Source: Chromobacterium haemolyticum
GTDB taxonomy: Bacteria; Pseudomonadota; Gammaproteobacteria; Burkholderiales; Chromobacteriaceae
Direction of reading: 5' to 3'
Assembly (NCBI RefSeq): GCF_002081825.1
Contig: NZ_MUKU01000043.1
Location: forward strand, 1-40,816
Length of the DNA stretch: 40,816 nucleotides
Shown here in pieces: positions 1 through 40,816 of the stretch; the stretch's first letter is position 1; each line of letters begins with the position of its first letter. The notes under the pieces were generated by a model. It was not told where the DNA came from. It did no database searches and saw only the letters and a list, made by a program, of their open reading frames with translations. A program made the translations under genes and the position numbers.

Positions 1-57
1 TTCGGCCTGCTTGAGAAAGCCAATGATCTGTTCTTCGGTGAATCTGCTCTTCTTCAT
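1..57 (-). mobile_element. IS3-family transposase OrfA, 5' end only
   Basis: The minus strand from 57 to the window edge translates as a typical IS3-family OrfA N-terminus (M-K-K-S-R-F-T-E-E-Q-I-I-G-F-L-K-Q-A-E). This is the start of the helix-turn-helix domain that recognises the IS ends. Only 19 codons are in the window. The gene reads away from the phage tail gene, and its start lies 33 bp from that gene's stop codon, so the IS end must lie between or within the last tail codons. I could not define the terminal inverted repeat. The IS407/IS51-like group is a guess from the OrfA opening. Confidence 0.8.
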
Positions 58-84
58 GTCCGTCATTCTCCTTCAGTGACGGAC
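58..84 (-). promoter_or_regulatory. Hairpin around the transposase ribosome-binding site
   Basis: An 8-bp perfect inverted repeat (GTCCGTCA / TGACGGAC) flanks an 11-nt loop. On the minus strand the loop contains the AAGGAG Shine-Dalgarno of the transposase gene, and the stem ends one base before the ATG. A stem-loop here could limit translation from readthrough transcripts, as is known for several IS elements. That role is inference. Confidence 0.45.
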
Positions 85-90
85 TTCTCT

Positions 91-3000
91 CTACTTTTGA
101 TTGGTAAGGCCTAAGGGGAGCAGATCAGAGACTCCATGCATGCCATAAACCAAAATGTTTCCGTCGATGTAAAACCTGATTGAGCTCTCCCCGCCGCCAT
201 TCCACCACATTGCACCAGCTATAACCAGGGTTGTGGGGTATGGCGTATAAAATGTGCCGTACCTAAAGTCGCGGCCCCAACTCTGATACCAACTAACGCT
301 TCCATTTGCTATTTTTAGCGTGCCTATCGTCAGATCCTTGATGTAGGTGCCATGCATCCCTCCCGCATCCAGAATGACATTGCCGGCTCCATCCCGCACC
401 GTGAGGCCGCGCGTATCGATCTGCCCGGCGTTGAGCTGTCCATTGATCTTGTGCGAACCCATACCGTTGAAATCCACCACGACATTGCCTGCAGGGTCTT
501 TGATCGTCAGCTGGCGGCTGTCGATCTTGTCGGCCTCAACCGAGTTCGCTAACAAGCGATCGCCGGACAGGGTGCCGCGCAGGATCAGATCGCCATCAAT
601 CCCCACCATCGGCTGGCCATTCACGCTGCCAGCAGTGAAAATTTGCCGGCTGCCGCTACCGTCCGGCAGCGACACCGCGAACTTGTCGGCCAAAAAATCG
701 ACTCTTGAGCCGTCTTTATCCGCCCGCAGGCCCATGCCGGCGATTTTGTCGCCAGCAGTGACCTTGAGGACTTTTTCAGCCTGTATGCCATCAACCACTA
801 GGCTGGTTTCCTGGATAGCCGCGGTGTTGCCGTTGACCGTAACTTCCAACGTCTCGACCGAGCGCGCCACCGCGCCGACCTCTGTTGCTCTGACCTCCCT
901 TTCCGCCTGGATGGCCGACGCGTTCTCGCCGACTTTGGCGCCCAGGGCTTCCAGACTTTTTGCCGTGGCGCCCTCGCCGTTGACCCTGGCCTCGACCTCG
1001 CGCCGCAGCGCCGCCTCGTTCTCTCCCAACTTCGCGCCCAGCACTTCGTCCGCCCGGGCCAGCGCCTCGTCCGCGTTAGCCCGCGCCTGTTCCTCGCGTT
1101 TCAATGCGGCAACGCTATCGTCATGGCTGGCGCGCAATAGCTTGAGATCCGAAGCCAGCGCTTCGCGCGCACTGGCCGTTGCCTTTTTCTCCTCCAAAAA
1201 ATCAGCGCGGCTGTCGTCGAAGGCGGCGGCCAGGCGCAGGCGCTCCGATGCCTCGCTGGACAGGTCCGTGTTCAGCGTTTTGATTTCACGCCGCGCTATC
1301 GCGTAGTTGCGGGTATGCGCGGTATCGCGGTCATCCTGCGTCAGCATCAGCTCATACGCCGCCTGTAACGCGGAGTTCGCCGAGTCCGCAATCTGCGGCA
1401 GCTTGCCGAGCGGCTTTTGCAGTTCTTCGGTCAACTGGCCGCCGCCGATGCTGCCCTGCAGCTGCTCCAGCAACTTGGCCGGGTTCTTCTCGGTACTGGC
1501 CCTGGCCTTGACCGGCGCCGAGCGGTTGCCCCATCCATCCAGCAACACCAACTCATACTCCACCGTCACCCCGACAGACAGACCGATATGCGTCCAGCGG
1601 TCAGAAGGAAACGGCAAGGAGGTCAAGCGCGCCTTTGGCCCGTCGCCGATCTGGCCGAACAGCTCCACGCCCGCGATATCCACGGCCGGCGGGTAGCGCC
1701 AAGCCAGCTCAATCAGCAGGAGATCGCCCACGGCATAGAAGGATTGCGGCGCCGCCGGCGGTTCGCCCATGGCCGTGACCGTCAAATGGGCGAAAGCGGG
1801 CCGGGAAATGCCGCCATCGGCAAATAGCGGAGCAACGGACGCTTCGTGATAGCCTGGCTCGACATCCGCCGCATGCTGGGTCTCACTCGTCAGAGCCTCG
1901 TTCCAAATGCCTTCTTCGCGGCGCCAGCAGTAACGGTACTGCGTCGCCCCGCGGACCGGCGGCCAGCTGGCTTGCATCGTCGGCACGCGCTGCTGCCTGG
2001 CGTTGACGCGGCTAGACTCGGTCAGGGACAGATAGCCAATCAGCGGCGGACGGCTGGGGCGCGGCGGCACATAGGCAAAGTCTCCCTTTTCCGCCGCGTA
2101 ATACTCGGGCAAATAGTCGCAGGCCGTGAACTGGATATCGCCATTGTCGAGCGGCTTGGCGTCGATGATTTTGACCTTGCGGCCGGGGTGGGTCGCCGGA
2201 TCGTAAAACCACATCCAATCCAGAGCGACCGCATCAGGCGACTCGTCCGGCACGGGAAGCGGGCCGTCCGCATCGCTGACCGGAATCGGATCGCGCAAGC
2301 GCAGCAATGCAGATTCGCCCCCGCCGCCCTTGACCCGATATGTTGAGTAGTTGCCGTCGGGGAAGCGGATGCCGACATAAGCCGTGGCGCCTAAAGGCAC
2401 CGCCCTGTCCAGTCGCAGTTCCTGGCGATTCCCGCCAAGCAGCCGGCCGGAAAATGACCAACTGGCCATATCGTGGGAAAGCAAGACCACATCGCCCTTG
2501 CCCGCCACCATGCCCTCGATGTCGGTTTCCCAACTGATGCGTCGACGGTGCAAAGCCTGCGACGCCGCCAGCAGCCGGGCTTCGCGCCCGGCCACGTCCG
2601 CATCGGTGCAGCCGATGAAGTCCAGCGTTGCGGGATTCGCCGGATCGGAAACGCCTTGCACCACGACCCTGACGCTATCTGGCTTCCAGTCCTTGGACTG
2701 GTTCACGAAATTAACGATGATTTCGTCTGCCAACTTGCCGGACTGATAGTTAATCCGAAAGCTTTTGGCTTTGATGTTGGCCGGGCCGAACACCGCGACG
2801 ACGGGCAATTCGTCGGCATCCCACACCACGCCGTAGCGGCCCGACTGCCAGGTCATCTGCCCGCGGCCGCAGCGCGCAATCATCTCCGCCACTTCCTTGA
2901 TCGGCATTCCTCGATCCAGCACACGGCTAAAGCTCAGGCGTTTGGCCTCGCACCACACGGCAAAGCTCTTGATGCTCTCGATCTCGATGCGCTGATCAGG

Positions 3001-4341
3001 CAGGCCGCCGCCAAACAACCGACGCCCATTGACCGCCCTCCGGCCCCGCAACCACCACAACAGCCACCAGGCCGGGTTCAAAGTTGCGCGCAATGCCCAG
3101 CCTCCGTTCTCCCACACCGGGATTTCAGAGCTGGCCACCGCCGACAACTCGTCGATCGTGCCATTGAGCTGGTTGCTGGCCTTGATGCGGACCCCAACTC
3201 GCCGTTGTCCGGTGTAGTCGGCGCCATCGAATTGATGGCTGCGGATCTGAGCCACCGCGAATTGATTCTTGTACCGGCTCGAGTCTCCATCCGCACTGAC
3301 TTTAATGACGCGGATAGCGTATTGGCCTCGTTGTACCGCTTCGGAAATCGACAGCCGTGCGATATTGATGCCCCGACCGTGCAAGGTGAATGTCCGATTG
3401 CCAAAGTTGCGCCAGGCTCCGTCCGGAAAGGCGCGGTATTCGACCTGAAACTCGATGGACCTGCTTTCAATGCCGCCATCGTCCCGGGCAAAATAGGCCA
3501 AGCCTTGAACATCGATGCCTATGGCAATCGTGTCTGGGCTTGTCGTTCTCTCTACCCAGCCGTCCGCCGCCTTGATTTCTCGCCCTTGTTCGGTATCGAC
3601 ATTACCGAACTCGGCAGGCAGCACGCCATCCGGCCCCGCCTCGAAAATCGTCACATCCTGATAGCTGCTCAACAGGGTTTCGCCCAGCTTGAAATTTTCA
3701 AGCTTCAGTTCGGACTGCAGGCCGAAATGGAAGGACTGGAACAGAAACTGCTCCGCCCCTTCAAACACCGTGTAAGGTTTGCCGGCCAGGTCCGGCACCA
3801 TCCTGTGCTTTCCCATCACCAGCGGCATGGGCTCGAACGGCCGCAGGCGGTTACGGGCGCCGGCCAAAGAATACGTAGGGGATTGCTCGGCGCCGCAGCC
3901 GAACGCCCCTAACTGCGGCTTGGGCGGCGGCAACAGCGTGTTGATCAATATTGAGCCGCCTACCATGATGCCAATAGCCAGGGCCCCGCTCATCGCGGTC
4001 CAGGTTCCCGTCATGGCGAAGCCCGCCAGATAGGGAGCGGTGAAGGCAAGCGCCAACAGAGCGATAGAACGAAAAACCTTGCCACCACCGCCACGCACCA
4101 AAGCCCGAACCAATACAATGTCGTTTTGCTTCAGCCGGTACTTGCGCCAAGTTTCCGGCGCCAGCGTCCGGCCATTCACGGAAACGGCGTGCCCTTCGTC
4201 CACCTCAATGCCCGTGCGCCGGCAATAGCCGCCCAAGGTTTCATTGCGGCGAAACGCCGCTTGCACCAGTTGCCGGCCTTCCAGCAACAGCGGGTGCGGC
4301 AAAAACGCCAGCCTGACGGCGTTCGGTGTTGTCATTTCCAT
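91..4341 (-). CDS. Phage tail tip / host-specificity protein (TipJ, lambda gpJ-like)
   Basis: A 1416-aa tail-tip protein that caps the distal tail and contacts the host receptor. The N-terminus (about 1-140) has a small beta-grasp-like stretch and then hydrophobic segments (about 90-140), as in the TipJ family. The middle (about 150-900) carries the J-type tail-hub core and fibronectin-like modules. Residues about 950-1200 form a long Ala/Glu/Arg-rich coiled coil, followed by a short C-terminal receptor-binding end. The start at ATG 4341 follows GGAAGGG; a second ATG at 4335 forms an ATGA overlap with the preceding stop. The gene is last in the tail operon. The 3' end abuts an IS3 element, so the final residues may come from the insertion. 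Confidence 0.92.
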   Translation of the reverse strand: MEMTTPNAVRLAFLPHPLLLEGRQLVQAAFRRNETLGGYCRRTGIEVDEGHAVSVNGRTLAPETWRKYRLKQNDIVLVRALVRGGGGKVFRSIALLALAFTAPYLAGFAMTGTWTAMSGALAIGIMVGGSILINTLLPPPKPQLGAFGCGAEQSPTYSLAGARNRLRPFEPMPLVMGKHRMVPDLAGKPYTVFEGAEQFLFQSFHFGLQSELKLENFKLGETLLSSYQDVTIFEAGPDGVLPAEFGNVDTEQGREIKAADGWVERTTSPDTIAIGIDVQGLAYFARDDGGIESRSIEFQVEYRAFPDGAWRNFGNRTFTLHGRGINIARLSISEAVQRGQYAIRVIKVSADGDSSRYKNQFAVAQIRSHQFDGADYTGQRRVGVRIKASNQLNGTIDELSAVASSEIPVWENGGWALRATLNPAWWLLWWLRGRRAVNGRRLFGGGLPDQRIEIESIKSFAVWCEAKRLSFSRVLDRGMPIKEVAEMIARCGRGQMTWQSGRYGVVWDADELPVVAVFGPANIKAKSFRINYQSGKLADEIIVNFVNQSKDWKPDSVRVVVQGVSDPANPATLDFIGCTDADVAGREARLLAASQALHRRRISWETDIEGMVAGKGDVVLLSHDMASWSFSGRLLGGNRQELRLDRAVPLGATAYVGIRFPDGNYSTYRVKGGGGESALLRLRDPIPVSDADGPLPVPDESPDAVALDWMWFYDPATHPGRKVKIIDAKPLDNGDIQFTACDYLPEYYAAEKGDFAYVPPRPSRPPLIGYLSLTESSRVNARQQRVPTMQASWPPVRGATQYRYCWRREEGIWNEALTSETQHAADVEPGYHEASVAPLFADGGISRPAFAHLTVTAMGEPPAAPQSFYAVGDLLLIELAWRYPPAVDIAGVELFGQIGDGPKARLTSLPFPSDRWTHIGLSVGVTVEYELVLLDGWGNRSAPVKARASTEKNPAKLLEQLQGSIGGGQLTEELQKPLGKLPQIADSANSALQAAYELMLTQDDRDTAHTRNYAIARREIKTLNTDLSSEASERLRLAAAFDDSRADFLEEKKATASAREALASDLKLLRASHDDSVAALKREEQARANADEALARADEVLGAKLGENEAALRREVEARVNGEGATAKSLEALGAKVGENASAIQAEREVRATEVGAVARSVETLEVTVNGNTAAIQETSLVVDGIQAEKVLKVTAGDKIAGMGLRADKDGSRVDFLADKFAVSLPDGSGSRQIFTAGSVNGQPMVGIDGDLILRGTLSGDRLLANSVEADKIDSRQLTIKDPAGNVVVDFNGMGSHKINGQLNAGQIDTRGLTVRDGAGNVILDAGGMHGTYIKDLTIGTLKIANGSVSWYQSWGRDFRYGTFYTPYPTTLVIAGAMWWNGGGESSIRFYIDGNILVYGMHGVSDLLPLGLTNQK

Positions 4342-4709
4342 TGGTAAAACCCTTCCACCTCATACCCTGACAGCGAACGCAGCCGCTGGCGCACCACTTC
4401 GCCAAAGCCTTCGTCCGCGTGAAGCACCCACCACTCCCGCCCTATCCAACACATCACCCCAATATGCTGCAGCCGGCCGCGCGCCAGCAGCAGCACCGGG
4501 TGGCCATCCACCGGCTCCGGCACCTTCTCCGCGAACTGCTCCTTGCGGGCCGAAATTTGAGTGTTGCGTCCAAACGGCGTCTTCTGATGTTTGCCCGGCA
4601 GGCTGACCGCCTGGCCGAGCACCTCGGCGGCGACCTGTTCGGCCAGAGCCGCGCAATTCAATCCATCGTCCGCGTACTCCATGCCCACGTAAGGATCAGA
4701 CCAATGCAT
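4332..4709 (-). CDS. NlpC/P60-like tail peptidase
   Basis: A 125-aa protein placed directly before the tip gene, where lambda K-type NlpC/P60 cysteine peptidases sit. The segment D-D-G-L-N-C-A-A-L (about 15-23) matches the catalytic Cys region (D/N-C-x-x-L). His candidates are in H-I-G-V-M-C and L-H-A-D-E-G-F-G, the usual C-terminal His pattern. Such proteins act at the tail tip, probably opening peptidoglycan during DNA entry. The start at 4709 overlaps the upstream TGA by one base (TGATG). A longer upstream reading in this frame runs through the preceding gene and is rejected. Confidence 0.8.
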   Translation of the reverse strand: MHWSDPYVGMEYADDGLNCAALAEQVAAEVLGQAVSLPGKHQKTPFGRNTQISARKEQFAEKVPEPVDGHPVLLLARGRLQHIGVMCWIGREWWVLHADEGFGEVVRQRLRSLSGYEVEGFYQWK

Positions 4710-5185
4710 CAGAACACCCCCGGTGCGGTTTCCGGCCGGTAGTGCAAAGCCACCGCCGGCTGATTCAAGAAGTCCACATAGCCAAGCGTCGCGGTGATCT
4801 GCAATGGCGTCATTGCCACGTTGGAGAGGTCCAAAGTAATGTCGTACTCCAGAACCTTCGGCTGACTGCGCAACACCTGGATCACGCGGCATTGCGAACC
4901 GGCGCCGCCCTGCGACACATCGATCCACTTCGTCAATTCCCGACCGACGTTGTCGATGGCCAGTTGTGCTTGCGGTACCTGGCCCTCCGACTCTTCTGGC
5001 AACTGGAAAGAAAAAGAGCACGCCACGAAGACATGCCCTTCCACGGTGATTGGCACGGAGTCGTTGACCACCCGAGCCGGCTCGGCCAGATCCTCATGGC
5101 TGATTTCCAAGAGCATCAACAGCGGCTCCGCCGCGCTGGTGGCATTGATGTTCTCGCGCGCGGCTTGAGAAATTGCTCGCGCCAT
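4709..5185 (-). CDS. DUF1833-family distal tail protein
   Basis: A 158-aa protein opening M-A-R-A-I-S-Q-A-A-R-E-N and continuing as a beta-rich domain (V-P-I-T-V-E-G-H-x-F at about 44-53; Q-L-A-I-D-N-V-G at about 74-81). It matches my memory of DUF1833, found next to lambda M/L-like tail genes. The role is presumably structural at the distal tail. The start at 5185 has a strong AGGAAGGGG five bases upstream, and its stop overlaps the start of the NlpC-like gene. Family assignment is from recall. Confidence 0.7.
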   Translation of the reverse strand: MARAISQAARENINATSAAEPLLMLLEISHEDLAEPARVVNDSVPITVEGHVFVACSFSFQLPEESEGQVPQAQLAIDNVGRELTKWIDVSQGGAGSQCRVIQVLRSQPKVLEYDITLDLSNVAMTPLQITATLGYVDFLNQPAVALHYRPETAPGVF

Positions 5186-5209
5186 AAAATCCCCTTCCTG
5201 AAAGCAAAA

Positions 5210-5227
5210 ACCCGCACGAAGGCGGGT
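5210..5227 (-). terminator. Intrinsic terminator between tail genes
   Basis: Stem ACCCGC / GCGGGT with a 6-nt loop, followed on the minus strand by five T residues. It lies between the 119-aa tail gene and the DUF1833 gene, inside the late operon. Confidence 0.65.
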
Positions 5228-5254
5228 CGGTTGAATTGGAGCGTACAGTTGGAC

Positions 5255-5614
5255 TCAGGCTGCAATAGCTTCAATCTGGGTCGCCGCTCGCCATAGTCCT
5301 TTTGAGTCAGGGATAAGGCGGATTTTCCCGCCGATGAACCGCGCCTTCCTCTGAGCCTGGCTGATCGGATCCGTGTAGAGAAACCAGCCCGATCCGCCGG
5401 CCAGCGTTTTGCCGAACCATTCCTCGAAGTCCAGCTTTCCCTGGCGCCCCTCAATCAACAACGTCACATCGAGTTGGGCCACTGGAGAACTCCACCGCGG
5501 CCGCTGCTTGGCGATAGGGCCTTCCATATCCGAGCGGATCACGCCGTAGTCTGGAGCCTCTCCATATCCCGCCAACAGTAGACGCACGTAACTGGGCAGC
5601 CTTGGCAGCACCAT
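5255..5614 (-). CDS. Phage tail protein following the tape measure
   Basis: A 119-aa protein (M-V-L-P-R-L-P-S-Y-V-R-L-L-L-A-G-Y) containing L-D-V-T-L-L-I-E-G and W-F-G-K-T-L-A-G-G-S-G-W-F. Size, position between the tape measure and DUF1833 genes, and aromatic-rich beta character fit a lambda M-like distal tail or initiator protein. I cannot name a family with certainty. The start is supported by GGAGGTGAT just before ATG 5614. Terminator hairpins stand on both sides. Confidence 0.65.
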   Translation of the reverse strand: MVLPRLPSYVRLLLAGYGEAPDYGVIRSDMEGPIAKQRPRWSSPVAQLDVTLLIEGRQGKLDFEEWFGKTLAGGSGWFLYTDPISQAQRKARFIGGKIRLIPDSKGLWRAATQIEAIAA

Positions 5615-5633
5615 ATCACCTCCATTTCAGAAT

Positions 5634-5660
5634 AAAAAAAAGCCCACCATTTCGGTGGGC
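5634..5660 (-). terminator. Terminator after the tape measure gene
   Basis: Perfect 7-bp stem GCCCACC / GGTGGGC with loop ATTTC, followed on the minus strand by eight T residues. It lies 27 bp past the tape measure stop and before the next tail gene. Confidence 0.8.
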
Positions 5661-5686
5661 CCACCAGATTGGTGAAGCGTTCTGCG

Positions 5687-8600
5687 CTATTTTCCAACAA
5701 TCGCCTTAATCCCCTGCGACACCGGTCCCCCGCGCCGTAAATCCGTCAGCACGATGTCCACCACCATCTGCCGGCCATCAAACCGCGGCTGGCTTGCCGA
5801 AGCGCTCACCGGCTGGCTGGACTGGTTGATGACGTTCAAGGCCAGATTGACCTCAGTGCCGGCGCCCTGGGCCTTAACCCCCAGCCGGCCGGCGTTGTCC
5901 CGTGTCAGCGGCATGATCGCTTCCGGCCCCGCCTCGCCAAACAGCGCCATCGGTGCCATCGTCGGGCTCGACACCACCGAGTTGGTGAATGCTCCGCCGC
6001 TGGCGAAGGTACGGACCACCTGGCCGTTGTAGAAGAGATTGCCCTTGGCGCTGCCGATCACCGACGGGCCGAACAGGCCGCTCGGCAGCCAGTCCAAGCT
6101 GAGCCCACCTCCTATCATGCTCAAGGTTGCTTGCTGCATCTGGATCCGAATGATCTGCTCGATCACCGAGTTGGCGAAATCCTGCCAGCCCAGTTTGCCG
6201 GTCATGAAGAACTTGGTTTGCATGTCCGTCATGCTATTGGTGGCGGTCTCAAACGCCCTCTGGCCCTGTGCGGCCTTGTTGCCCACGTTATCGGCGTATT
6301 GGGCCAAGGCCTGATTCCAGCCGGTCGTAAACTCACGCGCCTTGGCTCTGCTCTCGTCGTAGGAGGCGATCAGCTTGGCGTACTCGCCCGGCAAAGTGGC
6401 AACACCTTCCCTCTCTTTGTCCAGGAAGTAGATGTAGCGCTCCTTGGCCTCCTGCGACATGAACATCGTGGCGTTGTAGCGCTCCAGCTCCTCCCTGGCC
6501 TCCGCTAACGCTTTGCGCGCTGTGGCCATGTTTTCGATATCAACCAGTCCCTGTCGTGCTTCAATCCTTTGATCGAACTGCCAGATTCGTTCGTTTCGAC
6601 TCCTAAGTTCATCCGGATCGGACGGAACCGGCTGCTTGATCAATGCCTCACGTTCGGTTTTGACTTCAAGCAGCTTCTTCTCCGCGTCAGTCAGCCGTTG
6701 AACACGAAGGCCCAAGGTGTCCAGCCGCTGGATGTAGGTCTCAGCCGCGCGGACGCCCGAGGTGGTTTCCGCTAGGTCCGTGTACAACACTTCCAGCCCC
6801 TTGGTGGATTTTTCGAGGCGGATCTTCTCCTTGATCAGCGCGATCTCACGATCCAGTAGGATGATCGACGGCGCCCGGTTGCCCTGCCCCTTGGTCGTGC
6901 TGCCTTCACCGCTTGCCAGGCTCTGCCGCTGGGCGATTAATCGATTGAGTTGCCTCTCTCCCTCGGTAAGCTTCTGAGCCGCGTCGCCTAGTCTGGAGAG
7001 GTTGTCGTGGTATTCACGCAAGCTTATGAGGTCAGCTCGGATGTTGGCCAACCGGTCGGCTCCCCCTCCTTGGCCTCGCCCTCCCTTGCCCCCACGCAGT
7101 GAGCTATTAAGCTTTTCGTTGGCCTGCGCAAGCAACTTTGCAGCTTCTTCTTGCGAGATCACACCTTCAGCCGCCGCTTTCTCTATCTCACGAATATCCG
7201 CTCGGATCTTTTCAGCGGCCGGCGTATAGCTACCCTTTAGCTGCGCAACTCTGGTAAGGGATGTCTCTCCTGTTGCTGCATTTTTCTGCTCATCCTCAAG
7301 CTCTTTTATTTTTGCTTTGGCTGCCGCAACGCCTGAAAGAAGCTCTTCCTTGGCACCCGCTTTCATTTTGGACATTGCAGCCGAGTCACTCAGTAGCCGT
7401 AGGTTGTCCCGAATAAATTTCTTTTGGTCTTCGATTCGGATGTCAAATGTCGCTCCCTTCAAGCCCTCCGCCATTGATCTAGGCATGGCAATGCTATATG
7501 CCTTTTCGGCCTCTAATAAATTAGCCCGGTAAGCATTACTCCTAACTTTTATTGCATTCAGCTCATCCCGGCTCAAGGGGATCTCGTAGTACGCAGTCCC
7601 ATCAAATAGTTTCTTCGTGCCCTTTCTCAATTCTTCATCCGCTTCAGCCATCCCTTTTTTCGCCAAAGCAATTTCTGTTTGCAGTGCCGCAAGAGGTGCC
7701 TTTGCAGCCGCACTCATAGCTGCAGATATTCGGCGGGCAGAGTTTTCACTAATTGCAGCCGCATCACCAGCCGCTTCGGCGATCTTGTCCCAGTTGTATA
7801 CGACGACTGCCGCGGCTGCGATAAACAAGCCGAAAGGTCCACCAACAGCTGCCAGGGCAGCGCTGGCGCCCCGTGCCGCGATCCCCGCCATGGTCGCCGC
7901 CCGGGCATAGTTGTTTGTCGCCACCGTCAACGCATTTGTGGCTACAGTGTTTCGCGCTTTTGCTGCGGACAGCGCGGTTTGTGAGCCCCCTAAAGCTGCG
8001 CTGGCCTGCGCGCTGCGCAGGGCGGCAGCAGCATTGGTGGCCTCTGCCCTGGCGCTTTCCAAAGCCGCCGTGGCGGTGACGCGCGCAGCAACTCCTTGCT
8101 TGCTTGTGTCAACGATCAATTGGCCAAGAGCGCCCGAAGTCTTGCTGATGGCCAGCAGCGTCGCGCCCCCCAGTGCCCACGTCAGAGTTTTTCCTACGGT
8201 TTCGCTATTTTCCGACAAGAATTTAAGAGCATCGGTAGCCTTCGTTACCCCTCGGGTAAATGGCACCATGAATTCCTGACCCGCGGAGGTTTTCAAATCA
8301 TCCGCGTAGCGCTTCATGGAGTTAAGTTGTTTGCCCGCTTCTTCCATCGAAGCCTCATAGGCGCCCGAGATCATCTTGCCCTTTTCCATCACTTCATTGA
8401 CCCGGGCCTGAATCTTCTCCGTTTCAGACAAAGCGTCAGCCGTTTTGCCCAACTGCGCGGCAAGCTTCCGGTAACCCGCCTCAAAGTTCACGTTGATCCC
8501 GATGGTTCTGAGGATCTCGGTTTGAGCGGATTGAATGCCGTAGACCAGGCGGGTATAGGACTCGGATGAGTTCAGATTGCCGATCACCGCCGCATCCTGG

Positions 8601-9025
8601 GCGATTCTCGCGAGCTGAGTGGACTGCGACAAATCAACATTGGCTTGAATCATGCGAGCGATGTTTTGCCGGGACTCCAGCGCAGAAATCCCCGTCTGGC
8701 GCAACGCAGACTCGGTCTGCTGCAGCTGAACGGTGGAATACCCCGCATTCTTGCCCACGGTGTTCATGACCACGCCCAAGGTGTTGTAATGCGCCGCCAT
8801 CAAGGTCACTTCCTTGGAGAACTCAAGCAACTTCATGCCGGAGTACGCTGCAACAAAGGACTTAATGACACTAGTGGCACGAGAAAAAGACGCATCAATA
8901 TTGCTGGCCATCCTGGCTAAGCTATTTTCGGTGGCTGACCCAACTCTAGCCAAATCGCTCAACGCTCGGCCACTTCCTTCAATTTCTCTTGCATCTGCCC
9001 GTATAATTAGAGTCGCAATATCCAT
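5687..9025 (-). CDS. Tail length tape measure protein
   Basis: A 1112-aa tape measure protein: the scaffold around which the tail tube polymerises, ejected with DNA at infection. Residues about 1-280 are a tape-measure N-terminal domain (L-A-R-V-G-S-A-T-E-N...). A hydrophobic patch follows at about 370-410 (Ala/Gly-rich, then G-G-P-F-G-L-F-I-A-A-A-A-V-V-V-Y). The rest is long alpha-helical coiled coil. The C-terminus has G-E-A-G-P-E-A-I-M-P-L, diagnostic of lambda gpH-like proteins. At about 0.15 nm per residue the tail would be about 165 nm (rule of thumb). The start has TGGAGAT upstream. Normally the G/GT genes sit immediately upstream; here a 4.7-kb island intervenes. Confidence 0.95.
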   Translation of the reverse strand: MDIATLIIRADAREIEGSGRALSDLARVGSATENSLARMASNIDASFSRATSVIKSFVAAYSGMKLLEFSKEVTLMAAHYNTLGVVMNTVGKNAGYSTVQLQQTESALRQTGISALESRQNIARMIQANVDLSQSTQLARIAQDAAVIGNLNSSESYTRLVYGIQSAQTEILRTIGINVNFEAGYRKLAAQLGKTADALSETEKIQARVNEVMEKGKMISGAYEASMEEAGKQLNSMKRYADDLKTSAGQEFMVPFTRGVTKATDALKFLSENSETVGKTLTWALGGATLLAISKTSGALGQLIVDTSKQGVAARVTATAALESARAEATNAAAALRSAQASAALGGSQTALSAAKARNTVATNALTVATNNYARAATMAGIAARGASAALAAVGGPFGLFIAAAAVVVYNWDKIAEAAGDAAAISENSARRISAAMSAAAKAPLAALQTEIALAKKGMAEADEELRKGTKKLFDGTAYYEIPLSRDELNAIKVRSNAYRANLLEAEKAYSIAMPRSMAEGLKGATFDIRIEDQKKFIRDNLRLLSDSAAMSKMKAGAKEELLSGVAAAKAKIKELEDEQKNAATGETSLTRVAQLKGSYTPAAEKIRADIREIEKAAAEGVISQEEAAKLLAQANEKLNSSLRGGKGGRGQGGGADRLANIRADLISLREYHDNLSRLGDAAQKLTEGERQLNRLIAQRQSLASGEGSTTKGQGNRAPSIILLDREIALIKEKIRLEKSTKGLEVLYTDLAETTSGVRAAETYIQRLDTLGLRVQRLTDAEKKLLEVKTEREALIKQPVPSDPDELRSRNERIWQFDQRIEARQGLVDIENMATARKALAEAREELERYNATMFMSQEAKERYIYFLDKEREGVATLPGEYAKLIASYDESRAKAREFTTGWNQALAQYADNVGNKAAQGQRAFETATNSMTDMQTKFFMTGKLGWQDFANSVIEQIIRIQMQQATLSMIGGGLSLDWLPSGLFGPSVIGSAKGNLFYNGQVVRTFASGGAFTNSVVSSPTMAPMALFGEAGPEAIMPLTRDNAGRLGVKAQGAGTEVNLALNVINQSSQPVSASASQPRFDGRQMVVDIVLTDLRRGGPVSQGIKAIVGK

Positions 9026-9040
9026 TGCACATCTCCAATA

Positions 9041-9066
9041 AAAAATGCCTCATCACATGATGAGGC
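9041..9066 (-). terminator. Terminator ahead of the tape measure gene
   Basis: Perfect 9-bp stem GCCTCATCA / TGATGAGGC with a 2-nt loop, followed on the minus strand by A then six T residues. It ends transcripts of the 9085-9892 cargo genes just before the tape measure gene. Late transcription must read through it. Confidence 0.75.
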
Positions 9067-9084
9067 ACCGATATCAAACTCAAG

Positions 9085-9501
9085 TCAATCCGTCAAACGG
9101 ACTCCAAGTACAGAATCAGCCTGCGCCACCTTTTTGCCATTTGGGTCAAAAAAGTATATTGTTCTAGCCATGCAATTTAGCACGGCATCTGCATCTGCTA
9201 TTTTCTTAGCAACTTTTAACAAAGCTGCTTTTTCATCAACAAAGTTCACCATTTCAATTTCGAGACGCCCATTATATTCTGACACTTTATGATTGGACCG
9301 AACTGCTTCCATCAAGACTATTGCAGCCTCAACACCATCTGCACCATACTTTGCAATTGAATTGCACTCTATTAAATCCGACCCCTGCTTCACTTCTTTG
9401 CCTCCTGTGAAATAAGAAACACAAGAAACCACAACTAAGCTAAGAAAAGAAACAGCAATCCAAGCAACCATTTTGGCTTTAGCCTCTATTGAAAGCGCCA
9501 T
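9085..9501 (-). CDS. Small single-pass membrane protein (cargo)
   Basis: A 138-aa protein of unknown function. Residues about 11-30 (V-A-W-I-A-V-S-F-L-S-L-V-V-V-S-C-V-S-Y-F) form one transmembrane segment or uncleaved signal anchor. The rest is a soluble mixed domain with Cys at S-D-L-I-E-C and V-L-N-C-M-A-R. The longer frame back to 9690 is rejected: ATG 9501 has AAAGGA upstream and directly precedes the hydrophobic segment. It lies 25 bp after the next gene, so the pair is probably co-transcribed. Codon use is more AT-rich than the tail genes around it, consistent with acquired cargo. Confidence 0.6.
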   Translation of the reverse strand: MALSIEAKAKMVAWIAVSFLSLVVVSCVSYFTGGKEVKQGSDLIECNSIAKYGADGVEAAIVLMEAVRSNHKVSEYNGRLEIEMVNFVDEKAALLKVAKKIADADAVLNCMARTIYFFDPNGKKVAQADSVLGVRLTD

Positions 9502-9526
9502 ACCCCATCCTTTGTAACGAAGACTC

Positions 9527-9892
9527 CTATTTATTACACAATCTATTCCATGCTGAGAAAAACTCGCCAGGGTCATTGTCTTCAAGCTTAGCCAAGCTTG
9601 CATAAAAACCTTTACCGCCCTCAGCTCCAGGCCAATAAGGAACAACAAACCTTTGCCACCCAACGTATGCGCCCATTCTGTTTTTTGCATTCACCGATCC
9701 GCATATGTGGTTGCGTTCATTATTCCAGTAAACATTTTCAAATTTTGCTGAATCAATATCAAGCACGGCATTCTTCAGCAATGATTTTGCAACTCTTGTA
9801 GATGAGGTCGCGGCCATCCACGCAATCACCAAAACCATCAAAAGAATAATGACACTCACCACCACTACTGAAATTCTCTCAACATTGCTCAT
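9527..9892 (-). CDS. Small single-pass membrane protein (cargo)
   Basis: A 121-aa protein with an N-terminal transmembrane helix (V-V-V-V-S-V-I-I-L-L-M-V-L-V-I-A-W) and an extracytoplasmic domain holding W-N-N-E-R-N-H-I-C-G-S-V-N-A-K-N and Y-V-G-W-Q-R-F-V-V. This N-A-K-N plus aromatic pattern recurs in small uncharacterised membrane proteins; I know of no assigned function. The start at ATG 9892 lies six bases after GGGAG; ATG 9898 is too close to that site. AT-rich relative to the phage backbone. Confidence 0.6.
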   Translation of the reverse strand: MSNVERISVVVVSVIILLMVLVIAWMAATSSTRVAKSLLKNAVLDIDSAKFENVYWNNERNHICGSVNAKNRMGAYVGWQRFVVPYWPGAEGGKGFYASLAKLEDNDPGEFFSAWNRLCNK

Positions 9893-10021
9893 GCCCATCT
9901 CCCTCAGTCTGAAAAAATCGCACAAAGCTTTAGCACTTCCGTTCTACCTATGACAGCCAGCGTGTTCCCTTTCGCAAAACTATGTTTTATTTGTGCAACA
10001 GATAATTTGTACTGACAGGAC

Positions 10022-10046
10022 ATAAAAAAACCCCGCTCTTGCGGGG
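10022..10046 (-). terminator. Terminator after the KilAC fragment
   Basis: Perfect 6-bp stem CCCCGC / GCGGGG with loop TCTT, followed on the minus strand by a run of seven T residues. Confidence 0.75.
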
Positions 10047-10113
10047 CTTCAATTTAACAATTGCAACTAAGTCGGTTAGAACTATTTGTTTTTTCCTGCA
10101 CGACATGGCGAGG

Positions 10114-10458
10114 TCATGCCACATCTCCTGTTGCGATCAATTCGGCCAGCCTAGCCAGCCCCTTGGGGGTGATCAGCAACTGGGACGAGGATTCAACGTC
10201 CCCGCTCTTGTGGTAGATGGTCACTGGCCGGTGAACGACCAAGCCCTGCTGCTCCTTGACCGTGTACCCCACCGGCCGGTTATTGCTCTGGCACCGGTAG
10301 GCCCAACCAATGCGGATCAGGTAGGCGGTGAATTTGCCTGGCGGCACGCCCAGCGCCTTCGCCGCATCTGTCAGGCACAGCTCGCCCTCCGAGAGCGCGA
10401 GCCGCTCTTGGGCAGCGACTTTCGGCGCTTGCTCGGCCACCTGGTTCGCCAACGTCAC
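10114..10458 (-). CDS. KilAC-domain antirepressor, C-terminal part only
   Basis: 114 aa corresponding to a KilAC domain, the DNA-binding C-terminal half of phage antirepressors. Visible are A-P-K-V-A-A-Q-E, the helix-turn-helix region L-T-D-A-A-K-A-L-G-V-P-P-G-K-F, G-W-A-Y-R and the final L-L-I-T-P-K-G-L-A-R-L. Complete antirepressors are usually over 200 aa with an N-terminal Bro, Rha or AntA domain, absent here. The open frame runs back only to a TAA near 10530, encoding part of the usual Gln-rich linker. GTG 10458 may start a stand-alone protein, or this may be a remnant. Flanked by terminators on both sides. Confidence 0.7.
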   Translation of the reverse strand: MTLANQVAEQAPKVAAQERLALSEGELCLTDAAKALGVPPGKFTAYLIRIGWAYRCQSNNRPVGYTVKEQQGLVVHRPVTIYHKSGDVESSSQLLITPKGLARLAELIATGDVA

Positions 10459-10540
10459 ATTCTGCTGCTCGACGATCTGCCGCTGCTCGAACTGCTCCGC
10501 CCAGGCGCGCGCCGCTCCAACACGTTAGGCTGGAACTGAC

Positions 10541-10564
10541 AAAGCCCCGCAACTGCGAGGCTTT
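10541..10564. terminator. Bidirectional terminator hairpin
   Basis: AAAGCC-C-CGCA / TGCG-A-GGCTTT stem with one mismatch and a tiny loop, between the KilAC fragment and the coiled-coil membrane gene. T runs are short on both strands. Confidence 0.5.
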
Positions 10565-10586
10565 TGAAGTTCGTTGTGGTCTATCT

Positions 10587-11207
10587 TTATCCAACCTTTA
10601 CCCGCGGCAGACAACCAAAGTGAATCATCACCGGACTAGTGCTACGCAGAAAATAAGCATACCTCTCAGAAAGATCATTGGCCCTAATTAAAGACCTTAT
10701 CTCTGTTAATTTATTTTCTGCGCGATTCTTCTTCTCGATTGCTTCTTGGTCACCACATACTACTTGAGCACTTAAATTGACTCCTAAATCTGAGTATTCA
10801 GAGATTAATTTTTCAATGCGCCCCTCAGCCTCTTTTATCTTCGAAGACTTGCTAACTGCCACTTCTCTTTCTTTTAAACTTGTCAGTCCGACTTCATAAC
10901 TATTCATTTTTCCATTTAACTCTGCACCTCTTGCAGCAATGTCCTGCTCTTTCTTAGTAACAATATCCTCTTTGCGTTCAAGTTCAACTTTCTTGGCCGC
11001 AAGCTTTCCTTCCTCATTTCTAATATACCTTTCAAACTCAACTCTTTTATCCGTAAACTTTACCTGTTCCTCATGTAGCTTGTCATTTTCTTTATACAGC
11101 CATAAGAAACTGACAGCAAATATTGCCGAGAACACTAATAAGACATAAACCGTTGGTTTGAAGTACTTCTCAGACGTCAGTGTTTTTGCAGTTTTCTCAT
11201 CAACCAT
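10587..11207 (-). CDS. Membrane-anchored coiled-coil protein (cargo)
   Basis: A 206-aa protein of unknown function. Residues about 18-38 (P-T-V-Y-V-L-L-V-F-S-A-I-F-A-V-S-F-L-W-L-Y) form a transmembrane helix, then about 40-150 is a strongly charged Lys/Glu coiled coil. A C-terminal segment holds two Cys (V-V-C-G-D; H-F-G-C-L-P). This resembles N-terminally anchored envelope spacer proteins. The start at 11207 follows GAGAGGGGG. AT-rich. It sits in the cargo island between the tail chaperone and tape measure genes, with its own upstream intergenic region. Confidence 0.6.
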   Translation of the reverse strand: MVDEKTAKTLTSEKYFKPTVYVLLVFSAIFAVSFLWLYKENDKLHEEQVKFTDKRVEFERYIRNEEGKLAAKKVELERKEDIVTKKEQDIAARGAELNGKMNSYEVGLTSLKEREVAVSKSSKIKEAEGRIEKLISEYSDLGVNLSAQVVCGDQEAIEKKNRAENKLTEIRSLIRANDLSERYAYFLRSTSPVMIHFGCLPRVKVG

Positions 11208-11296
11208 CGCTACCCCCTCTCACACCGCATAACAAAAATATATCTAGCCAATACATCCCGCGTGATCGCGAGGCTTTTCATTTGCACCAGCTCTCC

Positions 11297-11464
11297 TCAG
11301 TGGCGCTTACGGTAGTGGTCATTCGTCTCTTTGTTCTTGTAGTGGCCTCCCTTGTGTGAGGAGCCTTTGCCGCCGGCGTAGTGTCCACCGCCGTGCTTTC
11401 CGGCGAAGGAGATGGTAGGAACTGCCAGTGCCAGGGCTGCGATCAGCAAGAGAGCTTTTTTCAT
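11297..11464 (-). CDS. Small secreted Gly/His-rich protein
   Basis: A 55-aa protein with a clear signal peptide (M-K-K-A-L-L-L-I-A-A-L-A-L-A-V-P, cleavage near S-F-A) and a mature Gly/His/Lys-rich part (G-K-H-G-G-G-H-Y-A-G-G-K-G-S-S-H-K-G-G-H-Y-K). The K-G-S-S-H-K-G-G-x-Y-K-N type motif recurs in small periplasmic proteins of unknown role; His richness hints at metal binding, which is inference. The ribosome-binding site is AGGACAACAAAG. Its leader contains the same 15-bp CCCAACAGGACAACA block found inverted before the divergent gene at 11602. Confidence 0.7.
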   Translation of the reverse strand: MKKALLLIAALALAVPTISFAGKHGGGHYAGGKGSSHKGGHYKNKETNDHYRKRH

Positions 11465-11541
11465 CTTTGTTGTCCTGTTGGGTCAAGGAGTCACCATTAT
11501 GACATTGACAACAATCTAACTCCAGCATGAAGCTTGGCCAT

Positions 11542-11597
11542 CAGCCCAACAGCCCAACAGCCCAACAGGACAACAGGACAACAGGACAACAGGACAA
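11542..11597 (+). repeat. 8-bp tandem repeat array carrying ribosome-binding sites
   Basis: Seven head-to-tail 8-bp units: three CAGCCCAA, then four CAGGACAA. The array ends four bases before ATG 11602. Each CAGGACAA unit contains AGGA, so the array supplies up to four alternative Shine-Dalgarno sites. A 15-bp stretch at its centre (11561-11575) recurs inverted at 11468-11482 in the leader of the divergent small secreted gene. Confidence 0.85.
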
Positions 11598-11601
11598 AAA
11601 T

Positions 11602-11838
11602 ATGCTCAGGCTAATCGCCCTCTCCACCCTTCTGCTTGCCGCCGGCCCCGTCAGCGCCAAACCGATGTCGGATCAGCAGATCAAGCGCGCCATCATCAAG
11701 GAGTCCATCGAGTCGTACTACGGCAACTGCCCGTGCCCGTACAACACCGTGCGCAATGGCAGCTCATGCGGATGCCGCAGTACGTACAGCCGGCCGGGTG
11801 GCGAGGCTCCGATCTTCTTCGAGAAGGATGTGACGTAG
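11602..11838 (+). CDS. Small secreted Cys-rich protein
   Basis: A 78-aa protein. Residues 1-18 form a signal peptide (L-I-A-L-S-T-L-L-L-A-A-G-P-V-S-A, cleavage before K-P). The mature part holds the conserved block Y-Y-G-N-C-P-C-P-Y-N-T and G-S-S-C-G-C-R-S-x-Y-S-R-P-G-G, four or more Cys in a C-x-C ... C-x-C arrangement. This block is common in small periplasmic proteins of unknown function. The start at 11602 is preferred over 11527 because the longer reading translates the tandem repeat. The last AGGA lies about eight bases upstream. Confidence 0.75.
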   Translation: MLRLIALSTLLLAAGPVSAKPMSDQQIKRAIIKESIESYYGNCPCPYNTVRNGSSCGCRSTYSRPGGEAPIFFEKDVT

Positions 11839-11927
11839 GAGATGGTAAGGATTGTCAAGGATCAACTTGATGCTAAATAATTGGCATGTATAATATCAAC
11901 CTCATATACCATGAAAATCACACAGCA

Positions 11928-12503
11928 ATGACAGACCAGCAAAATCTTAGTAATAAAGATATAGAAGAATCTTGTACTGATTATGAGTTTTACGCATTTG
12001 GAACTGCAAAGATATTTGAAAAACGATACCAATCAATCCAAAATAAAACCCGCATAATTACCTTCCTAGGCATCATAAATCCTCTGTTGATCGGCTCTGC
12101 AGCTTTAGCATTCGGTATCAAATGGAGTTTTTTGCCATACTTTATTTACATGGCAGGCATTATTGGAGCTGCCCAATTAATATTTTCAACATGGTCTGTT
12201 GTGGATAAATGGGATGACAAACTCTCCTATTCAATCGAGTCAACAATAAGCAATACCGCTCTTTATAACTCTTTCAAGAAGATACCACGACTCGGCTCTA
12301 CAATGCAGCAAAGAAAATTTGACGAGTCCGTGCGCGAGTACGAAGAAAGAGAAAGAAATGATATGAAACAGTCGATAACTGAAAAGGAAAAACGTTTCGC
12401 AAATCGTTCCGCTCTTATTTACTATAAAAAGTCTTGCCATTTATGCAAAGAAACACCAACCACCATAAAGCCGTCCAAATGTGATTCTTGCGGCAATTTT
12501 TAA
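11928..12503 (+). CDS. Mobilome CxxCx(11)CxxC membrane protein
   Basis: A 191-aa protein. Two transmembrane helices (about 45-62 and 70-90) follow an N-terminal helix, then a cytoplasmic helical stretch (about 115-165), a SLATT-like two-helix layout. The C-terminus ends in C-H-L-C, eleven residues, then C-D-S-C, exactly the spacing that defines the 'mobilome CxxCx(11)CxxC' family of mobile elements and defence islands. No function is established; SLATT-type membrane proteins are proposed effectors. A start at 11886 adds 14 residues; neither start has a strong Shine-Dalgarno. AT-rich. Followed closely by a partner gene. Confidence 0.7.
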   Translation: MTDQQNLSNKDIEESCTDYEFYAFGTAKIFEKRYQSIQNKTRIITFLGIINPLLIGSAALAFGIKWSFLPYFIYMAGIIGAAQLIFSTWSVVDKWDDKLSYSIESTISNTALYNSFKKIPRLGSTMQQRKFDESVREYEERERNDMKQSITEKEKRFANRSALIYYKKSCHLCKETPTTIKPSKCDSCGNF

Positions 12504-12514
12504 AGGAAATTAAA

Positions 12515-12724
12515 TTGGAAATCAACCTAGAACAGCTTGCAATTGCATTTAATAGCTTAAGCCAGAAAGATCAGGCAAATGTTCTCAAAGTACTCGCGGA
12601 GATTTTCAACAATTCACTTAATGGCAAGCCGAAATCATATAGATCCATATGCACTGAAGACTCCAGCAGAACCATGATTAACTTTGCCCCCGCCCCTGGG
12701 CGGTGTTCAAAGTGCGGGAAATAA
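12515..12724 (+). CDS. Small partner protein with C-terminal CxxC
   Basis: A 69-aa protein starting at TTG 12515, which has AAAGGA eight bases upstream; a further TTG at 12488 overlaps the previous gene. The helical N-terminus (E-Q-L-A-I-A-F-N-S-L-S-Q-K-D-Q-A-N-V-L-K-V-L-A-E-I-F) leads to C-S-K-C-G-K at the C-terminus. The 11-bp gap suggests co-translation with the CxxCx(11)CxxC protein, and a strong terminator follows. Function unknown; a two-gene module is inference. Confidence 0.6.
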   Translation: MEINLEQLAIAFNSLSQKDQANVLKVLAEIFNNSLNGKPKSYRSICTEDSSRTMINFAPAPGRCSKCGK

Positions 12725-12725
12725 A

Positions 12726-12757
12726 GTAAAAAGCCCATCACAAGATGGGCTTTTTAC
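12726..12757. terminator. Strong bidirectional terminator
   Basis: Perfect 14-bp stem (GTAAAAAGCCCATC / GATGGGCTTTTTAC) with loop ACAA and five A/T flanks on both sides. It ends the plus-strand cargo pair and overlaps the stop of the minus-strand T remnant. Confidence 0.9.
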
Positions 12758-12978
12758 TTTCTCGCTAGCAACGCCATAATCACCACCGACCTCGCCTCAT
12801 CATCCTGCATCTGCTCTGCCAGCAACGCACCATCGCCCATGGCCTGGACCTCTAGGTAATCTAGGTCCAGCATCACCTCCCAGCCGCGGTGCTGGCGCGA
12901 GAAAAGCCTCTCCCCTGCGGCAATGTCACCGTAGCTCAGCGGCTGTGGGCCATGCCCGGAAGAGTGGCGGCCGGCGGA
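12754..12978 (-). pseudogene. Remnant of a second tail-chaperone T gene (C-terminal part)
   Basis: The C-terminal 74 residues of this frame align by eye with the GT extension ending at 13748. Pairs include S-A-G-R-H-S-S-G-H-G-P-Q / S-A-G-R-Q-Y-S-D-C-G-P-Q, then Y-L-E-V-Q-A-M / F-L-T-I-Q-A-M and D-D-E-A-R-S / D-D-E-A-R-S. The N-terminal half of T and all of G are missing. Upstream sequence back to 13068 shows no resemblance and runs into the toxin promoter. It is diverged rather than identical, so it probably came from a related phage. It marks a recombination joint of the cargo island. Confidence 0.65.
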
Positions 12979-13026
12979 ATCAGCTTGCCAAACCTTCTCG
13001 CCACATGAATCACCCACAACCCTTGT

Positions 13027-13054
13027 CAAACTGTATCCGATCGGATACAGTTTG
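13027..13054. promoter_or_regulatory. Palindromic operator of the toxin-antitoxin pair
   Basis: Perfect 28-bp palindrome; each arm reads CAAACTGTATCCGA. It ends four bases before the toxin ATG. HI1419/HI1420-type operons are autorepressed by the antitoxin, so this is the probable operator. It leaves no room for a normal Shine-Dalgarno. Confidence 0.75.
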
Positions 13055-13058
13055 AGCC

Positions 13059-13355
13059 ATGAACACATTTCTGACGACCGCAGAATTCAATGCTTGGCTG
13101 AGCCAGCTTCGCGACCCGATTGCTAAAGCCCGCATTGCCATTCGAATCCGCTCGGCCGAACAAGGAAATTTTGGAGACTGCGAGCCAGTTGGCGACGGCG
13201 TCTCAGAAATGCGAATCCATACCGGCGCCGGTTACCGGGTGTATTACACGCGGCGCGGCCAGGTGGTCTATCTGTTGTTATGTGGTGGAAACAAGTCGAG
13301 CCAGAAGCGCGACATCAAACACGCCAAAACCTTGCTCAAAAATCTGCCGGAGTAA
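13059..13355 (+). CDS. RelE/ParE-superfamily toxin (HI1419/HigB-like)
   Basis: A 98-aa toxin of the 'upstream HI1419' type: M-N-T-F-L-T-T-A-E-F-N-A-W-L-S-Q-L-R-D opening, R-I-R-S at about 31-34, then E-M-R-I-H-T-G-A-G-Y-R-V-Y-Y and L-L-L-C-G-G-N-K-S-S-Q at the C-terminal core. Family members cleave mRNA at the ribosome; whether this one does is inferred. The toxin precedes the antitoxin by 3 bp, the HigBA order. The start lies immediately after a 28-bp operator palindrome with no clear Shine-Dalgarno, implying weak toxin translation. Confidence 0.9.
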   Translation: MNTFLTTAEFNAWLSQLRDPIAKARIAIRIRSAEQGNFGDCEPVGDGVSEMRIHTGAGYRVYYTRRGQVVYLLLCGGNKSSQKRDIKHAKTLLKNLPE

Positions 13356-13358
13356 ACC

Positions 13359-13649
13359 ATGGAATCGAACCTGCAACCGTTTGACGCGGCCAACTATCTG
13401 GATAGTGAAGAAACCATTGCCGAGTACCTCAGCGCCGCGCTAGAAGACCCCAATCCGGATGTTTTTCTAGCCGCAGTACGCGATGTGGCGCGCGCGCGTG
13501 GAATGGCTCAACTGGCCAAAAATTGCGGGATGGGGCGTGAAAGCCTTTACAAAGCGCTGTCTCCCGGCGCAAAACCACGCTATGACACTATCCTCAAGCT
13601 GATGCGTGGGCTGGGGGTCAAGTTGCACGCCAGTCCTGTCGAGGACTGA
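13359..13649 (+). CDS. HTH antitoxin (HI1420-type addiction module antidote)
   Basis: A 96-aa antitoxin of the 'downstream HI1420' family. The N-terminus F-D-A-A-N-Y-L-D-S-E-E-T-I-A-E-Y-L is characteristic. The HTH spans about 45-80 (A-R-G-M-A-Q-L-A-K-N-C-G-M-G-R-E-S-L-Y-K-A-L). It neutralises the toxin and should repress the promoter palindrome at 13027. It is co-transcribed with the toxin. The pair lies between the intact T extension and the T remnant, stabilising the island or prophage (inference). Confidence 0.9.
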   Translation: MESNLQPFDAANYLDSEETIAEYLSAALEDPNPDVFLAAVRDVARARGMAQLAKNCGMGRESLYKALSPGAKPRYDTILKLMRGLGVKLHASPVED

Positions 13650-13747
13650 TGCTGCGCGCGGTCTAAGCCGTAAGGAAGTCGTAAAACGCTGCTCAAACTA
13701 CCCGTACAGTGATTTAGATTATTGAACGACAGCCAAGCCCTTGCCGC

Positions 13748-14142
13748 TCAGGCGCTGAGCATTCTCATCAAAGCCCGCGACCGCGCCTCATCGTCTTCAA
13801 GCACATCTAGCATGAATGCCTCCTCGTCCATCGCCTGGATGGTCAAAAACTCAACATCCAGCCGCCGCAGCAAGGTGTACTCCCATGCTCGCGGCCGGCG
13901 CTGCGTGATACGCGCCCACGCCTCCATTTCCAAACAAGCCAGAGCCTGCGGACCGCAGTCCGAGTACTGCCGCCCTGCCGATATCTCGCAAAACCACGCC
14001 CACAAATAAGCCGCCTCATTGGGCAGTTTTAGCTTGTTGACGTGGCCTTGCTTGCGCAACGAACTGCCCTGCTTCAGCCGCTTGTCGAGTCGGAATTCCT
14101 GGTCTGCGTAGGCTCTGACGGTGGCGCAGGCGGCGGCAGGAA
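13748..14142 (-). CDS. T extension of tail assembly chaperone GT (made by -1 frameshift)
   Basis: The reading frame entered from G after a -1 slip at 14143-14149. It begins I-P-A-A-A-C-A-T-V-R-A-Y and ends R-A-L-M-R-M-L-S-A, about 131 residues. It contains L-K-L-P-N-E-A-A-Y-L-W-A-W-F, S-A-G-R-Q, G-P-Q-A-L and D-D-E-A-R-S. In lambda the low-abundance GT fusion binds the tape measure and tail tube while G coats the tape measure. The frame has no convincing start or Shine-Dalgarno of its own, as expected for a frameshift product. The full GT would be 14535 to 13748. Confidence 0.75.
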
Positions 14143-14535
14143 TTTTCCCAAGTCGGCGCTCTGGCTGATCACGGCATCGCGGATCCAGGCAGCCTTGCTG
14201 TAAAGCCGCTGAGCGTTCTGAGGGGTGAACGCGAAAGGCGCGCCGTTTTCCGTCAGCCCTGACCATCCGGCGGTGCGCGCGACGGCGATGCTGACTAACA
14301 ACTGCTCCCGCTCCACATAGCTCAGCGGATCCGCACGTTCCCTGCCGGCGGTATTGGCTGCGGCCAGCCTGGCCACGTCGTCGTCGTGCAATTTTCGCTG
14401 CAGTTGCTGGGCCTGCTCCGACTCGGCGGAAAACACCTCAACCTTGACCTTGGTGTCTTGCCCGGTCACATAGTGCTTGAGCGTGAATTCGTGTGTTTTC
14501 TCGCCCACCACCAGCAAATCGTCATTGATGTCCAT
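14074..14535 (-). CDS. Tail assembly chaperone G
   Basis: A 153-aa protein in the lambda G position, between tail tube and tape measure. It starts M-D-I-N-D-D-L-L-V-V and contains a charged helix with E-S-E-Q-A-Q-Q-L-Q-R and Y-V-E-R-E-Q-L-L-V-S-I-A, typical of G-like chaperones. The C-terminus is Pro-rich (L-P-P-P-A-P-P). G stabilises the tape measure before tube assembly. The start at 14535 follows AAGGGGG; an upstream ATG (14574) would overlap the tube gene. Codons D-L-G-K near residue 130 carry the slippery heptamer that yields GT. Confidence 0.8.
   Translation of the reverse strand: MDINDDLLVVGEKTHEFTLKHYVTGQDTKVKVEVFSAESEQAQQLQRKLHDDDVARLAAANTAGRERADPLSYVEREQLLVSIAVARTAGWSGLTENGAPFAFTPQNAQRLYSKAAWIRDAVISQSADLGKFLPPPAPPSEPTQTRNSDSTSG
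14143..14149 (-). promoter_or_regulatory. -1 ribosomal frameshift slippery site GGGAAAA
   Basis: On the minus strand the G frame reads TTG GGA AAA TTC, placing G_GGA_AAA in the canonical X_XXY_YYZ register. The lambda G/GT site is GGGAAAG. A -1 slip continues as ATT CCT GCC into an open 131-codon frame with homologous content. This is direct sequence evidence; frameshift efficiency is unknown. Confidence 0.8.
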
Positions 14536-14540
14536 CGTGC

Positions 14541-14978
14541 TTAGGCCCCCTTCTTCACCACCGGCTTTTGCCATTCGACCTTGCCGGTAATGCTCAGCGC
14601 GGCCGTGCTTTTGATCACAGCATCGACGCCGCCCTTGAGGTCGAAGGACATCACTAGGGCAGAAAACAGCCCAGTCCAGCCGTTCGGCAAAACCAATTTG
14701 AAACGCCTAGGCTCCACGTCGGACTGCGCTTCGTCCAGCAGGGTCTGGCCGGGGTCGGTATAAACCCGGTTCACTTCGATCTGGAAGCCGCCATTGTCGG
14801 CGAGCCCTTTCCTTTTCTCCTTCGCATCACTGTCCAGCGTGGTCACGTCGATTTCGGAGGCTTTGCCGTCAAAGCCGCTATAGGACTGGATTTCCTTGAC
14901 CTGGACAAACTCCGGAGTGGTGCCGGTGGACTCGATGAAAAACTTGGTTTTCTGGGCGGAAATGGCATTGGAAGTCAT
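14541..14978 (-). CDS. Major tail tube protein
   Basis: A 145-aa tail tube protein of the lambda gpV-like class, forming stacked hexameric rings. Supporting motifs are K-T-K-F-F-I-E-S, S-G-F-D-G-K-A-S-E-I-D-V-T-T-L-D-S-D-A-K-E (the widely conserved tube motif 'D-V-T-x-L-D-S') and the final I-T-G-K-V-E-W. The start at 14978 has GAGGATCC upstream. With a single tube gene and no sheath gene nearby, the tail should be non-contractile. A hairpin separates it from the upstream tail terminator gene. Confidence 0.9.
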   Translation of the reverse strand: MTSNAISAQKTKFFIESTGTTPEFVQVKEIQSYSGFDGKASEIDVTTLDSDAKEKRKGLADNGGFQIEVNRVYTDPGQTLLDEAQSDVEPRRFKLVLPNGWTGLFSALVMSFDLKGGVDAVIKSTAALSITGKVEWQKPVVKKGA

Positions 14979-15000
14979 TGCTGGATCCTCAAAATGGCAA

Positions 15001-15018
15001 ACCCGCCAATAGGCGGGT
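15001..15018 (-). terminator. Hairpin between tail terminator and tail tube genes
   Basis: Perfect 7-bp stem ACCCGCC / GGCGGGT with a 4-nt loop. On the minus strand only three T residues follow, so termination may be weak. Confidence 0.5.
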
Positions 15019-15039
15019 CTGTGTCGATCAAAGCCGGCT

Positions 15040-15417
15040 TCAGATCGTCGAATAGCGAATCGTGACCGGCACGATGTAATGGGTGTCTGACGGCAGACCT
15101 GGCGAGCGATAAGGCGTCTTGCTGATCCTGACCGGACCGATCACCTCGTCGGCGACAAACACGTCGCGCAACTCATCGGCCAGGCCCTCCGCTTGCTGCG
15201 GGCCGGTGCCGCTCGGCGTGCAGATCGACACCTGGAACACGCCGTATTCACGGATGCCGCTGTCGAGATCCATGTTCACCGGCTCGGCCGGCATCAGGAA
15301 CACTTTCAGGTAAACGTTTGCCGGCGGATTGAACGCTACGCCCTCCCAGGCAACGGGAACCCCCTTCGTATCGGCCCAGGCCAGCAAGCGCGATTCCAGC
15401 GCGCCGCGAATCGCCAT
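15040..15417 (-). CDS. Tail terminator protein (lambda U-like, DUF4128)
   Basis: A 125-aa protein with an N-terminal helix (I-R-G-A-L-E-S-R-L-L-A-W), then V-P-V-A-W-E-G-V-A-F and G-x-x-E-Y-G-V-F-Q-V-S-I, a pattern shared by U-like / DUF4128 tail terminators. These cap the tail tube and join it to the head. The start at ATG 15417 lies just past a perfect GGAGGT; the upstream in-frame GTG is part of that Shine-Dalgarno. It sits in the expected slot between the gp10-like connector and the tube. Confidence 0.8.
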   Translation of the reverse strand: MAIRGALESRLLAWADTKGVPVAWEGVAFNPPANVYLKVFLMPAEPVNMDLDSGIREYGVFQVSICTPSGTGPQQAEGLADELRDVFVADEVIGPVRISKTPYRSPGLPSDTHYIVPVTIRYSTI

Positions 15418-15419
15418 TG

Positions 15420-15806
15420 TCACCTCCCATATCTAGCGACGGTTTCGGCCAGCGCCAGGCGCGCCATTCCGGCCGGCGCCTTGGTATGCGACCAGCCGTC
15501 AAATTCGATGCGATAGGCGTAGGGTAGGTTCGTCATCAACGTCATCACTCCTCCATGGGTAAACACCCCTGGCCTTAGCGCCGCCACCACCCGCCCCAAT
15601 GCCTGGCTACCGGCCTTGTCCATGCCGTCTTGCGGGCCAGGCGTCGGCGTCACGCCAACACCCCAGGAACCGCGCAGCCGGCCGGTGTCCACCGGCGTTT
15701 TCAGGATCACCCCACGGAACAGGTGCAGGGTGATTTCACGACACTTGGCGTCCAGCGACTTCTTGGCGCCATCTGCGAAGCGCTCGAGATCAACGGCGAA
15801 TGACAT
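15420..15806 (-). CDS. Head-tail connector / neck protein (HK97 gp10-like)
   Basis: A 128-aa protein with K-T-P-V-D-T-G-R-L-R-G-S-W (about 36-48), the diagnostic motif of HK97 gp10 / lambda Z-like neck and tail completion proteins. Y-A-Y-R-I-E-F-D-G-W-S-H-T-K-A-P-A-G-M follows near the C-terminus, also typical (Y-A-x-x-x-E-x-G). It contributes to tail completion and head joining. The start at 15806 has GGAGG at close spacing. The stop lies three bases upstream of the next start. Confidence 0.88.
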   Translation of the reverse strand: MSFAVDLERFADGAKKSLDAKCREITLHLFRGVILKTPVDTGRLRGSWGVGVTPTPGPQDGMDKAGSQALGRVVAALRPGVFTHGGVMTLMTNLPYAYRIEFDGWSHTKAPAGMARLALAETVARYGR

Positions 15807-15808
15807 GG

Positions 15809-16198
15809 CTACCTCCTGAGCTGCAGCGTGTGCATGACGATCACGCCGCCCGGCTCCGGCTGAATGGTTTTGATGTTGATCACCCTCCAGACCTCTTCCT
15901 TATCGCCTGACTTGGGGCTCACCACCAGCAGATGCCCAGGCGCCGGCGTCGCCTCGCATACCGCGAACAAAGCCTTCTTGTCTCCGACCTGAATCGTGGA
16001 GCCGGGGGCAAATGCTTGTCCCGAAGCAATAAACCCGAAGTCGGAAAACACCGCGTAGGAGCCAAAGTCCTGCCAGCGGTTGACCATCCCCTTGCCTGGC
16101 ACATAGCTTTCGCCAAGGCTGACGCGCAACACTACCGGGCCGCCGTCCTCACGGATCTGCCGTGTCGCATCGTCGCGCTCTTGCGTATAGTCGGCCAT
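15809..16198 (-). CDS. Phage head-tail joining protein
   Basis: A 129-aa beta-rich protein. Motifs: M-A-D-Y-T-Q-E-R-D-D-A, Q-D-F-G-S-Y-A-V-F-S-D-F, and W-R-V-I-N-I-K-T-I-Q-P near the C-terminus, where stopper proteins have a similar strand. Its position between the DnaT-like adaptor and the gp10-like neck protein fits a head-tail stopper. Family name not certain. The start follows GGGGGTGAG, with the upstream TGA one base away. Confidence 0.7.
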   Translation of the reverse strand: MADYTQERDDATRQIREDGGPVVLRVSLGESYVPGKGMVNRWQDFGSYAVFSDFGFIASGQAFAPGSTIQVGDKKALFAVCEATPAPGHLLVVSPKSGDKEEVWRVINIKTIQPEPGGVIVMHTLQLRR

Positions 16199-16199
16199 C

Positions 16200-16670
16200 T
16201 CACCCCCGAATCAGCTTGATGTGGCAGGCCGCGGCCAAGTAAGGCTTCAGCATCGCGTTGACCAGCGGGAAGCGCGCGGCCGCCGTTCGATTGATGATGG
16301 GCTGCGCGAAATCGGTCACCAGCGATTCCGTTTGCTTGCGGGTCACCATGCCGCGCTCGACCCGGGCCATTGACTCGGCCAGGTCGTCCACCAAGGCCAG
16401 TTCCATTTGCGCCGTCTTGACCCGCACTGGCAGTCCAGCCGGCGTTCGGGGAAACGCCAGCCCCTGCGACACGTTGACCGGTTTGCCGGCGAACTGCCAC
16501 ATGCTGGAGAGATAGAGCGCCGCATAGCGCAGGCGCCGCTCTTTCATCGCCTCGCTCAAACCACTCCAGGCCCCATTGCCATGCTCCAGATGGTGGCCGT
16601 CCGCCTCCTTGAGCGTGACCAAGCTCTCGGCGTCGGCCCGGCCGCTGCCATCCTCGACGATTAAAGCCAT
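16200..16670 (-). CDS. Head-tail adaptor, 'DnaT-like' family
   Basis: A 156-aa protein opening M-A-L-I-V-E-D-G-S-G-R-A-D-A-E-S-L-V-T. That is the hallmark of the phage family often annotated as putative DnaT-like ssDNA-binding protein, which occupies the head-tail adaptor slot. The helical remainder fits an HK97 gp6-like adaptor that binds the portal. The longer frame to 16967 overlaps the upstream gene and is rejected: ATG 16670 has TGAGGAG upstream. Confidence 0.82.
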   Translation of the reverse strand: MALIVEDGSGRADAESLVTLKEADGHHLEHGNGAWSGLSEAMKERRLRYAALYLSSMWQFAGKPVNVSQGLAFPRTPAGLPVRVKTAQMELALVDDLAESMARVERGMVTRKQTESLVTDFAQPIINRTAAARFPLVNAMLKPYLAAACHIKLIRG

Positions 16671-16674
16671 CTCC

Positions 16675-17001
16675 TCATGCCTCAGTCGTGCCCACGCCGG
16701 CCGCGGCAGGACGCCTTCCCCGCTGCGCCTTCGCGGCGGGCGTCGCCAAGCCAGGCGCAGCCTGCAAGCCAGCCGCTGGCCGTTCGTTTGCCGGGCCGTC
16801 TTGGTCGCTGTGCTGCGCCGCCACCTCCGGCAGCAACTCCACCGGGACCTCAAAAGCCCGGTAGGCCTCGACAATCTCAGGCCAGTCCCCCTCCACCAAC
16901 ACGCTGGAAACACCCTTTTCCGGCCCCTGAAAAAACCTAGGGTTTCGATACAAGCCGCCCGGCTCAAACCCCTCGGTCCTGCTTGTGTAGATCAGATTCA
17001 C
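16675..17001 (-). CDS. Small head-region protein
   Basis: A 108-aa protein of unknown function with a folded N-terminal half (L-Y-R-N-P-R-F-F, V-L-V-E-G-D-W-P-E-I-V) and a low-complexity Ala/Pro/Gly/Arg tail. The opening resembles short phage proteins between capsid and adaptor genes that may decorate the head or bridge to the connector; this is a position-based guess. It starts at GTG 17001 with AGGAGG seven bases upstream. Its stop is four bases before the next start. Confidence 0.65.
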   Translation of the reverse strand: MNLIYTSRTEGFEPGGLYRNPRFFQGPEKGVSSVLVEGDWPEIVEAYRAFEVPVELLPEVAAQHSDQDGPANERPAAGLQAAPGLATPAAKAQRGRRPAAAGVGTTEA

Positions 17002-17040
17002 CTTATCCTCCTGAAACCGAACGGGCCGCCGCCCTGGCCC

Positions 17041-17985
17041 TTACTGTCCGTGGCTCAGATTGATCACCACGCCGGCGGTGGACTTATTACTGGTAGCATG
17101 CTTCTGCCAACTGGCGCTGGAACCCACCGTGGCGAGGTTCGGGTTGGCGCCGGCGGTTTCCTTCCAGCTGTAGCCCATCACATCCATATTGAACACGCCC
17201 TCAGCCCGGAAGCCGATTTCCAGGTTCTCGCCATCGTTGATCGGATAGGAGCGGAAGCCCGGCAATTGGGACTCGTTGATGTTGATAGCGCCGCGTTGCA
17301 GGCCGAACAACACGTCCTGCGGCGATTGATCGGTGACCAGCACCGGCTTGCCCAGCGTGCCAGGCACGCCTCCGTAAATCACCAGACCAGCCTCTTCGTA
17401 GATTTTGGCTGCAATCGCTTCATCCACGATGTCGAAGTAAATGTTCGAGTCCATGACCCAGATGGCGATGCGGTTGAAACGGTCGCCGAACTTACGCAAG
17501 CCTTTGGTCAGCGTCTTCCTGCCATCAACGGCAATATTCGCCTTGGCCACCATGTCCTTGTTGCCGCCGATGGCGGCTTGCAATGCCGCGGTGGAATACT
17601 GGATGTAGCCGGTCAGCACCGCGTCGGCGTAGTCCTGGCCGACCAGCACGGAAAACTCCTCCGGGTCGCGGCTGCGGCGCTTGAACGCCTCTTCGGAGGT
17701 CGAGTACGGGCCATACTTGAAGGGCACCTTCACGCCGACCATTTCGCTGGCGCCGACCTTCTTCGTGTCAACGCGCCCTTCGGAATTGACGTCGCGGTGT
17801 TCGATGACCCCGCCGATTTTGTAGAAGGCTCGCTTGCGGAAGTCGCCGATGATGTTTTCATTCGACAGGTCAAACGCGCCGTTGGACGCGCCGTTGAACA
17901 CCTCCAGCACATCCTGCATCCGCTCCAGATAGGCGGTTTGCGCCAGATCATCGTAGATCACCATGTCTTTGTTGGTCGTGGTCAT
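17041..17985 (-). CDS. Major capsid protein
   Basis: A 314-aa protein. Position (after scaffold, before connectors), length and content fit a major capsid protein of the HK97 fold. Examples are Y-L-E-R-M-Q-D-V-L-E-V-F-N-G-A-S, the central R-R-S-R-D-P-E-E-F-S-V-L-V-G-Q and the C-terminal beta region W-K-E-T-A-G-A-N-P-N. No prohead protease gene is present, so maturation would rely on a separate scaffold rather than a cleaved delta domain. The start at 17985 has TTGGAGACA upstream. Terminator hairpins stand before the gene. Confidence 0.88.
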   Translation of the reverse strand: MTTTNKDMVIYDDLAQTAYLERMQDVLEVFNGASNGAFDLSNENIIGDFRKRAFYKIGGVIEHRDVNSEGRVDTKKVGASEMVGVKVPFKYGPYSTSEEAFKRRSRDPEEFSVLVGQDYADAVLTGYIQYSTAALQAAIGGNKDMVAKANIAVDGRKTLTKGLRKFGDRFNRIAIWVMDSNIYFDIVDEAIAAKIYEEAGLVIYGGVPGTLGKPVLVTDQSPQDVLFGLQRGAININESQLPGFRSYPINDGENLEIGFRAEGVFNMDVMGYSWKETAGANPNLATVGSSASWQKHATSNKSTAGVVINLSHGQ

Positions 17986-18001
17986 GCCAATGTCTCCAAA
18001 A

Positions 18002-18024
18002 TAAAAAACGCCCGGTTAGGGCGT
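18002..18024 (-). terminator. Terminator between scaffold and capsid genes
   Basis: Perfect 6-bp stem ACGCCC / GGGCGT with a 5-nt loop. On the minus strand the stem is followed by T residues. It would lower basal transcription into the capsid gene unless antiterminated. Confidence 0.65.
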
Positions 18025-18049
18025 GAAAAACGATAACGAACTGCCTGGG

Positions 18050-18835
18050 TCACTGCGGCAATTTCAGATAGGCCTGCTGACCGTACTTGGCGATGAATTC
18101 CCGCATCTGCGTAGCGCTCATCTCCGAGCGTTTCACGCCCGCGCCATGAGCGCCGCCGGCCGTGCCCGAGCCACCCTTTGCCGGGAAAAACCACGGCGCC
18201 TTGTCCTTCAGCTCAGCGAACCAGGAATCCACGGTCAGCGGCTTGCCCTTGCTGTCCAGCGAGCTATCCTTCGCGACGAGTTCGCCGCGCTCATCCAGCT
18301 TGAACACGTCCATCGCCCGCCGCATGATGTCTTCCGACGCTTCGTCGATCGCGCCGTAGCGTTTGGCCGTGGTGGCCACTTCGCCGCGAAACTCCTTGCG
18401 CTCCGCGCGCGCCAATTGATCGTCACGTCGCGTGATCTCCTTTTTCAACTCCTCCAGTTCCTTGTCATGCGATTCCTGCATCCGTGCGGTTCGCATCTCC
18501 AGCACCGTATCCAGATCGCCTTTAGCGATCAGCGCGGCCTCCTTGTCGTTGGCGAATTTCTGCAAGATGTTGCGCACCGCATCGGGGTCGATGCCGTCGA
18601 AACGCGCCAGCTGCTCGGACTGGGTCTTGAGCGAGCCCTGCAACTCGGTGTTCTCCGCGCGCAGGCCGGCCAGCTCTTTTTCCAACGTGGCCAACTCAAC
18701 GCTCGGCTTGCCCTCCTCGCCGCCGCCAGGCCCTGCGGCGGCGGCGCCCTCCGTTCCGCCGGCTCCGGCGCCGCCGCCCTCGCCGCCGGCCGGCGCGCGC
18801 AGGTAATACTTGATTGCTTGATTTCGATATTTCAC
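18050..18835 (-). CDS. Capsid scaffolding protein
   Basis: A 261-aa scaffold. Ala/Gly-rich linker (about 15-45), then a coiled coil (V-E-L-A-T-L-E-K-E-L-A-G-L-R-A-E-N-T-E-L) and charged helices to about 170, then a C-terminal domain (S-S-L-D-S-K-G-K-P-L, W-F-A-E-L-K-D-K-A-P-W-F-F). Scaffolds guide procapsid assembly and leave before DNA packaging. The start is GTG 18835 with GAAGGAA seven bases upstream. An ATG at 18889 would translate through a terminator hairpin and is unlikely. Confidence 0.85.
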   Translation of the reverse strand: MKYRNQAIKYYLRAPAGGEGGGAGAGGTEGAAAAGPGGGEEGKPSVELATLEKELAGLRAENTELQGSLKTQSEQLARFDGIDPDAVRNILQKFANDKEAALIAKGDLDTVLEMRTARMQESHDKELEELKKEITRRDDQLARAERKEFRGEVATTAKRYGAIDEASEDIMRRAMDVFKLDERGELVAKDSSLDSKGKPLTVDSWFAELKDKAPWFFPAKGGSGTAGGAHGAGVKRSEMSATQMREFIAKYGQQAYLKLPQ

Positions 18836-18878
18836 GCTTTGATTCCTTCGGGGTTGCTCGGGCTGCGCCCAAATAAAA

Positions 18879-18900
18879 AGCCCCGGCAAGAACCGGGGCT
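18879..18900 (-). terminator. Terminator ahead of the scaffold gene (first of a pair)
   Basis: Perfect 8-bp stem AGCCCCGG / CCGGGGCT with loop CAAGAA and a T-rich minus-strand tail. Confidence 0.7.
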
Positions 18901-18912
18901 GAATAAACCGAA

Positions 18913-18928
18913 GCCCGCTTTCGCGGGC
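18913..18928 (-). terminator. GC hairpin downstream of the 117-aa head gene
   Basis: Perfect 6-bp stem GCCCGC / GCGGGC with loop TTTC, 7 bp past the stop of the 117-aa gene and 12 bp from the next hairpin. There is no T run, so on its own it may stabilise mRNA rather than terminate. Confidence 0.5.
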
Positions 18929-18934
18929 GTCTCT

Positions 18935-19288
18935 TTACGACGGGTAAGGCTTTGCTTTCAATAGATGGCTGACGATGGCGCCGTCCTTCCATCGATCCGC
19001 CATCTCCATGATGGCAAACCGGTACTGGGCGCCGGCCTGTTCGGCAGCGCCCCAGAACAAGGGCACGATTTCCGTCTCAGCCACCCCGCGATCCAGGCAG
19101 TAGTAAGCCAGTCGCGAATACTCCAGTTTGCTGACGTGCAATCGCTCGGCAAAGGCCTTCACATCGAGGTAAAGCGCCGGATGCTCATGCTCAAGCTGCA
19201 AGTGAGCCAGTTCGCCGTTGCGCCATTGGCTGCCAAGCCGTGCTTCCGACTCTTGCCACTCGGCTTCCGTCATCTTTTTCAGATTCAT
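18935..19288 (-). CDS. Conserved phage head-region protein
   Basis: A 117-aa soluble helical protein (M-N-L-K-K-M-T-E-A-E-W-Q-E-S-E-A-R-L) with W-R-N-G-E-L-A-H-L-Q-L-E-H-E-H-P-A-L-Y and Y-S-R-L-A-Y-Y-C-L-D-R-G-V. Unknown function; in this gene order such proteins lie between the Mu F-like gene and the scaffold. The start overlaps the stop of the Mu F-like gene as ATGA, so translation is coupled. Two hairpins follow the stop. Confidence 0.7.
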   Translation of the reverse strand: MNLKKMTEAEWQESEARLGSQWRNGELAHLQLEHEHPALYLDVKAFAERLHVSKLEYSRLAYYCLDRGVAETEIVPLFWGAAEQAGAQYRFAIMEMADRWKDGAIVSHLLKAKPYPS

Positions 19289-20301
19289 CGCCTGATCCTC
19301 GCCGCCTTGCGTTCAAGCTCGTCCAGAGGCAGGCGGTTGCCTCGCTGGTCCAGCAAATCGATCAAGGTCAGCTTCTTGTCCTGGTAGAGCTGAGCCCTGC
19401 CCTTGCCCAACATCCGGTCCAGATAGCTGCGGTCCTTGCGCTGCAGGAAGGCGTCAAACGATAGATCGGCATCCACATAGCCTTCGTCGCTGGAACGTCC
19501 CCCGCCCAGCAGTTCGTTGTCGCTCTTGAGCCAGGGCATCAACACCGTTCGGCAATTCCAATGCAATGGTGGTTTCCGAAACGGCAGAGAATGCCCAACG
19601 GGCCTACCCTCCATATCCCAACGCAGCAGGTTGCGCGCGGCGCATTCAATCGTGGTCCGGCTGTCCAGCGTGGCCAGCGCCACATAACCCTGCACAATAT
19701 CGCAATTGGCCTGGTACAGCCCGGTCATGGCTTCATTCGCCACCGACTGGACCGCGGTTCGCACCAAGGCCATCGCATCGCGCTGGGCAATGTCGAACAA
19801 CTCCCGGATCGAACGAGCGATCTGATCGTTGGTCGCGCCATTCACGATTCCGCTGCGGATGATGCCGGCGCCGCGGAACTGCATACTGCCTTCGTGACGC
19901 AACCACCAGTCCTCGATGAGCGTACCCTGAATCAGCTTGCCGCGCGCCAGGGCCTCAATCACGTCGGGCCCCGGCAAGCCAGCGAAAGAGACGCCCAGCG
20001 CAGGCGCCAGCACCTCAACGCCCCATTGCGCCTGAACCGTCGCCAACGCGGCGAGCTGATCATCCATCAGCTCGGCGATATCGCCATAGCCCTGTCCAAG
20101 CGTCGCCTTGATCTGGGCCAACAGCCGCCGCGCGCGCCGCGACTGAAAATCCGTCAAGCGGTCAAATTGAACCCCGCCGATCAAGGCTTCGACTTCCAGT
20201 CCCAACTGGCGCAGCATCTTGGCGATTTGTTCGCGCACATCGGCGTCATATCGCAAGAGCTCAAGTTGACGCTCCGTCGCGGTATCGAACAGCGTGATCA
20301 T
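19285..20301 (-). CDS. Phage head morphogenesis protein (Mu F / SPP1 gp7-like)
   Basis: A 338-aa minor head protein. The central R-T-A-V-Q-S-V-A-N-E-A and the later P-P-L-H-W-N-C-R-T-V-L-M-P are the Phage_Mu_F signature (R-T-E ... H-P-x-C-R-C type). It is thought to act in head assembly near the portal or in DNA ejection. It overlaps both neighbours by ATGA joints. Length is in the usual 250-400 aa range. Confidence 0.87.
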   Translation of the reverse strand: MITLFDTATERQLELLRYDADVREQIAKMLRQLGLEVEALIGGVQFDRLTDFQSRRARRLLAQIKATLGQGYGDIAELMDDQLAALATVQAQWGVEVLAPALGVSFAGLPGPDVIEALARGKLIQGTLIEDWWLRHEGSMQFRGAGIIRSGIVNGATNDQIARSIRELFDIAQRDAMALVRTAVQSVANEAMTGLYQANCDIVQGYVALATLDSRTTIECAARNLLRWDMEGRPVGHSLPFRKPPLHWNCRTVLMPWLKSDNELLGGGRSSDEGYVDADLSFDAFLQRKDRSYLDRMLGKGRAQLYQDKKLTLIDLLDQRGNRLPLDELERKAARIRR

Positions 20302-21632
20302 AGCGTCGGGGCATCGGTTTCAATGCGGGCCTGTTCGTCTTCCCAGGACTTCTCGTCCAAGGCGGGAATCAGGGTCTGGCAAATTTCGAAGGCGGACTGC
20401 TTGCTGAGCAAGCCTTGCGTCTGCATCTCCAGCACCTCCTTCACCGCCACCTTGCTGGCCGACATCAAGTCCTTCAGCTCGACACCGAGTTGCACGCTAC
20501 CGCCCTCGTTCACCTCAGCCCAATCCGCGATCAACTGCAATACCTGGTCCAGGGAGTCTTCCAGCGCCTCGCCCATGGCCGCCAAGCGGGAAATCATCTT
20601 GGCCTGCTCTTCGCCGGCTTGACGGTCCGACATCGACAACACCGACTTCGTGGTCAGTTTGGCGCCGGCAGTGTTCATCTGCTCCTCCAGCGCAGTCAAC
20701 GCGTTCTGCCCGACCGTCACCGACTCCGCGCTGCCTTGCACTACGCCAATAGTGCCGCCCCTGGGCAAAGGAATCAGGCCATCAGCGCTGGCCTTGATGC
20801 TCAACGACTCATCCTCCACGCCCGAGACGTAGGCCATCCTCACCCGCGCGAACTGTACCGACCGGTCCTGATCGCTTTGTTCGCGCCAGTGCTTCACGTT
20901 CAGGTGCGCCAGCTCCAGCAAGGCCGGCGCGCCGCACATAAAGCGGGTGCGTTCGCTGTAAATCGGCACCACCGGAATCGTGGCGACGCCCATGGCGAAC
21001 GATTCAACCAGGCTCCAAGCTGTTTTTCCGCCCTGCTTTCGGTAGATGGAGCACTTCCCCGGCTCCAGCACTTTGATCTGATCCTCCTCGCGTTCCCCAA
21101 AGTCCCCATCGTTGACGATCACTTTTTCCATGAAGCGGAACTGAGTGAGGCGTTTATCCGTTTCGCGCCAGCCCAGCACGGCGGTTCGCGGAATCAGCAC
21201 GCAATAGGGTCTGACGCCCCCGCTCCTTGCGTCCGCCAGCGTCGCGCCGACCTCGATGCGCTGCTGATCGACCAGGACATAAGTCACACCGCGATGGAAA
21301 GCCTGCAGAAAAGCGTCATGCGCGAAAGTGTGCAAATTCCGTTTTTCGCGATCGACATCGGCCAGCAAGGCCGGCGGCAAGCCGCTTTCCACCCGCAACG
21401 GCTTGGCGAATACCCGCCCCACCATCTGGTCTACCGTTTCCGTATAAGCCGGCAACAAGGTAGAAGCCTTCAAGCGGCGCTGATAATCGTCGTCCTCCTC
21501 CAATGGAAACGCGGGCAGCAAGGCCTTGCCGGCGTTGCGCATGCCGCTGGTGCCGCCAATCAGGGCGGCGATCATCACGTCATGCTCGGCCATGGATTTG
21601 ACGGTTTGGCTTTTTATGCTCGGGTCAGACAT
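20298..21632 (-). CDS. Portal protein (DUF4055 family)
   Basis: A 444-aa portal protein, the dodecameric ring through which DNA enters and leaves. D-Y-Q-R-R-L-K-A-S-T-L-L-P-A-Y-T-E-T-V-D (about 47-68) and V-F-A-K-P match the DUF4055 N-terminus. The C-terminal half has the usual helical stem region (L-T-A-L-E-E-Q-M-N-T-A-G-A-K-L). Located directly after the large terminase, as expected. AGGAGC lies nine bases before ATG 21632. It is shorter than typical portals (about 500 aa) but within DUF4055 range. Confidence 0.9.
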   Translation of the reverse strand: MSDPSIKSQTVKSMAEHDVMIAALIGGTSGMRNAGKALLPAFPLEEDDDYQRRLKASTLLPAYTETVDQMVGRVFAKPLRVESGLPPALLADVDREKRNLHTFAHDAFLQAFHRGVTYVLVDQQRIEVGATLADARSGGVRPYCVLIPRTAVLGWRETDKRLTQFRFMEKVIVNDGDFGEREEDQIKVLEPGKCSIYRKQGGKTAWSLVESFAMGVATIPVVPIYSERTRFMCGAPALLELAHLNVKHWREQSDQDRSVQFARVRMAYVSGVEDESLSIKASADGLIPLPRGGTIGVVQGSAESVTVGQNALTALEEQMNTAGAKLTTKSVLSMSDRQAGEEQAKMISRLAAMGEALEDSLDQVLQLIADWAEVNEGGSVQLGVELKDLMSASKVAVKEVLEMQTQGLLSKQSAFEICQTLIPALDEKSWEDEQARIETDAPTL

Positions 21633-21655
21633 GGCGCGCTGTCGCTCCTACCAAG

Positions 21656-21677
21656 AAAAATCCCGCCTGCCGGCGGG
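21656..21677 (-). terminator. Terminator after the large terminase gene
   Basis: Perfect 6-bp stem CCCGCC / GGCGGG with loop TGCC, followed on the minus strand by five T residues. It directly abuts the terL stop. Confidence 0.7.
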
Positions 21678-23237
21678 TCAATATTTGAGTGGTTGACGCT
21701 TCACCGTCACCCGCTTGCTGAGGACTCGGTATCGGGTTCCATCCCAATCGTGGTCCACCGCATCCGAGTCCACGTCGTCCGGGTTGTCTTTGTCGCGCGG
21801 CAAGATCGGGATCCGACTGATCCAGCCGCGGCAATGATCGAACACGTAGAACGCAGGTTCTTCCGGCAACCCTGATTCCTTGTCGGCGGCATACAGCGCC
21901 GCTTCCAACATGTCGCAGAAAACGGCGGCGCCGTTGACTCTGGATCCTGGACGCTTGTCCGAGTCCGTCCAGCGCACGCCCTGCCTTGCCATCTTGTCGG
22001 CGATGCTCAGTTCGTGGTCGCCGCTGTTTTTGATCATGGAGTCCGCGGGCCCGGGGCGGACATTGGCACACAAGCCCGGCCGCACATTCAACTGCCCTTT
22101 TTGGAGGCTGGCAGGCCGTGCCGCCGCGCCGCCGGCAAGATGCTGGTCTATCCATTTCACGCCCTTGGCCACATCGGTGGAGCTCATGTTCAAACCGACA
22201 TTGAGCTGGTCCGGCTCGCAGCCATACCATTCGCCAATCAGGAACAAAGTGCCCTTCGGGAAACGTAATGATCGGTCGCCCAACTCAAATGCCTCGCCAT
22301 TCGACTCGGCCCACCACAGATTGGAGAATGGCTTGCTCTCGCCCCAGTCGTGGCTACGATCCACTTTCCAGCCGGGCGGTATCTTGAATGGCCGGACCAC
22401 ATGCACCGCCTCGCGCCACAGGTGATCGAAACGGCCGCCGCTGGTGACATCCCAGGAACCCTCCACCCAGGCTTTGCGCTTGTTCGGATCCTTGATGTTC
22501 ATCAGCGTGGCGATGTACACCGGATCCAGGTAGGGGTTCTCCTTGAAGCTGCCGTGAATGGCCACCCGCGTCAGCGTGATTTCCTCTTCCTTACGGGTCT
22601 GCGGGTTGTGCACGATCTGACTCGTGCGCAGCACCCGGCCGCGCGGCATCGGTTCGATGAAACGCCGCTTGACCCAGGCATGGCCTACGCCGAACGGATT
22701 GGTCGTGCTGATCGTTTCCAGGGGGATCGATGGCAACACAGCCCCATCCTCCAGCGGGTAGTTCTCCGGTTTGAAGGAGCTGCGCCGGCACGACATCATC
22801 GCGTCGTAGAAATCCATGCTTTTCTGCTTGGTCAGCTCGTTAAACCCGATGAAGGGCAGCTCCTGACCATGGAAGGCCCAGTAATCGTCCTCGTCGTCGC
22901 CGAAGCGGAACAGCAACTCCTCGCCAGTCGGCCAGACCCAGCGCAACTCGGAGGGCGAACGCAGAAAGCGGGCGCCATCGTTGAAAAGCTTGAACATCCG
23001 GTTCGACTGCGTGATGACGTCGGCCAGGTTCTTGTACTCGACATCAAAGATCACCCCTCGCCAGAAGCTGCCATAGCCCAAGCCCACCCGCTGGCGAAAC
23101 TTCATCAACTGCGCGGCCGTTTTGCCGGGGCCGCGCGTGCCTTCGAGCAAGATCTCATTGCACGGGCAGGACAATGCCAAGGACTGCGAGCCCGGCAAGG
23201 GCCGCCAAACCGCCCTGTATTCCGTGCGCGCCCTCAT
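21678..23237 (-). CDS. Terminase large subunit
   Basis: A 519-aa packaging motor. The N-terminal ATPase has Walker A E-G-T-R-G-P-G-K-T (about 32-40) and a Walker B-like L-P-F-I-G-F-N-E-L (about 128-136). The C-terminal RNase H-like nuclease has V-D-R-S-H-D-W-G-E and later acidic clusters (S-G-D-H-E-L-S-I-A-D; A-V-D-H-D-W). It acts with the small subunit to cut and translocate the concatemer. The start overlaps the small-subunit stop as ATGA, indicating translational coupling. Confidence 0.95.
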   Translation of the reverse strand: MRARTEYRAVWRPLPGSQSLALSCPCNEILLEGTRGPGKTAAQLMKFRQRVGLGYGSFWRGVIFDVEYKNLADVITQSNRMFKLFNDGARFLRSPSELRWVWPTGEELLFRFGDDEDDYWAFHGQELPFIGFNELTKQKSMDFYDAMMSCRRSSFKPENYPLEDGAVLPSIPLETISTTNPFGVGHAWVKRRFIEPMPRGRVLRTSQIVHNPQTRKEEEITLTRVAIHGSFKENPYLDPVYIATLMNIKDPNKRKAWVEGSWDVTSGGRFDHLWREAVHVVRPFKIPPGWKVDRSHDWGESKPFSNLWWAESNGEAFELGDRSLRFPKGTLFLIGEWYGCEPDQLNVGLNMSSTDVAKGVKWIDQHLAGGAAARPASLQKGQLNVRPGLCANVRPGPADSMIKNSGDHELSIADKMARQGVRWTDSDKRPGSRVNGAAVFCDMLEAALYAADKESGLPEEPAFYVFDHCRGWISRIPILPRDKDNPDDVDSDAVDHDWDGTRYRVLSKRVTVKRQPLKY

Positions 23238-23863
23238 GACTTACCTAAAATCTTGTTTTGATGTTGCTCGGCCACGGCCTCCCAGCCCTCGACGCTGTCC
23301 GCGGTCGGAACCGGCACAATATTGTGCGTCAGGTCGCCGCCCTGCTTTTCGTGCTCCTTGCGACGCCGGTCCAGATCAAGCCGCTTCAGTTCCAGTTCCA
23401 CCTCGCCCAACAGCAAGGATTGACGGCGCGACTCAAGGGACTCAATCCGCGCGGTGAGCCGGTCAATCAAGCCGGCGTAATCCTTGACGCGGTAGGTGTA
23501 CTCTTCAATCACCCCTTCTTCCTCGTCATCAGGTATGCCCCCGAACAGCACCGGCTTTACCGTCTTACTTTCCAGCTCCAGCGGTTCAGAATCCCGCTCC
23601 GCGGCAAGTGCCCGCATTAACCGGATTTTGGTGAGCCGTAGTTCCTCGTCCACCTGGCCCAGCTCTAAGCCAAGAGCAATCGCCTCCTCCTCCTCGGAAA
23701 GAAATTTGCTGTACAGGCTGCCTGGCCTGGCTGCATTGCGGTTGCCCCTGGAGTCTCTCGGGCCCGTGCTTTTGCCCCCGTGCAAGGCGCATCGATTCTT
23801 CCCCTTTAAGGGCCTGCGCTGACATGCCCCGCCTGTCCGGGTCTTTGCCCCACAAACAGTCAT
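23234..23863 (-). CDS. Terminase small subunit-like protein (HGGKSTGPR motif)
   Basis: A 209-aa protein directly upstream of terL. The N-terminus is a small Cys/His knuckle: C-G-A-K-T-R-T-G-G-A-C-Q-R-R ... C-A-L-H-G-G-K-S-T-G-P-R. Similar 'H-G-G-x-S-T-G-P-R-T' proteins often precede or form small terminase subunits. The rest is helical (coiled coil at about 130-170). DNA recognition at packaging sites is the likely role; the family link is from context. The start at 23863 has GAGGTG upstream. Confidence 0.75.
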   Translation of the reverse strand: MTVCGAKTRTGGACQRRPLKGKNRCALHGGKSTGPRDSRGNRNAARPGSLYSKFLSEEEEAIALGLELGQVDEELRLTKIRLMRALAAERDSEPLELESKTVKPVLFGGIPDDEEEGVIEEYTYRVKDYAGLIDRLTARIESLESRRQSLLLGEVELELKRLDLDRRRKEHEKQGGDLTHNIVPVPTADSVEGWEAVAEQHQNKILGKS

Positions 23864-23875
23864 GGACACCTCATG

Positions 23876-23902
23876 TGAAAAAAGGCCCGCCAAAGCGGGC
23901 CT
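23876..23902 (-). terminator. Terminator upstream of the terminase genes
   Basis: Perfect 8-bp stem AGGCCCGC / GCGGGCCT with loop CAAA. On the minus strand it is followed by seven T residues, 10-20 bp before the terS start. Confidence 0.8.
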
Positions 23903-23985
23903 ATGCCAACATTCAAGTTCTCGATGGACGTTCTTGGATTGATCACCGGAACAACATCACTTGCTGCTGCCCCATACCCTCCATA

Positions 23986-24015
23986 AAAAGGAAAGGCCGC
24001 CTATTTCGGTGGCCT
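23986..24015 (-). terminator. Terminator after the start-less 85-codon frame
   Basis: 8-bp stem AGGCCGCC / GGTGGCCT with one mismatch and a 6-nt loop, then T-rich sequence on the minus strand. The 80-bp stretch between this and the 23876 terminator holds no convincing gene; a cos or pac site is possible so close to terS, but I cannot show it. Confidence 0.6.
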
Positions 24016-24258
24016 CTCTTTCTGCTCGTCTACGAACCACTTGATCGGGAGTTCGCCACGCTCGCGGCGCGCCGCGACTGCGCGCCACCCGAAGGTCGAA
24101 AAGTAATGGATCCCGGCCTGGCGGTCATGAAACCGCGGCCTCCCATGAAAGCCCGCATTTAGCTGCCGCTGGAGCGCGAACGACTCGGCGCGCTTGCTCG
24201 GCGCGAAAAAAAACCGCGCACAGCGGTCGCGGCTCGACTCAGAAAGTTTCTCACAACG
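24001..24258 (-). CDS. Small open frame without a recognisable start codon
   Basis: 85 sense codons in the same frame as the preceding gene, directly after its TGA. High third-position GC and sensible composition in the second half (F-H-D-R-Q-A-G-I-H-Y-F-S-T-F-G-W-R-A-V-A and L-P-I-K-W-F-V-D-E-Q-K) suggest a real protein, ending neatly at a terminator. There is no ATG, GTG or TTG in frame, and a weak terminator (24206-24227) interrupts it. It could be a remnant or have lost its start. The competing 42-codon ATG frame at 24162 looks less protein-like. Confidence 0.3.
   Translation of the reverse strand, partial: RCEKLSESSRDRCARFFFAPSKRAESFALQRQLNAGFHGRPRFHDRQAGIHYFSTFGWRAVAARRERGELPIKWFVDEQKERPPK
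24206..24227 (-). terminator. Weak terminator after the 148-aa gene
   Basis: 5-bp stem ACCGC / GCGGT with a 5-nt loop, followed on the minus strand by eight T residues. Confidence 0.5.
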
Positions 24259-24705
24259 TCAATCCTTCACAAACGACAGCCAGTCCTTGTCGATCTTGCC
24301 GGTTGACTGGAAAGGCACCTGCTCAGCCGGCAGATCAACCCCCATAAGCCTGGCGACCTCCTGGCCGTCTAAATATTTGTCGCCAAGCTCAATCCACTTC
24401 ATAGCCATCAGAAAGCGCTCTTTTTGCGCTCGGGACTGAAAGCACACGGCGAACCAGTATTCCGAATCCACAACCAGCTCAAACCGTTTGTCTTCGTTCT
24501 TCGCTCGCTCACGGAACCCTCTTTGCACAGCATCCAGATCAGCAAGGCTATCCGCTTCAATGTCTCCAGTGGGATCTGGCATTTGCACCAGCGCCGGCGC
24601 CTTGCGCGCCACCTTGGCCAACTCTGCGCTTTCACGAGCGCGCTTGGCCTTAGCCTTTGAGGCCTGGATGAGTTCCTGCTTTTTGGTAAGCTTTTCTTCA
24701 GCCAT
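24259..24705 (-). CDS. Phage protein coupled to the PAPS-reductase-like gene
   Basis: A 148-aa protein: a Lys/Ala-rich helical N-terminus (K-L-T-K-K-Q-E-L-I-Q-A-S-K-A-K-A-K-R), then a compact domain (F-E-L-V-V-D-S-E-Y-W-F-A-V-C-F-Q-S-R-A-Q-K-E-R-F-L-M-A-M) ending in D-K-Y-L-D-G-Q-E-V-A-R-L-M-G-V. I do not recognise a family with known function. ATG 24705 has GGGAGAAG upstream and lies inside the last codons of the PAPS-reductase-like gene, so the two are translationally coupled. Confidence 0.65.
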   Translation of the reverse strand: MAEEKLTKKQELIQASKAKAKRARESAELAKVARKAPALVQMPDPTGDIEADSLADLDAVQRGFRERAKNEDKRFELVVDSEYWFAVCFQSRAQKERFLMAMKWIELGDKYLDGQEVARLMGVDLPAEQVPFQSTGKIDKDWLSFVKD

Positions 24706-25396
24706 GCGTCTTCTCCCAGCGGAACACCTCAAGCTCGATCAAGGGAAACCATTCCAAAACCTTTTTGTAATCGCGTGGCAGGTGCTTTTTCATCGGCAAG
24801 ATAAAACGCAGGTCCAGGCCATCGAAAGATCGCCCCCAAATTTTGTAATCGACGGGCAGCCGAACATTTGCCTTCTTGAACGCGGTGATTAAATCAGCCT
24901 TCCTCCAATCCCAAACGGGATGAAAGCGGAGTTGTTTGTAGCTAACCGGCCCATGCGTCATGATGGCGATTCTGCGCATTGGACTGTCCGCCGCGCGAAC
25001 CCCATCTGCTACCAACATGTTTTGTGGCAAGCCCTCACTCTCCACGATCGCCCGTTGGATGTCGGTGTACTCAAAGTTAGGCAAGCCGGCCTGCTCGATT
25101 ACCCGGCATCGCTCCGGGGGCTGGAAAATGAAGCTGTTCAACCAGCGATGCAATGACGGGTGCGGCAAACGCTTGATCTGAACGCCAAAAAAGCGTTCAT
25201 AATAATCAATTGACTCCTCAACAAACTCCAAGCCAGGCACCAGATAAAGATAATAGGGATGCACCGCGTCAAAATGAGGCTGTATGGCCAACATTGCCGC
25301 GATAGCATCCTTCCCAGTCGAAAAAGCCAGTAGCGTTTCACTCTGCCTCTTCCTGACCGCCTTTATGGTTTCCTCGCCTGATAGTGGCTGAGTCAC
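24698..25396 (-). CDS. Phage PAPS-reductase-like (adenine nucleotide alpha hydrolase) protein
   Basis: A 232-aa PP-loop ATPase-fold protein. The nucleotide loop reads A-F-S-T-G-K-D-A-I-A (canonical S-G-G-K-D-S), followed by Y-Y-L-Y-L-V-P-G-L-E-F-V. Later come R-A-A-D-S-P-M-R-R and F-H-P-V-W-D-W-R-K-A-D-L, typical of phage PAPS-reductase/DndC-like relatives (cf. IbrA). Sulfate reduction is unlikely in a phage; nucleic-acid or regulatory roles have been proposed. The start is GTG 25396, preceded by GGGAGGG and overlapping the upstream TGA (GTGA). An ATG at 25411 is possible. Confidence 0.78.
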   Translation of the reverse strand: MTQPLSGEETIKAVRKRQSETLLAFSTGKDAIAAMLAIQPHFDAVHPYYLYLVPGLEFVEESIDYYERFFGVQIKRLPHPSLHRWLNSFIFQPPERCRVIEQAGLPNFEYTDIQRAIVESEGLPQNMLVADGVRAADSPMRRIAIMTHGPVSYKQLRFHPVWDWRKADLITAFKKANVRLPVDYKIWGRSFDGLDLRFILPMKKHLPRDYKKVLEWFPLIELEVFRWEKTHG

Positions 25397-25665
25397 GGCG
25401 TCCCTCCCCATATTCGACCAAAACCGGCCTTTTCTACTAAAATTGCCCAGCAAGCATAGGGAATGGGCTTATCGGGCTCTCCAATCCATCGTCGTACTGT
25501 TCGCGAAGTCACTCCGACTAATTCTCCGACATCACTACCCGTAAGGTTGCCTGCGCCTCTTAAAATCAATTTTATTTCTTCAGGCGTCGGCGGCATCCAA
25601 CCCTTGGCAAACGGCAAAAAACATTCGGGCCGAATCGTTCCGCCATACACTTGGATTTTTTCCAT
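25393..25665 (-). CDS. Small HTH DNA-binding protein
   Basis: A 90-aa protein with an XRE/YdaS-like helix-turn-helix: E-E-I-K-L-I-L-R, L-T-G-S-D-V-G-E-L-V-G-V-T-S-R-T-V-R-R-W-I, then P-I-P-Y-A-C-W-A-I-L-V-E-K-A-G. Probable regulator; a natural candidate to bind the palindromes around 26207 and 26298, though nothing proves this. The start at 25665 follows AAGGAAT. Stop and next start overlap (GTGA). A GC hairpin (25689-25705) separates it from radC. Confidence 0.75.
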   Translation of the reverse strand: MEKIQVYGGTIRPECFLPFAKGWMPPTPEEIKLILRGAGNLTGSDVGELVGVTSRTVRRWIGEPDKPIPYACWAILVEKAGFGRIWGGTP

Positions 25666-25688
25666 TGCTATTCCTTGCTTCGTTATTA

Positions 25689-25705
25689 GGCGGGCAATGC
25701 CCGCC
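25689..25705. terminator. GC hairpin between radC-like and HTH genes
   Basis: Perfect 7-bp stem GGCGGGC / GCCCGCC with loop AAT, 6 bp past the radC-like stop. No T run, so it may be an mRNA-stability or attenuation hairpin. Confidence 0.45.
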
Positions 25706-25710
25706 AAACG

Positions 25711-26157
25711 CTATAGCAAACCTTTATCAGCAAATGAGAATGTTGTATTGCCAGCCACAATAACATGATCCACCAATTGAACTTCAATCACTTTTAGACT
25801 GTCATTCAGGGACACTGTTAGGTTTTTATCAGCCGGTGACGGATAGGCCACTCCACCAGGATGGTTGTGACTAATAATGATAGCTGCCGCATTATGGTGA
25901 AGAACGGCTTTAATGATCTCGCGCGGATAGACGCGACATTCTGTCAAACTCCCAACGAACATGGGCTCATACGCAATAAGTCGCATATGAACATCTAAGA
26001 AGATTAAAGATAAAATCTCCTGTTCCTCAAGAGCCAATTGCAACACAAGATATTTTTTCACCAAATCCGGACTATTCAACAGAACTCCAGGGCGCTTTAA
26101 ATGGCTTTCAACTATATCTAGAGCCTTGTTGATAGCCTTGATCTCATTTGCATTCAT
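25711..26157 (-). CDS. RadC-like JAB/MPN domain protein
   Basis: A 148-aa RadC-type JAMM metalloprotease-fold protein lacking the N-terminal helix-hairpin-helix of chromosomal RadC, as is usual for phage and plasmid copies. The metal motif is complete: S-H-N-H-P-G-G (His97, His99) ... S-P-A-D (Asp110). It is often found with antirestriction and defence genes; the biochemical role is unsettled. The start at 26157 has CCGGAGC upstream. It diverges from the antirestriction gene across a 200-bp region with two related palindromes. Confidence 0.88.
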   Translation of the reverse strand: MNANEIKAINKALDIVESHLKRPGVLLNSPDLVKKYLVLQLALEEQEILSLIFLDVHMRLIAYEPMFVGSLTECRVYPREIIKAVLHHNAAAIIISHNHPGGVAYPSPADKNLTVSLNDSLKVIEVQLVDHVIVAGNTTFSFADKGLL

Positions 26158-26206
26158 CGGTTTGCTCCGGTTTTGACCTGCCAGAAGGCGGCCTTCACAA
26201 GCAATT

Positions 26207-26223
26207 TAGGACATTATGTCCTA
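26207..26223. promoter_or_regulatory. Palindromic operator TAGGACAT-T-ATGTCCTA
   Basis: Perfect 8+1+8 palindrome, 50 bp upstream of the radC-like start on the minus strand. A second, imperfect copy lies 91 bp away near the antirestriction gene. Likely a regulator-binding site for the divergent pair; the regulator is unknown. Confidence 0.6.
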
Positions 26224-26297
26224 ACGGTCAAGCCACAAAATCAATTTGTTGCATACATGCATCATTTTACACAAAGGAGCTATATACCCTTGATTGC

Positions 26298-26314
26298 TAG
26301 GACATTTTGACCTA
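26298..26314. promoter_or_regulatory. Second, degenerate copy of the TAGGACAT operator
   Basis: TAGGACAT-T-TTGACCTA matches the palindrome at 26207 in all but two positions. It lies 51 bp before the antirestriction ATG, where it could control that promoter. Confidence 0.5.
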
Positions 26315-26364
26315 ACTTCCCCACTGAAGGCCAGCTCATGCTAGGTCACAACCGGAGAAATCTG

Positions 26365-26793
26365 ATGACTACGACAAGAGACCATATCCAATCCGCTAAA
26401 GTCCCTACATGCTCGCGCAGCCAGTTCCTTCCTGACTTTTTTGGGCTCAGCCTGATGATTCAGGGCGAAAATTTGGTTTACTCTTGGATGGAGGCTCTAT
26501 CCACTGACTACAACGGTGGATCTTGGATATTCTATAAATTATCGAATAACGGGTATTTTATGGCTCCCGATGCAAGACAGAATTTCAAAATCTCATGCCC
26601 AGGCAATTATTTTGAAGGCGAAATGTCTGCACCGGCAGCCGGTATAGTTGCCACGCTTTTTGCAATTAACCAGTTGCTATTCAGCAAACTAAGCCCCCGC
26701 TCTACCGAGCATTTGACTCATTGCTATCACCGGTTGCTGGCGTTTGCAAAGCAGCATGAAGAAGCGAGTCAAATCCTCTCCGCAATAGACTAA
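26365..26793 (+). CDS. Antirestriction protein (ArdB/KlcA family)
   Basis: A 142-aa protein with the family blocks F-L-P-D-F-F-G, W-M-E-A-L-S-T-D-Y-N-G-G-S-W-I-F-Y, F-M-A-P and A-A-G-I-V-A-T-L-F-A-I-N. ArdB/KlcA proteins inhibit type I restriction without mimicking DNA, protecting incoming DNA. The start at ATG 26365 has CCGGAGA upstream; the frame opens at 26338. It is transcribed opposite to the surrounding phage genes and converges with the methyltransferase. Confidence 0.9.
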   Translation: MTTTRDHIQSAKVPTCSRSQFLPDFFGLSLMIQGENLVYSWMEALSTDYNGGSWIFYKLSNNGYFMAPDARQNFKISCPGNYFEGEMSAPAAGIVATLFAINQLLFSKLSPRSTEHLTHCYHRLLAFAKQHEEASQILSAID

Positions 26794-26809
26794 GTAGACG
26801 AACACTCCA

Positions 26810-27634
26810 TCACATAGCCCTGATCAAGTGCCCCGCGATCCACGCCGCGATTTGCGGGGCAACGGCGTTGCCGGCAGCATGAGCCTCTGTAAAGTTGGTC
26901 GCATCCAGTCCGAGGCAAAGCCCATGATCGTCAGACGCTCGGGCCCTGTCAGCCATCGCACGCCATCCGTTGGACTCAACGACGATGTTGGCGCCGCTAA
27001 GATCAACCTGGCTAGGCGATGATCCTGCAAGTAAGGTAGGAAAAGGTTTCTGCGATTGTCCCGTAATCTCCTGCCTTGGTAACACTCCCATTGGCGCGGC
27101 GTCAGCCAGCAACTCCACGGGGGGATGCTCGCGAAGACCTGCGACAATGAATACCCTTCGGCGGCTCGTGGGGATTCCGAAATATTGAGCATTAAGCACC
27201 CGCCAATATCCCACATACCCGCATTCGGCAAGCGTTGAAATGACTTCCTGGAAGTCTCGGCCATGTCCGCAAGAGAGCAGCCCCGTGACGTTTTCAAGGA
27301 CCAGCCAGCGAGGCTGAAGCTCGGTTGCAATGCGGCAGACTTCGTAGAACAGCCCTGAGCGTTCGCCCTCCAGCCCTCTTCGCTTGCCCATGGTTGAGAG
27401 GTCTTGGCATGGGAAACCTCCGACAATGACGTCAACCCGTTCAAGGCCGGCGCCGACTGCTCGGACGTCTTCATACTGCTTTGCATGGGGGAATCGGTCG
27501 GAGAGCACTGCTCTGCATATGGGGTTGATTTCGACTTGCCAGACCGTTCTGAATCCTGCGTTTTCAAACCCAATGTCAAATCCGCCGATCCCGGCGAACA
27601 AGCTTCCAACTGTTGGTTTTGCTGAGGCATCCAT
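26810..27634 (-). CDS. C5-cytosine DNA methyltransferase
   Basis: A 274-aa Dcm-type methyltransferase. Motif I is S-L-F-A-G-I-G-G-F-D (11-20), motif IV G-G-F-P-C-Q-D-L-S with catalytic Cys76, motif VI L-V-L-E-N-V, motif VIII near S-R-R-R-V-F-I-V, and motifs IX-X at the end (G-N-A-V-A-P-Q-I-A). It is shorter than typical M.HhaI-like enzymes because the target-recognition stretch is small; the sequence it methylates cannot be told. No restriction partner is adjacent, so self-protection of phage DNA is likely. ATG 27634 is preceded by AAGGTG. A Com-like gene lies 45 bp upstream. Confidence 0.93.
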   Translation of the reverse strand: MDASAKPTVGSLFAGIGGFDIGFENAGFRTVWQVEINPICRAVLSDRFPHAKQYEDVRAVGAGLERVDVIVGGFPCQDLSTMGKRRGLEGERSGLFYEVCRIATELQPRWLVLENVTGLLSCGHGRDFQEVISTLAECGYVGYWRVLNAQYFGIPTSRRRVFIVAGLREHPPVELLADAAPMGVLPRQEITGQSQKPFPTLLAGSSPSQVDLSGANIVVESNGWRAMADRARASDDHGLCLGLDATNFTEAHAAGNAVAPQIAAWIAGHLIRAM

Positions 27635-27679
27635 GAGCACCTTGATGGCTGGCGCTCATGGACGCTCTGGATAGGGGCT

Positions 27680-27793
27680 CTAGGCCCTCCAGGTATTGAT
27701 CATCTTGCACCGCGGACATTTAATCGACAAATACGAATAAATGCCCTCCGCAAGCTTTCGTGAACAGTGTTTGCAACGGACCTCAATTGCCAC
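27680..27793 (-). CDS. Com-family zinc finger regulator
   Basis: A 37-aa protein: start GTG 27793, I-E-V-R-C-K-H-C (Cys7, Cys10), A-E-G-I-Y-S-Y-L-S-I-K-C-P-R-C-K (Cys26, Cys29). This is the zinc-binding core of phage Mu Com, which binds the mom mRNA leader and exposes its ribosome-binding site. Here the next gene is a DNA methyltransferase, the same regulator-then-modification order as Mu com-mom. No long ORF marks it because of its size. Shine-Dalgarno is weak (AAGAAGAG, far from the start). Confidence 0.7.
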   Translation of the reverse strand: MAIEVRCKHCSRKLAEGIYSYLSIKCPRCKMINTWRA

Positions 27794-28026
27794 GAATTTA
27801 CCCGCTCTTCTTGTTTTTGATGTGTGGAACGCAACTTCGGCACCACGTCGTCAATATACTAAAGCCTTGTGTTTATTGATATATGACCTGCCCAATTTCA
27901 TATATGCCGAACTGCAACAATTTGAACAAGCTAGCCGGCTTTAGCGCCAAAGCGGATTCATGGCCTCTTCCCTTCAGCTGTCGCTGGGCCATCTGGCGTG
28001 AAGAAATATGACAAAAAAAACTAACC

Positions 28027-28061
28027 AGTATTGATAATCATTCCCGTTTGTGGTGTAAGAT
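28027..28061 (+). promoter_or_regulatory. Fur box and promoter of the NRPS gene
   Basis: 28027-28045 matches the 19-bp Fur consensus at 14 positions, including an unbroken GATAATCATT core. TTGATA (28031) could be a -35 and TAAGAT (28056) a -10, although their 19-bp spacing is long. Iron-loaded Fur would block this promoter. The rest of 27794-28128 holds no gene that I can support. Confidence 0.7.
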
Positions 28062-28128
28062 TGCGGCTCTCACTTGATCTGCCCACGCATCATCGCGCAG
28101 GCATGGAACCGCATCGGCACGCCTTCTT

Positions 28129-31100
28129 ATGACTTTGACCGCTTCTCGCCTCCCCGTCAGCGCCGCGCAGCACGGCATCTGGATGGGGCAGCAACTTTCC
28201 CCGGACAACCCGAGTTACCTCACCGCCGAAGCCACGGAGTTGCGCGGCGCGTTGAACCTGGATGCCTTGCGCGACAGTGCCGCGGAGGTGTTGGCTCACT
28301 GCGCGGCGCTGAACATGCGCTTCGAGTTTGACGGCAGCCAGCTGTGGCAGCAGCCGGTGGCCGCACAGGCGGAGATTGCCTGCCTGGACTTCAGCGCGGA
28401 AGCGGAACCGGAAGCGGCGGCGCGGGCCTGGGTGGCTCAGGCGCTGGCGCGGCCGTGCGATCCGGCGCGGGACGCGCTCTATTTGGGCGCGGTGTTGAAG
28501 CTGGGGCCGGAGCGGCACTGGTGGTATCTGCAGACCCACCATATCGCGCTGGACGGCTTCGCCTACGGCCTGCTGAGCCAGGCGCTGGCGGCGCGCTACA
28601 GCGCCCGCGTCAAGCAGCAGGCCCTGCCGCCGCTGGCGGATTGGTCGCTGGACAAGATCGTCGCCGCCGATCACGCCTACCAGGCCAGCGAGGCCTGCGC
28701 GCAGGACCGCGCCTTCTGGCTGCAGCGCCAGGGCCGGCAGCCGGCGGCCAGCACGCTGGCGCCCGCCGCCTTGCTGGCGGACGGGGTGAACAAGGCCGAG
28801 CAATGGCTGAGCCCGGCGCAGATCGCCGCCTGGCAGGCCTCCGCCAAACAGCACGGCGTGGACTGGGGCGCTTGGCTGCTGGCGGCGGTGGGGGCTTGGC
28901 TGGCCAAACACAGCGGCCGCCGCGCGCTGACCCTGGGCCTGCCGGTGATGAACCGCCTGGGCACGCCAGCGCTGGCGGTGCCGTGCATGGCGATGAATAT
29001 CGCGCCGCTGAGCCTGCGGCTGGACGAAGAGCTGGGCGCGGCGGAGCTGAGCCGCCAGCTGGCGGACAGCCTGCGCGCGATCCGGCCGCATCAGCGCTAT
29101 CGCTACGAGCAGCTGCGCGGCGATCTGGCGCGCGTCGGCGGCCAGCAGCGCTTGTTCGGCGCGGTGGTGAACCTGATGCCTTTCGACCGCCGCGCGCCAT
29201 TCGCCGGCCTGGACAGCCGGGTGCTGCCGCTGGGCTCCGGCCCGGTGGAGGACGTGTCGATCAATTTCAGTCTGTTGAACACCGAATGGCGGCTGTGCCT
29301 GGAAGCCAACCCCAACGCCTATCCGCAGACGGAACTGGACGGCCTGCGCGACGATTTGCTGGCCTGGCTGGACGCCTGGGCCGGCCGCGCGCCGGACGCC
29401 GCGCTGAGCGAGTTGCTGCCGGAGCTGCCGCCGCTGAGCGTGCTGGACGGCGCGGCGCTGGAGCGCGAACCGCGGGAGGTGCTGAGCCTGATCCGCGCCG
29501 CCGCCGCCGCGCGGCCGGACGCGACGGCGCTGGAACAGGATGGCGAGCGCCTGTCCTACCGCGAGCTGTTGCAGCGCGTGCTGCAACTGGCCGGCCGCTT
29601 GCAAGCCGCCGGCCTGCAGGCGGAGGAACGGGTGGCCATCGTGCTGCCGCGCAGCCCGGAAGCCATTGTCGCCATCCTGGCCACGCTGTGGGCCGGCGGC
29701 TGCTATGTGCCGCTGGACCCGCACGGCCCGCCGACGCGGCTGGCCATGGTGCTGGACGACGCGCAGCCGCGGCTGGCCGTTACCCTGAGCGCCTGGCGTC
29801 CGCTCTTGGGCGCCGTGCCGGCGCTGTGCCTGGACCTGCCGCCGCAACAGGACGCGCTAGCCGCCGCGGACCCGGCGCCGGCGGCTGAGCAAGCCGCTTA
29901 TCTGCTCTACACCTCCGGCTCCACCGGCAAGCCCAACGGCGTGCTGGTCAGCCACGGCGCGCTGGCCCAGTTCGTCAGCAGCGCCGGCCAGCTGTACCGC
30001 ATCGGCGCCGACGAACGCATTCTGCAATTCGCGCCGCTGCACTTTGACGCCAGCATCGAGGAAATCTTCCTGGCGCTGTGCCATGGCGGCACCCTGGTGC
30101 TGCGCACCGACGCGATGCTGGAATCCATGCCGGCCTTCGCCGCCGCGGTGGCGCGCCAGCGCATCAGCGTGCTGGACCTGCCCACCGCCTTCTGGCACGA
30201 ACTGGCCTTCGCCTTGCAGCCGGAACTGGCCGCGCAGCTGGCCAGCGTGCGGCTGACCATCATCGGCGGCGAAGCCGCGCTGCCGGAACGCGCCGGCCGC
30301 TGGCAGGCGCTGTTGCCCAGCAGCGTGCTGCTCAACAGCTATGGGCCCACCGAGGCCTCCATCATCGCCACCAGCGCCATCCTGTCCGGCCCCGGCGCGG
30401 TGTGGGACGGCGGAGACAGCGTGCCCATCGGCCTGCCGCGCCCCGGCGTGCGCGCCGTCATCGTCGACGAGCGCCTGCAGCCCGTGGCGCAGGGCGAGGA
30501 CGGCGAACTGTGCCTGCTGGGCGACGCACTGGCCATCGGCTACCTGGGCCGCGAAGAACTGACCGCGCGCCGCTTCGTCACCCTGGACGCCCTGCCCGGC
30601 GCGCCGCGCGCCTACCGCACCGGCGACCGCGCGCGTCTGAGCGACGGCCAGCTGCGCTTCCTGGGCCGGCTGGATCATGAAATGAAGATCAGCGGCCTGC
30701 GCATCGATCCGGCCGAAATCGAAAACGCGCTGCTGGCCTGCCCGGAGGTGCGCGAGGCCGCGGTGGTGGGCCTGCCGCTGGCCGGCGGCGGCTATACCCT
30801 GGCCGCCTTCCTCAGCGGCGGCGAGACCGAGCCGGCGACGATGCGCTCGCGCTTGGCCGAGGTGCTGCCGGCGGCGGCGATCCCGGATCATTGGCGCTGG
30901 CTGGACAGCCTGCCGCGCAACGTCAACGGCAAGATAGACCGCAAGCAGCTGGCCGCCGGCATGGAAGCGCAAGCGCCGGCCGCGGCGGAAGACGCCAGCC
31001 CGCTGGAACGTCAGGTGATGGAGGTGTGGCAGCAAGTGCTGGGCGTCACCCCGCCCAGCCGCCACGCCAATTTCTTCGAACTGGGCGGCAAATCGCTGCA

Positions 31101-32013
31101 AGCCATCCAGGTGGCCAACCGGCTGGCGCAGCGCCTGAACCGCGAAGTGGCGGTGTCCGCGCTGTTCAGCCACAGCACGGTGGCGGCGCTGGCGCAGGCG
31201 TTGAGCGCGCCCGCCGCGCACCGGCCGCCGTCCGCCAGCGAGGGCCAGGAGTTCGCGCCGCTGCTGACCATCCAGCCCGGCGCGCTGCCGGCGCTGTTCT
31301 GCCTGCACCCGGCGGAAGGCTTGTCCTGGTGCTATCTGGGCCTGGCCAAGCACCTGCCCGGCGTGGCCATCTACGGCCTGCAGGCCACCGGCATCACCGG
31401 CGACAAGCCGGCCAGCTTCGACGCGATGGTGGCGGACTACGTGGCCCGCGTGCGCGAAGTCCAGCCGCAAGGGCCGTACCGGCTGCTGGGCTGGTCGCTG
31501 GGCGGCGGACTGGCGCAGGCGATGGCTGCACAGCTACGCGCCGCCGGCGAAACCGTGGAACTGGCGGCGCTGATGGACAGCTATCCAACCGCCAGCTGGC
31601 AGGGCCGGCCGCAACCGACATTGCACGACGCGCTGGTGACGGTGCTCAGCGTCAACGGCGAAGTGGACGCCGACGAGAACGGCCAGCCGCTGGACAATGA
31701 GGCGATCTATCAACGCCTACTGCGCCCCGGCAGCCCGCTGGCGCCGCTGGGCCGCGCCGCGCTGGAGCGGCTGGGCGAGGCCTCGCTGCATGGCATGCAA
31801 TTGTTCCGCGACAGCGAAACCCCGCGTTACGACGGCGATGTGTTGCTGTTCCGCGCCGGCATCCACCCGGAAGACGCGCCCAAGCCGGAAGACTGGCGGC
31901 CCTTCCTCGGCGGCACGCTGGAGTGCGTGGAGCTGGACTGCGACCACTTCGGTATGAGTGATCCGGAGCCGATGAGAAGGATAGGCGAGGAATTGGCGCG
32001 GCGTTTGAGCTAA
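28129..32013 (+). CDS. Siderophore NRPS, EntF-type (C-A-T-TE)
   Basis: A 1294-aa single-module synthetase with the layout and length of EntF. Condensation domain (1-430): active site H-H-I-A-L-D-G at 137-143. Adenylation domain (about 450-950): T-S-G-S-T-G-K-P near 595, Y-R-T-G-D near 830, Lys935 in N-G-K-I-D-R-K. Carrier: L-G-G-K-S-L, phosphopantetheine Ser989. Thioesterase: G-W-S-L-G-G (Ser1123), Asp1150, His1273. All catalytic residues are intact. It should condense a DHB-charged carrier with its amino acid and cyclise or release the product. No DHB synthesis genes are in the window. It resembles the Chromobacterium CbaF/VbaF type (recall). GC is far above the flanking cargo, and it is antisense to phage genes on both sides. 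The start lacks a clear Shine-Dalgarno. Confidence 0.93.
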   Translation: MTLTASRLPVSAAQHGIWMGQQLSPDNPSYLTAEATELRGALNLDALRDSAAEVLAHCAALNMRFEFDGSQLWQQPVAAQAEIACLDFSAEAEPEAAARAWVAQALARPCDPARDALYLGAVLKLGPERHWWYLQTHHIALDGFAYGLLSQALAARYSARVKQQALPPLADWSLDKIVAADHAYQASEACAQDRAFWLQRQGRQPAASTLAPAALLADGVNKAEQWLSPAQIAAWQASAKQHGVDWGAWLLAAVGAWLAKHSGRRALTLGLPVMNRLGTPALAVPCMAMNIAPLSLRLDEELGAAELSRQLADSLRAIRPHQRYRYEQLRGDLARVGGQQRLFGAVVNLMPFDRRAPFAGLDSRVLPLGSGPVEDVSINFSLLNTEWRLCLEANPNAYPQTELDGLRDDLLAWLDAWAGRAPDAALSELLPELPPLSVLDGAALEREPREVLSLIRAAAAARPDATALEQDGERLSYRELLQRVLQLAGRLQAAGLQAEERVAIVLPRSPEAIVAILATLWAGGCYVPLDPHGPPTRLAMVLDDAQPRLAVTLSAWRPLLGAVPALCLDLPPQQDALAAADPAPAAEQAAYLLYTSGSTGKPNGVLVSHGALAQFVSSAGQLYRIGADERILQFAPLHFDASIEEIFLALCHGGTLVLRTDAMLESMPAFAAAVARQRISVLDLPTAFWHELAFALQPELAAQLASVRLTIIGGEAALPERAGRWQALLPSSVLLNSYGPTEASIIATSAILSGPGAVWDGGDSVPIGLPRPGVRAVIVDERLQPVAQGEDGELCLLGDALAIGYLGREELTARRFVTLDALPGAPRAYRTGDRARLSDGQLRFLGRLDHEMKISGLRIDPAEIENALLACPEVREAAVVGLPLAGGGYTLAAFLSGGETEPATMRSRLAEVLPAAAIPDHWRWLDSLPRNVNGKIDRKQLAAGMEAQAPAAAEDASPLERQVMEVWQQVLGVTPPSRHANFFELGGKSLQAIQVANRLAQRLNREVAVSALFSHSTVAALAQALSAPAAHRPPSASEGQEFAPLLTIQPGALPALFCLHPAEGLSWCYLGLAKHLPGVAIYGLQATGITGDKPASFDAMVADYVARVREVQPQGPYRLLGWSLGGGLAQAMAAQLRAAGETVELAALMDSYPTASWQGRPQPTLHDALVTVLSVNGEVDADENGQPLDNEAIYQRLLRPGSPLAPLGRAALERLGEASLHGMQLFRDSETPRYDGDVLLFRAGIHPEDAPKPEDWRPFLGGTLECVELDCDHFGMSDPEPMRRIGEELARRLS

Positions 32014-32024
32014 GCGCAGATAGC

Positions 32025-32187
32025 AAAAAGCCCCCTTTCCGGTAATGCTAGTCAGTTAAGAGAAAAACACCGTTCGCCAAGCATGGGGAACGGTGTTTTT
32101 TCTATGGTTTCAGCTACATTTGGCATCAAAAAAGTAGCTTCAAAATCCTTAACTGACTGGCATTACCCCTTTCCGGGGGCTTTTTTT
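32025..32187. terminator. NRPS terminator, split by a MITE
   Basis: Left arm AAAAAGCCCCC (32025-32035) and right arm GGGGGCTTTTTTT (32175-32187) would form an 11-bp terminator stem with a 5-nt loop if joined. The MITE at 32043-32165 plus its target duplication now separates them. The MITE's own hairpin probably replaces the function. Confidence 0.75.
32043..32165. mobile_element. 123-bp IS4-like MITE with 11-bp target duplication
   Basis: 18-bp terminal inverted repeats TAATGC(T/C)AGTCAGTTAAG differ at one position. Both flanks carry the direct repeat CCCCTTTCCGG (32032-32042 and 32166-32176). IS4 has ends beginning TAATGCCGATCAGTTAAG and makes 11-13-bp duplications, so an IS4-family transposase probably mobilises it. 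There is no coding capacity. Inside is a 15-bp hairpin (AGAAAAACACCGTTC / GAACGGTGTTTTTTCT, with a small bulge) with A and T runs, a bidirectional terminator. Confidence 0.85.
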
Positions 32188-32391
32188 ATTGCAATTAGGT
32201 CATCCGATTTCGCTACTCTCACGAGCGGCCAACGTCGGATGAAGCGTTGGTAACGCGCCACTAGGCGAGTTTTAATTATAAAACACAACCTATCTTGGCA
32301 GTAAAGAACTAATTACATATTGTATTGGCGAATCCTCTTAATCTAAGCCAGCACACTTCCAGCATCAATCAAACAACATTCGTAAGCGTTC

Positions 32392-32419
32392 TTGCAATTT
32401 CACCATTACAACCTATGAT
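32392..32419 (+). promoter_or_regulatory. Sigma70-like promoter of the AT-rich operon
   Basis: TTGCAA (32392-32397), 16-bp spacer, TATGAT (32414-32419), 32 bp before the ATG at 32452. The rest of 32190-32450 is intergenic and shows no gene. Confidence 0.5.
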
Positions 32420-32451
32420 AAACGAGTAAACGTTACTCACTAGGAAATAAC

Positions 32452-33558
32452 ATGTATTTACGCATGTATTTTTTCTATATTTTTATGGAATGCACGGCTG
32501 CACAAACGATTAACATTCGTACAATTGCACTTCCTATAGATGAACCCGATAAAACCCACCAAGTAATTTATCAAGAAAATAATGATTTGATAAAATCAAG
32601 TAAAATTCAATATTTTGAAAAGCAAGTACAGTGGGTGGAACACCCCATAACCATTAATGATTTTCTACAACTGAATGGTCTAGCCACGGACTCACAAACT
32701 GCAAACTCATTTCTGACGTTAAACCCGCAGTTACATAAATTAAAAACCATTCCAACCGGAAGCAGGCTTTTTTACTTCACCCCAACAAAAAGTTCAAACT
32801 CTCCTTCACCTACAATAGGGGAATATACTTCAGTAAATATGGGCGACATCGCCAGGGCTAGTTTTGGACCACAAATCAACGCGGCCAAACAGACCCAGTT
32901 AAAAACACTGCAATTGCCAATATCGGTATACCGGCCGGACGTCAAGCCCAAAGAGTTCCAAGAGCTATCATTCACTTTTTATCAACATTCAATTGAACTC
33001 GCCAAACATGCACACCAGATGAGCAACACTGACTTAATACTAGCTCAATACTTACTAGCCCGCACACAAGCAAAATTTAGCAGCATTATTTCTGACGCAA
33101 AATATAAGTACATCAGCAAAGAATTTATAATGGAAATCAAATCATTCCTCGATAATGTCAATAATTTTATTGTATCAAAAAATAATGACAAACCTCCAAT
33201 TACCTATCACAAAGTCACAGTACATGTCACAACTAAATCAAGAAAACACAAGCCACCATCACTTAGAGTATACACACTACCCAGTGATGTTTTTGATCAC
33301 CCCTCAAATTACAATCAAGAATTAATTTTTGACATGCTCACGGCACTAACCTTTCAAGACTTAACTACGCCATCAACTTGGAATGTACCCCAATCGGAGA
33401 TGCGCCTTTGGATAGGTCCTGATTTTTTATACCAAGCAACAACTCAAAAAGTCATGAGCAATAAAGTTAAATACTACAAACCCATACACCCATCCACAAA
33501 CACACCCAACACAAAACCAATTACATTTCTCTACCCTGACAACGTGGAAATGCGATGA
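32452..33558 (+). CDS. AT-rich secreted protein with a LysM-like segment
   Basis: A 368-aa protein of unknown function. The N-terminus (M-Y-L-R-M-Y-F-F-Y-I-F-M-E-C-T-A-A-Q) looks like a short signal peptide. Residues about 66-110 (I-T-I-N-D-F-L-Q-L-N-G-L ... F-L-T-L-N-P-Q-L ... I-P-T-G-S-R-L-F) follow the LysM peptidoglycan-binding pattern as in FimV-like proteins. The rest is unrecognised, with a C-terminal domain rich in Thr/Pro/Lys. AGGAA precedes the ATG. Its stop overlaps the next start (ATGA). Very AT-rich compared with the NRPS next door, so independently acquired. Confidence 0.6.
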   Translation: MYLRMYFFYIFMECTAAQTINIRTIALPIDEPDKTHQVIYQENNDLIKSSKIQYFEKQVQWVEHPITINDFLQLNGLATDSQTANSFLTLNPQLHKLKTIPTGSRLFYFTPTKSSNSPSPTIGEYTSVNMGDIARASFGPQINAAKQTQLKTLQLPISVYRPDVKPKEFQELSFTFYQHSIELAKHAHQMSNTDLILAQYLLARTQAKFSSIISDAKYKYISKEFIMEIKSFLDNVNNFIVSKNNDKPPITYHKVTVHVTTKSRKHKPPSLRVYTLPSDVFDHPSNYNQELIFDMLTALTFQDLTTPSTWNVPQSEMRLWIGPDFLYQATTQKVMSNKVKYYKPIHPSTNTPNTKPITFLYPDNVEMR

Positions 33559-34169
33559 CATCCCCACTCAAAACCCAGTCAATAAATTCAACATCAAACA
33601 AGGTGGAATTACAAACCAAATTAACAATAGCCGCAGGCACATTATTTACAGCAATCTTGACGTTATTTGAAAATATCTTCAACACATTCATGAGTAATGA
33701 CCTTGCCCCCTCATTTGTAACCATTTCCGTTTTTTTTACAATTTCGATGCTAGCATGTCTAAAATTCAAAACACCCAGAATCAATTCATTCCTGCTTTGG
33801 ATTTCAACAACATCCTTCTTTATCTTGCTTTTTATTTCCACATTCATTAGCTTAATTGCACTAATACATAAATACACTTATCACTACCCGGAAGATTTTA
33901 CTCAGAGCTTAAAATACAATACCTACATTGGTGCCCCGTACCACAAAAATGGCGAGAAAATAGCTCAAGGCAGAGATTTATCTACCGTAGTTAGCGCGAA
34001 TGGCGGGCCCGCATTTGTTGAGCACTACTCAATTCTATGGTCAGCCAAAGAACGAACAAAAATCATTATATGTTTCAATGTATGTTTCTTTCTGTACTGT
34101 CTTTTTGCGACCTTTGCAATAATACTTCTTGCCCAACCTCCATTAAGCACCTCAAAAATTCCAAAATAA
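33555..34169 (+). CDS. Four-helix membrane protein partner
   Basis: A 204-aa integral membrane protein with about four transmembrane helices: about 23-45, 53-70, 78-102 and 170-192. A roughly 65-residue loop after the third helix carries H-K-Y-T-Y-H-Y-P-E-D-F-T-Q and N-G-G-P-A-F-V-E-H-Y. Translationally coupled to the LysM-like protein by ATGA, so they probably act together in the envelope; an effector/immunity or exclusion pair is possible but unproven. No family recognised. Confidence 0.6.
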   Translation: MTSPLKTQSINSTSNKVELQTKLTIAAGTLFTAILTLFENIFNTFMSNDLAPSFVTISVFFTISMLACLKFKTPRINSFLLWISTTSFFILLFISTFISLIALIHKYTYHYPEDFTQSLKYNTYIGAPYHKNGEKIAQGRDLSTVVSANGGPAFVEHYSILWSAKERTKIIICFNVCFFLYCLFATFAIILLAQPPLSTSKIPK

Positions 34170-34263
34170 TACGTTGAGCTATACTTAGCATCAAGACACA
34201 AGTCAATTCACCAAAAATTAAACACCCAATCAAACAGTAAACCAACAAAGGACAAAGTCAAAC

Positions 34264-34476
34264 ATGGACAACAAAGAGACACAACCAGAAAACAAAGTCA
34301 TGGACCATGAAGACAAGTGTAATTACATGCGCGGCCTACTAGAAAAAAATATAACTCACCCTGAAGGTATACCAAATAAAAAAGATTCAACACCAAACAT
34401 AACACACCGACTCACCCCCAGAACAGAAAACTCATTAAAACACAAAAACACTCAAAAAAAGAAAAAGCAAGATTAA
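34264..34476 (+). CDS. Small basic hydrophilic protein
   Basis: A 70-aa peptide, Lys/Asn/Thr-rich with a highly basic end (K-H-K-N-T-Q-K-K-K-K-K-Q-D). AAAGGAC lies nine bases before ATG 34264, supporting translation. Low complexity and AT-rich surroundings lower certainty. Located 94 bp after the membrane protein gene, possibly the third gene of that operon. The stretch 34477-34624 shows nothing further. Confidence 0.4.
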   Translation: MDNKETQPENKVMDHEDKCNYMRGLLEKNITHPEGIPNKKDSTPNITHRLTPRTENSLKHKNTQKKKKQD

Positions 34477-34624
34477 AGAAACAAAACGATCAAATATCAA
34501 GAGTTGATTAGAGATGCAATCAACCCATAATTGAACGACAGAAATTAGCGCAACAATAATTTGACTATAATTGATAAGCATCTATTCTACAAAGCCTCAA
34601 AACTGGAACAAACCATTCTTTTGA

Positions 34625-35704
34625 CTATTGTCTATGCTCACCTGGAACTGGGATTGGCCCAGGGCCACCCGACGGTGCATTTGGCGCAACAGCCCCTGTA
34701 CGTCCCTGAATGCAGGCCATGGGGTTCGAATTGACACAAACCCTCCCTATAAATCGCCCATAACTTTCTGAAATCGAACACGCACCAAACTTATCCAACA
34801 AAATGTTCTTTGGCATACTTTTTAGAGGTCTCATGGCATCCTCGAGCATTATTTGTGCTTGTCCATAATTTTGGCGATCCATATTGCTCATGCCAGCCAA
34901 GACTTCCGCACACTTTGAATCTGAGCTTTCCCAACAGTTAACAACATCAAGAGGCACGGATTTCAACATTGAAAATACAGCTGATATTTTTGTCCGCAGA
35001 GTTTCGCATTCAGGCCCCTCCTCACCATCTGGCGTAATAGATGGAAGCCAAACAAAAAAGCATGAAAATGCCTTTTGACCTGACGTTGCATTGACAACAC
35101 CCTGTCCTTCTTTACGGATATCACCTGCAGATTTTTCCACTATAAATTCTGATATGCCATATGGTAGCTTTTCTCCTTCATTGAAAATGGCTTGATCATT
35201 GCGACCAACCAACTTCATGAGATAGGCTGTTGAACGTGTAACTGTAGCCTGGCCAGCATCTCTCCACACAACTCGTATACGAGCACTTGTAGATGAGCTT
35301 CCCATTTGCAACTCGCAAAATAACCCATCTATAGTTTCAGTTTTGCATTTTGACCAGGCCTGAACAAGTTCTGGCTTTATCGATCGCGAAGCATAACCAT
35401 AGAAACGGGCCATGTTCTCAGCTTGACTACTTGATTCACATTTTTCATTACTTTTTGTCTCCTTGTAATCAGCACTACCCAATATTTCACTACCGAACCC
35501 ACTCAAACCGCCCCCTTGCGTAGAAGAGCCTACTACACAGGCGGCAGAATTGAGTGCTAAATTTCTTGATTCCCAATTTATAATTTTAGTATTATCCTTT
35601 AAGTGGTCCTGCAAAGCCGCATCGCATCTATCCATAGCAACTGAGCAGGCAGGAACAAGTACAAATAGGATTGAACAAAATATCAATTTCTTACGATTCT
35701 GCAT
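34625..35704 (-). CDS. Secreted Cys-rich protein of unknown function
   Basis: A 359-aa protein. The signal sequence K-K-L-I-F-C-S-I-L-F-V-L-V-P-A-C-S-V-A ends either in a signal peptidase I site (S-V-A) or a lipobox-like V-P-A-C, so it could be a lipoprotein. The mature part has more than ten Cys (for example D-R-C-D-A-A, S-A-A-C-V-V, S-K-C-K-T, C-S-I-S-E-S-Y), suggesting disulfides, and ends in a Gly/Pro-rich tail. No family recognised. ATG 35704 has TTGGAG upstream. AT-rich, so part of the acquired block. Confidence 0.6.
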   Translation of the reverse strand: MQNRKKLIFCSILFVLVPACSVAMDRCDAALQDHLKDNTKIINWESRNLALNSAACVVGSSTQGGGLSGFGSEILGSADYKETKSNEKCESSSQAENMARFYGYASRSIKPELVQAWSKCKTETIDGLFCELQMGSSSTSARIRVVWRDAGQATVTRSTAYLMKLVGRNDQAIFNEGEKLPYGISEFIVEKSAGDIRKEGQGVVNATSGQKAFSCFFVWLPSITPDGEEGPECETLRTKISAVFSMLKSVPLDVVNCWESSDSKCAEVLAGMSNMDRQNYGQAQIMLEDAMRPLKSMPKNILLDKFGACSISESYGRFIGRVCVNSNPMACIQGRTGAVAPNAPSGGPGPIPVPGEHRQ

Positions 35705-35790
35705 GCAAACTCCAATCAACAAATAGCTAAATAGAAAAACATTTATAATACATACCCTTGCAATGCATTATAGTAGAAATCAAAAATACA

Positions 35791-36042
35791 TTAGAATATT
35801 TTAATAGGATTGGGTGAAAGTAAGTAAGCTTTTGCAATTTTTCTCCCTGGCCCACAACGAGGTCTAACCTGAGCCTCAATCGACTTGTGCCTTTGTAACT
35901 TCACCAACACCGACATAATTTCCGCGGCGCCATATTGGAAGTCCAACGCCGCCTCGATCTCCCCCAAGAACATCGGCCGCGTCGCGTCAGCCAGCACATC
36001 GCAGATTTTCGAAGCAAGCCCCTTCCCACGTGGCCGTCTCAT
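35791..36042 (-). CDS. Small winged-helix-like phage protein
   Basis: An 83-aa protein: M-R-R-P-R-G-K-G-L-A-S-K-I-C-D-V-L, F-L-G-E-I-E-A-A-L-D-F, A-E-I-M-S-V-L-V-K-L-Q-R-H-K-S-I-E, then a basic tail. The helix pattern (ten-residue helix, E-I-x-x-x-L, V-L-x-x-L-x-x-x-x-x-I) resembles small winged-helix regulators. The start at ATG 36042 follows AGGAGG and lies one base after the Q-like stop. Last gene of the early operon. Confidence 0.65.
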   Translation of the reverse strand: MRRPRGKGLASKICDVLADATRPMFLGEIEAALDFQYGAAEIMSVLVKLQRHKSIEAQVRPRCGPGRKIAKAYLLSPNPIKIF

Positions 36043-36043
36043 G

Positions 36044-36430
36044 CTATGCCGCCTCCTGATGGAGCAGACGCCAGGCCCGGCCAAACCGTACCGTTGCCTG
36101 CAGCAACAGCCCATCAAACGAACTGAAGCTCATAGCTAGACGACGTGCGATGTCCTCATCTGCAAGATGCGGGTAATGAACATGCCTCGCGCGGAGTACT
36201 GCCCTCTCGCCCTTGGCAAGCTGATTCACCAGTTGCTCTACCTGGCCGGCAATAAGCGGGCTATAGCGGTTCTCGCTGCGGCGGCGCGCCGTCTCCTTGT
36301 CCTCGGCAAACCGGTATCGAACAGGATCGTTGGCGTAACGCCCCTCGATGGAGAAACAGGTACTGCGTAAGCTGCCATGATCAACAGCCCACTTCCCCCA
36401 CTGTGCCAATGCTGCTGCTGGTTCGATCAT
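36044..36430 (-). CDS. Q-like late antitermination protein
   Basis: A 128-aa protein. The opening A-A-A-L-A-Q-W-G-K-W-A-V is characteristic of phage antitermination Q (Phage_antitermQ) proteins. The C-terminal part (A-V-L-R-A-R-H-V-H-Y ... E-D-I-A-R-R-L-A-M-S-F-S-S-F) aligns with their sigma4-like helix-turn-helix. Q modifies RNA polymerase at the late promoter so that it ignores terminators, consistent with the many terminators in the late operon. Location at the end of the early operon is as in lambda. Start coupled by ATGA to the small ORF upstream. Confidence 0.75.
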   Translation of the reverse strand: MIEPAAALAQWGKWAVDHGSLRSTCFSIEGRYANDPVRYRFAEDKETARRRSENRYSPLIAGQVEQLVNQLAKGERAVLRARHVHYPHLADEDIARRLAMSFSSFDGLLLQATVRFGRAWRLLHQEAA

Positions 36431-36513
36431 TGCGGCCCCTCCCCACGAGCATCCCGCCGCGGTGAGCGGCCCTTGCCAAGCAGCGCACCAAGCACAAGCA
36501 ACGACATGTCCAT
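36427..36513 (-). CDS. 28-residue coupled peptide
   Basis: M-D-M-S-L-L-V-L-G-A-L-L-G-K-G then a basic, Gly-rich tail. Its ATG overlaps the upstream TGA by one base and its TGA overlaps the Q-like ATG (ATGA). AAGGGCGG precedes it. The short hydrophobic stretch is too short for a sure membrane segment. It may be a leader whose translation couples Q expression to the upstream gene. Confidence 0.4.
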   Translation of the reverse strand: MDMSLLVLGALLGKGRSPRRDARGEGPQ

Positions 36514-36719
36514 CACCGCCCTTTCACATTCGCGTTGGCATGGTGCTGTTCGCACCGCGCCATGTGGTCCTGAGCCGGGCCAGCGCCGACGGACAACATG
36601 GCGCCCTCCGGCGTGAACGCCCGGTAGATCGCGCCAGCGCCGGTGCCATGGCCATACTTCACGACGCGGTAGCCGCGCCATTCCCTCGTGTTGTCGGCGG
36701 TTTTGGCCCATTCCGTCAC
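36513..36719 (-). CDS. Small early phage protein
   Basis: A 68-aa protein starting at GTG 36719, overlapping the P-like stop (GTGA). Contains W-R-G-Y-R-V-V-K-Y-G-H-G-T-G and I-Y-R-A-F-T-P-E-G-A-M-L, then a His/Cys-containing end (H-M-A-R-C-E-Q-H-H). Function unknown. Part of the coupled chain P-like, this gene, 28-residue peptide, Q-like. Confidence 0.6.
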   Translation of the reverse strand: MTEWAKTADNTREWRGYRVVKYGHGTGAGAIYRAFTPEGAMLSVGAGPAQDHMARCEQHHANANVKGR

Positions 36720-37546
36720 GCCGCATCCTCCATGGGCTTCGTTTTCGCCAGGAATGGCTGCAAGGACTCAGGCACGGCCTGATGCGACTGACGGATCGCC
36801 TCAGCGGCCAAGCGCTTGCCGCTCATTCCTCCGCGATAGACCCCGCGGGCGGTCTCGTCGGCGATCTTGAACGCCCACTCCAAACGCACCCTGTTGTCGC
36901 TGGGGAATTTCATGCGCTTGGCCGCACGCTGCACATCGGCAATACGGACTTGCACGTCCTGCTGGCTCAGCTCAGGTGCCGGCAACGCCTCCTCGTCGCT
37001 GACGTCGGGAATATCGCCAAGGTGGTGTCGGTTCGAATCCAGCGCCGCCATCCAGCGCCCGCGCATGCTGCGGTAATCGCTGTGCAGTAGGTCGTTGCCG
37101 AGGGATGCCGCTGCCCAGAACAGCATCGAGCTTGGCCAGTTCTGCGGCCGACGGGCGCGCCGTTTTGCCATTTCGGCCTGGGCCCGGTAGAACAGCGACT
37201 CTGGATCCAGGTCCGAGCCGCCAAGACAAGCGCGAATGAACGCGTCACAACTGGGTGGATACTGGTGGAGGGCAAGCAGGCCGCGCTTGATCTGGTCGGG
37301 GGAGATGCGAGCAAGGTCGAGTTCTTCGGCCCAAACTTTCTTTGCCTCTTCGATGCCGGCGTCTACGGCGTAGTCCATGCTGTCGCTCTGCTGCAGGAGC
37401 TTGCCGGTGCGCTGGTCGACGATGACTCCGCTACGGAATTTCTCCGTGAACTGGGCTCCGAATCGGCCGGAGAGCCGCCGGAAAATTTCATCCACCCAGC
37501 GCAAGGGGATGCTTCCGCTCGCATTCAGAATCAAATCATCCGTCAT
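36716..37546 (-). CDS. Replication protein P-like helicase loader
   Basis: A 276-aa protein with the lambda P-type N-terminus: V-D-E-I-F-R-R-L-S-G-R-F-G-A-Q-F, then V-W-A-E-E-L-D-L-A-R-I-S-P-D-Q-I-K-R-G-L and P-P-S-C-D-A-F-I-R-A-C. These proteins bring host DnaB to the phage origin. The gene directly follows the O-like initiator with an 11-base overlap, the canonical O-P order. ATG 37546 has GGGAGGTGA upstream inside the O-like gene. Confidence 0.82.
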   Translation of the reverse strand: MTDDLILNASGSIPLRWVDEIFRRLSGRFGAQFTEKFRSGVIVDQRTGKLLQQSDSMDYAVDAGIEEAKKVWAEELDLARISPDQIKRGLLALHQYPPSCDAFIRACLGGSDLDPESLFYRAQAEMAKRRARRPQNWPSSMLFWAAASLGNDLLHSDYRSMRGRWMAALDSNRHHLGDIPDVSDEEALPAPELSQQDVQVRIADVQRAAKRMKFPSDNRVRLEWAFKIADETARGVYRGGMSGKRLAAEAIRQSHQAVPESLQPFLAKTKPMEDAA

Positions 37547-38399
37547 CCGGGATCACCTCCCCATGAATCTCACGCTCGCCAGGCCGTAGGCCCCGCGGCG
37601 GAGGGTTAAGCACGGAGCCCAGGGCGGCCTGCTTAGCGCTGGAGCTGGTGGTGGAGTGCTGGGCAGCTTGCAACCTGGCATCGGTCACTCGCTGTCGGTC
37701 GGCGTTGAACTGGTGCTGGTCCAGCAGCCACTTGCGGAATTGAGCCTCCCAGGCTTGCAGATCAGCGCGGGTCTCACGTCTCGCCTGGTAGTGAGCAACA
37801 AAGCGGGCGATCTCGGTCGGCAGGTCCAAACCTAGCGACTGCGCTTTCGCCACATCTACCCGCGCCGCTTGAAAGTCGTCAGGGACGGCGAACCCGTCGC
37901 AGCTGTCACGCGCGCGTTCACCCACCGAACGTAGTGAGGTGGGTTTATCTTTATCTTTATCTAGCGGGACATTGCGTGACGCGTCGTGACAATGCCGTGA
38001 CTCTGCTTGTGACTCTGAGCACTCTTTGGCTTCCTTCTCTCGTTGCCGTTGCTCCCTCTTCCGCTCTGCTGCTGACTTTGCGCCGGTTTTCTCATTGCCC
38101 GAGTCCTCGCGCTTTGGCTGACGTCCCTCCCATCCGGACAGCTTATTGCCGTCCAATACGCGGCCCTGCATGGCTTCTTGGATGGCCAGAATTTCTCCCT
38201 CTGTCACGTCGAGGGCGCTGGATAAATCTTCTGGCGTGACAGTCACGTGACCTCGCGTGACATTGCGTGACGCATCAACCAGCAGATGCAAAAACACGGC
38301 TTGTACCAAGGCAATGGGCTGCCCCGACAGGCGGCTAATCGTGCGCCACTTAGGGTCGTTCGGCATGTCATGCCAGAGTCTCAGCCATTGGTTGCTCAT
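37536..38399 (-). CDS. O-like replication initiator with a DnaT-type C-terminus
   Basis: A 287-aa protein. N-terminal winged-helix-like domain (1-95): W-L-R-L-W-H-D-M-P-N-D-P-K-W-R-T-I, L-V-D-A-S-R-N-V, L-S-S-A-L-D-V-T-E-G. A Lys/Arg/Glu-rich linker follows (100-160). The C-terminal W-E-A-Q-F-R-K-W-L-L-D-Q resembles the DnaT domain. It probably binds the origin located within its own gene (GTGAC clusters at 37976-38013 and 38236-38271) and recruits the P-like loader. The start overlaps the previous stop (ATGA). The peptide D-A-S-R-N-V occurs twice because both iteron clusters encode it. Confidence 0.8.
   Translation of the reverse strand: MSNQWLRLWHDMPNDPKWRTISRLSGQPIALVQAVFLHLLVDASRNVTRGHVTVTPEDLSSALDVTEGEILAIQEAMQGRVLDGNKLSGWEGRQPKREDSGNEKTGAKSAAERKREQRQREKEAKECSESQAESRHCHDASRNVPLDKDKDKPTSLRSVGERARDSCDGFAVPDDFQAARVDVAKAQSLGLDLPTEIARFVAHYQARRETRADLQAWEAQFRKWLLDQHQFNADRQRVTDARLQAAQHSTTSSSAKQAALGSVLNPPPRGLRPGEREIHGEVIPDDG
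37944..38013. repeat. Candidate origin: TTTATC repeats plus GTGAC iteron cluster A
   Basis: Four GTGAC copies start at 37976, 37986, 37997 and 38009 (spacing 10, 11, 12 bp). They lie beside three tandem TTTATC hexamers (about 37946-37963), an AT-rich stretch that could unwind. In lambda the origin also lies in the O gene, with iterons beside an AT-rich region. Confidence 0.6.
38236..38271. repeat. GTGAC iteron cluster B
   Basis: Four GTGAC copies start at 38236, 38247, 38257 and 38267 (spacing 11, 10, 10 bp), all in the same orientation as cluster A. The two clusters share GACATTGCGTGACGC. Confidence 0.6.
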
Positions 38400-38593
38400 T
38401 CGTCACCCTGCAGTCTCTTCATTGAATGCATGACACAGAGCTGACCAATCAAGGCACTAATGAATGCATCTTTGTCCCTGCTGATCAGGTACTGCTGCAT
38501 CAACAGAGTGTGCGCACGTTCAGGCCAGTTTTTGATAACATTCGAAATCTCGATGTCATGTCGAATGATTTTTTCAAGACTGGAGTTGCTCAT
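38396..38593 (-). CDS. Small early phage protein
   Basis: A 65-aa helical protein: M-S-N-S-S-L-E-K-I-I-R-H-D-I-E, W-P-E-R-A-H-T-L-L-M-Q-Q-Y-L-I-S-R-D-K-D-A-F-I. Unknown function; its stop is coupled to the O-like start by ATGA. The ATG at 38593 shares the tetranucleotide CATG with the divergent DUF4145 gene. AAGGAC is the likely Shine-Dalgarno. Confidence 0.65.
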   Translation of the reverse strand: MSNSSLEKIIRHDIEISNVIKNWPERAHTLLMQQYLISRDKDAFISALIGQLCVMHSMKRLQGDE

Positions 38594-39230
38594 GGCTGTC
38601 CTTACGCACGATTGCCCTCACTGTCACGGGAAAAACTTCGGATTTACCGCCGTAGCCTCGAAACGCCACCCTCTTCAAGAAAATCTTTGGAATATCTTTT
38701 TTCAATGCCCAGGTTGTTCCTGGCCTGTATGCGTCGTTATTTTTTGTACAAGCTCGTATGACCCAAAAGACTTTGCAGGAGATTTGAACGGGCCAGATGG
38801 TCGCGCAGTAGCAACCATCGTCGCTATCTTGCCTACCCCAGAGGCGATTGAAGTGCCGGATCATTTGCCAGCCAATATTGCTAGAGCTTTTCAGGACTCT
38901 GCACAAGCTCGCAAATCTCGCTTGTATTCTCCTGCATGCGCCGGCTACCGTCGGACAATGGAGATGGCATTGAAGGCCTTGGCCCCAGACATCGAAGCGT
39001 GGAAACTTGAGAAACGCATTGATAAACTCGCGGCAGAACACAGGATCACTCCAGCCCTTCAGGAGTGGGCTCACCAGCTTCGTTTGGAGGGCAATGAGGC
39101 CATTCACGGTGTTGACGAGGCTGATGAAGACCTCTGCAACCAAATGCACGAGTTGACTCGTTTTTTGCTCATTTACTTGTACTCGCTGCCGAAGCAGATC
39201 GAACAAGCAAAGCCAGTTCAGAGCGAATGA
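38592..39230 (+). CDS. DUF4145-domain protein with zinc ribbon
   Basis: A 212-aa protein. N-terminal zinc ribbon: C-P-H-C-H-G-K ... F-Q-C-P-G-C-S. The C-terminal DUF4145 domain has S-P-A-C-A-G-Y-R-R-T-M-E-M-A-L-K-A-L, L-E-K-R-I-D-K-L and G-N-E-A-I-H-G. DUF4145 occurs in restriction and other defence genes and in mobile elements; no catalytic role is defined. ATG 38592 has GGAG upstream. It is the only plus-strand gene in the early operon and may be expressed in the lysogen as a moron. Confidence 0.8.
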   Translation: MAVLTHDCPHCHGKNFGFTAVASKRHPLQENLWNIFFQCPGCSWPVCVVIFCTSSYDPKDFAGDLNGPDGRAVATIVAILPTPEAIEVPDHLPANIARAFQDSAQARKSRLYSPACAGYRRTMEMALKALAPDIEAWKLEKRIDKLAAEHRITPALQEWAHQLRLEGNEAIHGVDEADEDLCNQMHELTRFLLIYLYSLPKQIEQAKPVQSE

Positions 39231-39248
39231 TTTGTCCATAGAACTGCC

Positions 39249-39815
39249 CTACTTTTCATCCACCTTCGCGAACTCCAGCTCCCAGCCGGCCAACTGCCCG
39301 GCCAGTTGGCGCATCGCCAGGCGCGCTTGCATAATCCGCTCCCTATCGTGTGCGTCCACCTTTCCGTCCGCAATAATCGCGGCGAGATGAACGAACATAT
39401 CCGCGGTGGAATGCATCGTGGCGCCGAGGGTGGCAGCATCTGCGGTAGAACCACTGGGGACCGCCAACATACCGTGCACCTGAAACAAATCTACCAAGCA
39501 CGCATCGCGGTACTTCCCCTCCAGCGTGGCCAGCCATGCGGCAAGGATCTCCATCGGTAACTTGATTGCACGTTTCATCCAACGCTCGACCACCAAGGCG
39601 TTCTTGGCCTTGATGGAGTAGAAATCGTCCATGCTGCCATCGACAGGGATCTCATCCAGTGGACATGAGCGACGCTGCGGTGGCGTCATGGACAAATAGT
39701 TATCTGCCAGAGCTTCGGCAAACCTAGTCAGCGGCTGACCACGGCCATCCAGCTGCGCCTTGGCCCAGTAAATCAAGGTATCGGTAGGCGATTGAAAGTG
39801 ATGGGACATCAACAT
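39249..39815 (-). CDS. CII-like early regulatory protein (tentative)
   Basis: A 188-aa protein in the CII position, after Cro. The C-terminal A-D-M-F-V-H-L-A-A-I-I-A-D-G-K-V-D-A-H-D-R-E-R-I-M-Q-A resembles the C-terminal part of phage regulatory CII/CP76 proteins. The N-terminal half (D-T-L-I-Y-W-A-K-A-Q-L-D-G) is compatible but lacks an obvious HTH. ATG 39815 follows AGGGGAG; the stop of the Cro-like gene lies within that site. Confidence 0.5.
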   Translation of the reverse strand: MLMSHHFQSPTDTLIYWAKAQLDGRGQPLTRFAEALADNYLSMTPPQRRSCPLDEIPVDGSMDDFYSIKAKNALVVERWMKRAIKLPMEILAAWLATLEGKYRDACLVDLFQVHGMLAVPSGSTADAATLGATMHSTADMFVHLAAIIADGKVDAHDRERIMQARLAMRQLAGQLAGWELEFAKVDEK

Positions 39816-39817
39816 AG

Positions 39818-40081
39818 TCACTCCCCTGGTACCCTGCTAGATTTCGCAAAGCCTGGCCCAGTGCCTCTCAGGTAGCCGACCGAAGCGCTGGCGTCAGGTC
39901 GCAGGCTTTCGCAGCGCACCACCCGCATAGAATGCCGCTCCACCTCGATGGCAAGCTGCAGATTGCATCTTCGACCACCGTAAGCGATGTTTTTCAAGTG
40001 CCCAAAAGTTGTGCCGCACTTGGCGGCAAACTGCTCCCTTTCGGCCTGGGGCATGCTGAAGAGGTAAGTTTTCAGGTCCAT
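39818..40081 (-). CDS. Cro/YdaS-like regulator
   Basis: An 87-aa protein with a YdaS-type HTH: M-D-L-K-T-Y-L-F-S-M-P-Q-A-E-R-E-Q-F-A-A-K-C-G-T-T-F-G-H-L-K-N-I-A-Y-G, then A-I-E-V-E-R-H-S ... V-V-R-C-E-S-L-R-P-D. YdaS/Cro proteins oppose the CI-like repressor at the same operators. It is divergent from the repressor, with the palindromes at 40093 and 40132 between them, and is the first gene of the leftward early operon. Confidence 0.85.
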   Translation of the reverse strand: MDLKTYLFSMPQAEREQFAAKCGTTFGHLKNIAYGGRRCNLQLAIEVERHSMRVVRCESLRPDASASVGYLRGTGPGFAKSSRVPGE

Positions 40082-40092
40082 ACACCGATACT

Positions 40093-40108
40093 ATCACCGT
40101 TCGGTGAT
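40093..40108. promoter_or_regulatory. Immunity operator 1 (palindrome)
   Basis: Perfect 16-bp palindrome ATCACCG-TT-CGGTGAT, 12 bp upstream of the Cro-like start, between the divergent regulators. Confidence 0.75.
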
Positions 40109-40131
40109 TGCAATCAACACCAAAAGGGGAT

Positions 40132-40147
40132 TTCACCAATTGGTGAA
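40132..40147. promoter_or_regulatory. Immunity operator 2 (palindrome)
   Basis: Perfect 16-bp palindrome TTCACCAATTGGTGAA, sharing the TCACC/GGTGA core of operator 1 and centred 39 bp from it. It lies 20 bp before the repressor ATG. Confidence 0.75.
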
Positions 40148-40166
40148 TTTCTGCTTGAATAGCTTT

Positions 40167-40574
40167 ATGAAAATTTCAGACATCCGCCGCCAAAACCTCA
40201 TCAGGCTCATCGAAGAACGGTTTGACAACAACCAGACCGTCTTTGCGGGAAAAACAGGCAAAAAGCAGTCCCAGATCTCGGACATGGTCCGTGGGACAAA
40301 ATCATTTGGCGAAAAAATTGCTAGAGACTTAGAGCATCGACTCAGCTTGCCGCCATTCTGGCTTGACTCGATTGATCACAAAGAAGGCACATCAAAACTA
40401 AATACAGAATCACGACAAATCATTCCGCAAGTCCATACAGCAGATTTGCCCACAAATAGAGAAAACAACAGCCTGGATTTAGAAGAGATCGCTCGACAAG
40501 TACAAGCAAGCGGGCAAGAACATGTTTTAAAGCTAATAAAACTACTTGCAGAGAATAGTAGTTTAAAAAAATAA
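40167..40574 (+). CDS. CI-like repressor lacking a peptidase domain
   Basis: A 135-aa repressor. HTH at about 5-60: D-I-R-R-Q-N-L-I-R-L-I-E-E-R-F, Q-T-V-F-A-G-K-T-G-K-K-Q-S-Q-I-S-D-M-V-R-G, then A-R-D-L-E-H-R-L-S-L-P-P-F-W-L-D, exactly as in CI-type repressors. Instead of the S24/LexA-like autocleavage domain (usually about 100 further residues) it ends in a short helix (L-D-L-E-E-I-A-R-Q-V-Q-A-S-G-Q-E-H-V-L-K-L-I-K-L-L). SOS cleavage is therefore not expected. ATG 40167 is preferred to 40104 because the longer reading crosses the operator. Confidence 0.82.
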   Translation: MKISDIRRQNLIRLIEERFDNNQTVFAGKTGKKQSQISDMVRGTKSFGEKIARDLEHRLSLPPFWLDSIDHKEGTSKLNTESRQIIPQVHTADLPTNRENNSLDLEEIARQVQASGQEHVLKLIKLLAENSSLKK

Positions 40575-40588
40575 CACTCACTATAATC

Positions 40589-40608
40589 AAGCGGCACAAT
40601 GCCGCCTT
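40589..40608. terminator. Terminator between convergent genes
   Basis: Stem AAGCGGC / GCCGC-C-TT with loop ACAAT, between the repressor stop (40574) and the stop of the partial minus-strand gene (40613). Confidence 0.55.
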
Positions 40609-40610
40609 GC

Positions 40611-40816
40611 TTACTTAAAAATATTAAATGACGGCATCCGCTCAATTACCACACCTAAAAGATTCTCCACATCTCCTTTATAGATAATTTGATCTTCCCC
40701 CTCCAGCCATACCAGCGATAAGGAGAGAAGTCCTAGGTTTGCATGGTAGTGGTACTGCTTGATAGTTCGGTGGTCCGCTGCTGGCGATAGCGTGCCGCAA
40801 ACACTGCTGGTGGTAT
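40611..40816 (-). CDS. C-terminal end of an unidentified protein (runs off the window)
   Basis: The minus strand is open from the window edge to a TAA at 40613-40611, giving 68 residues: ...T-L-S-P-A-A-D-H-R-T-I-K-Q-Y-H-Y-H-A-N-L-G-L-L ... W-L-E-G-E-D-Q-I-I-Y-K-G-D-V-E-N-L-L. Composition is protein-like and no start is present, so the gene begins outside. Family unknown. It is convergent with the repressor. Confidence 0.45.
   Translation of the reverse strand, partial: TTSSVCGTLSPAADHRTIKQYHYHANLGLLSLSLVWLEGEDQIIYKGDVENLLGVVIERMPSFNIFK

Follow-up and report, generated by a model that had tools for sequence, protein, structure and literature searches.

A putative lysine-type siderophore synthetase gene, probably of the host lineage, between the early and late halves of a Chromobacterium prophage

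The window, i.e., the whole 40,816-nucleotide stretch analyzed here, is one entire contig (C38) of a Chromobacterium draft genome (G000), assembled in 88 contigs with 127-base end overlaps between contigs. Its left half carries a packaging, head, and tail gene set on the minus strand as identified with PHROGs: the small and large terminase, portal, head morphogenesis, scaffold, major head, connector, tail terminator, and major tail genes (14541-23893) and those for the tape measure, minor tail, and tail protein J (91-9025), of which J runs into an IS end at the left contig end (1-127). The late region starts at 24259-27848 with PAPS-reductase-like, RadC, antirestriction (plus strand), methyltransferase, and Com-like genes (Pfam and PHROGs; Com-like by eye). 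The right half contains, also by PHROGs, the P-like helicase loader and O-like replication initiator (36716-38399, minus strand), a phage DNA-binding protein of phrog_1305 (38460-39230, plus strand), and an immunity region with cII-like (minus), cro-like (minus), and repressor-like (plus) genes (39249-40574), followed by a second IS end, opposite to the left one, at the right contig end (40690-40816). As the initial annotation had proposed, the two halves complement each other in the same orientation without any duplicated module, and the early/immunity and late modules are collinear as in a lambdoid temperate prophage. Two of its gene assignments fared less well. No protein in the window exceeded the PHROGs threshold for a Q antiterminator, where a Q-like gene had been named, and Com is represented by a CxxC peptide seen by eye upstream of the methyltransferase, which matched no NCBIfam model. 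Neither an integrase nor a lysis cassette was recognized among the 40 window proteins scanned; the lysis genes may lie beyond the left IS. With J cut, no attR, and no lysis genes recognized, the prophage as assembled looks defective.

Between the early and late halves lies an intact open reading frame with an ATG start (28129-32013, plus strand), which encodes a 1294-residue nonribosomal peptide synthetase (NRPS) and is antisense to the phage operons, including the minus-strand packaging, head, and tail set, as initially described. The Pfam domains Condensation, AMP-binding, AMP-binding_C, PP-binding, and Thioesterase (residues 1055-1276), each above its own cut-off, give a C-A-T-TE order, and the motifs HHIALDG, YTSGSTGKPNG, YGPTE, NGKID, GGKSL, and GWSLG are present. 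The dN/dS values of 0.05-0.10 against four orthologues indicate that the NRPS evolved as a working gene. The GC content of its kilobases is 68-74%, and that of the two adjoining kilobases 54% and 40%.

The adenylation code, its positions read by motif, is DAEDIGSIIK. In an alignment of 16 chosen loci out of 72, the code DAEDIG(S/T)(I/V)IK, which we take to specify lysine, is found in Azotobacter, Burkholderia, and Methylobacillus (L035, L021, L026, and L016); the Azotobacter and Burkholderia loci presumably encode the azotochelin and cepaciachelin synthetases. The single C-A-T-TE module, the code common to these relatives, and the 2,3-dihydroxybenzoate (2,3-DHB) genes in the genome agree with a lysine bis-catecholate synthetase, and the NRPS is predicted to be a lysine-type, cepaciachelin/azotochelin-like enzyme. 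The first assignment to the EntF type is not supported in the sense of the serine-specific enterobactin synthetase EntF, for which the NRPS scores 541.5 bits (NF007605, cut-off 2400) and carries a code other than the serine code DVWHFSLVDK. The best-scoring NCBIfam model is that of the myxochelin synthetase MxcG (NF038078), and the same code class occurs in myxobacterial loci. However, the score of 1089 bits is below the MxcG cut-off of 2300, and the NRPS has a C-terminal thioesterase in place of the reductase in which MxcG ends. The chromobactin NRPS of Chromobacterium violaceum is named CbaF (PMC11019928), and cepaciachelin is given as the product of the chromobactin cluster (PMC13251462). 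CbaF and the cepaciachelin/azotochelin NRPSs of Burkholderia, Methylophilus, and Azotobacter have the same C-A-T-TE order as the NRPS here, the likeness to CbaF being one of class. Unlike in those systems, the NRPS stands alone in the prophage, with the DHB and siderophore transporter genes on other contigs. Adjacent chorismate-binding, AMP-ligase, isochorismatase-carrier, and SDR genes on contig C6, the SDR protein being above the TIGR04316 cut-off, form the DHB operon. Because this operon and the transporter genes lie elsewhere, a complete siderophore system on the contig is not supported. The NRPS would act together with the chromosomal operon, whose EntE/EntB-like proteins may load 2,3-DHB; the C domain would then acylate both lysine amines, and the TE domain would release the bis-catecholate.

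The promoter region of the NRPS (28026-28128, plus strand) is common to the chromosomal copies found in relatives and contains a Fur-box-like core, TTGATAATCATT, at 28031-28042. A match to this 12-nt core with at most one mismatch also occurs in 16 of 100 shuffles, and the full 19-nt Fur consensus was not found with up to three mismatches. Transcription of the NRPS may start at an iron-regulated promoter of its own, which would make the gene a moron-like unit running against the phage operons. A terminator-like hairpin 3' of the gene houses a MITE-like element (32041-32167) with 20-nt inverted repeats, located between 11-nt direct repeats (repeats by eye); the end of this element resembles the tail of contig C67. 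The following inserted block comprises two AT-rich genes for proteins of 368 and 204 residues (32452-34169, plus strand) and one for a 365-residue protein with a signal-peptide-like N-terminus by eye (34625-35722, minus strand). None of these three genes at 32.2-35.8 kb matched Pfam or PHROGs, nor did the two tried against NCBIfam; an IMG/VR search, sensitive to close relatives only, returned nothing but the window itself for the 368- and 365-residue proteins.

The three small early genes next to this block (35791-36726, minus strand) have homologues in the same order in the sister prophage on contig C4. The distance from the helicase loader to the terminase is 12.8 kb in C38, 3.4 kb in the C4 prophage, and 2.0, 1.65, and 2.45 kb in the viral contigs L217, L216, and L218, respectively. 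This contrast of 12.8 kb with 1.7-3.4 kb in relatives indicates that the NRPS is part of an insert, and, with the complementary halves, it bears out the original claim of an intact NRPS gene inside a single prophage. The analysis found no related phage that has these late genes and lacks the NRPS. Wrong joining of NRPS and phage sequence during assembly might be suspected in a draft of many contigs with overlapping ends; however, the genome gave no other long, nearly identical match to the NRPS or its flanks, and thus no repeat by which an assembler might be misled at the junctions; we consider such an artefact very improbable.

As for the prophage ends, which the initial annotation had proposed to map, one was located and attR was not. 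Contig C47 carries a Phage_integrase protein and attL beside tRNA-Thr, together with genes for RecT, a PD-(D/E)XK nuclease, and an AAA ATPase. The IS flank AATT is common to C47 and the right end of C38. Across 22 contig ends next to an IS, examined over 8 kb each (C53 over 18 kb and C65 over 4.5 kb), only C47 strongly matches the related viral contigs, and its left arm and the C38 early genes match the same two of them: in L216 the helicase loader is at 59% and the C47-type nuclease at 76.4%, and in L217 they are at 67% and 74.5%. The helicase loader also led to a third viral contig, L218, which showed no C47-type gene. We infer, rather than read directly, that C38 and C47 form one prophage, because an IS present in about 12 copies spans their join. 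By chance, AATT would be expected to agree with one of the other 11 ends about 4% of the time, and if the flank is read as 3 bp, the pairs become C38-C53 and C47-C35. A search of G000 for the 15-nt end of tRNA-Thr gave a single occurrence; a shorter attR core would escape it. The left IS end of C38 found no matching flank, and none of ten proteins near eight unpaired IS ends was recognized by PHROGs as a structural or lysis protein; the four that matched PHROGs were a transposase at the C6 end and members of families without an assigned function on C36, C65, and C41. The orientation of both IS ends of C38 is the one expected of a single IS on a circular molecule. A simple insertion of one IS does not account for them, though, because their flanks are different (GAGA and AATT), and a phage-plasmid circle was rejected; window positions 14000-28020 gave no plasmid match in near mode.

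A conserved chromosomal locus for the same NRPS does exist. Among 19 genomes of the genus (one per species, including G000), close relatives carry the gene, 95-97% identical, within a siderophore/type I-F CRISPR locus, the prophage gene being 96.6% identical to the copies of G012 and C. aquaticum. In the complete genome G012, siderophore ABC genes, cas1, the NRPS, csy genes, and a TonB receptor gene are contiguous; the NRPS, placed by its first 1472 nt, is at 4.22 Mb and tRNA-Thr at 2.52 Mb, about 1.7 Mb apart. In G000, C67 ends within cas1 and C56 within the receptor gene, so the native locus is broken. The NRPS is missing from its remains, and a nucleotide search that scored 40 of 921 first-look candidates found no csy genes in the genome. 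The only full NRPS copy detected (nucleotide search, 40 of 703 first-look candidates scored) is that in the prophage. A position of C38 between C67 and C56 is improbable though conceivable. Homology with four close chromosomal copies is limited to 28023-32007, as judged from 25 chosen loci out of 81 and matches above 60 nt only; the boundary near 28026 coincides with the point at which the native copies themselves cease to agree.

The broken locus, where such an insert could fit, and the IS copies bounding C38 would suit a native chromosomal NRPS flanked by two defective prophages and never part of a phage genome. That arrangement would, however, need both pieces to end at the same functional junction in one orientation, without a duplicated module and without an integrase among the 40 proteins scanned, and it sits poorly with the viral contigs matched by both C47 and C38. 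The csy or repeat-array DNA flanking the native gene is absent at both NRPS junctions in C38, and no separate att pair was seen on each side of the NRPS, the contig ends being IS copies. We regard this arrangement as improbable. The locus is instead likely to be one tyrosine-integrase lambdoid prophage at tRNA-Thr(TGT), with a host-lineage NRPS and its Fur-box-like promoter at the early/late junction.

The divergence of the NRPS from G012 is within the range of four long host blocks (92.6-97.6% identity) and thus carries no foreign signal; a foreign origin was rejected, and the sequence points to the lineage's own gene. The suggestion that the phage newly brought iron acquisition is not supported by a gene that is chromosomal in close relatives and absent from the broken locus here, and the damaged look of the prophage does not support a trait newly gained by infection. 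Within the single-prophage reading, the phage could have obtained the NRPS in a closely related Chromobacterium, lysogeny then replacing a lost native copy, as true lysogenic conversion. The gene's location in the phage together with a promoter region of its own, its 96.6% identity to those of G012 and C. aquaticum, and the broken native locus are compatible with this, but the host-like divergence and an IMG/VR scan for the NRPS that returned this contig only (close relatives only) make it rather unlikely. Similarly doubtful is that a temperate phage captured a whole Fur-controlled NRPS unit at its early/late junction and carried it between Chromobacterium lineages, leaving host iron acquisition prophage-dependent. 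In the favored single-prophage reading, illegitimate recombination, for which the phage RecT/exonuclease is a candidate, would have moved the NRPS into the phage genome, either within this lineage or in a very close relative from which the phage then came.

NRPS genes are large and usually reside in chromosomal or plasmid clusters, and a tailed-phage prophage is a very unusual place for a complete siderophore synthetase gene. If our reading is true, a host biosynthetic gene can enter phage DNA along with its promoter region, host iron supply becomes tied to keeping the prophage, and there is a testable route by which such biosynthetic genes become mobile. The unit resembles phage morons and lysogenic conversion cargo in its own promoter region, opposite strand, position at a module junction, and differing GC content; it differs in being a host biosynthetic gene, with a broken native locus and a defective-looking prophage.

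A literature search of limited depth turned up no description of a prophage-borne siderophore NRPS. No near match to window positions 16000-40816 was found among phages, and none of the phage records searched covered 80% of the NRPS protein. Partial matches came from 51 'phage' records; the two examined (H1 and H4, both from one assembly) place the match among lasI, bolA, greB, and tRNAs, i.e., ordinary bacterial genes, so these contigs look mislabelled. As for plasmids, in at least 29 of 2593 matching records a single place spans 80% or more of the NRPS protein; these putative siderophore-type NRPSs are plasmid- rather than phage-borne, and all show less than 60% identity to the NRPS described here.

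The synthetase gene (28129-32013, + strand) encodes 1294 amino acids with Condensation, AMP-binding, PP-binding, and Thioesterase domains and intact motifs. The 40,816-base window comprises contig C38 in full, one of 88 in the 5.29-Mb draft genome, and C38 is also present in IMG/VR as UViG_2848510198. The initial annotation placed the gene within a single prophage, which is supported by the two flanking halves. The late half on the left (- strand; terminase, portal, head, connector, major tail, tape-measure, and J proteins) and the early half on the right (P, O, cII, cro, and repressor) are complementary, with zero duplicated modules. An integrase is absent among the 40 window proteins scanned. 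The late region also contains an accessory cluster (24259-27848) encoding PAPS-reductase-like, RadC, antirestriction, and methyltransferase proteins and, by eye, a Com-like peptide. Opposite-strand genes in the tail region (11886-12503 and 13359-13649) encode a mobilome CxxCx(11)CxxC protein and a repressor-like protein.

In C38, 12.8 kb separate the end of the helicase-loader gene from the first terminase gene recognised, compared with 3.4 kb in the sister prophage on contig C4 of the same genome and 2.0, 1.65, and 2.45 kb in the related viral contigs L217, L216, and L218, respectively. C4 carries homologues of the three small genes at 35791-36726 in the same order. The extra length in C38 includes the antirestriction, RadC, and methyltransferase genes and an 8-kb block comprising the synthetase gene and three orphan genes. 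Nucleotide homology to four close chromosomal copies covers at most 28023-32007, starting just 5' of a Fur-box-like core and stopping six bases short of the gene end. Downstream, a terminator-like hairpin encloses a MITE-like element (32041-32167) that has 20-nt inverted repeats and is bordered by direct repeats. Another genome (G003) contains 15 diverged matches (73-75%) to this element.

The gene was originally labelled EntF-type, a label that we abandon. The model for MxcG, the myxochelin synthetase, scored 1089 bits and that for EntF 541 bits, neither reaching its cut-off. Judged by this gene, the closest named relatives are Chromobacterium aquaticum, C. alkanivorans, and C. haemolyticum. 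We took the specificity positions of the adenylation domain from motifs in an alignment with 16 other sequences (chosen from 72 loci), using a numbering of code positions that we assume to be correct. The ten residues are DAEDIGSIIK, presumably a lysine code, which we compared with what we take to be the serine code of EntF. Of those 16 sequences, 15 share the pattern DAEDIG(S/T)(I/V)(I/V)K, including those from Azotobacter vinelandii, Burkholderia, and myxobacteria, the sole exception being C. piscinae (DGEDMGFISK). One report demonstrated that the chromobactin of C. violaceum is cepaciachelin and that the chromobactin cluster has a homologue in Methylophilus (PMC13251462). Based on the adenylation code, the model scores, and this report (PMC13251462), the best reading is a CbaF-like enzyme that would join two 2,3-DHB units to lysine. 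The DHB-supply genes (chorismate-binding, AMP-ligase, isochorismatase-carrier, and dehydrogenase) are adjacent to one another on contig C6 and, therefore, the phage carries a single enzyme, not a pathway.

The same gene does occupy a chromosomal locus in relatives, as a search suggested in the initial annotation revealed. With its first 1472 nt as the query, 12 of 18 other Chromobacterium genomes gave 70-97% identity over most of the query, and the remaining six gave short matches or none. In the single-contig relative G012, 1.7 Mb away from tRNA-Thr, the gene separates the cas1 and csy sides of a type I-F system; siderophore ABC genes follow past cas1 and a TonB receptor gene past csy. Gene names were taken from Pfam hits at the C. 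alkanivorans locus and gene order in G012 from alignment; cas3 was assigned by position alone. CRISPR-like arrays with a 60-nt period flank the native gene on either side. The gene was seen within a split type I-F locus at L017, L015, L381/L382 (G012), and, in part, at contig ends, L014; in the closest relatives, the csy genes and one array lie on one side, and the second array and cas1 on the other.

This type I-F CRISPR-Cas locus is broken in our strain. Its outer parts reside on C67 (L112) and C56 (L113). C67 ends within cas1 in a 315-nt repeat-like tail, also found elsewhere in the genome at 98%, and the end of the repeat resembles the terminal sequence of the MITE-like element. C56 ends within the TonB receptor gene in a repeat-like tail, 83% identical over 93 nt to the C6-end sequence. 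Except for the synthetase gene, none of the intervening stretch (14.5 kb in G012) was found among the scored candidates of nucleotide searches, nor was csy1-4 (40 of 921 candidates scored); one full copy of the synthetase gene was detected (40 of 703 scored). Its identity to G012 is 96.6%, and four long host blocks show 92.6, 96.8, 97.3, and 97.6%; a 530-nt block shows 84%, and C47 gives 83-88% on its host side. Because the identity falls inside the host-block range and dN/dS is 0.05-0.10, we read the gene from these comparisons as the lineage's own, maintained gene.

Both ends of C38 carry 127-129 bases common to 11 other contig ends. We take the two end sequences to be opposite ends of one IS, since each is present 12 times and the two open with inverted repeats that resemble each other. 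Comparison of the 4-base flanks between the 12 ends of either kind identified four matching pairs (C51-C55, C29-C37, C7-C50, and C38-C47) versus 0.56 expected by chance under uniform base composition. The right end of C38 (flank AATT) thus pairs with C47, which encodes an AAA ATPase, RecT, a PD-(D/E)XK nuclease, and an integrase adjoining tRNA-Thr(TGT), the arm expected past cI. Two of the 22 IS-adjoining ends match related viral contigs, C47 strongly (75% over 272 aa) and C50 over just 37 aa. The helicase-loader scan identified L216, L217, and L218 besides the window; L216 and L217 each have C38-type and C47-type genes, and L218 C38-type genes alone. Owing to the flank pair, the arm genes, and the viral-contig matches, we take C47 and C38 to form a single prophage at tRNA-Thr. 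The left arm also encodes a LuxR-type autoinducer-binding regulator (C47:28088-28843), whose diverged homologues (29-31%) on C4 and C2 lie near the related early genes.

Phage-borne synthetases were suggested to be very rare; among 50,697 phage records, none has a place covering 80% of the protein. Partial matches occur in 51 phage records. Two that we opened, CAKLQH020000009.1 and CAKLQH020000021.1, filed as Acinetobacter phage MD-2021a, show, in the stretches examined, NRPS genes along with ordinary bacterial ones and are probably mislabelled bacterial contigs. An IMG/VR scan, which detects close relatives only, matched the window contig alone. Plasmid-borne NRPS genes of such size exist. 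A 2025 review mentions a metagenomic study reporting biosynthetic gene clusters on phage genomes (PMC12360287), and clusters in phages as such are therefore not new.

The synthetase gene has probably become trapped in a damaged prophage, because J continues into the IS at position 127, no attR was found in the genome, an IS stands between cI and the left arm, and none of the window proteins scanned was recognised as a lysis protein. The gene was probably carried into the prophage by illegitimate recombination, possibly helped by the phage RecT and nuclease. Its transcription would start at an iron-regulated promoter of its own and run counter to the phage operons, and the enzyme would work with the chromosomal DHB operon. 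Siderophore uptake via the original receptor is doubtful because the receptor gene is cut; the siderophore ABC genes are still present.
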